From assembly GCA_001051155.2 (NCBI GenBank), contig JYIP02000016.1, positions 63,324 to 127,323 of the forward strand: a DNA stretch of 64,000 bases, read 5' to 3'. A program made the position numbers and the translations under genes. Positions 1 to 64,000 of the stretch are shown here, one piece after another. Source of the DNA: Chrysoporthe austroafricana. Taxonomy: Eukaryota > Ascomycota > Sordariomycetes > Diaporthales > Cryphonectriaceae. Under the pieces are notes generated by a model, which had not been told where the DNA came from, made no database searches, and worked only from the letters and a program-made list of their open reading frames with translations. The stretch's first letter is position 1, and the number at the start of each line of letters is the position of its first letter.

Positions 1-1587
1 TCCCGCCCGGTTTGAAACACTTTGCCAAGGGTTCCGTTGGGCGCAGCTTGGTGTCCAGGTCCCGCACATGGCGTGCAAAAATCTCCAAATCGGCTGGGTG
101 AGATAAATAGCGCGGGTCAATGGTGGGCGGCACGCTTGCGTCCGTCGAGGCAATATGACTGCTTCCTCGCGAGAAGGGATGCGACTGGATGCAGCCCAGG
201 CTGGCAAAATTCTCAGGGTGGAGCTTCGAGCCGACGAAGCTGCTGCTGCCCTCGTGCAGGTTCGCCTGCGCGAGGAACATGAGCCAGGCGCCTGAGGTGG
301 CGTCGGGCTTCTCGAGAATGCCGCGGAGAACGTCGAACTGCTCTTGCTCCCCGGGGCGCCGAGGCTGGCCCACAGCTGTTTTCAGAAGTTCGGCGGCGTC
401 CTTGGTAGGCATAAAAGCGTGAGACTGCATGCCTCCCATAGTAAAGGGCCCAGCTTTGTGCTCGAAGTAGAGCTTTTGCGCAGTAGCCATGGCTTCGGGC
501 TCCTGCCGCAGCAGTGGGTCGCCAGTAACGACACCATCGACCACCTCGTAGCTCAAGCCAGTCATGAGATGATCTTGGAGGTTCTCCCCCACACCTGGAA
601 GGTCGATAAGGACGGGAATGTCATGCTGTTTCAACAGGTCCTTGCTACCAATGCCTGAGAGCTCGAGAAGTTTGGGAGTATTGAAGACTCCTGCGGCGAG
701 AACAATCTCCTTTCCCGCAATGAACTCCTGGGTCTTGCCATCGACTACAACTTGAACGCCAATAGCCTTAACGGGGCCGGAATTGGTATTGCTTAATAGA
801 ACTTTCTGGACTTGCGCCTTCGTCACGATCTGAACATTAGGCTTCTGCTGAGCAGGAATGCCGTACGCAGAGCTAGCATAGCCTCGAACCTTGGATTCTG
901 GGTCCACAGTTGCTGCATTGCTGTACGCACCGAGCGAGTTGCCCGAGAAAGGATCTGGTGCACGTCAGTACAAGCATAGAGGAGATGGGAATAATAAGGT
1001 GATATTTTGTGCAACATACCGTCGGTTGTGACACTGTTCAGGGTGCGGAAAGCATCTATCCACGCCTTGGCTAAGGGATTTTGTAGAACACCTGGAAACG
1101 ACACTTTGATAGGCCCTGACGTCCCACGAAAGTCATCATTGATCCAGTCAATCCCAAGATGATCACGGGTTTCCTTATCCGGCGGGGGAATGAGGGTGTA
1201 GAATTTCTTATAAAAGGGGACGAGCCCTGGCCAGTCCCACCCTGGGTTGCCTAGTTGAGCCCACGCATCGATCTCCGCTTGTGACGGGGCAATGAACGCC
1301 TGGCCGTTGATGGCAGAGGATCCGCCCAAAGCCTTGCCTTGGGGCGCGCCGATCGAGCGGCCTTTCAGACCCTGCTGGGGAACAGATTTGTACTGTCAGT
1401 CGGCATCCGAGCCTATAAGAGTGGTAAAAAAGGCAGGTACGTTGACCCGAGGGTCAGCACTGAGGTCTTCGCCAGCCTCCAGAACCATAACCTGTACATT
1501 GGGGTCCTCAGCAAGGCGGCTGGCGACGACAAGGCCTGAGGTGCCGCCGCCAATGATAATGTAGTCTGGTGAAGAGGGGGCAGCCAT
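1..1587 (-). pseudogene. GMC-family FAD oxidoreductase, 3' end beyond window, one in-frame stop
   Basis: Glucose-methanol-choline oxidoreductases use FAD to oxidise alcohols or aldehydes; the substrate cannot be read here. The ATG at 1585-1587 opens with a Rossmann dinucleotide site (IIIGGGTSGLVVASRL, about residues 8-23). The GMC signature GKALGGSSAINGQ and the segment LAAGVFNTPKLLELSGIG follow. An intron at 955-1019 (GTATGT donor, CTGAC branch, CAG acceptor) restores the frame. The coding region leaves the window at base 1, so the C-terminal catalytic part is unseen. In-frame TGA at 1396-1398 sits between GSDAD and QYKSVPQ, where the family has Trp. A 48-base intron from GTACCT could remove the stop but would also delete conserved residues and has its branch site next to the acceptor. 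The gene is therefore a pseudogene or a recoded transcript. Family is certain; functional state is not. Confidence 0.88.
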
Positions 1588-3599
1588 GGCGTCGTAAAGA
1601 TTTGCAGTGTGTGTATCTTGTGTTCTGGGAGAGTACAAGAGCTAAGTGCCGGTAGAAATCAGGGATAAGCATAGTCAATTGACGCGGGAGTCGACATAAC
1701 GCTCTGCAATGTGATTGCCGTTGGCCCCCACAGGGTAGCTGCATGTTAGCCTTCAGGTTGAGAACGGCAATGATGAGGGCTATCCCTGTCTCTGACCAGT
1801 CGCTGTGGCGCAGCGAGCCGCCCCATGTTACAGTGATGCCGCACGGTGTTATGCGGCTGAATTTGCTATTCCACCACTATAACCAACGTTTATATCCGAC
1901 CCCAATACGACGGCGTCTCGAGCGCGTCACTTAAATGCTGGACCAACGGTTACATTTAAGACAAGTCATAGAGCCAATAGTCACACTAAGACTAGTTTGC
2001 ACTAACATCTACTCACGCTACAATCTAGCGTTGGGATGGATGACCGTGCAGCTCGCTGGCTTTACGCGCCGGTTGTACGGCATAGTCTCAATGAATGGCC
2101 ATTGGCGAGGCTACAGCCTGCTTCTTCTTGGTTTTGCAACGGAAGCTCGGACTCCACTCTCAACGTGACGCCTCATACCGTTCTGATTCTCGTTTCCCTT
2201 CAGGTAGTACTCGACCGCATATACCAGGACGCAGATCGGCAAATCTAGATCCGAGGAGGATCATGAACTGTGGCAGTAGGCACGCGTCAGGCTGAACGCG
2301 GAATCTACAATGAGTGAGTCGCAGAATGCTCACTGACAGCGACAAATTGGCTTCCATGTCTTGCTAGAAAGTAGAAAAGGGATCCATATGGACGCACTTG
2401 AGCAATCCAGGCCTGTCCGTAGTACATATAACTGTCTAGTGTCTCTGTCCCGCATACCTATAGCATCACTGCTAGACCCATCAGGCTGTCCCGCTTCTCA
2501 ATTCGTCAGCATACATTAGAGATTGCTGATCATCATGGTTTCCGTTCATATACTGCTTAGTTTGGTCACTGTCGTTGTCGGTGTAAGTCGACTACAAACC
2601 GTCGACTTGGGCACCAGTCTCCACGACTCTCGAAGCATTGGTGCAGCGTCTACAGATGTACCACCCTAGGCTCGGTCAACCCAGAACATGTCTCTAGCCA
2701 GTTATCGTTGTTTTCTAGCTACTAGTGCTGGCCAGCGGCCTCGACCTAGAGTGCCTTCAACAGAACCATCGGAGACCGGCTCATTGCAACTGTCCCGCTG
2801 GCTGCTCCATGCCACGATGATGCCTTTGAACCCTACAGCTCAAACCAGTGCGCGGCTCTACAGGCTGACCAGTTAACTTGGGCGGTTGCGCATCTCGATG
2901 CTGCTACGGGGCTCGGTCCAGAGGAGGCCGCCGGAGTAGTCTCATGGATATGGAGGAAGATGAACCTGCAACGCAGGATTGAGTGCTGATGATGATGACA
3001 ATGATGTGGGACAAGATGAAGACGAGGATATGTGCCGCCAGGACAGGTTCGTGCCGCGGAGGAGTTCGGGAGCAGATCCAAGGTAGCTGAGGGAGGGAAA
3101 CCCAAAGACTATGAGTGAGACGAGGCCCTCGTACCCGTCTTTGGAGGTACAGACCCTTGCACCCACACTCGCACACACACACCTTTACATGCTTTCTCTG
3201 TGGAGAAAAAGAAAAATCCAAGAAGACGTACTAGCCACTGCTTTCATATGCGCACATGCATATTATATGCTAAAGATAATTGATCAATTGTTCTATCGTT
3301 AAACGTCGAATTTAAGACGAGATCGCGCGTTATATGGAAAATTGATATACATAAAGCTGGAAATGAGCTTTTGGCAAGATTCAAGATTCTTAAGTGAAGC
3401 AGATGAGATCGAAGGAGGAAGTGTTAGGGCTCTTGACATTTCTAGTTGTGACGAATAGATTCCTCTACTGGAAAATTGCAGCTATGTCTACAATGTCTCT
3501 ACCCGCCAGGCCGACGTGTGAAGCCTTGCGAGAAAAACATGAACTGGTCTACGCAGTAGCCTTTGACATCTTTGAAAGTATGGTGGACTGGCTGCCTGC
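1588..3599. other. intergenic, no gene recognised
   Basis: Two kilobases between the GMC start and the 3' end of the BBE-like gene. Open frames are short, lack recognisable domains and overlap on both strands. The first few hundred bases above 1588 must hold the GMC promoter, but I see no clear TATA element. I see no RNA gene or repeat here. Confidence 0.5.
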
Positions 3600-5663
3600 C
3601 TACAACTCGTCGTGCACCGTGGACTCAAGCGCGTATTCGGTTGGCAGCGGGTTGTTGTAGGCAAAGACATTGCTCGGGTCCCACTTGTTCTTCAGCGCTG
3701 CCAGCTTCGGAAGTTTCGTAGCACCGTAAATGCTCTCAATCGGCTCGTCGCCGTGTGCGTAGCTCACGTAGACTGACAACTCGGGATATCCCGAGGTCTC
3801 GTGGAAGTCACTGCGGAGCTCAGGCCCTAGTAGGCTTGCTGCATCAGCGGCGGCATTTTCACCCTCTGGGTAAGAGAAATCAAGGATCCTACAGAGTTCA
3901 GAAGTCAGCGACCACATTGCTGCAAAGCTTGTAGCACGCATGTCCAATTGTTGTGCAGGCAGGGTCTTTGAAAAACGAAAGCGCTGGAAGCCATGATAAC
4001 AAGGATACTCATTACAAGCAGTAGTAGAGGTTAGGAGGGGACACGCACAAGTTGCCCAATGCGTCTCTCCATGGATATGCCGTCTCGTCATCGGAGACAG
4101 CCATCACGGCTTGGTTGGGAAAGGTCTCAAGGAGAAGAGCACTCTTTCGTGCGGCAGGATGGTTTTCGTACAATTTGGCCATCTTGTTGAAAGCCTTCTC
4201 GAAGGTCGGGCCCGATATCTGGCGCACGTTGGCCGAGTACGTATTGACCCGCTGTTCCTTTGTGCAGAGTGCCGAGTCTACGCCGAAGCCTTGTACCTCC
4301 AATAGCTTGTTCCACGGAACATAGTTGGCGCTGACCACAGGCGGCTCCAATTCGAGGGCACGGGCGATGACTTCTCGGGCCTTGGCTTCCGTGCCCCTGT
4401 ATGCCTAGTTGGTAAGAATGGCAGCCTATAGGTTGTATGCACCCAGTCAGCAGGCCAGTATATACAAAAGAGATAAATCGTATTATACGCCAAACTTCAT
4501 AATCCTGACCAGAAAGGAGAGCGGGGAGAGCAGAGCAGGGAGAGAAGAGTGCAGAGTGAAGAGGGCACGGGTGTCTTACACCACCAACGTCCGCGTTATA
4601 ATGCACAATGCTAGCAACCGCAAGCTCCGGTGGCATGGTGCCACTGAAGGATTCCAGGACCTTGAAATATGCGGCAGCCATCGGGGCAGGGAAGAGCATG
4701 TCGATGGACGTAATGTGGTCCGCAGCTTCGGTGTCGTCCTGAATCTTCTGGAGCTTATAGGTAGCCTCTACGACAATTCCGAAGTTGAAACCGGCACCAC
4801 GAATGCCCCAGAACAGGTCTGGATCGGACTTATTATCCACCTCGATGATATCTCCGCTGGCCGTAAGGAGACGGACGGACATCAGGCTGTCGATAATGAG
4901 GCCGTAGACACCTGACCAGCGAGTGATTCCCGCACCAAGAGTCACGCCTGCCAGGCCGGGACAACTGGCTTGACCCGTCGCTGTCGGTGGTTGAATAAGT
5001 TAACAAGATCTAAAAACCTTTTTTTTTTCTTTTTTCTAGGATTGCTTCGCTTCTTACCCATGTCGAAACCGGCTTCGTATACCAGGTCAATAACGTCGCG
5101 GGTGCACACCCCTCCGCCAATCGTAAGGGTTCCGGCTGTTGCGTCCACATTGACTGTATTGAATTTGCTGAGGTCGATAGCCAGGCCATCCTTAAGGTTC
5201 CCCAGAGTGGTACCCTTGCCATGTCGACCGCCGCTCGTGGCGAGAAAAGAGATGTTGTGACGCCTCGCGAGCTTGACCTGAGCCAAGGGACCAATGCTTC
5301 AGCAGACAATCTCCCAAGGAGGCTTTATCTTGGTCTCCGTAGCATTCTCTCCACAGCCATCCACTGTTTTTTACTTACAGCCTTGATCAGATCAGTCTCT
5401 GTTGCGGGACTGATGGCAGCGGCGTACGTTGGAGGCGCAAAGGTTGTCCATCGCTGCGTCACGTCCCCAAAGGCCGCTTCACCAGGCCAAAAGATGAGAG
5501 TCTCGGCAGACCATTCAATACTGCTGCTTGACAAAAGAGCTCTCAAGTCAGTTGGGGGCGCAGCGGAAGCCAGATCTTCGTTGGCCGCGGCAAAGAAAGA
5601 CCTGACAAAGCAGGTCGCAGCAAGCAAGCGTCGAAACATAAATGTCAGCTGCCTCGGGCCCAT
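3600..5663 (-). pseudogene. berberine-bridge-like FAD oxidoreductase, five exons, one in-frame TAG, C-terminal HDEL
   Basis: FAD_binding_4/BBE enzymes carry out oxidations, often with bicovalent FAD, and many act in fungal secondary metabolism. Five exons (5663-5379, 5277-5058, 4980-4580, 4425-4049, 3888-3600) join in frame to about 523 codons, normal for the family. Visible are a hydrophobic N-terminus that looks like a signal peptide, the SGGRHGKG loop (likely histidyl-FAD), GQASCPGLAGVTLGAG (likely cysteinyl-FAD), LFWGIRGAGFNFGIV, and the BBE tail WDPSNVFAYNNPLP. The ATG at 5663 has the better start context; 5639 is an alternative. The protein ends in HDEL, the fungal ER-retention signal. 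TAG at 4405-4407 interrupts AAILTN/AYRGTEAKAREV, where Trp is expected. Using the AG of that TAG as acceptor would skip the stop at the cost of six strand residues. Family is secure; activity is doubtful. Confidence 0.85.
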
Positions 5664-6345
5664 GATTGAATTTTCTCTCTTTTTTTTCCTTCTTCTCCCC
5701 TTCCCAATATAAACCAAAAGAAAACAAAAAATATTACAAGAGTGATGATTGCATTCAAGGTGGAGCTCTAAAAAATGGAAAAGAGGAGAAAAGGGGAGGG
5801 AAGAAGGCTAGCTAGCCGTGGAGGTCATCAAAAAATGGAGAACGGCAGGACCCTGGCATCAGCTACGGATCGACCGCCGCAAGATCAGGCCTAAACGGTG
5901 CAAGTTCCCCTTTCGATGATCTGTTCAACGCGGTCAGCGATCCTGGACCAGAACGCGGTCATATGCAGATGCTAAACTCGAATGGTCTTTGTTGGGTTGA
6001 TAGTTCGAGAATCCGCTCAAAGTCTGATGTTTCGGCCTACATCGTCACAGTAGACCTAAGGATCACTGCTCAAGATGAGGGATCAGGGGGGAGAAAAAAG
6101 AAAAGAAGGATAGGTGGGGGCCGAAACTAACAAAGAAGAGTCAGATGTGTGAATCAGAACTTAGGGTCATGAAGACTTCGTACATAGTACTTGGTAATCA
6201 ATCATCGTAACATTGTACATAGATTGGTCCAATGTCACCGTTGGAGGTTGGTCTCCACCGGACTGCATACAGAATTACAAGTGATTGCATTGTTTTTGGA
6301 TATTCCAAAATACTGCAGGATCTGCAGCTAACTGCATACGGAGGA
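5664..6345. other. intergenic, upstream of the BBE-like gene
   Basis: This stretch holds the presumed promoter side of the BBE-like gene, including a pyrimidine-rich tract on the minus strand just above its start. No coding frame, repeat or RNA gene is apparent. Confidence 0.4.
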
Positions 6346-6693
6346 TCAAGGACTAAAACTTATAGAGTAGCATTTCCGGCCGTTGGCTGGGCTTAACCAC
6401 GTACGTGATAACTGGGTTCGATTTGCTGTCTGTCGTTGTGTCTGTCTAGAAGGGAAGAGGGAAAGAAAGCCGTGGGCAACAGCCAGAGCGTGGAAATGGC
6501 TTTGCCCTGGCGCACGGGCCATATCCTGGCCCGTGCCCATATGCCAGAGTGAATCTTTGGGCAGATCCGCCACTGCATCAAAGACTTGGGTGGCGGTTTG
6601 GTTGAAGCTGACCCCCCACATTCGGTAAATGTGCCTGGTCTTTCCTCGGTCGTCTTCAAATTGCATTAGGATCGACCTTTCTGATGGGTCCAA
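6346..6693 (-). other. uncharacterised open frame without an ATG
   Basis: A 115-codon open frame with no ATG at its head (a TTG lies there). The first 60 or so residues look protein-like (FEDDRGKTRHIYRMWG, then FDAVADLPKDSLWHMGTG); the remainder is low-quality sequence. It could be one exon or a relic of a gene with lost neighbouring exons. I do not recognise the family and found no convincing splice partners upstream. Confidence 0.2.
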
Positions 6694-6864
6694 ACCCGTA
6701 CGTTTTCGTCCTCCTCTCGATCTAACCTCTTGCTCTCACAAGTTCACGGCAGCCCCTCAAGTTGTTTTGGCGCCCCACCGTCCACAACTCCCTCCACGAG
6801 TCCACCTACCCCTCGTTATGGTCCTCGAAAGAACAAAAACACCATAGCACAACACATATAGCCG

Positions 6865-7092
6865 ATGTCGACAAGCTTGGATAGTATACCTGCATTAGCG
6901 CCTCCAGACGACGTGACGCCGAACTACGAGGATCCTCCGAACCAAGATGCCCTCGGATACGAAGTCTTGCGTGCTGACCTCGCGTTGTCCACAGTCGCTG
7001 TCGCGCTCCGCAGGGAGCAAGTATTGGATTCCCCAAGCAGACGGTCTATTGTGCAAGGCTTGATCATCACTAGGCACGCGATTTGGGCATGA
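6865..7092 (+). pseudogene. N-terminal fragment resembling a fungal rhodopsin-domain membrane protein
   Basis: The ATG at 6865 begins about 45 residues (MSTSLDSIPALAPPDDVTP, then PPNQDALGYEVL and LALSTVAVALR) that match, from memory, the N-terminus of the fungal rhodopsin-domain or DUF3468 integral membrane proteins: a PALxPPxGVxPN opening followed by the first membrane helix. After the ALR motif the family normally continues with RxYxR and a conserved acidic DDY loop; none of this follows in any frame. The 3' side runs into the convergent CorA-like gene. It is best explained as a truncated leftover copy. Confidence 0.4.
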
Positions 7093-7287
7093 ACTCAGAA
7101 AAGTATTCTCTATTTAGGGCAAGCTTGAGTAGCGACCAAAGAGCCTTCCAAAGTGCTACAAGGACGAAAGACCAAATTGCAAACATACAGATTGTCGATG
7201 AGCCTCTTTTGCTGCATCATAGTCGGGAGGGGCAATCAAGGAGTACTCAATGTGCGCAGGAGGTAAACACGACCGTCTCAGCTGAGA

Positions 7288-9273
7288 TTAAGCTAGAGCT
7301 TCGGCCCAAGTGCGCACCTTGTTCAACGTCCTCTTTCGCAGTGTCGCAAGGATCTTGTTTTCCATTTGCTCAATCGCATCTTCCAAGTCAAGCTCCTCCT
7401 GCATGTGTCTCCGCTCTCTCGTCCTCTCCCATAACCACCAACACGCGAAAGCAATCGCAGTCAGCGGAAAGGCAACCGCAAAATAGATCCAGAGACGAGA
7501 GGATACAATGGCGCCGGCAGCTACAAGATATACGGTCAGAGCTTGCACCTAGGCATAGGGATTGGTTATGGAGTGGCACCCAGCGCCCCAGGCGGCCCCG
7601 GCTGGCTTACTAGGCTGAAAGTCGAAGAAGCTCATGCTGAACATGGATGCGAGGAAGGTCCCGGGAAGAAATGTAGCCCCTAACACGGCGAGCGTCTTCA
7701 TGGCTTCGCTGTCATGTTTGCTGAGGAGTGCTAGACGTCTTGAAGAGCCCGCCATTTCCAGACTCAGCTTACTGTCTTTCGACGCCATAATCGTGAGCAA
7801 CTATTTATAGCACCATTGTCGGTCGACTCAGCTAAGAAGGTTCTGTAGAGTTGTATTGAGGCTTGAATTTGGGTATCAGGCGGACACTGACCATGTTTCG
7901 TTGGATGTTGAGTCGTTCCATCGATGTGTGCACATAATTTTGAACACCATCTAGTTTGTTCTCATGAAATTGGAGACGGCTGAGCATATCTTGGTGGGCC
8001 TTGGAGAGCTTGAGGTCGTCTTCTCCGGCCAGATACGCCTTCCAGAACCCATTCATGGCGTCCTGCAGGCCATGTACGATCCTCTTCCACGCGTCTGGGC
8101 TCTTCCACAAGATCTGAGCCTGACACTCCGCGATGTCCCGATTTATCTGGTCAACATCAAAAATTCCGTCCGTGACGTAGCGATCTGACTGATCTTCCAT
8201 GATCTCATTTCTCATTGAGACTGCGTACTCCAATCTGCGCAGCCAGTCTCGAGCATCGCGCTGTTTCTTCTCATCCCGCGTCGACAACTCTTGAGACAAC
8301 GTGATCATCGGGATGAGCAGTGGATGTCCAATCTCGCTCATGCTGCATGTGAGGTGATGAATTATCTCCCGGCAATTTGAAGAAGGGGTTCCCTTCAGAA
8401 ACCCTGTGGTCATGCAGTCTTGCAACGAGTAAGACAACATGAGTTCCCAGCCGCGGGTTTTACCGTACTTCCTCGCGTCTGCTTTTCGGAAGAGAATCTC
8501 TGATTCCAGGTACTACTCGTTAGTCCATCACAACTAATTATCGTACCTCTCCATTTCCCATTATAAAGCTCATCCAGCACCTGCAGCAAAGGACTCACGA
8601 AGGCGTAGATCCTCTTGAATGCCCTCACAATTGTACCAAAAGAACGGCCCGACGGCACCAGAAGTCTCAATGCCACGGGTTGAAAGGTGGAACTCCCTGA
8701 CCATGGAAGTGTACGCTTCGGATTTCAGAGACATAACGAAGGGCGAGAAGGTCTCAGGATTCTTTGCATCCAGCTGAAGTCTAAGTAATCATCCGTCAAC
8801 CGGATATGTCGCGAGGCGGGATCAACTGATGCAAAATCTCACATCATTCGTAGACCGCTTTTCACCTTCACAGTCTCCGGCAATGTAGGAGGTGAAAATT
8901 GGCCCTGCGTCATAGTCGTAGTTAGGATGGTGGGTGATATTTTAGAGCCCGTTGATGTTGTCTCAGGGCAAGCGGGCTGGTGCTGTCCGCTCAGAAGTCG
9001 AGATCCGCGTTGGGAAATACCTGACAATGCACGAAATCCCTAAATACATCATTGGCAAGTTCTCCCGTCCTCTGCAGATTGTACTGGGGATCCTTCAACG
9101 CCAGGAACAATCAGTGATCTAGAGCTCAGTCCTGAAAAGCCAAGGCAGCACCACCGAACAAGTAAACATCGGTTCTGAGAACTTACAGAGTAGTTGTAAA
9201 TTTCAAGGAAGGACGTCACTTCCTCTACATATCTAAACCTTCCAACGTGTGTCTCAAACAAATAATTCTCCAT
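7288..9273 (-). CDS. CorA-like fungal membrane protein, seven exons
   Basis: Seven exons (9273-9187, 9092-9021, 8904-8843, 8780-8599, 8499-7892, 7800-7611, 7520-7288) join in frame to 477 residues with GT-AG introns of 62-116 bases. The C-terminus carries the CorA-type pair of membrane helices: ETLAVLGATFLPGTFLAS-like sequence (actual MKTLAVLGATFLPGTFLAS), then MFSMSFFDF, then RLWIYFAVAFPLTAIAFACW. The long soluble N-terminal part ends in a helical stretch (LDGVQNYVHTSMERLNIQ) typical of the CorA stalk. True CorA magnesium channels have a GMN motif between the helices; here FSMSFF replaces it, as is common in fungal CorA-like proteins of unknown role, so Mg2+ transport should not be assumed. 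Splice sites in the N-terminal third were chosen by frame and similarity and are less certain. The frame has no internal stop, unlike several neighbours. Confidence 0.82.
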
Positions 9274-12200
9274 ACCGCAATCAAATCGCCAGCATATCAC
9301 AACCAACGCATAAAACGGCAATCAAGAGTCAAGAATTCAGCTCCTCGATAACGGCGCTATGGGCTCTTAAGAGAATCCAGTTTGCATCTCTTGCATCGGG
9401 GCAGTGCTTTGACCGTACCCAATCGGTACAAGAAGCTTCCTGTGAAGGCCCTCTAGCCGTCTTACTGTGCATGCGATGTCTTACGCCACTGGGCGGTGCA
9501 GGCCCACTTGGACGTAGGCTGCGCCTCCCCGCTACACACTTACGCATCAGACTATAATCATAACGTGTAGCTCGTTTATTCGCTCTCCAGAAACCCAAAA
9601 TATGATACCTTAGATCATGCTGTTGTTAGGTGTCGAGTACCTCGCAGGCACACCCTCACCCCCACTAGCGTGGTGCCTGATGGCAAGGAAAGCTGGGTCG
9701 CGGTGACTGACATACAAATTAGTATATTACAAATAAGTTAAAAGATGCCCTTATGCTCTACTCTTCCTTACGCACCGCTATAGCTAACTATACAATATAT
9801 ACATATATATAAATTCTCTTCTTGCTGATTAAGATCTCGCGTATAGGACTTCCGTAGGCAAAGCATCTTTAGACTGTAGTTATAAGCTGCTACTTCATTC
9901 AAGTTTAGCAGCAAATGGCATGAAATATTATAGCGAAGCGTTCAATTTAGCACAACCCTTGTCAACTTGTATACCATACTATGCCTATGATATTGGGTGG
10001 AATAGCCTAACGTGCTCTTGATGTTAGATTATAGCGATGACTTGGAGCAGGTCAATCTTATTGCGGCCATGAAATTCGGTCTTGTGCTGGACTCACGCCT
10101 TCGTCCTCAGTGAAAGCAAGAGAGTCATCTTCAGGTTCATTAAATAAACAGTCGAGGCAATAAGGAGAAATAGCAGTCAATTTCCAACAAAGTGTTTTTT
10201 TTACTTTCACTCGTATGCTTCCCCACGCCCCTACATCCGTTTTTGCACAGCCACAACCATTGCAGACCAACCGCTCAGCCAGCTTATTACCCCGGTTGCG
10301 TATTTTGCCCCGCTCCTGCAGACCTAAGCTCAGCTTAAGCAGTATTAAACCATGCATTCCCTTTCTATCGCTTTCCCTCTCACTCCGTCACTTTCGCACT
10401 ACCTGGTCCCGGCATTTCACCAGTCTAAGTTTTGATTTGGAGGCACGCGATACAGGCTTCGAAATCAGCGAAGTTAGCGAACGCGAAGCAGATATTGAGG
10501 ACTAGCTACATCAAACCAGTCCCACTCCCGTCTTGTCGGCGCGCGAATCACTCGTACCAGGTCATTATTGCGTATATGAATATGCAATCCCACGTGTTGT
10601 CTATGGGATCAATTTCTCCCACCCTCACTCATGAGATCGCCAACTCTGCCGCTGGCAACGAAATTTCAAACTATCCCGGAGCTGTACGTCATCACATCTT
10701 TTATCACAGCATGCGTGATAAGGAGAGCGGCAAGACCGGTAGAGCGATTCTTTTTGCCATATATTCGAGAGATAAAAAAGGCCCTCAGAGCGGATATAGG
10801 CTATGCTTGGTACACGATGGATATTATATTTCGTCGGCTACTAAGCAAGCAGGGGAAGCGGAAGATGAAATTGACGCTCTTGAAAAAGACATTCCACAAG
10901 GGCACGAGGAAATGGTTATATTGGGGAAACTGTTGTTACCACCGGAATAGTATTTGATTTCAGAATTGGAGTTCAGGGTCGATTAAGCATCGATGCTTGG
11001 AAAGATTTTGTATGATTCTTCTTCAAGGGCCTGTAAATGATCTAGCAGCAGGAAAATCTAGCTTTACTCTCCTATCATACGCCTCTCATGCTCTTAACCG
11101 GACTCAATGGCCTGTATAAATTCAACTGAAGCATTGGGCTTCAAATTCATATCTCCCAGCCTTACGAAAAAGCCCAGAACATTACCGTCAACATGGCCAT
11201 CGCACTAGCCAAACATTCGTACACAATCACGAGCCAAGGGTCTTGAAATACAAACGATAGCGCGACGCCATAGAAGGAGGCAATTGAACCGAAACCGTAC
11301 AATATTTTTCATTATTGACTTCATGCTAATTAGAGCCTTGCTGTATACGTACTCAGTACTGGCAATTTGGCTGAATATCTCAACAATCAATTGCAGTACG
11401 TAGATTGTCACCTGAGCAAATGTTGAGTTTTCGTTAGGCAAAATACTACCCACTATCCGAATCGGAGCCTGCCCTTGGATAGTTGTAACGGGGTCCGTGG
11501 TTATAGATAAAGGCCTGAGGTGCTGTTGCGTATATCGTGGATAAAGTGAGAATAATAATCCTGATTTTCACCGTATTGATACTTTCAAAGTCTGGCTTGT
11601 AAGTGATTTTGAAAGAAAATGGATACCTTCAAAATGGATATCCTATTACTTCAATCGTTCATATGCGCTCCAGTAGTAGTAGTAGAGATAGTTCAAGTAA
11701 CACATTCCTCTGAGTATATTCATACTCCGTTCTTCGCTGAAGATCAATAGCTCATCCTAGTGTCTCAAGACATGCAAACTTAGAGTGTCTTCTAATCTTT
11801 CCGGATTGGCCCGAGTCATAGTATTTCCTATATACATATCGATATGCCTAAGATGAGTGCAAATAGTTAGAAAGACGATTCTTGTCTCTAAGAAGCGGCC
11901 TAACTCCGCGAGTGGTGCAGTGCCTTACTGATGACAAAGACAGTCGCATTCCTGCCCCGCAATACGACTGTTGCTCTGAAGATATGTGGCTCGAAGAAGT
12001 AAGAGCCCACGATGGAGGGACAAGCTGCCTGAAGACTGTTTACGACTTCATTCTACCAGAGTTCGAGGCCTTCTGCCATCTCCATCCTAGCTATTCGAAC
12101 ATCATGCAGCTCCTTTTGGTCGGCTGGCCCCAGGAGAGTCCTTTTCTGTGCTTTCTATGGAAAGAAACACTCATGAATATCTGCATTGTATTACATGCAC

Positions 12201-12895
12201 TCGGCTCGGAGTCTCCAACGTACAAAAGAGGTACATCACCGCCTACATTGCGCTCGGTCTCTGTACCCTATCAAGCTAGCCTGGCGCATTGAGACCTCAA
12301 GACGAATAATGTTATAATCATACGGTACGATGACCCACGTTGAGGTGTCAGTACTCAGGTAGTCAACTAAGAAGTCAAAAACACCTGTGCATTTAGCCTA
12401 CCCTGGTGTGCTCAGGAAGCACTTAACCAGGGCGCGAATGGTGATTGGTACAAGCAGATGTCTACACATACGACCTTGTCCTTAGCAGACTTTGGGCCAG
12501 TTCGAAAGGCAGCTTTGGAGATGTGCGGCCGAAAAAGCTGAGCTCTGATTTTCTGCCCAGATTCCGGTCACCAGAGCTGTCTACGGATGATGAGAACAAC
12601 ATCCCTTGAAACCCCAATTATTGCCCCATCCAATGGCTGCATTCTAACAAATTAGGCTGAGGCAGCGGTTGATTGTTGATTGTTAAACCTATCCTCGATA
12701 TACGTTCCCCGCCTAACAGTTGTGTTTTTAAAATGCTACTCCGTGCTGAACCACCTTGTTTAAACTTGCAGCTTTTCAATCTTTCTATCATGCAGTCCTT
12801 GTATTGTATGTGCTCTAAATGAAAGGAAAGTTTCAACTAACTAGTGACTAAATATTTTCGAAATCACATATAGAAAATTACTTGTTTTCAAATAT
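9274..12895. other. long intergenic stretch, one weak ORF
   Basis: About 3.6 kb between the start of the CorA-like gene and the 3' end of the P450. The only ATG-led frame of any length with plausible composition is at 10576-10950 (listed separately). A 137-codon frame at 11882-12292 begins with TTG and matches nothing I know. The rest is AT-leaning sequence with short open frames on both strands; I see no RNA gene or transposon end. Confidence 0.4.
10576..10950 (+). CDS. small hypothetical protein, 124 aa
   Basis: The open frame extends upstream to 10432, but the methionine at 10576 (MNMQSHVLSMGSISPTLTHE) gives a more protein-like start. Later segments such as GYRLCLVHDGYYISSATKQ and GHEEMVILGKLLLPPE look like folded protein with an acidic helix between them. 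There is no membrane segment, signal peptide or known motif. It is unsupported by homology and may be chance. Confidence 0.3.
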   Translation: MNMQSHVLSMGSISPTLTHEIANSAAGNEISNYPGAVRHHIFYHSMRDKESGKTGRAILFAIYSRDKKGPQSGYRLCLVHDGYYISSATKQAGEAEDEIDALEKDIPQGHEEMVILGKLLLPPE

Positions 12896-14576
12896 TTATC
12901 GGAATTGCATATAAGCCTTCTTAGGTATTAAAAACAATGAAAGGCCTTTCTCAATCGTATCCTCATCGGTGAACATTGTAATAGAGTCAGATCCATTAGT
13001 CGTTGGAATAATGCTTGTCGCTGATTTCAATTCAGAAAACCTTTGAAGTATGCGCAGGATTGCTAGCGAGATTGAAATAGTTGCATAGCGCACTTATCAA
13101 GTGAAACCCTGGTTAACTCGTTTTCTTCACATTCACACCAAGCAAGTACTTACTGCCAAGACATTTCCTCGGTCCCTGGCCAAAGGGTTGAAATTCATTC
13201 CCTGTCTTTCTCCCATCCCACCGCTCAGGCCGAAAAGCACGAGCGTCAGCTCCCCAAATATCAAGCCGACGATGTAGCATGTATGGGGAATAGAATACTG
13301 TCTGCCCTCTTGGAATCACAATTGGAGACGTTTCCTCGGGGCCTCCTCCACGTGGTATGATTGTATCTTTGTTGGCTACCCGAGAGTTGAGAGGAACCAG
13401 TGGAAACAATCTTTGGCCTTCGTTAATAACCCATTGAAGATATCGGCACCCGAGTAGCTTCGAAGCTGTTGGTGAAGGGAGATGCGAACTATCGAACTCG
13501 GCATGCAACTCTTTGCGCAGCCGCTCCAGAACAAGAGGATGCTTTGAGATTAGAATAAGAATGAAAACCAATGCCGCTCCGGTGTTATCCCGCCCAGCGA
13601 TGAGCAGGGTTAAGGATTCGCTCTCTAAATCGTGTGTGTTTGGGTAGGCTTGCAGCAACCCTCCGACCAACGTCCCTTGTTGCGCATTTGATGTTGGCGA
13701 CAAAGTCGAGTTCTTCTCGTTGTGCAAGGCTATGACGGAAGCGAGATAGCGCTTGATGAAGGATCTTCCTATTTTGCAAGACTCCCTGAAACGTCGGGGC
13801 TCTACCATCCAGTACAAGCCTTGCGCCCTAGAACGCAAGGCTACACCAAGAGTCGCGATCAAGCAAGCTTTGTAAAAATCTGGCTTTACCTTGGCTCCCC
13901 CAGTAGCGGTGCATTTTTCTGGAACTCTGCCAAGCTCTGGATGTTGGGTATTCACACTTTTGCCAAAGGCATATTCTGACGCAGAGTCCATCGCGTATCG
14001 GCCTAGAAGGTCCCAGATATCGACACGCACAGTCCACCCATCTTGGTCTAAACTGGCGGAGTCGAGGAGAGAGATGAACTTTGATATATGAATATCAAGT
14101 ATATTCACATCAGTGGGATACGGCACCTTGAAGTGTGGTGCAATAGTTGTACGTGCATGCTTCCAATGGGGGCCGTCGACGGTGAAAATACCCCCACCAA
14201 CGAAGGGCCAGAAACTCCCACTTCGATATGGACCAAGATCAAAGGCTTTTGATGGTGTAGATAGAATTGACTGAATGTTTTCTGGGTCTGCTGTCCACGT
14301 AGAAGTGAGTCCGAAATCAACTAGTCTGTGTGTGAAGCCGTGCTTCAAGAACCTAGGCACAACAATGTCATCGAGGAGATCCGTTCTTGGTAACGTGGGT
14401 GACACTATCGCTCCTAAAGCACCTTCTCCTAAGCGAGGGCTTATAGTGGTGGGGGTTTCACAACCATTCGAATAGCCAAGGATATGCAGCTTCCGGCGGT
14501 GCCAAGCTAGGTTGACGAACATATATATAACGTAGAGCACGAGGCAGCCAAATAAAACATCGGCTAGAAAAGCCAT
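12896..14576 (-). CDS. cytochrome P450 monooxygenase, two exons
   Basis: A haem-thiolate monooxygenase, probably anchored in the ER by the N-terminal helix (LADVLFGCLVLYVIYMFV, residues 4-21). Exon 1 (14576-13154) and exon 2 (13092-12896) join through a 61-base intron with a GTAAGT donor, giving 539 residues, normal for the family. It shows the I-helix motif AGRDNT (AGRDTT in most), the K-helix ExxR as EGQRLFP, the PERF-like RPERWD, and the haem site FGQGPRKCLG with Cys472 as thiolate ligand. The intron falls right after CLG; reading through it would give a false stop. The overall pattern (SRVANKDT, LNSRV) recalls the fungal alkane/fatty-acid hydroxylase-like groups, but the substrate cannot be assigned. 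No in-frame stop is present although this gene lies only 2.6 kb from the transposon island. Confidence 0.92.
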
Positions 14577-15665
14577 TTTGTCAATAAAAGTCTTTGCTTT
14601 CTATAAAGATTGAGATCAATTTGTGTAATGATGTGAATGATATATTGTCCGAAAACTTGATACTGGATTCCGATTGTGTAGTTCACGCGTGAGAATGGAA
14701 TGTGCAAGGTACGGGCTCTTATATAACGTACTGGCAGAGATCATTTGTGGGAAGATATGTGATCTGCAAGCCGCTTAAGTCTATAGTGATACTTCAATTA
14801 TGTCATAAGGTAGCAGATACCATAGGGTTATGTATAGCGCTGGGTGATACGAAATCAATGTCTAGTTTATTTAATATAGACACAACTCTTGAAATTTAAA
14901 CGCTAACAAAGGCATAACTCATTAATAGCAGTAAGACTCAATATTGTATGATATATATGGTAACATACTTACTTATATAAAAGATGGTGGGCGATTATGG
15001 ATTAGGAATCGCTAAAAGGAATTAGATTACCCTCTTCTAATTAGTTTTGCTGCATGTTTTCGGAACTGGCAAATAGTAGCCGCCACATAATAGTCGATAG
15101 CGTGAAACTTGTGATGTCATTCTTTAGCAACGTTCACCTAGCTGAATGCTGTGTGATGTATATAGTAATATATTGATGTAAAAGATGGTGGGCGACTATG
15201 GATTGGGAATCACCAAAAGGAATTAGATCACCCTCTTCCAGTTAGCCTTTCTGCATGTTTTCGGAACTCGGTAGATAGCATGAAATTTATAATATTGCCC
15301 TTTGGTAACACTTATCCAGCTGTATCTATACATACTATCACGCTTGCTTGCTCTAGCACTACGGTCTACTTTCAGTCAACTGATATTTTTAAGACATGAG
15401 ACTACTAATTTCTAAAAATCCGAGACATTTATCAAGAATTATCATATAGGAATGAAATGTATGACATCGCTGGCCCATGTAAGTGAGCGAGATACCCACC
15501 ATCTTTGTAATAATGCTGAGTGGACTTCTCTCAAGCCCGCTTCACTTAAGAACAGATCCTTTGATTTTAAATCATCCTTCATGAACTTGGAAGCACGATC
15601 AACACTTTCAATTTCAAGACCAACAATTTTGATAAAATTTACATTCTCTCTGCTTTGCCGCAACT
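14577..15665. other. intergenic between P450 and GFA-fold gene
   Basis: AT-rich divergent promoter region of about 1.1 kb serving the P450 (leftward) and the GFA-fold gene (rightward). It contains an imperfect tandem duplication of about 200 bases, listed separately. No coding frame is convincing. Confidence 0.5.
14945..15325 (+). repeat. imperfect tandem duplication, period about 201 bases
   Basis: The sequence around 14981-15062 recurs at 15182-15263 with an offset of exactly 201 bases (shared blocks include AAGATGGTGGGCGA and TGCATGTTTTCGGAACT). Differences between the copies are almost all transitions, and copy 1 usually has T or A where copy 2 has C or G (for example GATTACCC versus GATCACCC). 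The similarity fades on both sides, and copy 2 lacks about 25 bases after TTCGGAACT. Confidence 0.8.
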
Positions 15666-16400
15666 ATGTCGTCAAACATACCTGCTCACGGAATCATACT
15701 GCAAGGGGGCTGTAAGTGCGGCGCCATCCGTTACACCGTTGAAATACCGGCTGAAAACGATCGGCCCATGCTCCCCGGGAACTTCAAACTACCCATCGTG
15801 TGGAATTGTCTATGTAACAGTTGTCAAGCTATATCTGGAGCTTTATTTTCTACTGGATTGCTCACGCCACTAGAATATGTTAAACTATCAATTGCTTTAC
15901 GTATCGAGAGGAATGAATCTCATCCAGGAAACAACGATGATGATTCGTAGATACAGAACGCCGAAAGGATCCGAGCCTCGATCCTAGATATCATCTTACA
16001 GCCAAAGCCAGCCCAGAAACATTACGCCCAGTGCTATCGCTCCTCTAAAAAGCTATACGTGAGTTTCTGCAGTCATTGTGGTACCACGCTCGCCCTGACG
16101 AAGCATCCCATGACGCCCGGTACGACGGACCTTGCACTGGGAACTTTGGACCAACAACATCTGCAAGAGGATGAGATCAGGCCAGAGAGAACGATATGGT
16201 ACATATGCCCTATGATCACGCCTCCCTGCTTAACCGGTTATCAGCTAACGGGTTTTAAAACGCGCAGCGGAAGCAGCGGTGTGAGCTGGATTAAAGATAT
16301 CGTTCAGTCGGGTCAAGAACTTCCTATTCATCCTCACCTGAACTTAACAGAAGTTAAGCCTCCAGCACTCACCGCTGATAGCCTCAACGGTCGGTCCTGA
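15666..16400 (+). pseudogene. GFA-fold (glutathione-dependent formaldehyde-activating enzyme-like) protein with one in-frame TAG
   Basis: The GFA/CENP-V fold binds two zinc ions through a fixed set of cysteines; fungal members are mostly of unknown substrate. From the ATG at 15666 a 244-codon frame carries GGCKCGAIRY (Cys16, Cys18), NCLCNSC (Cys48, Cys50, Cys53) and SFCSHCG (Cys135, Cys138), the full zinc-ligand set. A single in-frame TAG at 15948-15950 (codon 95) lies between NNDDDS and IQNAERI. The frame is open and protein-like on both sides (YAQCYRSSKKLYVSFCSHCG), and no GT-AG intron that removes the stop keeps the frame. The expected residue is probably Trp, possibly Gln. Pseudogene or recoded transcript. 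Confidence 0.78.
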
Positions 16401-16550
16401 ACGTAATCTTGAGTATGGAATCTATCCTTCGAGTTGCTATTTTCAAACGAAAGGCAATATGGCAGCAGTTACGAATCAGATTTAAGCAATGTTACAGAGA
16501 TTGACAGGTTTTGCTCCAAAGTATCAGAATCTATTTAGCTGATTCACTAG

Positions 16551-17177
16551 TTACACTGCTTTTCGCAGAAAGCTCCCGTTTAACAACCATTTTTCACCTT
16601 CCAGAGTGACGTTAGGATAGATTGGTTCTTCCTTCCATTTGACATAACCCCGTCTTTCATACCAGACCTGATTGCTGAAAGGTGGCACCCGCTTCCCAAA
16701 TTTAGCCCACAGTTCTCTCAGCTGATGATCTTCAATATAGTCCTTGCTCAAGGTATTTAGTGTGATGTATTTGCATCGTACACTTCCATAAGGCTCTCGG
16801 ACCGCCATATGCTCTATCTTGTCCATAGCTGCCCTTCCTAGTCCTTTACCACGATATTCTCGCAAGATAAAGAATGTTTGTATCGTCAAAACAGACTTGT
16901 CAGGGCTGGCAAGAGAGATGTCATTCAATTCAGAGTATGAGTCTAAAGAGATATGACCGACTCGAGTAGTGGTGATGGCTGCGCTACTCGGGCTTTGATT
17001 GGTTGAAAATTCGGTCAGAACTATCCACATTATGGATTTGAGGTTTTGATTTTGCTTCTCCGACTATGACGCCATGGTCGAGTTATCATGGTTCCAACCA
17101 CAAAGCTTTCTCTGTCGCTGAAGCTCGTTCACTTCAATTGGATCTTGGAGGTTTATTGGAAGCAGCTGGACAGTATC
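16551..17177 (-). pseudogene. GNAT acetyltransferase, codons 9-216, cut off from its start by a retrotransposon and carrying one TAG
   Basis: GNAT enzymes transfer acetyl from acetyl-CoA to amines. The acetyl-CoA loop is REYRGKGLGRAAMDKIE (R/QxxGxG/A motif), followed by ITLNTLSKDYIED and the fungal family ending WYERRGYVKWKEEP. Codons upstream of Met 17030 are clearly coding: PINLQDPIEVNELQRQRK then LCGWNHDNSTMAS, a TAG at 17064-17066 where Trp is expected, then SEKQNQNLKSIMWIVL. The frame runs to 17177, exactly where the copia LTR begins. The missing first eight codons are at 53891-53914 beyond the island. Together the parts make 217 codons including the terminal stop. A transcript from the internal Met at 17030 would lack the N-terminal 56 residues. 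Confidence 0.87.
17173..17177 (+). repeat. left target-site duplication of the outer copia element (GTATC)
   Basis: GTATC directly before the left LTR equals 53886-53890 directly after the right LTR. Five bases is the usual duplication size for LTR retrotransposons. Confidence 0.92.
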
Positions 17178-17348
17178 TGTGGAAAAGTGGAGCAACCAGC
17201 ACCCTAACCCTGGCATTTCTGTGCTCTATATATTTCTGGCTGAGCATTATACAATCATTTTCACTCTCTTTTGTAGAAGACAGATTTCTATTTCAATATA
17301 CTCATTTATTCTTTCCTATGCTCGATATTAAGTACCTGTTTCGCTATA
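17178..17348 (+). repeat. left LTR of the copia element (171 bp)
   Basis: It begins TGTGGAAAAGTGG and ends CGCTATA, and aligns without gaps to 53715-53885. The terminal CA has become TA; most differences from the right copy are transitions. Confidence 0.92.
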
Positions 17349-17360
17349 GTTATAAGCCCG
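17349..17360 (+). promoter_or_regulatory. putative primer-binding site, initiator-tRNA-Met half-molecule type
   Basis: GTTATAAGCCC immediately follows the LTR. The complement of the anticodon arm of initiator tRNA-Met (loop CUCAUAA) would read GTTATGAGCCC; one G-to-A change gives the sequence seen. Drosophila copia primes from a 5' half-molecule of this tRNA at the same place. Confidence 0.45.
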
Positions 17361-17459
17361 GTTCGCACTAAAGGACTTTATTTTCCCTCTATTTATTAAA
17401 ATAGCATTTAATCGATCGCTTCACTTTTATTCCATTCGTCCAATCCTTCTTTTAGTTCT

Positions 17460-18720
17460 TTATACGTTCGCTATAGCTACCCAGAATCCAGAAAAGCTTA
17501 ATATATCCGTACGCTATATAGATAGCTACGATTTTCTAACCTAGTTCGCCTCTTTCAAGTCCTATAGCCAGATAAAGCATATCTGGGATTATATCGATCC
17601 AGACAGGCCTAATAGGATTTATCCGAGCTACGAATCAATCTTTATAACTTTCGATCAATTCGTAGAATTTCGGGAATTTAATCGTAAAGAAGCTTCCGAT
17701 AAAGTATTTTAATAGTATAGAATTCAGAAAGAAATATTCGATACTTAGCAGATATTTAATACAGAAACCCTATTAATACTTACGAGTACTGAACCTGCCA
17801 AACCGCCTGAATACGAAAGTTTCTTTCGATAAAGCTATATAGAAAAGTTCCGGTTCGAGCTCGAAATTGCCAAGCTGGACTTCCTAACAAGACTTTTCTA
17901 AGCGAAAGATATTGAATGCTTTTAGATTTGGGTCCAAAATACTATTTCAAGCTCTATCCTCGATTCGTACGTTCAGTCCCTTAAGGAAATAAAAAGCTGG
18001 AATATCCAGCTGCTAATACGGAATATCAAGAAAAACCTCTGCCTTTCAAACTCAAATATCAAAAACGTTATCCGGATTTAATATAAAAATCACTTTAAAG
18101 AAGCTACGCGTTTAAATATAAACCTATAGGCTTAGCATCGCATATTCTATATTCTCTTTCGGCAAGCTTAAGTATATAGCCTTTCGGATATTAAGGATTT
18201 TCAGAAAGCAAATAATTTTCTTAAAGCAATTTCAGTATATTTCGTATTAAAGTAAGCTAGAAAAGAAAAACAAAACTTTATTCTAGCTAATCGGCTTGGA
18301 AATTAATTAATAATGCTTAAAGAATTATTAAAAGCTTATATAGCATTTCTTTATTATTAGCAGCAATCCAAAAAGTCTAAAGCTTTAAATATCTTTATAA
18401 CCTTTAGAAATTCGGAACTCAGACTTATTGATAACGAAAAGTACTAATCCGCTAATATTAATGCTAGCTTAACCCAAAAAGCTTTTTCCAGATACCCTTG
18501 CGAAACCGAAAATTATATGCATACCTGGATCTTTTAAAGTTACCGAAAATTGAAATTTATCTATATGCAAAAGAAAAAACCTGAAAAAGTTTAAGTTTAT
18601 TTCTCAAGCAAAGCAAGAAATAGCCTTACAGAAGCTAAGCAGCAAGAAATACTTAGCGCTAGCAAAAAAGCTTATAAAGCTCGGCTAGCTGCCGTATAGC
18701 TAGAAATACATACTAATAGA
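17460..18720 (+). pseudogene. copia gag relic
   Basis: Conceptual reading gives a copia-type gag broken by stops: segments such as YSQIKHIWDYIDPDRPNRIY, FDQFVEFREFNRKEAS and SFFR then YIEKFRFELEIAKL. Stops fall at positions expected for Gln or Trp codons. Toward the end (about 18726-18780) a unit close to AGCCAAAATACT is repeated four times. No zinc knuckle could be read. Confidence 0.6.
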
Positions 18721-18972
18721 AAATAATACCAGCCAAAATACTAGCCAAAATACTAGCCAAAGCACTAGCTAAAATACTAAAGATTCCTATCTTAGCACTA
18801 TTAACTGCTAAGTTTAATAGCTATTACTAAAAAAACTGATCTATACTCTTTACTATTCATTTCGCTAAATACTTTTATCGACCCGGACCTCCTTATATAA
18901 TTGCCAATAAACGACAAAATCTATTCTATACTATTTCAAGCTCTTTATTCTCTTTCTCGAAATACCGTTTTA

Positions 18973-19041
18973 GATAATTGCAGCGCTATATACCTCATTA
19001 ATAGCATTAGCTTCTTCAAGCCTGGATCTTTTAAAGCTACG
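18973..19041 (+). pseudogene. copia protease, part before the gypsy A insertion
   Basis: Reads DNCSAIYLINSISFFKPGSF, the copia aspartic protease start (D-x-G/C-x-A type motif) with the usual following strand. The frame stops at the CTACG target duplication of gypsy A and resumes after 26449. Confidence 0.6.
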
Positions 19042-19532
19042 TATTATGAACTAACGAACAGTTCAGGTCACAGGAACAGGCCGGATCAGTAAGTCCAGGA
19101 CTAACGTGGCACGGATCCAATATCTGTTACAAAAAACCCATTATATAAGGATGCTTGGCTACCCGGATTACATAAGCAAAGGGTTAGAGATAGATAAGAT
19201 AAGGATTATAGGATTACCCAGTGAGCCGGTAAGCCAGACTTACCAGCTTACCAGATGAGTCGGTAATCCTATACTGAAAAGCTGAATACATAAAGACTGG
19301 ACATTTCCTAGATTACGAGATAGGTTTCATAATTGCTTTTCAGTTATCAATCTAAATATTTCTCTAAGTACTATTTCCGAAAAGTATCCAATACGGATAG
19401 TAAACACTTAACAGTTATCGAATATCTCTAGAACTGTATTTCCGTATACAAGACAATTGTACTATATACTATCCTTGCCCAGCATAAACTTTTGATATAC
19501 TAGGTACTTATACTACCCGGGTGCTCATTACA
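19042..19532 (+). repeat. left LTR of gypsy A (491 bp)
   Basis: Starts TATTATGAACTAACG (from TGTTATG) and ends CTCATTACA. It is the same length as the copy at 25954-26444; differences are mainly transitions. Confidence 0.92.
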
Positions 19533-19649
19533 TTTTAACGACTCTTGTTTAAGGACTAGTTCAGTATTATCCACCTTTAGCAATACGGAAATACGATAGC
19601 TTTTCCCATTCCAATACCGTCTTCCTCTCAGCAGATTACGCCCTAGGCT

Positions 19650-20930
19650 TTGCAAACTCAGATTGCAGCCCTGCAGCAGCGCATCCAGGAACTTGAAAAT
19701 CAGGAAAAAGGCTTTCAAGTTACTATTGCCGACAAACCATACAAACTCGATAAGCCCAATACTTATAATAGGGATCAGAAAACTTTCCAAGGATTCATTA
19801 CTCAGTACAAGGCTTACTTTGCCTATTATAGCTCCCAGTTCGATACCGAGGAAAAAAAGGTCGTTTTTGCAAGAGCTCGTTTTCAGTATAAAGCCCTAGC
19901 CTAATACGAACCCTTTTTTCGCAACTATCTGGATAACTAAAGCAACCTGGCAGTACGCAAGACGGAAACGATCAAGATATTCTCTTATTTTGATAAGTTC
20001 GAGCAAATAATTAAAAGAACTTTTAGCAACCCGGATAAGATCAGAATAGCAGAACGAGAACTTATAAAACTACGGCAAACCAAGTTAATATCAGCCTATA
20101 TAGCCGAATTCAAGCGCATTTCGTCCAAACTACCTTGGGATCCGGCTTGGATAATAATCCAGTACTACGCAGGACTCAAGAACGAAATCAAGGACGAACT
20201 TTACAAGATTGATAGGCTTTAGGAATTTTCGGAATACGCTGAAATCGCGGTTAAAATCGATAACCGACAGTATGAGAAACGAATAGAAAAACAAAGGATA
20301 CAAGCACATTTTCGTCTTAAGTTCCAAGCCAATATAGGAAGACCCTTATAACAATCCCAATAATAGCAGCGTAATTATTAGCGCAGTATTGCATACAATA
20401 ATACGACTTATCTAGGACTTATAGAACTAAATGCGGTATAAAAGAGCCCCGGCAAGGAAAAATCCCGTTATAATTGCTATAATTGTAGGAAAGCAGGATA
20501 TATAGCGAAAGAATGCCGGCAACCAAAAAAGAATAATTGGAAACCAGTACCAGAAAAAAGATACCTTAGCGCAACTTAGCGGAAAGATAACCAACCTCGT
20601 AAGGAAACCCTCGCAAAGCAAATGCCAAATTCCGGGAAAAAGCATAATAGCTTCGAATGGATTGCTTGCTATAACAATTATTGCCAGGAATACCTTTCGG
20701 ACAAAGAAGAAGGCAATTAGTTCCTATGCGTACTAAAAAGAAGAAAGCAAATAGCAATAAGAAGTATCGGGACTGACATTATATCCGATTGCTTTACTGA
20801 TTCCTTAAGAAAGATTGCCAGTAAGTACAATTACTTACCTAATAACAGTTCCGAACTGCTCGGAATTATCGAACGAGAGGAATATAAAGAAGATAAAGGG
20901 AAATACCCTTAATTATATTAAGTAAACCGC
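19650..20930 (+). pseudogene. gypsy A gag relic with altered zinc knuckle
   Basis: It reads IAALQQRIQELENQEKGF (coiled coil), then FQGFITQYKAYFAYYSSQF and KLISAYIAEFKRISSKLPW, typical of gypsy gag, then the knuckle CYNCRKAGYIAKEC at 20475-20516. The CCHC histidine is Tyr, explained by CAT to TAT. The initiating codon is not ATG in its present state (TTG at 19650). Several in-frame stops. Confidence 0.75.
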
Positions 20931-21199
20931 TTAGCAGAAAAACCTTTTAGCGAAATCCCAGAATCGATAAACTCTAGCGAAAAAGAAACTCTCCAGGATA
21001 GATAGCAGAACGATTTATGGGAATCTATCATTTCCGATACGGAAAATGGAAAGGACGTCCAGAACTTACTAACAGACGCAATTTTCGAACCTCTAGGAAA
21101 TACGGAATATGCCATTTTTGGACTTATATTTAATAAAGTTTTCAGAAACGTTCGGTTCCAGGACAATACTTACAGAAGATACGAAAACGAAAAGATTAG

Positions 21200-24100
21200 C
21201 ACAAGATTATTCCAGCATTACCAAATTGCATGAGTCTCGTACGTTTATAATAATTGCAAAAAGCATTTTGCAGCTAAAGTAGCAAATAACTAGTTTCCTC
21301 AGAGGGATTAATATTTAATCATTAAGGCCTATAAAGAATAGGACCTTTATTGCAAAATCAGGTTCGACCGAGATAGATATTTTGGTCTCGTCGGACTACC
21401 TAGCAACTTTCCTCGAAATTGCCTCGAAAAAAGGGTAAAATGGCAGGAATGCCAGACAAAAGAATATGAAATCTATACTAGCAAAAAACTATATGCCTAG
21501 TACTAATAAAGGGACTTTGAAGATTGCAGCAAACAAAGATATATATACGGTATAGAATAAGCTAAAGAACTTGCAAGATAAGCAACCCAAAGCCCTGAAT
21601 AGACCCTAGAAGCCCCAAAAGACGAAAAACGCTTATAACGGGACAGCAGACGTTCGGACTTATAAAATCCTTAAGCTTAGCAATAGCAGCAGGCTGGAAG
21701 CATATCAAGATATTTATATAACTTAACGGGCAGATATATAGCGCATTCTTAAATAATAGCGCTTAAGGGAATTTTATTTCACTAAGAATTATCAATCAAG
21801 CATGCATTATATAGAAACAAAAAAAGAATCCGTATATATTATATACCGTAAAAGAGAAACCGGTTACTTATAACCAAAGTATAATCGATAGAGAAACTGA
21901 TTATCTATTCGTCTCGATCCAAAAACGTATAATAAACCTGATTTTCGATATTACGGATACGGCAAAATACAATATAATTATAGGATTACTTTGGCTCAAA
22001 AAGCATAACTTTCGAATCGATTGGACTACTGGCCAGATTTACTAGGATAATATTATATCCCGGGAAATGGTTGCGATTAAAGGCGTAAGGCGAGATTCAG
22101 TTACTGAGAAAAGCCTAGCAAAGGGCTTTCAAACGAATACTCATACTACCTCCAAATCAGCAGGGATTGATAGCTTATGGAGAAGAACTATACGATAATC
22201 GGACTCTAAAGAATAGAGCGATAATAGGTTAATATAACAAATGAACAGATACTAAAATAATTACTCGGCTCAATACAATACAAGATATCGAAAACAAATA
22301 TTACAAGAAAAGAACTAACGGTTTTTCCCGGATTACGAATAATACCCGGAAGCCCCGATATATAGATTATGGAATTATAAGGAAATCAATTACGAAAATA
22401 GAATGGCAAAACGATACTTTCTATTCTTACAAATAGCGGATATAAAAAAGGGATTAAGGCCAGAATTTAAGAATATATTAAGAGAATATTACAAATTTAA
22501 GGAAATTTTCAGGCCAAAAAGGGATGCGAGATTCCTAGCATACGGCCTGTACGATTACGAAATCCCCCTTAAACTAGGAATATATCCAACTTTCGAACCG
22601 ATTTACGGACTAGACGAAATACGACTCGAAGCCCTCAGGGAATATCTCGATAAGCAACTCAAAAAGGGATTTATACAAAAATCCTATTTACTAGCAGAAT
22701 ACCCAATCCTATTTGTACTAAAAAAGAATAGCAAACTACAACTCTGCATAGATTATAAGAAACTTAACGATATTACTATCAAGAACCGGTATCCACTACT
22801 ACTACTAAAAGAATTATGCGACAGACTTCGCAACGCAAACTGGTTTACAATACTCGACTTACAAGAAAGATATACGCATATCCGCATTAAGGAAAGAGAT
22901 AAGTGGAAAATAGCGTTCAGAATACGCTATAGCCATTTTGAATACCTTATTATGCTATTCGGACTTACTAACGTTCCAGCATCTTTCCAGGAATATATAT
23001 ATCACGTCTTGCGAGAATACTTAAATTATTTCGTTATTATTTACCTCGACAATATCCTGATTTATTCTAAGAATCTCGAAATATATAAGCACCATATCAG
23101 ACAAATATTACAAACCCTTAAAAACAATAAGCTTTTTATTAACGGAAAAAAAAGCCAATTCCATACGCAGAAAATCGATTACCTGGAATATACCATTGAA
23201 CCAAGCAAAATCAGAATGCAAAAGGACAAAATCGAAACAGTACGAGAATAGCCGCAACTTCAAAATATTACCGATATCAAGTCATTCTTCGGATATATCA
23301 ATTTCTACCGACAATTTATCAAAAGATACGCAGAAATAGCCAGACTACTAACAGAGCTAATTAAGAAAAACAAAATATTTGAATAGACAAAAACCCAATA
23401 AGAAGCGTTTGAAATACTTAAAAGAAAAATTACCCAAAAACCTATATTGCAAGAAGCGGATCTAGCGAAACCCTTTAAAATCAATACCGATACGTCAGCC
23501 TATACTATCAGTAGCGAACTCATTCAGAAAGATAATCAAAGAAAACTATATTTCATTGCAAATTTCAGTAAAAAACTCAACAGACCAGAACTCAGATACG
23601 CTATACCAGATCAAAAATTTATAGCAATAATGTATGCATTCCAAGAATAGGAATATTATTTAATTAATACAAGATATCCAATCCAGGTCTTTACAGATTA
23701 TAAAAATCTTATAATATTTACAATAACGAAAATACTTAATAAAAGACAAATCAGATAGGCAGAATACCTATCATAATTCGATATCAAAATTACATATACC
23801 CCAAGAAAAGAAAATACCCGCGCAAACGCTTTCAGCAGACGAGCAGATTACAAGCCGGAAAAAGAAGTCAAAGAATAGACCCTTTTCAATATTGACAAAA
23901 ACGGAAGCCTTATATAACGGCGAGAAATCAACACGTCGCTCAGAATTAATAACCAGGAAAAACAACCTGATAATATAATACCAGAAAAACAAGACGAATA
24001 TATTAGATGGATACACGAAACGCTAGCCCATAGCTACCAAAGGATTGCAGCAACTACAAACAGAATCCAAAGATATTGGGACCTACCAGGACTCAAATCC

Positions 24101-25276
24101 AGAATACGCAATATTATCAACAAATGCAATAGCTGCAGGAAGAATAAGACAGAACAATACAAACCTTACGGCTTGCTATAACCCCTACCAGTACTTGGCA
24201 TTATTTGAACTTCTATTAGTCTAGACTTTATTACCAAGCTACCAATCTTACGAGAACCCTTAACTAAGGTCGCATTTAATAGCATCTTAATAATAGTTTG
24301 CAAGCTAAATAAATATAGCTATTTTCTACTATACAAAGAAGCTAGTATCGCAAAAGAACTATTATATACGTTCTTAAGAAATATTATAAGCAATTATAGA
24401 ACGCTACAAGAAATTATTTCCGATAAGGACAGAAAGTTTATATTACGATTTTGGATTTCGCTTATAAAATAACTCGGAACGAAATATAGGCTATCTATAG
24501 CATTTTATTCTGAAACAAACGGATAAATAAAGAAGATCAACCAAATTGTAAAACAATACCTCAGATATTATATCAACTATAACCAAAATAATTAAATTGA
24601 ATTCTTACTATTCGCATAATTCGCTTATAATAGCGTAACGATATTAATAATAAAAATATTATTATTCAAGGCATTATATAGATACGAACTAATAATATAT
24701 TACGAAGCGCTTCCAGGAGCAATTGCGGAAGTAGCAGAATAGCGAATCAAAAAAATCAAGGATATCCAAACAAGATTCCAAAAAACATTCCAAGAACTTA
24801 CAGAAAATATAACAAAATACGCCAACCAGAAAAGGATTGAAAGACTAATCTTACAGGAAGGAGATAAAGTCTACCTAAAACGCAAAAATATCAAAACTAA
24901 AAGACCCAGCAATAAACTGGACTATAAGAAACTGGGCCTTTTCAAAATTTCGGAAAAATTCTCAGATATCAGCTACAAGCTTGACTTACTACCAAGAATG
25001 AGAATATACCCAGTCTTTCACAAATCATTCCTCGAACCAGTACCAATAAATACGCTACTAGATTACGATATCGAGCTCGATCCGGACGAATAACAATAAG
25101 AAATCGAAACAATACTCGATTCAAGACCGCGAAAACAAGAACGACAATACCTCATTAAATGGAAGGATTACGGATACGAAAAAAACACATAGGAAAAACC
25201 AATCAATATCGATCCAGAGCTTATCAGGAAATACTGGAAAAATAGAAAAATTATCTTCCAAACGGACAAATTCTAG
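21200..25276 (+). pseudogene. gypsy A pol relic: protease, RT, RNase H, integrase, chromodomain
   Basis: The cleanest part is RT at 22403-23251: LQLCIDYKKLNDITIKNRYP, then the active site YLDN at 23042-23053 instead of YLDD. RNase H follows (INTDTSAYTISSELIQ, about 23470-23530). The integrase zinc finger is near 24010-24150 (HETLAHSYQRI then CNSCRKNKT), and the core near 24220-24520 reads SLDFITKLP and EIISDKDRKF. The end carries a chromodomain (EIETILDSRPRKQERQYLIK, then WKDYGYEKN). Stops are nearly all TAA or TAG. The frame ends with TAG at 25274-25276. Confidence 0.88.
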
Positions 25277-25773
25277 AAACCACTCACAGGACGATTAACA
25301 GGCTCAACTGCATCCCCAAATCCCTTAGCAACTAACGAACCAAAATCCATAGTAAACCAATCAATCTCTTCCATCCCTCGCAAAAACGACTCAGGAAAGG
25401 GACCCTTAAGAACGGAAGGCTTTACAGCATGACGCTCGGCCTCGGCTTTACGACGCTCCCCCTCCGCCTCCTCGGCTTCCAACCTCTCCAATTCTTCCAT
25501 ACTATCGATCCTCCGACAAATGGCTCGTATCATTTTCTCGTACCATATACGCTTCTGATATCGAAGGCGAAAGACCTTTTCTTCCGCTGCTTCCAGCTTA
25601 TCTTCCAGCTTTTTGTAATGATAGGCCATCTTACGCAACTTATCAGAAAAGATACCCAGAATATCGCAACGAGAACGATTAAGTCGTACGCATTCCGAAT
25701 AACGAAAAGAATCCCGTTCGGAAACCTGGCAAACCGAAATACCGTAACCCTTACAAAACGAACAAGAAGGCAT
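25273..25773 (-). CDS. intact antisense ORF in gypsy A: Cys-rich head plus coiled coil, 166 aa
   Basis: From ATG at 25773, 166 codons run without a stop, inside an element whose sense frames are broken every few dozen codons. The N-terminus has regularly placed cysteines (PSCSFCKGYGISVCQ, then CVRLNRSRCDIL), resembling a small zinc-binding or knuckle-like module. Next come a long charged coiled coil (KLEDKLEAAEEKVFRLRYQK; ELERLEAEEAEGERRKAEAE) and an acidic tail. The stop CTA (25273-25275) overlaps the integrase stop TAG (25274-25276). The segment is visibly richer in G+C than its surroundings. It is presumably a third gene of this element type; function unknown. Confidence 0.6.
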   Translation of the reverse strand: MPSCSFCKGYGISVCQVSERDSFRYSECVRLNRSRCDILGIFSDKLRKMAYHYKKLEDKLEAAEEKVFRLRYQKRIWYEKMIRAICRRIDSMEELERLEAEEAEGERRKAEAERHAVKPSVLKGPFPESFLRGMEEIDWFTMDFGSLVAKGFGDAVEPVNRPVSGF

Positions 25774-25953
25774 TTGGATAGCGTATTGAAGAATTGCCTT
25801 AAGAAAGGAATTACGATAACAAGTCGTAAAGGAACGAGACTTTTTGACTCTACCCGATATAACGAATTAGGAAAACGCAATCCGAAATAAGAATATCAAG
25901 CAAGACTACTTACGGAAAATCTTTAGAGACAAAGATTACAAGGAAAGAGATAA

Positions 25954-26444
25954 TATTATGAACTAACGAACAGTTTAGGTTATAGGAATAGGCCGGATCA
26001 GTAGGTCCAAGATTAATATAGTACGGATCCAATATCCGTTACAAAGAACCCATTATGTAAGGATACTTGGCCATTCGGATTATATAAGCAAAGGGTTAAG
26101 GATAGATAAGATAAGAATTATGGGATTACCCAGTAAGCCGGTAAGCCAGACTTACTAGCTTACCAGATAAGTCGGTAATCCTATACTGAAAAGCTGAATA
26201 CATAAGGACTGGACATTTTCTAGATTACGAAATAGGTTTTATAATTGCTTTTCAATTATCAATCTAAGTATTTCTCTAAATACTATTTCCGAAAAGTATC
26301 CAATACGGATAGTAAATACTTAATAGTTATCGAATATCTCTAAAACTGTATTTCCGTATACAGGACGATTATATTACATACTATCCTTGCCCAGCATAAA
26401 CCTTTAATATACTAGGTACTTATGCTACCCGGGTGCTTATTACA
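25954..26444 (+). repeat. right LTR of gypsy A (491 bp)
   Basis: Starts TATTATGAACTAACG and ends CTTATTACA, followed by CTACG. A purine-rich run (AAGGAAAGAGA, 25940-25950) just before it is the likely polypurine tract. Confidence 0.92.
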
Positions 26445-26449
26445 CTACG

Positions 26450-29400
26450 CATAATAGAGAAACTATTAATACTAGCATTTTAATGCTCCCAATTAAAAAG
26501 TATAATACTTGCCGCTTTAAGGGCATTCTGAACGGAAAAAGCGGACCGAATACAGAAAACCTTATCTTATCTCAAATCATAATGGTAAAAGGATTCCATA
26601 TCAATATTATTTCGGAAGCTCAGCTATTTAAAAAGCAAATCTAATATTGCGGTTTGAATTGTATATTACGTTTCGGATTATTTAAATAAAGCTCTATAAT
26701 AGCCAAATTGCAAAAGCAGTTCAATTTAGTTTTCTTTAAATATATTCCTTTTACTAGTTCTTTCTATATTATGCTCCCGATATAAATTCTTTCAAGCAAT
26801 ATAAGAATCTTTGCATTGCTATTTCGGAAATCGGGCAATTATAAAAAACCGTTTTATTTATTTATAAATAAAGCATTACTAAAAAACGATTCAGAATATT
26901 TTTAGCACTTAAAATCGGGATACCTAAATACTGATATTCTAAAACAATTCGTTCGAATTATATAAAGCGTAAAGATTAATAGTACGAAACGTATTCAATA
27001 TAAATATTGCGCTTAAGCTTTTATTATAAAGGTTATTAGATATGCAAAGTCTGAAAATGCTAGCTTTTGCCTTTTCTAGCGCATTTGCTAAGATTTATTT
27101 ATATTTTACGAAATATAGGATAAATTAAAATACGCTTTTATAATTAAAAATAAGTATTCTAAGAAACTATTTACTTATATATTAAATAATAAGGCGCAAT
27201 TAATAATATTTATTATACTTATAAGCTTTGAAATTTAAGTATAAAAGCAATATAAGCTTTATATTTATAAAATCAGATAAAATACGGAAGCAGCTATTAT
27301 CCGGATAGATTTAGATACGGCATATATTTAATAGTATGCAAAGCAAGAAATCGATTTTGAAATTGCTTTCCTATATATAAAAAAGCCAAACAGAAACGCT
27401 AAACGGGCCGGAAAAGAATACGTTAAGCGCGCGCTAGTTTTTCGCCTATTAGCTTACTTACCCGAAAATCTATAGCCGGAATATATCAAAATAGCAATTT
27501 GGCTAATTAATATTTCGCTTTCTTTGAGAAGATAAGCAGAAATGCTAAATACGATATTATATAGCTGGTTTAAACAATATTTCCGTTAATATAAGCCTGA
27601 AATAATTAAACTGATTATATCGAATTTAAGACTAAACTAAGCTAGCATTTATATATATAAATGCCGAATATATATATTGCGAGAAGAGCGCAAAATAAGC
27701 TTTAGCAAACGCAATATAAAAATGGGTTCCAGAATATATATAAGTTACCTTATTAGCTATATAGCTATAAACTTATATCGTATCTGGATTTTTGCATTCA
27801 ATAAAATCAGAATTATACGCAATATCTAGTTTGATAAAAACCAGTTTTACGACTTTTAAAAAAAAGAAATAACGGATACTTTATCCGCTATTTAGATCGA
27901 GAAAATCCTTCCGGAAATTATTAAATTAGAAAAAATTCTAGATATAATCGTTATAAAAGCTTTTGAAAATATATTTCCTAAAAGCAATATTAATTCGGAA
28001 AATTAAAGTATTAATTAGCTTATTAATAACGGGAGCAGCAATCATTCTAATCCTATTATAGAAAGCATTCTGGGTCGGAATTCGGGAATAGAAATATTTG
28101 AAACTGAAAATAAAATGCTTTTGCAAAGCAATTCTTTTCAGAGAAGAAATTTAGAAAATTAAGCATAAGGGATCCCGATCCCAGAATATATTTCGGAACC
28201 GCATACCCGGAAAAGTTCTCAAAACGCAAAAGGTAAAATAGATAATCCGATATTCCGATAAATATTTATAAGCGAAAAACAAACTAAACCGGCTATAAAT
28301 ATATCTGCTATTTAAGCTAAAGTTTAACTTGAAGCATAAAGATACAAATTCTAGATATTATAAATAAGGCATTATTGCAAAGCTGCGGAAATCTATAGAA
28401 TAGAACCCATATAACGTTCGGGCAGAATTAGAAATCCGACAAATAAAGCTTGTAATGCTTAAAGCTCGTTCGTAATAGCTTTTAAGCCAAATATAAATGC
28501 TATAAATGCCCTTTTCGCTACTTTCCTGCCTAATTAACAAGAAAGCGGGTTTCGAGTTTAGGACTAGCGCTTTCAAATTATATATAGCGTAATAGCTATA
28601 GCAGTTAAAAAGGTATCCGTACGAAGAAAAAGCGCTTCTTATTCCTAGCAAAGGCATTCGCTTGCTTTTCTATTAGCAATTCCAAAAACTAATAGAAAGA
28701 AATATAATAGTAATCTTTTTCCTTTATTAAAGAATTAGAATAAAGCCCGAAAAGGCCTTTATTAAACTTAATAGCCTGAAGCTATAAAGGCAGAATTCCG
28801 GGGACTTATAAAAATAGGAATATGGAAAATAACCGAGCGTAAAAAAGCAATATCTATACCTTTTCCGCTCAAATAAGTATATAAATATAAGCTTAACGAA
28901 AATAGCTACTTTAACTCTTTCAAAGCTCGAATTTATATATGCAATAACTTGCAAAAGCCAAATATAATGCAAGATATATATGCTGCTATATTAATAGCGC
29001 GTACTTTTCATACCCTTATAGCCGTAGCAATATATTTCGACTTTAAAATCGACTAAATAGATATAATAAGTACGTTTCTAAATGCCAGTCGAAATAGCTT
29101 GGAAAGCGTATTTTGTAAATTGCTAAATAGGTTTAAAGAATAAAGCAAGATTGCAATATTATCGAAAGTATTATATGGCTTAAGAGATTTGCTATTGCTC
29201 TGGTATAAAGATTTCTATTTAATGCTTTTCGAGCTTAACTTAAAGGCTTTTCCGGAAGAACTTTGTATATTTACTAATACGAATAGCAAATTAATCGTTT
29301 TGTTTTACGTAAATAATATACTTTTCATTTACCTTAAAGAATATATGAAAAAGGCTATAGAAATAAAGAATAGTATTTACAAAAAGTACGAAATTAAGGA

Positions 29401-30300
29401 TTAGAGAGTTGCGGAATAATTCTTAAGAATGCATATATTTCGAAACCGGAAATAGCATACTATAAGCTTAATTTATAATTCGTATATCGATAAAATAGCA
29501 AGCAAGTTCAAGCTTATCGATAATAAAGCCGCTTTTCTATATATACCTTTTAAACTTAAGATTCTGGAAAAATTTACCGGGCAAGTTCTAAAAAGCTAAA
29601 TCAAAATATATTAAAAAAAAGTAAGATTTATCTTATATATAGCAATTATAATATATCCAAATATAGCTTTTATATGCGTTTTATTATTAAGGTTTCTAAT
29701 AAATCCCGGATTTAAGCATATAAAAGCTGCAAACCGAATTATATACTATTTGTATATTACGAGGTTCTTAGCTATCCAATACGGAAAAGGCTATTCTGAA
29801 ATTTAAGTATTACTTATAGCTGGAAATGCTTCGTTCGCAAATAACGCTAAAGATAGAAAATCTATATACGGATATATAATAACCTTTTTCGGAAAGCTAA
29901 TATACTGAAAATCGGCAAAACAGAATACAGTTTCGATTTCTATAACAAAAGCTGAACTGAATGCCTTATCCATTATTGCGAAAGAAATAATCTCTTTATA
30001 GCGCTTATTCAGAAATCTGGCTCTGGACTTAAGCGAACTATAGAGATTATTCTGCAATAATAACCAGATTATTCGGCTAGTAATATCTAAGTACGAAAGA
30101 ATCAATACTAAATTTCGCTATATTAATATCCAGCAAATATAGCTAAAGCAAGAATATCAAAAAAGAACCTTTATTATATCGTATTTGCTAATACAAAATA
30201 TGCTAGCAAATAAGCTAACGAAAAACCTTAATCGAACTTAATTCGAGCATTTCAGAATAATCTTAAACTTATAGGATATACAATATAAAATCTCAAAAAG
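26450..30300 (+). pseudogene. copia pol relic: protease end, integrase, reverse transcriptase, RNase H
   Basis: Broken frames read in order: the integrase C-terminal part (EYVKRALVFRLLAYLPENL, then ISYLISYIAINLYRIWIF), the reverse transcriptase (LCIFTNTNSKLIVLFYVNNI, active site YVDD changed to YVNN at 29306-29317), then RNase H (YGYIITFFGKLIY, KSAKQNTVSISITKAELNAL). Stops are TAA or TAG throughout. The order IN-RT-RH identifies copia. The longest clean piece is 29189-29404. Confidence 0.8.
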
Positions 30301-30339
30301 GAACTGAAAAGGAAGCATACTGCAAGCCTAGCATATATT

Positions 30340-30909
30340 TCATTTATTTTAAGTAAGGCTATAGCCTACCCGAGCTTAATTCAGCGCAATTTATACGCTT
30401 AGATTTTATATTTATCTAGGATTAAGCATCCGGCAGAAAATTAAAGCGATTAAGAATCTTACGAATATCTGTAATGGCAGCCTTATATTCAAAATGCTAA
30501 TCCTTAAATAATCGGCTAGCATAAAGAACTGAAAGAGGCTATATAGCTATTGGCTGAGGAATAGCATTCTGGGAGGTAATAGCGGAAGCAGGAATACATT
30601 TCTGCTTTTTCGAACTCTGGGCCTTTTCTATCTCTTGCTTTTCCAGCTTATCCTGCAGCTTTTCCAAGCGCTCGAGCTTATTATTTATAGGCTTGAAATT
30701 ACTAGATTCGAAATGCTTAAATGCGGCTTTTTAAATCCAAATAGCGTATTTCAATCTCGTTTTGCCCGATATAACCGGGTTAAATTGAAAATTAGCAATA
30801 GCAATATTCGAACTAGCTATTGCAAATGCCTTTCTCTTTTAAGACTTTATTCGTAAAGCGTAAGGGGTTTTAAGATCTTTTTTATCCTTACCAGAATTAG
30901 CTATAGCCG
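30340..30909 (-). pseudogene. C-terminal part of the copia antisense gene relic
   Basis: On the minus strand the frame continues from 52171 across the Z target site: KKSKKRKEPA then IANSGKDKKDLKTPYALR. It goes on through a coiled-coil stretch (NKLERLEKLQDKLEKQEIEK) and KAQSSKKQKCIPASAI. It ends near the 3' end of the copia RNase H. Stops inside are of the TAA/TAG type. The part is lysine-rich and looks nuclear-targeted, but I know no named family. Confidence 0.55.
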
Positions 30910-31115
30910 TAATAGTAAACGTATTGAAATATATTATAAAGCATAGTTTTTCAGAAAGTAAACTACGCTAAAAGTATATTAAGGCATTATATAAGCCCCC
31001 CAGTAAGAGTATAGCATCCACCCAGTAAATTTATTGCGTATTTATTAGGGGATTTACTATAGATTTACCAGGCGAATTTATTATAAATTCACTTCGTTTA
31101 TAGATTTTGCTATTA
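30910..31115 (-). repeat. 3' LTR of element Z (206 bp)
   Basis: In plus orientation it runs TAATAGTAAACGTATTG to TTTTGCTATTA and aligns with 51965-52170 and, inverted, with both LTRs of Y. Preceded by AGCCG. Confidence 0.9.
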
Positions 31116-33989
31116 ATTGCTAGCCCTTTATAACCTTTATTTATAAAAGAGGCTAATAGTTAAGGACGTTTTGAATAGCGGTAATACGATATAATAGGAC
31201 CTTGGGTTATATAGCAAGGAAAAGTATAATAGCATTATTGGATAAAAGAAATTATATAAGAAATAATAATCGTTTTATAAAGCCGATTCGTATTAAAGTC
31301 CTAATAAGTAAATATGCCCATACCGGAAACTTGAATAATAAATATACTTATGCCGGGAATTAAAAGAAAACCTGCTTATGCTAAAAACTTAGAATTAATC
31401 CTTTACTATAATCGGTTTATGCTTAAGATAGATAAATATATATAATATTTATATATAATAAAGCTAGCCGATATCTAAGTATATTTCGGTAATGCTTAAT
31501 TGTATTTATTGCCGAAATATTTGGCATAAATATAATTAAAGACTAAAATTGCTTATAAATATTAATAGAAAGTATAGCCTTTAGATAATAAGGTATTAAA
31601 TGGGTATAATAATAATAAATATAAAGTAAAGTTACGATAGAATATATCGGTATATAAAGCCGATAGCCGTATATAATTATTATATAGCGATATCGTAGCC
31701 AGTCCTTAATATAAGTAACTAAGTTTATAAATTATTAGAAAAAAGCAATATTATATGCTGCTAATAAGGTTATATCGATAAATAATAGCTATATTTACTA
31801 ATTAGGGATAACTTCCCGGATTTTAATAATAGCTTTAAAGTTCAGTAAGTTATAAAGGAATATAGTAAACAGTTTTTCTTTTCCGATATAATCGCAAAAG
31901 TCGGTATGGTTATAGATATCAAATTGCAAAGTCTTAACCAGCCTATACGTTTGGATATAAGACTTAAGGCCTATTATACGACTTTAGCATTGCAAGGATC
32001 GGGCGGCGCTAAAATAATTCTTATTTTCGTTAACCTATTTCTAAAAAGTAATATTGAAATCGTAATTTATATCGTCTTTAGTAAAAACGATCTTAATAGC
32101 TTTAAAGTTATATTTGAAACGGAAAATTTAGTTTATAATAAAATGCAAGCCCGACCGGTTAAATAAGATAATAGGATTAAGATTGCGGAATTAAGTAACG
32201 AATTCGTATATATATTCTTTTATAATAAAAAGGAAGAAGTATTAAATGCAATTATCGTAAATTCCGATAATGCCGAACTTAATATTATTATAAATAGCGA
32301 AGCTATTAGTAATATAAGGATAATTAGTACCGAAATTGCTTCTTTAAATGAAATTATAGTATATATATTCTTTGGATATATAGAGGGCTAGCATGCAATA
32401 GTATATTGCGATTTCGGCCTTAATAGCTTTGGATTTGGGATTATATTTGATAAATAAAGCGAGAATAGTATAAAGCGTAGCCTGCAAAGGCAAGGTATTA
32501 TTAATATTAGCTTGGGAAGCCTTGCTTTGTATAGCTAATAGGCCAATTATGCTCGGTAGATTATTTTCGGTCAGGTCGATAATATTATTTATAATTCGAT
32601 AGCATTTGGTTAGCGTTATAAAATTTCGCTCTATTATAGCAAATAAGCTTAGATTAGCGATCGGTATAATAGGTTCAGGAGTTTCAAACTTGGCTAAGAT
32701 TAGCTTAATATTCTTGGCTATTTTTTTCTAAGCAGCAAGGGCTGTATTACGACTATATTCGTAAATTATAACGATTTCTGCTATATTAGCTGCATAGCGT
32801 ATAGCATTTATTTCCTTTTTAGTAAGATTGCTATAACCGCTTAATATTATCTGTCTAGCCTTATTTTTAATATAATAGCTATGCTTATTTTATAAGCAAT
32901 CGTTTCTCGATATTATAATAGGAAATAAGATACGATAAGCTATTAATAGGATATATAAAGCAGGAATAGGATTACGAACGGTAAGTGAATTCGGGGTAAA
33001 TTTAAGCAATGCTTTTCTAATAAAGTTATCCGTTAGTCCGTTATTTATATCCTCGCTTATAGTAATATCCGTACCAGTAAAAGTATTTGGATGAAATTCT
33101 TATTCTTTGTAAATAGGGCTAGAGCAATCAATCCATAACAGTATAAGGTATTATAAAATAAGCTTTTGAGCTTCCTTAATAATTAGCAGCCGATTAATAT
33201 CGCTATTATTTAGCTCGATATTAAGGATATAAATATTATATTCGACTTTTCGGTTTATTATATTAGTATAACCCTTACTAATTAGCGCTCGATAAAAGGC
33301 TATTATATAAGCTTTCTAATAGCGAAAGAAATCGCTTAAGTAGTTCTTTATTATATAAATATTACGGTAAAAACAGCTTTCGCTATTATACAAATATATA
33401 GCTTATTAATATCCTTCCAGAGAAAAGCGGTCTTTAAGCGATACTTTATAAACGTATTTAGCATATTATATAATCTTGCTTTTTTAGCAAACCTTAAAAA
33501 GTTCTTTCTAGGATATAGGGTATAGTATCGCATAGAAATTAAGTATAACTAAATATATTATTTCTTATTAATTTTAGTCTTATAGCAAAGCATTTACGGA
33601 AAAATATAACTTAATAATTACGTAATATATTTTGGTTTTAATAATATTAATAGCTTTATTAATATAATCTTTACGGATTTACGAAAGTTTAATAGAGTAA
33701 AGCGAAATTAATAATAATACTAGCTTAATACCCAAAAATAATATTCAAAAATATAATGAAAAGTAATAATAATAGAACAATACGGCTAGCTATAATAAAT
33801 AAATAAAGATAATAATTATAAATACGCTAATAGGAAAAGGAAAATAAAGTAAATTTACTAGCGGTTTACGAAATAATAGCCTTTTATATTTGCCAGAAAT
33901 TTACTTGCCCTATTTAGCAGTCGCTTTTACTCTAATGCGCGCCTATTATATTGCAAGTTTTTTCGATTTCTTAGAATAAGTAAACTAGC

Positions 33990-35040
33990 TTACTCTAATA
34001 TACTTTCTATTCGTAAGTCGCGCTTTAGCCTATTTCGTTTTCGTAAGGCAATTATAACGATATTTCCTAGTTCAAAGACTTTTTCTGCTAATAGCCGCTC
34101 TCGCTTTGCTTTTTCTTGCAATTCGGCTATAGTTTCGCGTTTCCATTTGAAATTATATATTATTTCGTCCGTATTTAGGGCATTATAAAGCATTTATATA
34201 TTATAATAGCTAGAGTAATTTATCCATTTTACTAAATATTTAATTCTGCGCGAATTATATTTATACTTTCGCTTATAGCGGCTAATTATCCTTTCTAGCT
34301 CGTAATATCGGTAATCTTCTAAATATTTCTCGATATCCGGATTTTCTGGTATATTTATTGGATCCTAATATATAAAATTATATTTATAAAAGTCTATTTT
34401 AAGAAAGTTTGCAAGCATTAATTATATTACCGAAATTACTGGATAGATATTTATATAGGGAATTAATTTCAATTTATATATTAAGTTTCTTATTTTTCGA
34501 ATAATCTGGAAAAATCTTATCTTCTATTATAAAAATTTCAGAAATAGGTTATTTGGCAATAAATACCCGTAGCCCAAGCGAATATATACTTAATTATTTA
34601 ATTTGAAAATTATTTAGCAATAATGCTTATTATATTGCAATTTGGCTGCTATTTACGTTTCGGCAATAAAAAATTAAGCTTTTTCTTAGAAAACTTCTTT
34701 TGCTAGAGGTATTATATTTCTTATTTATTAGCCCGATAATAGGTTAAATCCGAATAGTATTTAGCTAGCTAAATATTTTATAATTCGGTTATATATATTA
34801 TTCAAGTTAAATTATAATGCCAGTATTATTTCGGTTTATTCTGTATTAAAATAAGCGGTTATAAAATGCCGAATTGCTATTTTAACTATTCGGTTTTTTA
34901 TTTCAAACTGCTTATCCGTTTGCGAATACGAAACGGTAAAATAAACAAGTTTTATTCCGATAGCTTCTTATAAATGTTTTTAGAATTCCGATAGGAATTT
35001 CGAATTTCTATTTGAAATAATTCTCTTAAATATTCCTTAG
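33990..35040 (-). pseudogene. element Z pol relic, second part: integrase end and chromodomain-like tail
   Basis: The minus strand continues the integrase interrupted at 45653 (SQTDKQFEIKNRI, FNLNNIYNR). It goes on through YYELERIISRYKRKYKYNSR and ends with the tail at 34193-33990 (LYNALNTDEIIYNFKWKRE, then ERLLAEKVFELGNIV). The corresponding Y sequence is 41520-42566. Confidence 0.75.
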
Positions 35041-35045
35041 CTAAT

Positions 35046-35252
35046 TAATAGCAAAACTTATAAACGAAGTGAATTCGTAATAAATTCGCCTAGTAAATCT
35101 ATAGTAAATCTTTTAATAAATACGCAATGAATTTACTAAGTAAATGCTATACCCTTACCGGAAAGCTTATATAATGCCCTAATAGGCTTTAACATAATTC
35201 ACTTTCTTGGAAAAATTATATTTTATAATATATTTCAGTACGTTTATTATCA
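35046..35252 (+). repeat. 5' LTR of element Y (207 bp)
   Basis: Runs TAATAGCAAAAC to CGTTTATTATCA; the initial TG has become TA. It aligns gap-free to 45441-45647. Confidence 0.92.
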
Positions 35253-35284
35253 ATTAGTAGCTACGCTTTGCACGCTTTTGCTAT

Positions 35285-35460
35285 ATAATCGGGTTTCGAT
35301 TATCGGCTTTGTAAAATAACAGCTCCTGTAAGAGTATCGGTCCTATAAAATAACGGCTTCTGTAAAAGTATCGGCTCTATAAAGTATCGGCTCTTATAAG
35401 AATATTAGTCCTGTAAAATATCGGCCTTTATAGAAATAGCGCTCTTATAAGAGATATTAT
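35285..35460 (+). repeat. tandem repeat array in the leader of element Y
   Basis: After the 5' LTR, a unit of about 17-20 bases resembling TATCGGCTCTTATAAGA recurs roughly eight times with variations (ATCGGTCCTATAAAATA, ATCGGCTCTATAAAG). A matching array lies in the Z leader at about 51770-51930, so it is a feature of the family. Confidence 0.7.
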
Positions 35461-35519
35461 AATCATTTATCGACAATTTATTACCAATTCATTATAGCAA
35501 TTACTGGCAATAACGTTTT

Positions 35520-38500
35520 ACTATTACGGCTTATCGATTATATCGAGATCAAGCATCCCGCTTAAGTATACAAGTTTATATAAGCCTTGAACGACCCTGA
35601 AAGGAAGGATTGAGTTATATCGGATATTAAGATTTTTCTCGAAATCGCGTACGCTTTTGTCGACTGGAAACTTTTAGCCGATCGATACGAAAAAGCGAAG
35701 CAGAATCCCAAGGAAGCCAATGCATTTTTGCAAAAAGCAAAAGCATAAGTAGTTAAGCAAGGATAGCCTTTACTGCCTAAGCGCTGGATTCAAGAAAGAA
35801 AAAAATCGAATTTCGATAAGAATCTATCCCAGTAAATAGGAAAGAATAATACGTTTTAGGAAAATTTTTCCAAATATCGCAAATTTCGATAGCTTACCGA
35901 AATAATAACGGAAAAGGAATAATAATAAATGCTTATAGAAATAAACGAGAGCGAGAATACTTTTCGACTTAATAATCCGGAAAATCCGTTAGAAAAATTA
36001 ACTTAGCAATAATTTATCAAAAATCGAAAGCATTATATACTTGAATATACTAATACTAATAGCGGAATCAAATATATTTATCTATTACGATATTTAACCG
36101 AAAATTCAAATCCCAGATTTACTAATAAATCCGGGAATTTTTCAGCTATAATAAAAAGAATAGACAAAAGCAAAAGAAAATAATAAGTTCTAGGAAATAG
36201 GCATACCTCTTTCCCTTTAACGAAAGCCCAGAATCGGAATGCTTCTAGACAAAGTTCTATTACAGCTACTCTAACCAACTTTATAAACTTTATAGCAAAA
36301 AGCATATTAATGCCCTAATCGGGTTTATCGGACTATTCGTAACTTTTCGGAGAAAAAAATTATAAAGAAAAAAGATTGGATAAAAGAAAATCGGATAATC
36401 TCATTACTATCCTTTAAAAATACCCAACCTCTCTTTCCCTAATTATTAGCCTATTAAACCAGTTTCTATAGCGACTCGAAATGAAAACAATTTACCAAAA
36501 CGGCTTTATTTCGGAAAAGGCAATATGCATTGGGTTCAAGAAAATGTTCCGATTGCAATAAGCTTTCAATATATAAGCGTTTCAATCGGAACTTACTAAA
36601 AAACCTTTTCCCGTTTCGGCCGCGAAATATTATACTAGTAATAGATATCGCTTTACCAAACCGGCATTTCCTAATATTAAGGAACGCATCCGGCAAATAT
36701 TTATATTAAGGGCAGGAAATTAACTAAACCAAAAACTATTTTCGGGTTCCGAACCGGATATTGAAATTAACCCTGATTTCTAAGAAGAACTAATTAATAA
36801 GCCAGATAGACTACCGGATTTATCGGATTCTAGCAATAATAAAAGCAATAGTTTTCGAAATTTATTATTCGGCTATAAACGATCCAAAGATTTCCAAACT
36901 TATCGATCTAATTTACTTGAATTTATAATATTGCCCGTTAGCATTAATAAGGAATTCAAGAATACAGTTATAAAGCAATTCCGATTTTATAAGAATTAGA
37001 ATAATTATACTAATTTAATAATTATATCTATTACAAATAGCAAAATTACTATTTAGAAAGACTTTTAAGCTTTTATAAACTAGTATAAGATATATATAGC
37101 CAAAAATGCAAAATGCATTAAATATCTTAGCTTCCATTTACCCGTTTGCTTAGCTAAAATAGTATATATTTAATTCTATTCTATATTATTTTCTTAAGAA
37201 CGTAAGGACTTTATTTTACGTAAGCATAGTTAGAGCTAATAGAAGAAATAGTTAAAAAGAGATTTCTCTATATTACGGAAAACCGCAAAAGACTTGCTAA
37301 ATACTTAATAATATTCCAGGAAAAACGTACGAAATAATTACAATATTCTGGAATTTACTCATTACGTTTATCGATTTATTAAGCTAGCCGAATACCCAAA
37401 TTCGTATTTAGCTAGAAATATCTGGGATCGGATCGATAAAGAATTAATAATTAGATATTTCGATAGACTTAATCGAAATAAGGATGCGAAAGATTTTAAA
37501 AAATATCTTAAAGCGAAATAAGAAATATAGCATATCCTCGAATTAAATTGCGTAATAAGATTATTTCGTAAACCCGCATAACCGGTACGGAAAGTTATAT
37601 AATCGGCTGCTAATCTTCCTAATATTAATATTTATTTCTTAGCTAATATATTCCCAGAACGCTCTAGAAAATTCAGGCCTTAAGGACCTGAATATTTATC
37701 TTGCTTAATAAAGACGTTTAACTAGCCAAATCCATCCAAAAGCACTAGATATATTCCGGAATACGAATTCCGAAAGCTCTTACTAGAATAATAGCGAAAG
37801 CTAATAGATATTCGGAATTAGTTACAGGAACGGATAGCTAGATAACAAAATATCTCTAGTATAGCCAGGAAGATATTAACCAATATTATAGATAATAGCA
37901 GAAATTCAATTTCAAAAAACCGAAATTTCCAATCGCGCTTTTATTATCGATTCGTACGAAAAGATATTAAAAGATATTTTGTCCAGTTAATTCTAGCAAA
38001 TTTCAATATCGATAACGGAAAATTGCAATATAATCCAGATAAAGAAAATAAGCTGGCTCGAGAAAGCTATTTTCCCGTAAACGACGATCTATTTATAACG
38101 GATAGCAATAAATACGATAAAGAGACCGAAAACGGCAAAAACCTATAGAAGCAAGAGGATAAGTTGGAAGAATAAGCTAATAAGGAGAATATAATAATCG
38201 AAGATAATATTTGGATTTTTCGAGCCGAAAAAGCAAAACTATTAATAAACGAAAGTATATTCTACGTTAAGTACCCTATATAACTATCTAGTTAGCTATA
38301 GAATTTTCCCAAAATTAATATATAGAAAGGAGAAATTTTGGAATATAATATTCCTATACTTATAGTTAAGCTTTATTAAAGCAGCAGCTATACGTATGCA
38401 AGAGCTGCAATTAGAGCATATTCGAATAGGCCGGATATAGAGATCTGTATTAATATAAGCGCTAGTCGTTATGCTATTGCTAAAGAATTGCTAATATAAT

Positions 38501-38900
38501 TCCCTAAAGCGAAAATAGATTAGAATATAAAAGCCAAATTCAGAAACGTAAGCTAATTGCTAGCAAAAAGCTAAACTGAATTCGATTTATATTTCTAGAG
38601 CAATAAGTACGGCTACCCAGTTATATTTCGTATTCGAATAGGAGCTTAAGTATTAGATCGACTAAAAGCAAATATTTTATTAAGATAGGAATACAATATT
38701 CCTTACGAACTGGATATTCTGAATTCAGAATTGTCTATATAATTTGGTTATTTTGGTAATACTATAGCGAAAATAGAAATATTTGCCCGAATGCTAATAC
38801 AATCCCGGCAAGCAAAGGCCGTAACTATTACGGTAATACTGCTTAGATCTTATAGGCTAATCTTTATTAGTATTAAGCGAATCCTAAAAACGTAATTTTT
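35520..38900 (+). pseudogene. element Y gag-protease relic
   Basis: Broken frame with gag-like segments: IFLEIAYAFVDWKLLADRYE, VIKQFRFYKN, HYVYRFIKLAEYPNSYLARN, and a basic segment NFQSRFYYRFVRKDIKRYF before the presumed protease (IPILIVKLY, then RAAIRAYSNRPDIEIC). Stops sit at expected Gln and Trp codons. Gag and protease boundaries are approximate. Confidence 0.6.
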
Positions 38901-39149
38901 CTATTCAGGCCGAAACAGAAAAGGTAAATGAATTGCTTGATAGGTTATTAGATTAAGGAAGTTTTAATAACGAACCAGGCGGCAACCCTTTTGAGAATCC
39001 AGAAAAACCAACTTCTAAGGACAATCGAACCATTCTAGACAAATTATATAACCTTGCTAGCAAATTATAATAACTATTACTATATCGCGCGATAATACCT
39101 CTTTTAATGAATTAAGAACGGGTTATAGTTTTCAGGAAAGCTAAATTCA

Positions 39150-42100
39150 GACTAACTGTTATTTATTAAGCATATTTTCCAATAAACTGCGAAAATTATT
39201 GGAAAATAGCTAGAAAAGTACTAACTTTCAGATATAGAAACCCCCGAAATAAAAGACTATTTCGAAAATAGTAATAAATTAGGGATTCGAAAAAATAAAG
39301 CTATTAAGGAATCGGAAATTAATTTCGGTATATACATTTGCAAGCATTTACCGGAATTTTTCTATAAAGTTATAGAATTAATACAAGCATATACTAAAGT
39401 TTTTAAAAATACAAGTCCCGTTAATATACCAATCGATTAATAAATAAAAGTCGATCTGGTCGAAAGATAACAAAACCAGAAAGTAAGATAAAAGCTATAT
39501 TATTCAAGTAAGGAAAATTAGGAAGTAATTAACGAAATTTTAAATAAGTTATATTAATAAAATCGAGCTGAATAGGTTATAAATGCAATGCTATTCGGTT
39601 TACTAATTTTTATAATTTGAAAGAATATAAATAGCTAAAAAAAAGAATATATAATAATTAATTTACGCGCTTTGAATAAGGTTTCAGTTCCTAATACTTA
39701 TTCCCTGCTATTATAGCAAGAAATTATCAAATGGCTAAGAAGAAAAATATATATTACGGTAATAGATATATAGCAATTTTTCTATTAATTCTTAATATAT
39801 CCAGATTATAAAAACCGATTTACCGTTATCAATTATCGTAATCAAGAAAGGATAAAAGTTTTATTTATAGGATTTCGAAATTCATTATCCTATATTTAGC
39901 GTTTTATAAATCAATTTTTACAATTATATTATAAGTTTATTTCCGCTTTTATAAACGATATCGTTATTTATTCAATTACAAAACAAGATTACTTGCAATA
40001 CTTACAAATTATCTTCTTATTATTTTTACGCAAAAATATTTTACTAGCTAGACCCAAATCGTTTCTTGGATATCTTTCAGTCCAGATTTTAGGATTCAAA
40101 ATGGACGGATTCGGAATTTCCAATACGGAATACCGGATACAAGCTATTCGCAACCTGGAATTTCCCAAAACATTCTAGTAATTAGAAAGGTTTATTGGAT
40201 TTACAGAATACTTACGCTACTTAATTCTTAAATACAGTTATAGAGTTAATCCATTTCAAAAAAAAAAAAACTAGAATACTGAACGAGGCTTGCTAATCGA
40301 ACTATTTACTTTCAAGTATAAGATAGCGAAATTATACTATATAGGCTACTTTCGACTCAATACCAGACGAAATTAATAGTTTTTACGACTTCAAAATAGC
40401 TTTGGAAGCTAAAAATGCTTTATTTTACTATATTCCAGACAAACCTCTTTTTATCTAGCTGAATGCGTTTAAGGAAATGGGGTTCTCAAACGTTATTTTC
40501 CAATTAGCAAACGACTATATATGGAAGGGAGCATTGCTAATAAACGAAAGTACTGGCTTATAGAGCTAGAGGTAGCCTATCTGGTATGGCTAATACGAAA
40601 ATTGCAGACGATAATAGGATCGAACCGAACCAAGCCAGTTTATATCCTTATTAACTACGCAGCAATAGTTAGCATTATCTATTCGTTATCTATAAATATA
40701 GTAAACAAGACTAAAGCAAATATGCGGCTAATTCTCGCTTCAGAATACTTAAGCCAATTCGACTTGAAAGCATATTATATACTAGGAAAGTCGAACGTTC
40801 TTGCAAATGCTATATCAAGATTATTATCTACTCAGAAACCTATCGATAACGAAAGCATTCTAGATAAAATATAAGAAAACGAATTTATCCAAATTCTCAA
40901 TAAAATATCCATAAATAGCGAAATGAAAAGGCGTATTAAGAAAGGATACGAAAAATACCCCTTATAGTTCAAAATAATCGAATAATTGAAAGATTCAAAT
41001 AAAATTGCCCGACTACTTTTTATATTAAATTATAATAGCTTACTATTTCTTAAAGATTATTACGGGAAATAACGATTATATATCCCGAATGAAATAGCAT
41101 TGGATTTTATTAAGGAAGCCTATAATGGAAAATATTATTTCGGTATAAACTGCGTATAGCATAATTTAACGGATCGATTCGTTATCAAATACTGCTATGC
41201 CAAAATACGCAATTATATATCGATATATCGAGCTTGCAATAAGAATAAAAACGACTTATAATAACCTTTAAAGGAAATATAGCCCATATTATTTCTATTA
41301 ATCCCATTCCATACTATTATTATAGACTTTATTATAAGATTACCGATAATATTATTTACAAATATTATATAAGCTTTAGCTAAAATGCTATTCTTAAATG
41401 CATTTCTTATAATTACGGATAAGTATTCCAAAGCTATAATTATTATACTAAGCAATGCAATATATATTGCAGCAAACTAAGCAATTCTTATTTTACGAAT
41501 ATTTTATATTACTAGCTAGGGAATATTCAAAAAGATTATTTTAGACAGAAATTCGAAATTCCTATCGGAATTCTGGAAATATTTATAAGAGGCTATTGGA
41601 ACGAAATTTGCCTATTCTACTGTTTCGTATCCGCAAACGGACAAGCAATTTGAAATAAAAAACCGAGTAATTGAAATAGCAATTCGGCATTTCATAACCG
41701 CCTACTCTAATGCAAAATAAACCGAAATAATACCGGCATTACAATTCAACCTAAATAACGCATATAACCGAGCTACAAAATATTTAGCTAGCCAAATGCT
41801 ATTCGGATTCAATTTATTATCGGGCTAGTAAATAAAGAATATAATACCTCTAGCAAGAGAAGTTTTTCAGGAAAAAGCTTAACTTTTTATTGCCGAAATG
41901 CAAATAATAGCCAAATTGCAATATAATAAGCATTACTGCCAAATAGTTTTCGAACTAGATAATTAAGTATATATTCGCTTAAGCTACGAGTACTTATTGC
42001 TAAGTAACTTATCTCTGAAATTTTCATAATAAAGGATAAGACTTTTCTAAATTATTCGAAAGATAAGGAACCTAATATATAAGTTAAAATTAATTCCCTA

Positions 42101-42566
42101 TATAAATATCCATTCAATAATTTCGGTAATATAATTAATGCTTGCAAACTTTCCTAAAACGGACTTTTATAGATATAACTTTATATACCAGGACTTAATA
42201 AATATGCCAGAAAATCCGAATATCGAAAAATACTTGGAAGACTATCGATATTACAAGCTAGAAAGGATAATTAGCTACCGTAAGCGAAAATATAAACGTA
42301 ATCCGTACAGAATTGAATACTTAGTAAAATAGATAAACTACTCTAGCTATTATAATATATAGATGCCCTATAATGCCCTGAATACGGACGAAATAATACG
42401 TAATTTCGAACGGAAATGCGAAGCTATAGCCGAATTGCAAGAAAGAGCAAAGCGAAAGCGGCTATTAGCGGAAGAAATCTTTGAACCGGAAAATATTATC
42501 GTAACTGCCTTACGAAAACGAGGCAAGCCAAAACGCAACTTACAAACAAAAGGTATACTGGAATAA
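39150..42566 (+). pseudogene. element Y pol relic: RT, RNase H, integrase, chromodomain-like tail
   Basis: RT active site FINDIVIYS at 39948-39974 (FVDD-type, first Asp changed to Asn). RNase H at about 40330-40860 includes SEYLSQFDLKAYYILGKSNV and NVLANAISRL, and 40521-40874 is fully open. The integrase reads IRNYISIYRACNKNK, then IIDFIIRLPIIL, ITDKYSKAI and YPQTDKQFEI. The tail reads YYKLERIISYRKRKYKRNPY, then IEYLVK and MPYNALNTDEIIRNFERK (open at 42363-42566), resembling a chromodomain-type end followed by a charged helix. Confidence 0.82.
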
Positions 42567-42599
42567 GCTAGTTTATTTGCTTTAAGAAATCGAAAGAAC

Positions 42600-45440
42600 T
42601 CGCAATGCAATAGGCGCGCATTGGAATAAAAGCAACCGTTAAATAGAGCAAATGAATTTCTAGCAAATGCAAAAAGCTATTATTTTGTAAACTGCTAGTA
42701 AATTCATTTTATTTTCCTTTTCCTATTAGCATGCCTATAATTATTATCCCTATTTATTTATTATAGCCAGCCATATCGCCTTATTATTATTACCTTTTAT
42801 TATATTTTTGAATATTATTTTTGGGTATTAAGCTAATATTATTATTAAATTTGCTTTACCTTGCCAAGCTTCTGTAAATTTGCAAGGACTGTATTAATAA
42901 AGCTATTAATATTACTAAAACTAAAACGCATTACGTAATTATTAAATCGTATCTTTCCGTAAATGCCTTGCTATAAAACCAAAACTAATAAGAAACAGTA
43001 TATTTAGCTATACTTAATTTCTATACGGTACCGTACTTTATATCCTAAGAAAAACTTTTTAAAGTTTGCCGAAAAAACAGGATTATATAATATGCCAAAT
43101 ATATCTATAAGGCATCGCTTAAAGACCGCCTTTCCCTAGAAAGATATCGGTAGGCTATATATTTGTATAATAGCGAAAGCTGTTTCTACTGTAATACTTA
43201 TATAACGAAAAACTATTTAAGCGATTTCTTTTGCTGCTAAGAAGCTTATACAATAGCCTTTTGTCGGGCGCTAATTAGTAAAGGTTATACCGATATAATA
43301 AACCAAGAAATCGAATATAATATTTATATTCCCAATACCGAGCTAAGCAATAGCGATATTAGTTAGCTGCTAATTATTAAGAAAGCCCAAAAACTTATTT
43401 TACAATACTTTATACTATCGTAAATTGACCGTTCCAGCCCTATTTACGAAAAATAGGAATTTTATCCAAATACCTTTACTAGCGCGGATATTATTACGAG
43501 CAAGGATACAGATAACGGACTAACGGATAATTCTATTAAAGGAATATTGCTTAAATTTACCCCGAATTCACCTACCGTTCGTAATCCTATCCCTGCCCTA
43601 TATATTTTATTAATAGCTCATTATATCCTATTTCCTACTATAATATCGAGAGATAATTGCTTACGAAATGGGCATAGCCGTTATATCAAGAATAAGGCTA
43701 AATAGATAATATTAAGCAATCGCAGCAACCTTACTAAAAAGGAAGTAAATATTGTACGCTACGCAGCCAATATAGCAGAAATCGTTATAATTTACGAATA
43801 TAGTTATAATATAGCCCTTGCTACTTGGAAGAAAATAGCCAAAAATATCAAGCCAGTCTTAGCCAAGCTTAAAGCTCCCGAACCTATTATGCCAGTCGCT
43901 AATCTAAGCTTATTTGCTATAATAAAGCAAAACTTTACAATGCTAGCCAAATGCTATCGAATTATAGATAATACTATCGACTTAACCGAAAATAACTTAC
44001 CGAATATAGCTAATCTGTTAGCTATATTAAGCAAAGCTCCCCGAGCCAGTATTAATAGCATTTTGCCCTTACGGGCTACGCCTTGCGCTATCCTTGCTTT
44101 ATCTATCAAATATAACCCCAAATCCAAAGCTATTAAAGCCGAAATCGCAATATATTACCGTACGCTAGCCCTTTATACATCCAAGGAATATATACGCTAT
44201 AATTTCATTTAAAGAAGCAATTTCAGTACTAACCGTCCTTATATTACTAATAGCTTCGCCATTCATAATAATATTAAATTCGGCATTATCGGAATTTACG
44301 ATAATTGCATCCAATACTTCTTTTCTTTTACTATAAGAGAATATATATACAAATTTATTACTTGGTTCCGCAACCTTAATCCTATTATCTTATCCAACCG
44401 GTCGGGCTTATATTTTATTATAAACCAAATCTTCCGTTTCGAATACGATTTCAAGGCTATTAAGATTGTCTTTACTAAAGACGATATAGATTACGACTTT
44501 AATACTACTTTTCAGAAATAAGCTAACGAAAACAAAAACTATTTTAATACTGCCCAGTCCTTGCAATGCCAAAATCGCATAATAGGCCTTAAGTCCTATA
44601 TTCAAGCGCATAGGCTAATCAAAACCTTACAGCTTGATATCTATAATTATACCAACCTTTATAACCATATCGGAAAGGAAGAATTATTTACTACATTCCC
44701 TCGCAATTTACTAAATCTTAAAACTACTGCTAAAGCTTAGGAAGTTATTCCTAACTAGTAAATATAGCTATTATTTATCGATATAATATTATTAGCAGCA
44801 TATAATATTGCTTTCTTCCAATAATTTATAGATTTAGCTACTTATATTAAGAACTGGTTACGATATCGCTATATAACGACTATATACAGCTATCGGCTTT
44901 GCGTACCGATATATCCTATCGTAACTTTACTTTATATTCATTACTATTACATTTACTTAATACCCTATTATCTAAAGGCTATACTTTCTACTAATATCTA
45001 TAAGCAATTTTGGTTTTTAATTATATCTATATTAAATATTTCGGCAGTAAATACGACTAAGCATTACCGAAATATACTTGGATATCGGCTAGCCTTATTA
45101 TATATAAATACTATATATATCTATTTATCTTAAGCATAAATCGATTATAGTAAAGGATTAATTCTAAATTCCCGGTATAAGCAGGTTTTCTTTTAATTCC
45201 CGGCATGGGCATATTTGTTATTCAAGTTTCCGGTATAAGCATATTTACTTATTAGGATTCTGGCACGAATCGGCTTTATGAAACGATTGTTATTTCCTAT
45301 ATAATCTCTTTTGTCCAATAGTACTGTTATGCTTTTCCTTGCCGTATAACCCAGAGTCCTATCATATCGTATTATTGCTACTCAAAACGTTTTTGACAGT
45401 TAGCTTCTTTTATAGACAAAGGTTATAAAGGGCTAGCAAT
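42600..45440 (+). other. extra 3' segment of element Y, between pol and LTR
   Basis: About 2.8 kb that belongs to neither gag nor pol and is also present in Z (31116-33985, inverted). On the sense strand, readable stretches include SIRHRLKTAF, GRLYICIIAKAVSTVILI and the open run 43889-44212. On the opposite strand, 44408-44611 and its Z counterpart 31906-32166 are open and similar (LKAYYAILALQG; LKAYYTTLALQG). I cannot tell which strand coded. The family evidently carries an additional gene or a long non-coding 3' region. Confidence 0.5.
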
Positions 45441-45647
45441 TAATAGCAAAACCCATAGACGAAATGAATTCGTAATAGATTTGCCTAATAAATCTATAGT
45501 AAATCCCTTAATAAATACGCAGTAAATTCACTAAGTAAATGCTATACCTTTACCGGGAGGCCTATATAATGCCTTGATAGGCTTTAGCGTAGTTCACTTT
45601 CTTGGAAAAACTATGCTTTATAATATATTTCAGTACGTTTACTATTA
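45441..45647 (+). repeat. 3' LTR of element Y (207 bp)
   Basis: Runs TAATAGCAAAACCC to CGTTTACTATTA, followed by CTAAT. Its terminal CA has become TA. Confidence 0.92.
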
Positions 45648-45652
45648 CTAAT

Positions 45653-48600
45653 AATATAAAATATCCGTAAGATAAGGGTTATTTAATCTGCTACAATATA
45701 TATTATATTGCTTAATATAATAATCGTAATTTTGAAATATTTATCTGTAATTATAAGAAATGTATTTAAGAATAGCATTTTAGCCAGAACTTATATAATA
45801 TTTATAAATAGTATTATCGGTAATCCTATAATAAAGTTTATAATAATAATATAAAATAGGATTAATAAAGATAATATAAGCTATATTTCTTTTAAGGGTT
45901 ATTATAAATCGTTTTTATTTTCGTTATAGGCTCGATATATCGATATATAATTGCATATTTTGGCATAGCAATATCTGATAACGAATTAATTTATCAAGTT
46001 ATATTATATATAGTTTATGCCGAAATAATATTTTCTATTATAAGCTTCTTTAATAAAATCCAATATTATTTCATTCGGGATATATAATCATTATTTCCTA
46101 TAATAATCCTTGAAAAATAATAAGCTATTATAATTTAATATAAAAAATAATCGGATAACTTTATTTGAGTTTTTCAGTTATTCAATTATTCTAAACTATA
46201 AGGGGTATTTTTCGTATTCTTTCTTAATATGCCTTTTCATTTCGCTATTTATAAATATTTTACTAAAAATCTAGATAAATTCGTTTTCTTATATCTTATC
46301 TAAAATGCTTTCATTATCGATAAGTTTTTGGGTAAACGATAATTTTAATATAGCATTTGCGAAAACGTTCGACTTTCTTAATATATAATATGTTTTTAGG
46401 TCGAATTAGCTTAAGTATTCCGAAACGAGAATTAGCCGCATATTTGCTTTAATTTTATTTATTATATTTATAGATAACGAATAAATAATGCTAATTATTA
46501 TTGTATAATCGGTAAGAATATAAATTAGTTTAATTCGGTTTAATCCTATTATTATTTGCAGCTTTTATATTAGCTATATTAAATAGGTTATTTCAAGCTT
46601 TATAAGCTAGTATTTTCGTTCTGCCTTATTAATTATCTTATTTAAATAAAGGATTGGTTATACGGCTATACTTACTATTAGCAATATTCCGTTCTATATA
46701 TAATCGTTTGCTAATTGGAAAATAATACTTAAAAACCCTATTTCTTTAAATATATCTAACTGGATAAAAAGAGATTTGTTTAAGATATAATAAAATAAAG
46801 CATTTTTAGTTTTTAAAGCTATTTTAAGGTTATGAAAACTATTAATTTTATCTGGTATTAAATCGAAAATAGCTTGCATAATATAGTTTCGCTATCCTAT
46901 ACTTGAAAGTAAACGGTTCGATTGGCAAGCTTTGCTTAATATTTTAATTTTCTTTCTCTAAAATAGGTTAATTTTATAACTATATTTAGGAATTAAATAG
47001 CATAAGTATTCTATAAATCCAATAAACCTTTCCAGTTGCTAGAATATTTTGGAGAATTTTAAATTGCGAATAGCTTATATCCGGTATTCTATATTGGAAA
47101 TTCCGAATTTATTTACTTTAAATCCTAAGATCTGGATTAAAGGATATTTAAAAAACGATTTAAATCCAGCTAATAAAATATTTTTGTATAAAAATAGCGA
47201 GAAGATAATTTATAAATATTGCAAGTAATTTTATTTTATAATTGAATGAATAACGATATCGTTTATAAAAGCAGAAGCAAATTTGTAATATAATCGTAAG
47301 AATTAATTTATAAAATGCTAGATATAGGATAATAAATTTCGAAATCCTATAAGTAGAATTTTTATCTTTTTTTAATTATAATAACTGATAATAATAAATC
47401 GGTTTTTATAATCTGGATATATTAGGAATTAATAGAAAAATTGCCATATATTTATTACTATAATATATATTTTTCTTTTTAGCTATTTGATAATTTCTTG
47501 CTATAATAGTAAAAGGTAGGCATTAAGGACTGAAACCTTATTTAAAGCGCGTAAATCGATTATTATATATCTTTTCTTCTGGCCATTTATATTTTTCCAA
47601 ACTATAAAAATTAGTAAACCGAATAGCATTATATTTATAATTTATTCAGCTCAATTTTGCTAGTATAACTTATTCAAAATTTCGTTAATTACTTTCTAGT
47701 TTTCTTTATTTAAATAATATAGCTTTTATCTTACTTTCTAATTCTGCTATCTTTCGATTAAATTAATTTTTATTTATTAATCGATTAATATATTAATAGG
47801 ATTTATATTTTTGAAAATTTTAATATATGCTTGTATTAATTTTATAATTTTATAGAGAAATTCCAATAAATGCTTGCAAACGTATATACTGAAATTAATT
47901 TCTGATTCTTTAATAGCTTTATCTTTCCAGATCCTTAATTTATTATTATTTTCGAAATAATCTTTTATCTTAAGGGTTTTTATATCCGGGAATTAATACT
48001 TTTCTAGCTATTTTCCAATAATTTCCGCAATTTATTAGAAAATATGCTTAATAAATAATAGTTAATCTGAATTCAGCTTTCCTGAAAATTATAACCTATC
48101 TTGAATTTATTAAAAGAAGTATTATTGCGCGATATAGTAATAGTTATTATAATTTGCTAGCAAGGTTATATAATTTGTCTGGAATAGTTCGATTATTTTT
48201 AGAAATTAGTTTTTCTAGATCTTTAAAGGGGTTGCTGCCTAGTTCGTTATTAAGACCTTTTTAATTTAATAACTTATTGAGCAATTTATTTACTTTTTTT
48301 ATTTCGGTTTAAATAGAAAGGTTACGTTTTTGGGATTCGCTTAATACTAATAAAGATTAGCTTATAAGATTTAAATAATATTACCGTAATAGTTATAGCC
48401 TTTGCTTGCCGGGATTATATTATTATTCGGGCAAATATTTCTATTTTTACTATAATACTATTAAAATAACCAAATTATATAAACGATTTTAAATTCAGAA
48501 TATCCAGTTCGTAAAGAATATTATATTCCTATCCTAATAAAATACTTATTTCCAATTAATCCAATATTTAAGTTCTTATTCGGGTACGAAATATAATTGA

Positions 48601-51600
48601 GTAGCCGTATTTATTATTCTAGAAATATAAATCGAATTCAGCTTAGCCTTTTGCTAGCAACTAGCTTACGCTTCTAAGCTTGGCTTTTATATTCTAGTTT
48701 ACTTTCGTTTTAAGGAACTGTATTAGCAATTCCTTAGCAATAGTATAATAACTGGCGCTTATATCGATATAGACCTCTATATCCGGCTTATTCGAGTATA
48801 TTCTGATTATAGCTCTTATATACGTATAGCTGCTGCTATATTAAAGCTTAATTATAAGTATAGGAATATTATATTCCAAAATTTCTCTTTTCTATACATT
48901 AATTTTAGGAAAATTCTATAGCTAATTGGATAGTTATATAGGGTATTTGATATAAAATATACTTTCGTTTACTAATAGTTTTATCTTTTCGGCTCAAAAA
49001 ATCCAAATATCGTTTTCGATTATTATATTTTTCTTATTAACCTATTTTTCCAATTCGTCCTCTTGCCTTTATAAGTTTTCGTTATTTTCGGTCTCTTTAT
49101 TTTATTTATTGCTATTCGCTATAAATAGATTATCATTTATAAGGAAATAACCTTTTCGAGCTAGCTTATTTTCTTTATCTAAATTATATTGCAATTTTCT
49201 GTTATCGATATTGAAATTTGCTAAGATTAACTGGATAAAACGTTTTCTAATATCTTTTTGTATAAATCGATAATGAAAATACGGTTAGAAATTTCGGTTT
49301 TTTGAAATTAAACTTTTGCTATTATTTATAGTATTAATTAATATTTTCCTAACCGTACTAGAGATATTTTATTATTTAGCTATTCGCTTCCGTAATTAGT
49401 TCCGAGCGTTTATTAGCTTTCGCTATTATTCTAGTAAGAGCTTTCGGAATTCGTATTCCGGGATATATCTAGTACTTTTGGATAGATTTGGCTAGTTAAA
49501 TATCCTTATCAAGCGGGATAAATATTCAGGTCCTTAAAGCCTGAATCTTTTAAGGCATTCTAAGAATATATTGGCTAGGAAATAAATATTGATATTAGGA
49601 AGATTGGCAGCCGATTGCGTAATTTTCCGTATTAATTATACGGGTTTACGAGATAGTTTTATTATACGGTCTAATTCGAGAATATGCTATATTTCTTATT
49701 TTGTTTTGAGATATTTTTTAAAATCTTTTATATCCTTATTTCGATTAAATCTATCGAAATATTTAGCTATTAATTCTTTATCGATCCGATCTTAAATATT
49801 CCTAATTAAGTACGAATTTGAGTATTCGGCTAGTTTAATAAATCGATAAATATAATAAATAAATTCCAGAATATTACGGTTATTTCGTATATCTCTTTTG
49901 GAATATTATTGGGCATTTAATAAATCTTTTGCAGTTTTCTGTAATATAAAGAAATCTTTTCTTAATTATTTCTTTTATTAGCTTTAATTATATTTATATA
50001 AAGTAAAATCCTTACGCTTTTAAGAAAATAATATAAAATAGAATCAAATATATACTATTTTAGCTAAGCAAACGAATAAATGAAAACTGAAATATTTAAT
50101 ATATTCTATATTTCTGGCTATATATATCTTATACCGGTCTATAAAAGCTTAAAAGTTTTTCCAAATAATAATTTTGCTATTTATAATAAATACGATTATT
50201 AAATTAATATAATTATTCCAGTTTTCGTAAAGTCGGAATTGCTTTATAATCGTATTTTTGAATTCCTTATTAATGCTAACGGGTAATGCTATAAATTTAA
50301 ATAAATTAAGTCGATATATTCGGGGATTTTTAAATTACTTATAGCTAAATAATAGGTTTCAAGAATTATTGCTTTTACTATTGCTAGAATCCGATAGATT
50401 CGGTAATCTATCTGGCTTATTAATTAGTTTTTTTTAGAAATTAAGGTTAATTTTAATATTTAGTTCGGGACCCGAAAATAATCTTTGGTTTAGTTAATTT
50501 CCTGCTCTTAATATAAATATTTGCCGGATATATTCTTTAATATCAGAAAATGCTAATCTAATAAAGCAATATCTATTATTAGCGTAATATTTCGCAGCCG
50601 AAACGGAAAAAGGTTTTTTAATAAGTTTCGATTAAAGCGCTTATATATTGAAAGCTTGTTATAATCGGAGCATTTTCTTAAACCTAATGCGTATTGCCCT
50701 TTCCGAAATAAAGCTATTTTAGTAAATTGTTTTTATTTCGGATTGCTATAGAAATTGATCTAATAAGCTAGTAATTGGGAAAGAAAGAGTCGGGTATTTC
50801 TGAAAGATAGTAATGCAATTATCCGATTTTCCTTTATCTAATTTTTCTTCCTTATAATCTTCTTTTTTAAAGAATTGCAAATAATTTAATAAATCCGATT
50901 AAGGCATTAATATGCTTTTTATTATAAAATTTATAAGGTTAGCCGGGATAGCTATAATAGAATTTTGTTTGGAAATATTCCGATTTTGGGTTTCTATTAA
51001 AAAGAAAGAAATATGCTTATTTCCTGAAATTAATTATTTTCTTTTACTTTTATTTATTTTTCTTATTATAATTAAAAAATTCCTAGATTTATTAATAAAT
51101 CTAAAATTTGAATTTTCGGTTAAATATTATAATAAATAAATATACTTAATTCCGTTATTAATATTAATATATTCAAATATATAATGCTTTCGATTTTCGA
51201 TAAATTATTATTAAGCCAATTCTTCTAACGAATTTTCCGGATTATTAAATCGAAAAGTATTTTCGCTTTTATTTATTTCTATAAGCATTTATTATCGTTC
51301 TTTTTCCGTTATTGCCTTAACAAGCTATCGAAATTTGTAATATTTGGAAAAATTTTCCCAGAATATATTATTTTTTCCTATTTACTAGAATAGATTCTTA
51401 TCGAAATTCAACTTTCTTCCCTCTTAAGTCTACTGCTTAAGCAATAAAGGCTATCCTTATTTAATTATTTATGCTTTTGCTTTTTGCAAAAGTATATTAG
51501 CTTTCCTAAAATTCTGTTTCGCTTTTTCGTATTAATCGGCCAAAAATTTCCAATCGATAAAAGCATACGCGATTTCGAAAAAGATTTTAATATCTAATAT

Positions 51601-51700
51601 AATCCAATCCTTCTTTTCAGAATCGTTTAAAGCCTATATAAACTTATATACCTGGGCGGGATGCTTGATCTCGATATAATCGATAGGCCGCAATAGTAAA
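45653..51700 (-). pseudogene. element Z gag-pol relic, first part
   Basis: The minus strand repeats, in the same order, the gag, protease, RT and RNase H of Y (35.5-41.5 kb) with more stops. For example, the RNase H lead-in near 46694-46879 reads LIPDKINSFHNLKIALKTKN, the counterpart of 40330-40520 in Y. It ends in the integrase region at the CTAAT target site, where Y inserted. Confidence 0.75.
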
Positions 51701-51769
51701 ATATTATTGCCAGTAATTGCTATAATAAATTAGTAATAAATTATTAATAAATAATTGTAATATCTTTTA

Positions 51770-51930
51770 TAGGAATGCTATTTTTACAGAAACCGATATC
51801 TTATAAGACCGATACTCTTATAGAAACCGATACTTTATAAAGCCGATATTTTTACAGAAACCGTTATTTTATAAGACTGATATTCTTATAAGAGCTATTG
51901 CTTTATAAAGCCGATAATCGAAACCCGATT
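51770..51930 (-). repeat. tandem repeat array in the leader of element Z
   Basis: Degenerate units (in plus orientation GAAACCGATACTTTATAA and similar) recur about eight times next to the 5' LTR of Z, the counterpart of 35285-35460 in Y. Confidence 0.7.
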
Positions 51931-51964
51931 ACGCAATAAAGGCATATAAAGCGTAGCTATTAAT

Positions 51965-52170
51965 TGATAGTGAACGTACTGAAATATATTATAAAGCATA
52001 GTTTTTCAGAAAGTAAATTACGCTAAAAGTATATCAGGGCATTATATAGGCCTCCCGGTAAGGGTATAGCATCTACCCAGTGAATTCATTGCGTATTTAC
52101 TAAGGGATTCACTATAGATTTACTAAGCGAATCCATTATAAATTCACCTCGTCTATAGGTTTTGCTATCA
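51965..52170 (-). repeat. 5' LTR of element Z (206 bp)
   Basis: In plus orientation it runs TGATAGTGAACGTACTG to TTTTGCTATCA, the best preserved terminal TG...CA of the family in this window, followed by AGCCG. Confidence 0.9.
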
Positions 52171-53556
52171 AGCCGGTTCTTTTCTTTTCTTGGATTTTTT
52201 AAGGGTATGCGGAAAAAGAATAATTCTGCTAGCTTTAATACCCGTTATTATTATATCGAGCTCGTTCTTGGCTTTATAAAGTTCTTTTACAAATAGTATA
52301 AGATATTTAAGGACTAAAATATATTAATAACCCTAAGCGTAATAAATATATTTCGAGCTATTTAATCTTTTCTGCTTATAGCACGTTCTGTCAGAATTCG
52401 AACTTGTTAAGCTTTTAATATAGCCAATATAAAGCGGACTTATCAAGTTTCCAAAGCTATTCGATATAACTATAGTAATTTGCAAGCGTATAATTTTGGA
52501 TAGTATCGATTGAATATTAAATACTGCTTTCCTTTTCGTAAGCGTTTTGGCAATCGAAATAGCTTTATTAAATAATATTTTAATAATCGGAACGATTTTC
52601 TTAAATATCGAAATAAATATTTTAAGAATTATTTTAACTTTCTTAGAAACAGAAAAAGCTTTTTAAGCAGCAATATTAATCTTTTCTTACTTATTTATCG
52701 AAAAAATAAAGCTTAAATTAGCAAAAGCTTGCTATCGGATATATCTATTAAAGCTTAGATTAAGAAAAGTCCGATATTAGATATATTCGTTTACTATTTC
52801 GTATTTATTTTTTAGAATAAAATAAGCATTCCGCAATTCGGTAAGATATTTGCATATTCTAATATTATATTTATCCTATTCTGAAATAAGCTATTTTATA
52901 AATAAAGAAAATTAAATATTTAACGGAATAGGAAAAGGAAAATTAATATTATAATAAAAAGTTTTAAAGAAAAGATCCGAAATATCTTGAAATAGCTAAC
53001 CGAGCTGCTTTTTAACTAATTTATATATTTTTTCTTTTAAAACTAAATTAATATTAGCAGAATTATCTGGATAAAAAGATAATCAAATAAATAATACGAT
53101 AAAAAAAAAGCATTTATTATCAGGCTAATTATTATTCTAGCTATTAAAATTGCTAATTTCAAGCTTTATAAAACGAAAAAAATAGAATTAAATATAATTA
53201 AGATTATTATATGCGCTTATTCGGCCAGAAAAAGCTATAGAAAAGGCATTAGCTAAATTGTTAATAATATCTTGAATGCAAAATTGCTTAAAGCAGCATA
53301 TATTATTTTTATCCATTAGAAATATATTATCTATAATATCAGAAACAAGCGCTATAGGATCCTTATCTAGCTTATCCGATACGCTCGTATTAGGCATATT
53401 ATAGTCAGATTAATTATAATTCTCAGAAACTGAATAATAAAGGGTAATAGGAAGAGAAGGAAAAGGCTTATCGCGCGATATTGCAATAGCAGCAGGAGCA
53501 TTAGATAGGCTATCTGACTTATTAGATACAATAATACAATTATCCTGATTATTCAT
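52171..53556 (-). pseudogene. N-terminal part of the copia antisense gene relic
   Basis: ATG at 53556-53554 (MNNQDNCIIVSNKSDSLSN) starts a frame that can be followed with few TAA/TAG stops to 52171: DPIALVSDIIDNIFLMDKNN, CIQDIINNLANAFSIAFSG, FQDISDLFFKTFYYNINFPF, YLTELRNAYFILKNKYEIVN. It is interrupted by element Z inside a Lys/Arg-rich segment and resumes at 30909. The two parts would make a protein of about 650 residues transcribed against the retrotransposon. Its function is unknown; it is neither gag nor pol. Confidence 0.55.
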
Positions 53557-53700
53557 TTTTGACTAAAGCAGCTACTAAACGGCTATTCTGTAATGGATTG
53601 TTATTATTATTTAGTAAAAGAAAGTCCTGAGAAAGAATAAGGGCATTTACTGGAAAGATATCAGGAAAGTGCCCTACTTTTTCTTTAGGCACTTGACCAA

Positions 53701-53714
53701 TCAGGTAGGGGGTA
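53701..53714 (+). promoter_or_regulatory. polypurine tract of the copia element
   Basis: GGTAGGGGGTA directly precedes the right LTR, the position from which plus-strand DNA synthesis is primed. It is a G-rich run in an otherwise AT-rich region. Confidence 0.65.
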
Positions 53715-53885
53715 TATAGAAAAGTGGAACAACTAGTACCCTAACCCTGGCATTTCTGTACTCTATATATTTCTGGCTAAGCATTATACAGTCATTTTCA
53801 TTCTCTTTTGTAGAAGACAGATTTCTATCTCAATATACTTATTTATTCTTTCCTATGCTCAATATTAAGTGCCTGTTTCGCCACA
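53715..53885 (+). repeat. right LTR of the copia element (171 bp)
   Basis: It runs from TATAGAAAAGTGG (TG of the left copy changed to TA) to TTTCGCCACA and is followed by the GTATC target duplication. It preserves the terminal CA lost in the left copy. Confidence 0.92.
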
Positions 53886-53914
53886 GTATCCTCAGATGGC
53901 AGTGCAACAGCCAT
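53886..53914 (-). pseudogene. start codon and first eight codons of the split GNAT gene
   Basis: On the minus strand ATG at 53914-53912 opens M-A-V-A-L-P-S-E up to 53891. The GTATC duplication (53886-53890) gives D and the first two bases of a Thr codon, and in the ancestral sequence this continues into 17172 and below (V-Q-L-L-P-I-N). Joining 53891 directly to 17177 restores one frame with no base lost or gained, which is strong evidence that this is the displaced 5' end of the gene at 16551-17177. The original promoter lies right of 53914. Confidence 0.85.
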
Positions 53915-54376
53915 ATCGAATCTTAAGACATGTGTGGTATATAGCTTAAAAATTAAAGTAATTTAATATTGAAAAAAAATTCTTTACATTTCCATTGCTT
54001 GGCCTAGATACGAAGGCATTCCTTTGTTATGTGTAGATTAAGCACTGATATCCAGCAGACTGACAAGTTAGCATGTAAAATGGCATAACAACTATTCACG
54101 CTATTGGGGTATATCATATGAATCAATGATGTTAGCGGAAAGCCTTAGCAGACTAGTCTGAATCACGCGGCGACTGTTGTCTGAGTTTTGGAATTTGTAC
54201 CTATACATTTAATAGAAACTTGTTACCCGTGAGCTCGAGTTACCACAGCTGTCGGCCCATTATCTCCGTGAAAAATGCTTGACAGCCAAAATAGTATAGA
54301 TTTCGAACCCATTTCCCACCCTTCTTGCTGCCAGCTAAACCCAGCTACAAAGCCCATATTTATATTATGATATTCA

Positions 54377-54483
54377 TATAGGTTAAACTGCCGGTCAGGA
54401 TGCTGCCGAGAGGTGCCCCGATACCCTTGGTGAAGCACAGCTGGATGCTGTCAAAGCACTCACCAATCTCGCGGAGAGTGAAC
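54377..54483 (-). pseudogene. fragment of a threonine aldolase gene (107 bp)
   Basis: Aligned without gaps to 61211-61317 in the threonine aldolase gene, with 6 mismatches in 107 bases by eye. It covers the PLP-lysine region, read on the minus strand as FTLREIGECFDSIQLCFTKG. The similarity stops abruptly on both sides. It is a leftover of a diverged second copy. Confidence 0.88.
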
Positions 54484-54608
54484 GCTACAGCCACAGCACT
54501 CCCCCCCTCTTCGTGTAGCCAGTTTCAGCCCGGAGCGAGTCGTACCACCTGCTATAGCCCCTAACCCCTCTCCCTTTTTTTATTTTTATGTTTATTTTTT
54601 CTCCCATT

Positions 54609-54657
54609 TCTCTCTCTCTCTCTCTGTCACTCACACACACACACACACACACACACA
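54609..54657 (+). repeat. CT and CA microsatellites
   Basis: A (CT)n run at 54609-54625 is followed by a (CA)n run at 54632-54657. Simple sequence, probably length-variable. Confidence 0.9.
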
Positions 54658-56772
54658 TGTCTTCTCATGCTCTCACGATGACAGCCTGTTGTCGAGGCCT
54701 ACTGTGGCTAGGGTGTAGGATCCCCGGCCCACGCTCGCCTGGCCCTCGACGGTCTTGAGAAGCTCCTCGACCACGTCGATGCCTAGGCCGCTAAGCCCAT
54801 CGCCGTCACTCTCCCGTCCTCCGGCTACTCGTAGACCTGGGCGTTCGCCGTGGAGCGAGCCGCGGCACCCACGGCGTACATCCGCAGTGCCCGGGCCTCG
54901 GCCACGTCCTTCTTGAGCGCGGTGAATTCCGCCTCGCCAGCGCGGCAAATTGCCGTGCGTGAGAAGGAGGCGCGGCCGGCCGGCGGCACATATTCTCCTA
55001 TCCGTTGTAAACATACAAAGGGCACTTCCCGAGGAAAAGGTCTGAGGACGCGCCGAGCTTGGCGGGCGCGGACACACAGGTTTGCCACAGGCCAGAGCCG
55101 GCGGCACACTTCTCGCAGGGGGACCTAGACACGACCGCGCATAATGACGACCTCGCCTTTTTTAAAAGCGGAAAAAGCCGTCTTCGAGGAGCACAGCGGA
55201 AGATCAGACGGAGATTCAGGATATTACCGCCGCCTCCTAACCCGACAGTCTAGCTGGGGGAGGTACGTCTGGAGATAGACTGCGCTGCCCGCTGCCCGCT
55301 GGTCAGCTGCGAGATTAGGCGAAGCATCGTAGCTTTGTATTACTGCGTTAGGTAGCTACTACATCTCCCCACCCACTACGGAATCCGAAACATTCCAGGA
55401 GAATGAAAGCCCAAAGAAGTAGACAAGGTCGTCTGCAACGCAGGAGTCGGATCTCGCGGGGCTGCCGCAAGGATTCCAACCATTGCCCCACAATCGTAGA
55501 CGGCGCCGACGACATCTCAGACGATACAGCCACGGAGGCTCCAGCTCAGACGCCCCGCTCTCGCCATTCGCGGCGGGGAGCAAGACTGGCCGCTGGCCGC
55601 TGGCAGACAATCCCCACACCCGAAGAGCTGAAGGGGAAAGTAAGGTGAGAGCGACCGGGCGGAGACGATCTTCTCATCGGCCGCGTTTCCCAGCCGTGCT
55701 CGCAGCGTACGACCCCGGTCAGTCTACCATTACACGTTTCGCTAGCTAGCATGACTGGGTGCGGCTATAAACCCCTTATTGCCTCCTGAGAGTCGGCAGG
55801 GGAAAAGCTCAAGAGGCCAGCCGGTGAGAAGACAAGAAACGAGGACGAAGGAGGAAAGGCGAAATAAAAGATCGCTACGCACCGTGGTAGTGATGACCAC
55901 GGTTGCCGTCGCTATGACTATTGCACGGGCAGAGGGATATGGTAATCCCCAGGTCGGCGCAGCTCGCACCGTCCAGCCCGACCCGGGACTCCCAAGGGAT
56001 AGACCGCTTCAACGATATACCGACAAACGCTATTTCCGCAAGAACCGTCAGAATTTCCAATCACCAGGGGAAATAGCTGCCACGTATCGACCGCAGCACA
56101 CAGCAATAGTTGACGTGGTCACCATCCCATCTCGCTGTCTGCCGCAGACACGGTACGGGGTTTCGAACCCTTCGATGCCGCGGCCGAGAAGAAGGTTGTC
56201 CTTCCCACAGGGCGACCAGGACCCGCGGGTCATTGTTGCGTGTCGGGAGCAGGGCAGGCTGGGTTGTAGCACACTGACGCCCCATCCACGCGAAACAATT
56301 CACCTAAGCGTGCCACCCACGCACCTGGAATAGAAGAGAGAAGTAGGAGGAAGGAGATCCGCAGATAGCGGCGCCACCGGTACTTTTTCGGTCCCCGGGG
56401 AGGTTTGAGAGGGGAGGGGGCAGGAGAGCCTGCAGTCCAAACTACACGTTAGCAATAGAAATAACGATGGGTATTGAAAGAAGGGCGGCAAGGACGCAAC
56501 AGTTAATGTCGTCAATACCTAGTATCTCCCACCCATGGCCACGAAGACGGGAAAGTAGTAGGACGAGAAAGAAGATAATTGTATTGGGAACAGGCCTCCT
56601 CCCCTAACGAGGGCTGGACAGAGACAAAGAAAGGGGCTGTCTAGCAAAAGCCCAGAAGTACATCCTGTGGCTCAGAGCTGAAGGAGAAGCATCAAGCAAA
56701 TGTGGTCCAAAGACAAATGAAGGTATCAGGGCACAGGGAGAAGCCAGAAGCATCGTGTGCAGGACAGAAACA

Positions 56773-56883
56773 CTATGACGCCATGCTCCCGAGACGCCTT
56801 GCCCCTCTGGGATAAGCGTCCTCCTCAGGACAGGGGCAGGCCATGACGACATGCTCCTGTCGCCTTGCCTCTCTGGGACAAGC
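56773..56883 (+). repeat. pair of about 45-base direct repeats
   Basis: TATGACGCCATGCTCCCGAG at 56773 and onward (ending CTCTGGGATAAGCG) recurs as CATGACGACATGCTCCTG at 56841 and onward (ending CTCTGGGACAAGCG). The spacing is about 68 bases. Confidence 0.6.
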
Positions 56884-57037
56884 GGGGCCAACATTCCAGC
56901 TTCTTGGTGGCCGATAAACAATTTATTGCTCTTCCACGCTCATCATATTGAATACTGCTAAAGATACGCGCTTCACTGTAAGAGCATACGTCTAGATCAG
57001 AAGGTATGAGGACACCGAACCCTACGATGACGAAATC

Positions 57038-57574
57038 CATATTAACGCGATGTCTCAGGAGGTGAGACGCCTGCGAGAGGCTCTAGCGGGAGCGAACAAA
57101 CGCACCGACGACGAGCGCCAACGCGCCGACAAGGCAGAGGAGCAGAGGCGGCCGACTACACCGAGCGAATACATCCCACCCTCCCACGAGCTCGTCTTTC
57201 CAAGACTGAGCGTGGAGAGCGACCCGGTCCTTACATCCCGGGTTCCAACCACCAATCCTCGCATCAACGCGATGTCTCAGGAGGAGGTGAGACGCCTGCG
57301 AGAGGCTCTAGCGGAAGCGAACAAACGCGCCGATGAAGAGCGCCAACGCGCCGATGAACAGCGCCAACGCGCCGATGAAGAGCGCCAACGCGCCGATGAA
57401 GAGCGCCAACGCGCCGATGAAGAGCACCAACGCGCCGACAAGGCAGAGGAGCAGAGGCGGCTGACTACACTGAGCGAATACATCGCAGCCTGCCACGAGC
57501 TCGTCTTTTCGAGACTGAGCGTGGAAAGCGACCCGGTTCTTACATCCCGGGGTTCAATTACCAACCCTCGCAAC
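57038..57574 (+). repeat. tandem duplication and 21-base repeats at the 5' end of the Spok-like gene
   Basis: The block from AACGCGATGTCTCAGGAGG (about 57044) to the VESDPVLTSR codons recurs from about 57266. Unit 1 spans residues 1-74 and unit 2 residues 75-175. Unit 2 contains about four additional 21-base repeats encoding RADEERQ-like heptads (about 57330-57430). The frame is kept throughout, so the duplication lengthens the coiled coil. Confidence 0.85.
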
Positions 57575-59584
57575 AAACTCTGCCCAGCACATCTGAGGCC
57601 GTGGTCCAACTTCCACGAGCAGCAGAAAGGTGTCCTTTGCCAAATCCTTGACAAATTTCCTGCCGAACGCCGTGCTTTCGAGAGCCTGGATGGCCTGATT
57701 GCGCACGCTAACCTGGTCTCTACGCCAGTAGCGGACGAGAAATCACTCGAACTTTTCCAGCATATCAGCATCGAGTTCCCAGTTCAGCGCATCGTGAATC
57801 AGCTCGGAGAGGTGGACGCCACTAGGACCCAATTCGGCCTTGGAACAGATATCACTTTTGTGAATCATCCTCACGCTCTCAGCGATGGGTCCACAGAAGT
57901 TGCCGATCGACAGCCCCGTCACACATCACAGCTCCGACCCGACCAAATATGTGTCTATCGGTCAGACGATAGCGACGGCAACAAAACACAAACTATGGTC
58001 TACATTATCGAATACAAGGCCCCACACAAATTAACAGCTCCACATCTCCGCGCCGGTCTGCATCCTATGGATATCTACAATGACGTTGTTAACCGACAGA
58101 CGATTCCCGATACTGAGGAATCGGCAGCACATTTCCAGTATACTGCGGAAAAGCTGACGGCTGCCGCTATCAGCCAGACGTATCATTACATGATTTATGG
58201 CGGGATCGAATACGGTCTTCTGACGACGGGCGAAGCGATCGTCTTCCTTAAGGTCGACTGGAAAGAGCCCGGAGTCCTTTACTACCACCTGGCAGAACCT
58301 GGCCCCGAGGTCGCGGCGCACCCGGCCGAAGCCTTGTATTGGACAGCCGTCGCTCAGTCTCTGGCATTCAGCCTGATAACCCTCGGTCCGGAACGACAAA
58401 CATATGGGCAGAAGAGGCGGAAAGATGCCATGAAGCTCCTGAATACATGGGCCGAGGACTTCAATGCTGTGTACCATTCGATTCCTCGAGACGCACGGTC
58501 ACCCCCGGTTGACTCGCCTGCGTATAAACCCACGACGTATTCCGCCGTGAACCGATCGCCCTATCCACTCCGTCCACGTCGACATCATCCTGTTGATCAA
58601 GACGAACCCGAGAAGATACCGCCAAGGAGAAGTCCACCGGATTCGTCTGATGACGAGTCAGATCCTCCTCTTCACTGCACGCCCACCCCGGCTGAACGTG
58701 GAGGGCCCTCCGACCCCCGGCGCTGCCGCGTAGTCGAACGGCAGCGTGAGCCTGGCCAACAGGAACGACAGCATGGATCTGGCCAAAAGTACTGCACGCA
58801 GCGGTGCCTCCTGGGTCTGGTCGAAGGAGGCTTGCTCGATACAAGATGTCCGAATATAGCGTTCCATGCCGGACAGCGTCGTGCTGCCAATGCTAGTGAT
58901 CGCCATCCCGTTGATCATAAGGAATGGCTCCGACTTCTCCGGGAGCAGCTAAAGAAATCACTCGATGACGGGATAACCCCGCTGGGGGTAGGAGGTGCGC
59001 GCAGTGTCCTCTTCAAGATGACCCTGCTTGCGTATGGGTACACCTTCGTCTGCAAGGGTACCGTGTCGGCGTTTATCCCGGACCTTGAGCACGAAGCTGC
59101 CGTATACGAGCGCCTCCGGCGAATCCAAGGCATTTACGTACCTGTCTTCCTCGGGGCTATCGATCTTCGATCGGTAGACCAGACTTACTACTATGACTTT
59201 CAAGTCAATATAGTGCACATGACGTTTCTGTCATGGGGCGGCCAACCCTTGGATAGGGTAGAATTTGCCGGCAAGGCAAAGGAACTTGAAGATGATGCTG
59301 CTCGGTCATTGCAGGCGATTCACCGAGAGGGAGTGGTGCACAAGGATATGCGAAGCGCAAATATGCTGTTCGACGCAACGACCAAACAGCTGATGATTAT
59401 TGACTTCGAACGGTCTATACTACTAGAACCTCGAGCTCCGTTGGGACGATTGGAGCCAAACAAGCAAGCCCGGAACCAGAATGGGGAGAAGGTGGATCGT
59501 TCATACAGGCGAGATCGAGGCTTTGATGATGATATCGCGATGGCAAGGGTACCGTTCTTGAAGAGGCCTCTTCATAGGACCTGA
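57050..59584 (+). CDS. Spok-like protein: coiled coil, PD-(D/E)xK nuclease-like domain, Cys/His cluster, kinase-like domain (844 aa)
   Basis: Single exon of 844 codons. Domain order: residues 1-140, charged coiled coil with heptads (RADEERQ) and an internal duplication; about 180-480, a nuclease-like domain with PD at 297-298 (LRPDQICVYR) and ExK at 321-323 (IIEYKAPHK), then QTYHYMIYGGIEYGLLTTGE; 480-580, a disordered Pro/Arg-rich linker; 582-606, a C-x3-C-x13-C-x5-H cluster; 640-800, a kinase-like fold with TFVCKG (Lys669), HKDMRSAN (Asp766, Asn771) and IDFE (Asp785). This is the architecture of Podospora Spok proteins, single-gene meiotic drivers in which the nuclease part is linked to killing and the kinase part to resistance. 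All listed motif residues are present, so the gene looks intact. The start could instead be Met75 (57272), since residues 1-74 duplicate that region. Drive activity is inference; non-driving relatives exist. Confidence 0.8.
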   Translation: MSQEVRRLREALAGANKRTDDERQRADKAEEQRRPTTPSEYIPPSHELVFPRLSVESDPVLTSRVPTTNPRINAMSQEEVRRLREALAEANKRADEERQRADEQRQRADEERQRADEERQRADEEHQRADKAEEQRRLTTLSEYIAACHELVFSRLSVESDPVLTSRGSITNPRNKLCPAHLRPWSNFHEQQKGVLCQILDKFPAERRAFESLDGLIAHANLVSTPVADEKSLELFQHISIEFPVQRIVNQLGEVDATRTQFGLGTDITFVNHPHALSDGSTEVADRQPRHTSQLRPDQICVYRSDDSDGNKTQTMVYIIEYKAPHKLTAPHLRAGLHPMDIYNDVVNRQTIPDTEESAAHFQYTAEKLTAAAISQTYHYMIYGGIEYGLLTTGEAIVFLKVDWKEPGVLYYHLAEPGPEVAAHPAEALYWTAVAQSLAFSLITLGPERQTYGQKRRKDAMKLLNTWAEDFNAVYHSIPRDARSPPVDSPAYKPTTYSAVNRSPYPLRPRRHHPVDQDEPEKIPPRRSPPDSSDDESDPPLHCTPTPAERGGPSDPRRCRVVERQREPGQQERQHGSGQKYCTQRCLLGLVEGGLLDTRCPNIAFHAGQRRAANASDRHPVDHKEWLRLLREQLKKSLDDGITPLGVGGARSVLFKMTLLAYGYTFVCKGTVSAFIPDLEHEAAVYERLRRIQGIYVPVFLGAIDLRSVDQTYYYDFQVNIVHMTFLSWGGQPLDRVEFAGKAKELEDDAARSLQAIHREGVVHKDMRSANMLFDATTKQLMIIDFERSILLEPRAPLGRLEPNKQARNQNGEKVDRSYRRDRGFDDDIAMARVPFLKRPLHRT

Positions 59585-60836
59585 TTCCGATGGCAAGTGT
59601 GGACTACCTGATATCCTACACTCAAGACAAAGTTCCACTCTTCCAAGTCTCGTTTCCTCCTTTGGCAGACCACTTCATCAGTGACTATTTAATCAGCCAG
59701 ACATCTCTTTTCGACAAACTAGTAGACAGAAAGTGAGATACTGATCGAAAAATCATCTCTACTCGGATAATTCGGCATCGATCTCTTCAACAAGAACTAT
59801 CTAAGTGCTGTTTAGCCTGATTTTAAGCCTTCTATATAGCCTCGATATTAGCAAATATAGAATTTACCATTGATTGACTTATATCGAGTGTCTCGTTCTG
59901 GAAGGAAGAAAGGCTTTCCATACCGATATCTTACGAGTACTTGAGTAACTTTTAACAGATAGCCGCCAACAAGAGGCACATGAATGGGGTAGTGTTGCGT
60001 GCGTAGGCCGTAAGCTCGCCGGAGCAAGACTTTCTGAATGCAGTGAAGAAAAAGGTACCATGCTACTAACAATGAACGGTGTGTTCAATATCAAACGCCA
60101 CCATACCTTGCCTCACCCACCTCTAGGAGTAAATTCAGCTGCGCGCGACCAGTAGCATCCGAAAAGCCCCTCCTTCTCGCCCTCCCATTCCCTCACAGCA
60201 CTCGGAAGGATCAATCCTATAGATAAGGTCAGTCCAAAAAGGCAGGCAGTACGAAACAAAGGTCTATCTCGTATTATATGTCATAGAAAACAAATCGCTT
60301 TGTAAACGGCGAGGCAATGCTTATCACGGCTCTCGGAAGCCTGCGCTAGGTTGAGTGACTTGAGGCTATAACTCTACCATCGCCCTCGATTATGTGGCGG
60401 CATCAACGCGAAGTCATTGTGCTATCCACTGGAACTAGAAGCTGCCAAAAGGCAAAGACGATCGTGATGGCCCTCATTTCTCTGAACGAAGGTTGAAGCG
60501 TCAGGTCGTACGGCATGCAACTGAAGAGCGAGCCGTCAGATTGCAAGGTTGTGGCCGGAAAAAGTAACATAAATAGAAAAGATTGAAGACCAGTCAAATC
60601 AATGGAAGCTAGCTTCAAGTAGGGTACGAAAAATGAAAACTATTGATTGAAACCTTCCTACAACGTAAGAATAACCATCTCGTATACTATCCTTTACAGG
60701 AATAATTGAAGGAAAAAGCGCAATCCCAACGTGCCACATTGACGAGCCCGCTATAAAGACACGTTGAACTATTTATATACTAAAACATCTGAAATTAAAA
60801 CAATGGATTGTCCTAAGAAGATCTGGGTGGACACGC
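59585..60836. other. intergenic between the Spok-like gene and threonine aldolase
   Basis: 1.25 kb between two convergent genes. No open frame with recognisable domains and no repeat or RNA gene seen. A pyrimidine-rich plus-strand stretch after 59640 may belong to the Spok-like 3' UTR. Confidence 0.4.
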
Positions 60837-61991
60837 TCAGTGCGGTATTTCTCGGAAAAAGTCGCAAAGTCTCGCCAATGCACTTTCGGAGATTTGGTAG
60901 TGGAAAACCAGACGCCCAAGCTGGAGATCTCTGAACTTAAGGTCGAATTTGAGAGCAGCCGGGTAGAACTCCTCATACCTCACGCCAGATGCGTCGAGAT
61001 CAAGCCAGACGATGTTGGTCTCTGTCGGCATTGCAAGCTTCCCGCCAAGCTGCTCCTAGAGATTAGAAGCGCGCTTGGCCTTCTCTTGAGCAGACCTCAG
61101 CTCTCCAGCAAAGAACACATCGTCGACGGCTTGTCTAGCAGCTGCGGCAATTATGCCGGTGGCGCGCATGCCGCCTCCGAGAAGCTTGCGGCACCATTTG
61201 GCACGCTTGATATAGGTTGCACTCCCGGTCACGATGCTGCCGAGAGGTGCCCCGACACCCTTGGTGAAGCACAGCTGGATGCTGTCGAAGCACTCACCAA
61301 TCTCGCGGAGAGTGAACACCCCAGCAGCAACTGCTTCCCAGAGGCGAGCCCCGTCCAGGTGCATATGAATTGGTGGTTCCTGCGCGCGCGCCCACCGAGA
61401 GATAGCGCGAACATCGGAAAGGGGCATGATAGAGCCGTTGAGAGTGTTTTCTAAGCTGATGACCCTGGTAGGAACCTCATATATCGATTCTCTCAACGTA
61501 CACTCCCTCTTCACGTCATCTAAGGTTAGATGGTGGCCGTTGGACGGAACAGCCTGTCTAACCAAGACACCTGAGAGATAGGCCGCGCCGCCACACTCGA
61601 AAGTATGAAAGTGGCCTCGAGAGTCGGCAAGGATTGAGTACGGCGGGGTGCGGAGAGCAGCTTGATGGGCGACCATGTTGCCCATGGTACCTGAGGCCAC
61701 AAGGAGAGAGGTGTCGTGGCCCACGAGGCCGGCGATGTACTCTTGTAATGAGAGGGTGGCCGAGTCCTCGTCCGTGTCGCCATCGCCAAGGCTCGTAGCG
61801 ATGATGGCTTCCAGCATAGAAAATGTAGGCTTCGTGTAGGAGTCTGACCGGAAGTCATTGGCCGACTCGTTGCAGTGCGACCATGCCAGACCAGAAGCAG
61901 AAGCTGCCTTCTGCAGAGCATCAATAGTCTTGGGTTTAAGGCTGTCGGAGTGGTCGCGACCAGCGGGCTGTTGGGCCCCTTTCGCGTCAAT
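60837..61991 (-). pseudogene. low-specificity L-threonine aldolase, one in-frame TAG and no ATG for the N-terminus
   Basis: A PLP enzyme cleaving L-threonine or related 3-hydroxy amino acids to glycine and an aldehyde. In order: FRSDSYTKPT, SGTMGN, FECGGAAYLSG, HMHLDGARLWEA (Asp and Arg near PLP), CFTKGVGAPLGS (PLP lysine), GGGMRATG, and the C-terminal TETNIVWLDLDASG. The frame from 61991 to 60837 is 385 codons, normal length. TAG at 61056-61058 interrupts KRASNL/EQLGGKLAMPTETN, where Trp is expected. The first in-frame ATG (61817) would drop 58 residues including the conserved FRSD motif; the codon at 61991-61989, in good context, is ATT. No ATG occurs in the roughly 150 bases upstream. So both start and stop are compromised, although the rest reads cleanly. 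Convergent with the Spok-like gene. Confidence 0.85.
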
Positions 61992-63141
61992 GATTTGTGT
62001 GGCTATTGTCAGGAGTTGATTGGGTATATGTGATGACGTAGGATGGTATAGAAGATGTGCTTATAGGCCGAGAAGGTAGGCGTTAAGGATTCGGCGAAAG
62101 AGGGGGCAGGGAGAAATTTCAGAAAGGTAGAAGGAGGGTCCTTAAATAGGCCTTTCTTTTCCCTCTTTAGTCCAACGGCTGTGTTTACCGCTAAACCTTT
62201 CTAGTGACCGCTTATAAACAGTCACCTACCCCTGACTTAGCGATACTGTGGCCAAGAAGCTCTCAACAACCCCGGGGGGTTGATCTTCCCACATTGCTTA
62301 AGATCTGAAGACAGACTGCTGTACCAACAGTTTGTAAGAATGCTTAGAGAGTAGGCAGTCTTGCAACTTCAGGCCCTACAGATCCAGGCGTCTTAGAAAC
62401 TTGGAGTATCCAGACGGTTAGTGGAGTTTTGGGGCAAAAGTGGAGAGAATGCAGTCACAGTGACTGCAGCCAGGAGCATATATTCAAGCTTTCTTGTGCA
62501 AATCGGGTTTGGTGTGATATAAGCGCTGCTTTAGCGCGGATACTTTTGTCACATGGAACTCTCATAATGCCCCAGGCCTAAACGAGAAGGAAATGGATGT
62601 TGTTGCTGTTTTTGTTGTGGGGCAAGCAAGGGTTATGTTCTTGATACTCGCAGATATAAACCTGCCTATCAGGTATAGGTCAGCCCCGGTATATTCTTTC
62701 GGGTCTGTTCGCCACTTAGAAGGACTGCTGTCCTTGAAAGCTAAAAGAAATTGGTGAAACCCCCATGGGATGAATATGTCGGCTCTACTTCCGAAAGAAT
62801 CAAATGCATTGGACATTGGCTCACTTTTCCTATTAGCAACGCAGTTAGTACTAATAGAGTTAGCAGCGTAATGGACGTTGGTTAATGTCTATGCAGTTGG
62901 CGCAATAGTACATCTTGGTGTTGGTGATATCTATGCATTAGGGGCAACAGCCGTTGGTGATATCCTTCATGATAGCTGCAGTTGATGCTGGCACAAATGG
63001 CGATGTGCGACCTGCTGCTTCTCACAAAATATTTACTTCTTATTCGCGAGAATTTCAGAAATATGAAGTCATTGTACCTTATTTTATAACTTGAATATAT
63101 GTAAAAGGGCTCTCTCAATCTACGTTCTTTTCGACATAATG
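61992..63141. other. intergenic between threonine aldolase and the ankyrin-like gene
   Basis: About 1.15 kb holding the threonine aldolase promoter. An 84-codon minus-strand frame at 62562-62816 has no known motif and I do not call it a gene. Around 62870-62970 the words GTTGGTGATATC and TCTATGCA recur loosely. Nothing else seen. Confidence 0.4.
62141..62149 (-). promoter_or_regulatory. possible TATA-like element of the threonine aldolase gene
   Basis: CTATTTAAG on the minus strand, about 150 bases upstream of the presumed ancestral start and followed by a CT-rich run typical of fungal transcription start regions. Position only; no direct evidence. Confidence 0.3.
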
Positions 63142-63843
63142 CTACTGATGAATGATTTCATCATGCCTTTGCTTTTCGTTTTGCAATCTCGGTCTGTTAT
63201 CGAAGGTGACAAGTGCTTAGTGATCAGCTTTGTTTTCATATAATTATTTGTAGGTTTTGTCACCTACTACTCACCATCCAATTTTGCAGCCGCTTCCTCC
63301 AGCATCCTCCCTGCCACGTCATAGAATGATGGCATCACGTTCCTGTCCCGAGCAGATTCCACATGGTCCAGCGCACTCTTTGGGCCCAAGAAAGGAGCAG
63401 CCAGACGCGGATCTGCTCCGTAGCGCAATAAGATCTCGATAGCCGGCAAGTTGTTGAGCATGCCATCTAGCCCTCCATTGATCTTGCAATGCAGGTCACA
63501 GTCGACGAACAATGCGAGCACTCGACCGTGGTTACGCATCTTGCCCATGTCATGGTCGAGCTCGTTGGGATCCGCACCTGCGCGCAGGGCCGCCTCTACG
63601 GCGGCAGCTTTGACCTCGGGCGGGGTCAAGGCTGAGCGCCGCGGTGAAGAGGGGCGGATTGGAGCTTTCGATCCGATGGTCATCGCTAATCCCGAGAAGA
63701 GCGGCAGTACGCTGCTCCTCAGATAGGGTTTGATCATCCTGGATCGCGTCAAGTCGACTGTTAAAAGGTATGCTTTCGTCTTCCGCGGGGTGTTTTTCGG
63801 ATGGAATGTATGTAGCAGATGCTGAGACGGGTTTCTCGGTCAT
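63142..63843 (-). CDS. small ankyrin-repeat-like protein, two or three exons
   Basis: From ATG at 63843 the frame opens MTEKPVSASATYIPSEKHP and later shows ankyrin-like units: VEAALRAGADPN and IEILLRYGADPRLAAPFLG with SALDHVE. The frame must shift by one base near 63640. A 79-base intron (63632-63710, GTACTG to GCTCAG) does this cleanly; otherwise there is a one-base frameshift, because the skipped text also looks coding. A second intron at 63216-63274 (GTGAGT to TAAG) follows KLD and leads to a last exon ending at 63142 (LVTFDNRPRLQNEKQRH). The intron model gives about 187 residues. Ankyrin repeats bind proteins; no partner can be inferred. Confidence 0.6.
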
Positions 63844-64000
63844 GGTTTTGGGTTGATTAAAGAGAGGGAAAATTCAAAGAAGAGCGTGCAAAAGTCGAAC
63901 AGGCGACACTGTGTCGTTTGCGGCAATTGTCGACTGCGCGTTGTTAATGTCGGAGTGGGAACGTGCACGGCGAAGTAAACATTACTCTCGAGCTTCTGCG

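What the first reader, a model, noticed from the sequence alone, without database searches (positions are those of the whole stretch)
57050..59584. Candidate Spok-family meiotic driver (single-gene killer and resistance protein)
Seen: one 844-codon frame with coiled coil, a PD...ExK nuclease signature (Asp298, Glu321, Lys323), a C-x3-C-x13-C-x5-H cluster and a kinase-like domain with Lys669, Asp766, Asn771 and Asp785. Known: this order is that of the Podospora anserina Spok spore killers, whose relatives are scattered across ascomycetes and move between strains, in Podospora on a giant Starship element. Inference: this is an intact homologue that could distort spore transmission. Its setting beside a gene-poor mobile-element island and a gene relic fits a mobile selfish gene.
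Basis: partly seen in the sequence, partly recalled or inferred. Interest (0 to 1): 0.9.

Follow-up and report, generated by a model that had tools for sequence, protein, structure and literature searches.

The report
SPOK-family toxin-antidote gene in a fungus
This is a full-length member of a known family of fungal selfish genes that make one protein acting as both poison and antidote; it looks intact and carries an unusual duplicated front end, but whether it kills spores has not been tested.

Summary
The 844-codon frame is real (57050-59584, +) and encodes a full-length SPOK-family protein. Best match: a Fusarium piperis protein, 59% identity, E=1e-280. The residues tied to killing and resistance in SPOK work are present: nuclease D298/E321/K323, QxxxY, C582/C586/C600/H606, kinase K669/D766/N771/D785; each is kept in 119-120 of 120 listed homologues. 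Models give a restriction-enzyme-like nuclease and a protein-kinase fold. SPOK1-4 themselves were not obtained, so membership rests on published SPOK3 landmarks and relatives. Corrections: the first 74 residues are a decayed tandem copy of the N-terminus, so the working start is probably 57272 (770 aa); no Starship captain match lies on this 307-kb contig; spore killing is inference. The nearby island is AT-rich LTR-retrotransposon DNA; the relic is a 119-bp piece of the neighbouring aldolase-like gene. The genome holds at least 17 SPOK-like loci, 12 within 1.6 Mb of one contig, including open frames with lost nuclease residues. SPOK homologues are known in many ascomycetes; kinase-site mutants of 2 of 6 Fusarium copies were toxic in yeast. 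Verdict: new member of a known kind, structurally complete, activity plausible but unproven.

The parts
57050..59584 (+). SPOK-family gene, uninterrupted 844-codon frame plus stop
57050..57271 (+). Upstream degenerate copy of the N-terminus (coiled coil plus start of domain 1), residues 1-74
   Evidence: DNA repeats; only protein of 216 with two copies; 13 of 17 changed codons nonsynonymous in the 169-nt stretch; residues 35-74 pLDDT<50
57272..57274 (+). Probable ancestral start codon (M75; 770-aa product)
   Evidence: inference
57324..57438 (+). 21-bp tandem repeat coding the heptad coiled coil (RADEERQ)
   Evidence: helix 77-136 in the model
57674..58399 (+). PD-(D/E)XK nuclease domain (about residues 209-450), predicted killing half
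57938..58018 (+). PD...ExK motif, P297/D298 to E321/K323
   Evidence: P297 in 116, D298, E321 and K323 in 119 of 120
58175..58189 (+). QxxxY motif, Q376-Y380
   Evidence: 120 of 120; landmark
58793..58867 (+). Cysteine cluster C582-x3-C586-x13-C600-x5-H606
58907..59581 (+). Kinase-like domain (about residues 620-844), predicted resistance half; K669, HxD D766, N771, D785
17182..53887 (.). AT-rich, RIP-like LTR-retrotransposon island beside the gene; 169-bp repeat copies at 17182-17350 and 53719-53887
54373..54491 (+). 119-bp relic of the neighbouring aldolase-like gene
61056..61817 (-). Beta-eliminating lyase (threonine-aldolase-like) frame next to the SPOK gene

Best explanation
A full-length SPOK-family single-gene toxin-antidote. 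Proposed action: the coiled coil pairs protein chains; the PD-(D/E)XK nuclease half damages DNA in nuclei or spores that have received the protein; the cysteine-cluster plus kinase-like half prevents this in cells that keep making it, so descendants that lose the gene are harmed. Shown here: sequence, conserved catalytic residues, predicted folds, setting. Taken from the literature on relatives: nuclease = killing, kinase and cysteine cluster = resistance, DNA as the target. Inferred: that this copy is expressed and active, and whether it acts at spore formation, in vegetative growth, or both.
Against: The window protein keeps 175 of 186 near-invariant positions of its relatives, third lowest of 85 (changes include G267D and R718Q; two of the 11 are gaps), so partial loss of function is possible. 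The published PD to K span of SPOK3 (219 to 240, 21 residues) is longer here (P297 to K323, 26). Kinase-site mutants of 4 of 6 tested Fusarium homologues had no effect in yeast. Foldseek alone gave no significant match for the nuclease model. SPOK1-4 were not aligned directly. No expression data. Host species and its sexual state are unknown; a MAT alpha-box search found nothing, but its controls were mute as well.
Confidence: 0.6

Rival explanations
1. A decaying or one-sided copy: SPOK by descent, but killing, resistance or both are lost through changes outside the catalytic residues.
For: Third lowest retention of near-invariant positions, 175 of 186; degenerate extra N-terminus; 4 of 6 Fusarium homologues without effect in yeast; three of eight full-length frames in the same genome have lost nuclease residues (L003 K to R, L006 D to S, L008 most of the motif and kinase D785 to N).
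Against: Uninterrupted frame; all characterised catalytic residues kept; no RIP-like signature in the gene.
Confidence: 0.27
2. An active SPOK that mainly secures vegetative maintenance of an accessory segment rather than distorting spores. This overlaps with the best explanation, so the odds do not add to one.
For: The gene sits on a small 307,517-bp contig; the published FuSpok model proposes mitotic maintenance of accessory chromosomes, and FuSpok genes are enriched in accessory regions in 16 of 24 genomes tested.
Against: Nothing here shows C8 to be accessory; an unplaced piece of a core chromosome can look the same. No strain comparison was possible.
Confidence: 0.25
3. An ordinary cellular kinase, as automatic names such as 'EKC/KEOPS complex subunit BUD32' suggest.
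For: Weak general kinase matches: Pkinase 1.4e-6, RIO1 3.8e-4, both below the curated cut-offs; UniRef names.
Against: 844 aa with a conserved nuclease motif and cysteine cluster in the same chain; multi-copy, clustered distribution in the genome.
Confidence: 0.01

Closest known systems
Podospora SPOK1-SPOK4 (PMC6660238: passages and sections 9, 17, 19, 22; PMC4022471: passages and section 14; PMC9972908: abstract and discussion)
   Same: Single intron-free coding frame; coiled coil of variable repeats; PD-(D/E)XK nuclease; QxxxY; C-x3-C-x13-C-x5-H cluster; kinase-like end; Spok2 bordered by RIP-inactivated transposons.
   Different: Not directly aligned. N-terminal duplication here. H-x7-H spacing of SPOK3 absent (met in only 6 of 121 aligned proteins). 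No Starship captain match on the contig. No killing data.
FuSpok1/FuSpok2 and other Fusarium homologues (PMC12693581: abstract, sections 4 (part 1), 15, 17 and 18)
   Same: Same architecture; an F. poae protein of the family (P0013) is 54% identical. Multi-copy within a genome, as here.
   Different: FuSpok1/2 themselves were not identified among the hits. The F. poae/F. oxysporum proteins form another branch of the tree. Toxicity of their kinase-site mutants shown in yeast; nothing tested here.
Fusarium piperis N0V84_012377 (P0001) and Neonectria magnoliae QQZ08_012211 (P0064)
   Same: Nearest named relatives by tree; P0001 59% identity over 89% of the query.
   Different: No second N-terminal copy. 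Function unknown.
Type IIG/type I restriction nucleases (BpuSI, HsdR of EcoR124I)
   Same: Resemblance of the predicted nuclease domain.
   Different: Eukaryotic, fused to a kinase-like domain; no restriction-enzyme motor or methyltransferase match in the Pfam scan.

Membership tests
SPOK (spore killer) protein family | Sequence homology to family members along the full protein | tested here: met
   408 homologues, best 1.1e-280, most of the 120 listed covering 80-92% of the query. SPOK1-4 themselves not in the lists.
SPOK (spore killer) protein family | Direct alignment to Podospora SPOK1-4 | not tested
SPOK (spore killer) protein family | N-terminal coiled coil of variable repeat length | tested here: met
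   21-bp repeat, 5.5 copies; helix 77-136.
SPOK (spore killer) protein family | PD-(D/E)XK nuclease with catalytic lysine and QxxxY | tested here: met
   D298/E321/K323 in 119 of 120, Q376/Y380 in 120 of 120; fold resemblance. PD to K span is 26 residues against 21 published for SPOK3.
SPOK (spore killer) protein family | Cysteine cluster C-x3-C-x13-C-x5-H | tested here: met
   C582/C586/C600/H606; a looser CCCH pattern is in all 121 aligned proteins. The further x7-H spacing of SPOK3 is not met, but it is met in only 6 of 121.
SPOK (spore killer) protein family | Kinase-like C-terminal domain with catalytic Asp | tested here: met
   K669, D766, D785 in 120 of 120, N771 in 119 of 120; protein-kinase fold.
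SPOK (spore killer) protein family | Kills products lacking the gene and protects those carrying it | not testable with these tools
   Needs crosses or expression assays.
Starship cargo gene | Lies in an element headed by a DUF3435 captain | tested here: inconclusive
   0 of 23 captain matches in the genome lie on C8. The contig is only 307,517 bp, element ends were not mapped, and 16 of the 23 matches have in-frame stops, so decayed captains may be missed.

The most novel reading that the evidence does not exclude
The tandem copy of coiled coil plus start of domain 1 gives this SPOK two possible N-termini (844 and 770 aa), a built-in pair of isoforms that could separate or re-tune killing and resistance. 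In the same genome, SPOK-like paralogues with natural losses at the nuclease (K to R in L003, D to S in L006) could act as antidote-only suppressors. The genome would then hold a killer-and-suppressor arms race in one strain.
Probability: 0.12. Interest if true: 0.75.

Novelty: new member of a known kind. Interest (0 to 1): 0.42.

Why it matters
How one SPOK protein can be both poison and antidote is an open question in the papers read. A diverged, complete member with a second N-terminal copy, in a genome that also holds paralogues with natural nuclease-site losses, gives natural variants for asking which part sets specificity and whether two isoforms exist. It also adds a branch to a family that is scattered across ascomycetes and can bias inheritance.

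Full report
Observation. The frame at 57050-59584 (+) is uninterrupted and codes 844 residues. A protein search gave 408 matches at E<=0.001, best 1.1e-280 to a Fusarium piperis protein, 59% identical. In an alignment of the window protein with the 120 listed homologues, D298, E321 and K323 are kept in 119 of 120 (the remaining one has a gap), Q376 and Y380 in 120 of 120, C586, C600 and H606 in 120 of 120, C582 in 119 of 120, K669, D766 and D785 in 120 of 120, and N771 in 119 of 120.

Relation to SPOK. The SPOK1-4 sequences could not be retrieved: no protein named as Podospora was among the 120 rows listed in each of three searches. I therefore compared with published landmarks of SPOK3 (PMC6660238; passages, section 17): PD-(D/E)XK at 219-240, QxxxY at 294-298, cysteines 493/497/511, catalytic D667. 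Here K323 to Q376 is 53 residues (SPOK3 54), the cysteine spacing is identical (4 and 14), and C600 to D766 is 166 (SPOK3 156); the PD to K span is 26 against 21. The published H-x7-H extension of the cysteine cluster is absent here, but it is met in only 6 of 121 aligned proteins, so it does not define the family. One relative is named 'Meiotic driver SPOK2-like protein' by its source (P0138, 51% over the searched 445 residues).

The front end. DNA at 57057-57267 and 57282-57576 holds tandem copies, 95% identical over 73 nt and 89% over 169 nt. A profile of the start of domain 1 finds two copies only in the window protein, of 216 proteins with at least one (228 searched). The first copy scores 39.1 bits against 85.5, and of 17 changed codons in the 169-nt stretch 13 change the residue. 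I infer that the second copy is the ancestral one and that translation from 57272 (770 aa) is the likelier working start. The copies differ enough that an assembly duplicate is unlikely. The heptad repeat (21 bp, 5.5 copies; [quoted passage not shown]

Intactness. Of 186 positions near-invariant (97% or more) among the other 84 proteins of alignment A1, the window keeps 175, third lowest of 85; the 11 lost include G267D, R718Q and two gaps, but none of the characterised catalytic residues. The gene has GC 56% and a RIP index of -0.53, while five stretches of the neighbouring island have indices of 0.07 to 0.23. It is complete, but more diverged than most relatives.

Setting. The window is G000:C8:63324-127323; C8 is 307,517 bp. 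The stretch 17.2-53.9 kb is AT-rich, holds a reverse-transcriptase frame, and is bounded by 169-bp direct repeats. These belong to a family with at least 41 matches in the genome, the window's two included (40 of 82 candidates scored); some pairs lie about 8 kb apart, as LTRs would. The relic at 54373-54491 is a 119-bp, 92% copy of part of the aldolase-like frame at 61056-61817. PMC4022471 describes Spok2 as bordered by RIP-inactivated transposons (passage). No captain (DUF3435) match lies on C8; 23 matches (21 over the cut-off) lie elsewhere, 16 of them with in-frame stops.

The rest of the genome. The protein search of the own genome gave 22 matches (lower bounds), which merge to 17 loci; 12 lie in 1.63 Mb of contig C20 (3.4% of the genome; binomial P 1e-14 under a uniform, independent model, which local duplication would violate). 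Five of the 23 captain matches also lie there. Eight open frames, the window's 844 aa and seven of 738-812 aa from stop to stop, were compared at the key sites (the frame of L008 is cut by the locus edge). The nuclease D/E/K is intact in 5 of 8 (window, L002, L004, L009, L028), K is R in L003, D is S in L006, and the motif is lost in L008. Kinase D/N/D is kept in 7 of 8 (L008 has N for D785). L028 is distant and its alignment is less sure.

Tree. FastTree with 84 hand-picked rows puts the window in a starred group of five with Neonectria magnoliae, Fusarium piperis, an unnamed protein and own paralogue L002, inside a larger clade of 69 rows that holds the F. oxysporum, F. poae, Beauveria, Metarhizium and Polytolypa proteins. 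Long branches make the exact neighbour unsure. Published work also finds the SPOK phylogeny incongruent with species.

Mechanism and literature. SPOK3 K240A loses killing but keeps resistance; D667A and cysteine mutants lose resistance (PMC6660238). SPOK1 toxicity acts on DNA (PMC9972908, abstract and discussion). Fusarium homologues: kinase-site mutants of 2 of 6 toxic in yeast, one of the four silent ones having killed in P. anserina earlier; enriched in accessory regions in 16 of 24 genomes tested (PMC12693581). By analogy this gene is most likely a nuclease poison with a kinase antidote in one protein. Whether it drives in crosses, helps keep a chromosome segment, or is partly inactive cannot be told from sequence. 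In the parts that I read of the papers found I saw no account of such a duplicated N-terminus; supplements were not read.

Noticed in passing
G000:C20:2.59-4.21 Mb (loci L002-L010, L028): Cluster of SPOK-like loci: 12 of the 17 found in the genome within 1.63 Mb, together with 5 of 23 captain matches; possibly an accessory segment.
   Followed up: partly
L003, L006, L008: SPOK-like paralogues with natural losses at nuclease residues (K to R; D to S; motif lost) while kinase residues are kept in L003 and L006; possible antidote-only genes.
   Followed up: partly
window 17182-17350 and 53719-53887: Copies of a repeated LTR-like sequence, 36.5 kb apart here while several other genome pairs lie about 8 kb apart, suggesting nested insertions.
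   Followed up: partly
window 54373-54491: 119-bp copy of part of the aldolase-like gene on the other side of the SPOK gene, same orientation.
   Followed up: partly
window 59766-59864: Short sequence of about 100 bp that recurs on several other contigs at 73-91% identity.
   Followed up: no
G000:C8:1-10000 (L023): First 10 kb of the contig is only 23.5% GC.
   Followed up: no
window 13113-14600 (-): Long uninterrupted cytochrome P450 frame left of the island.
   Followed up: no
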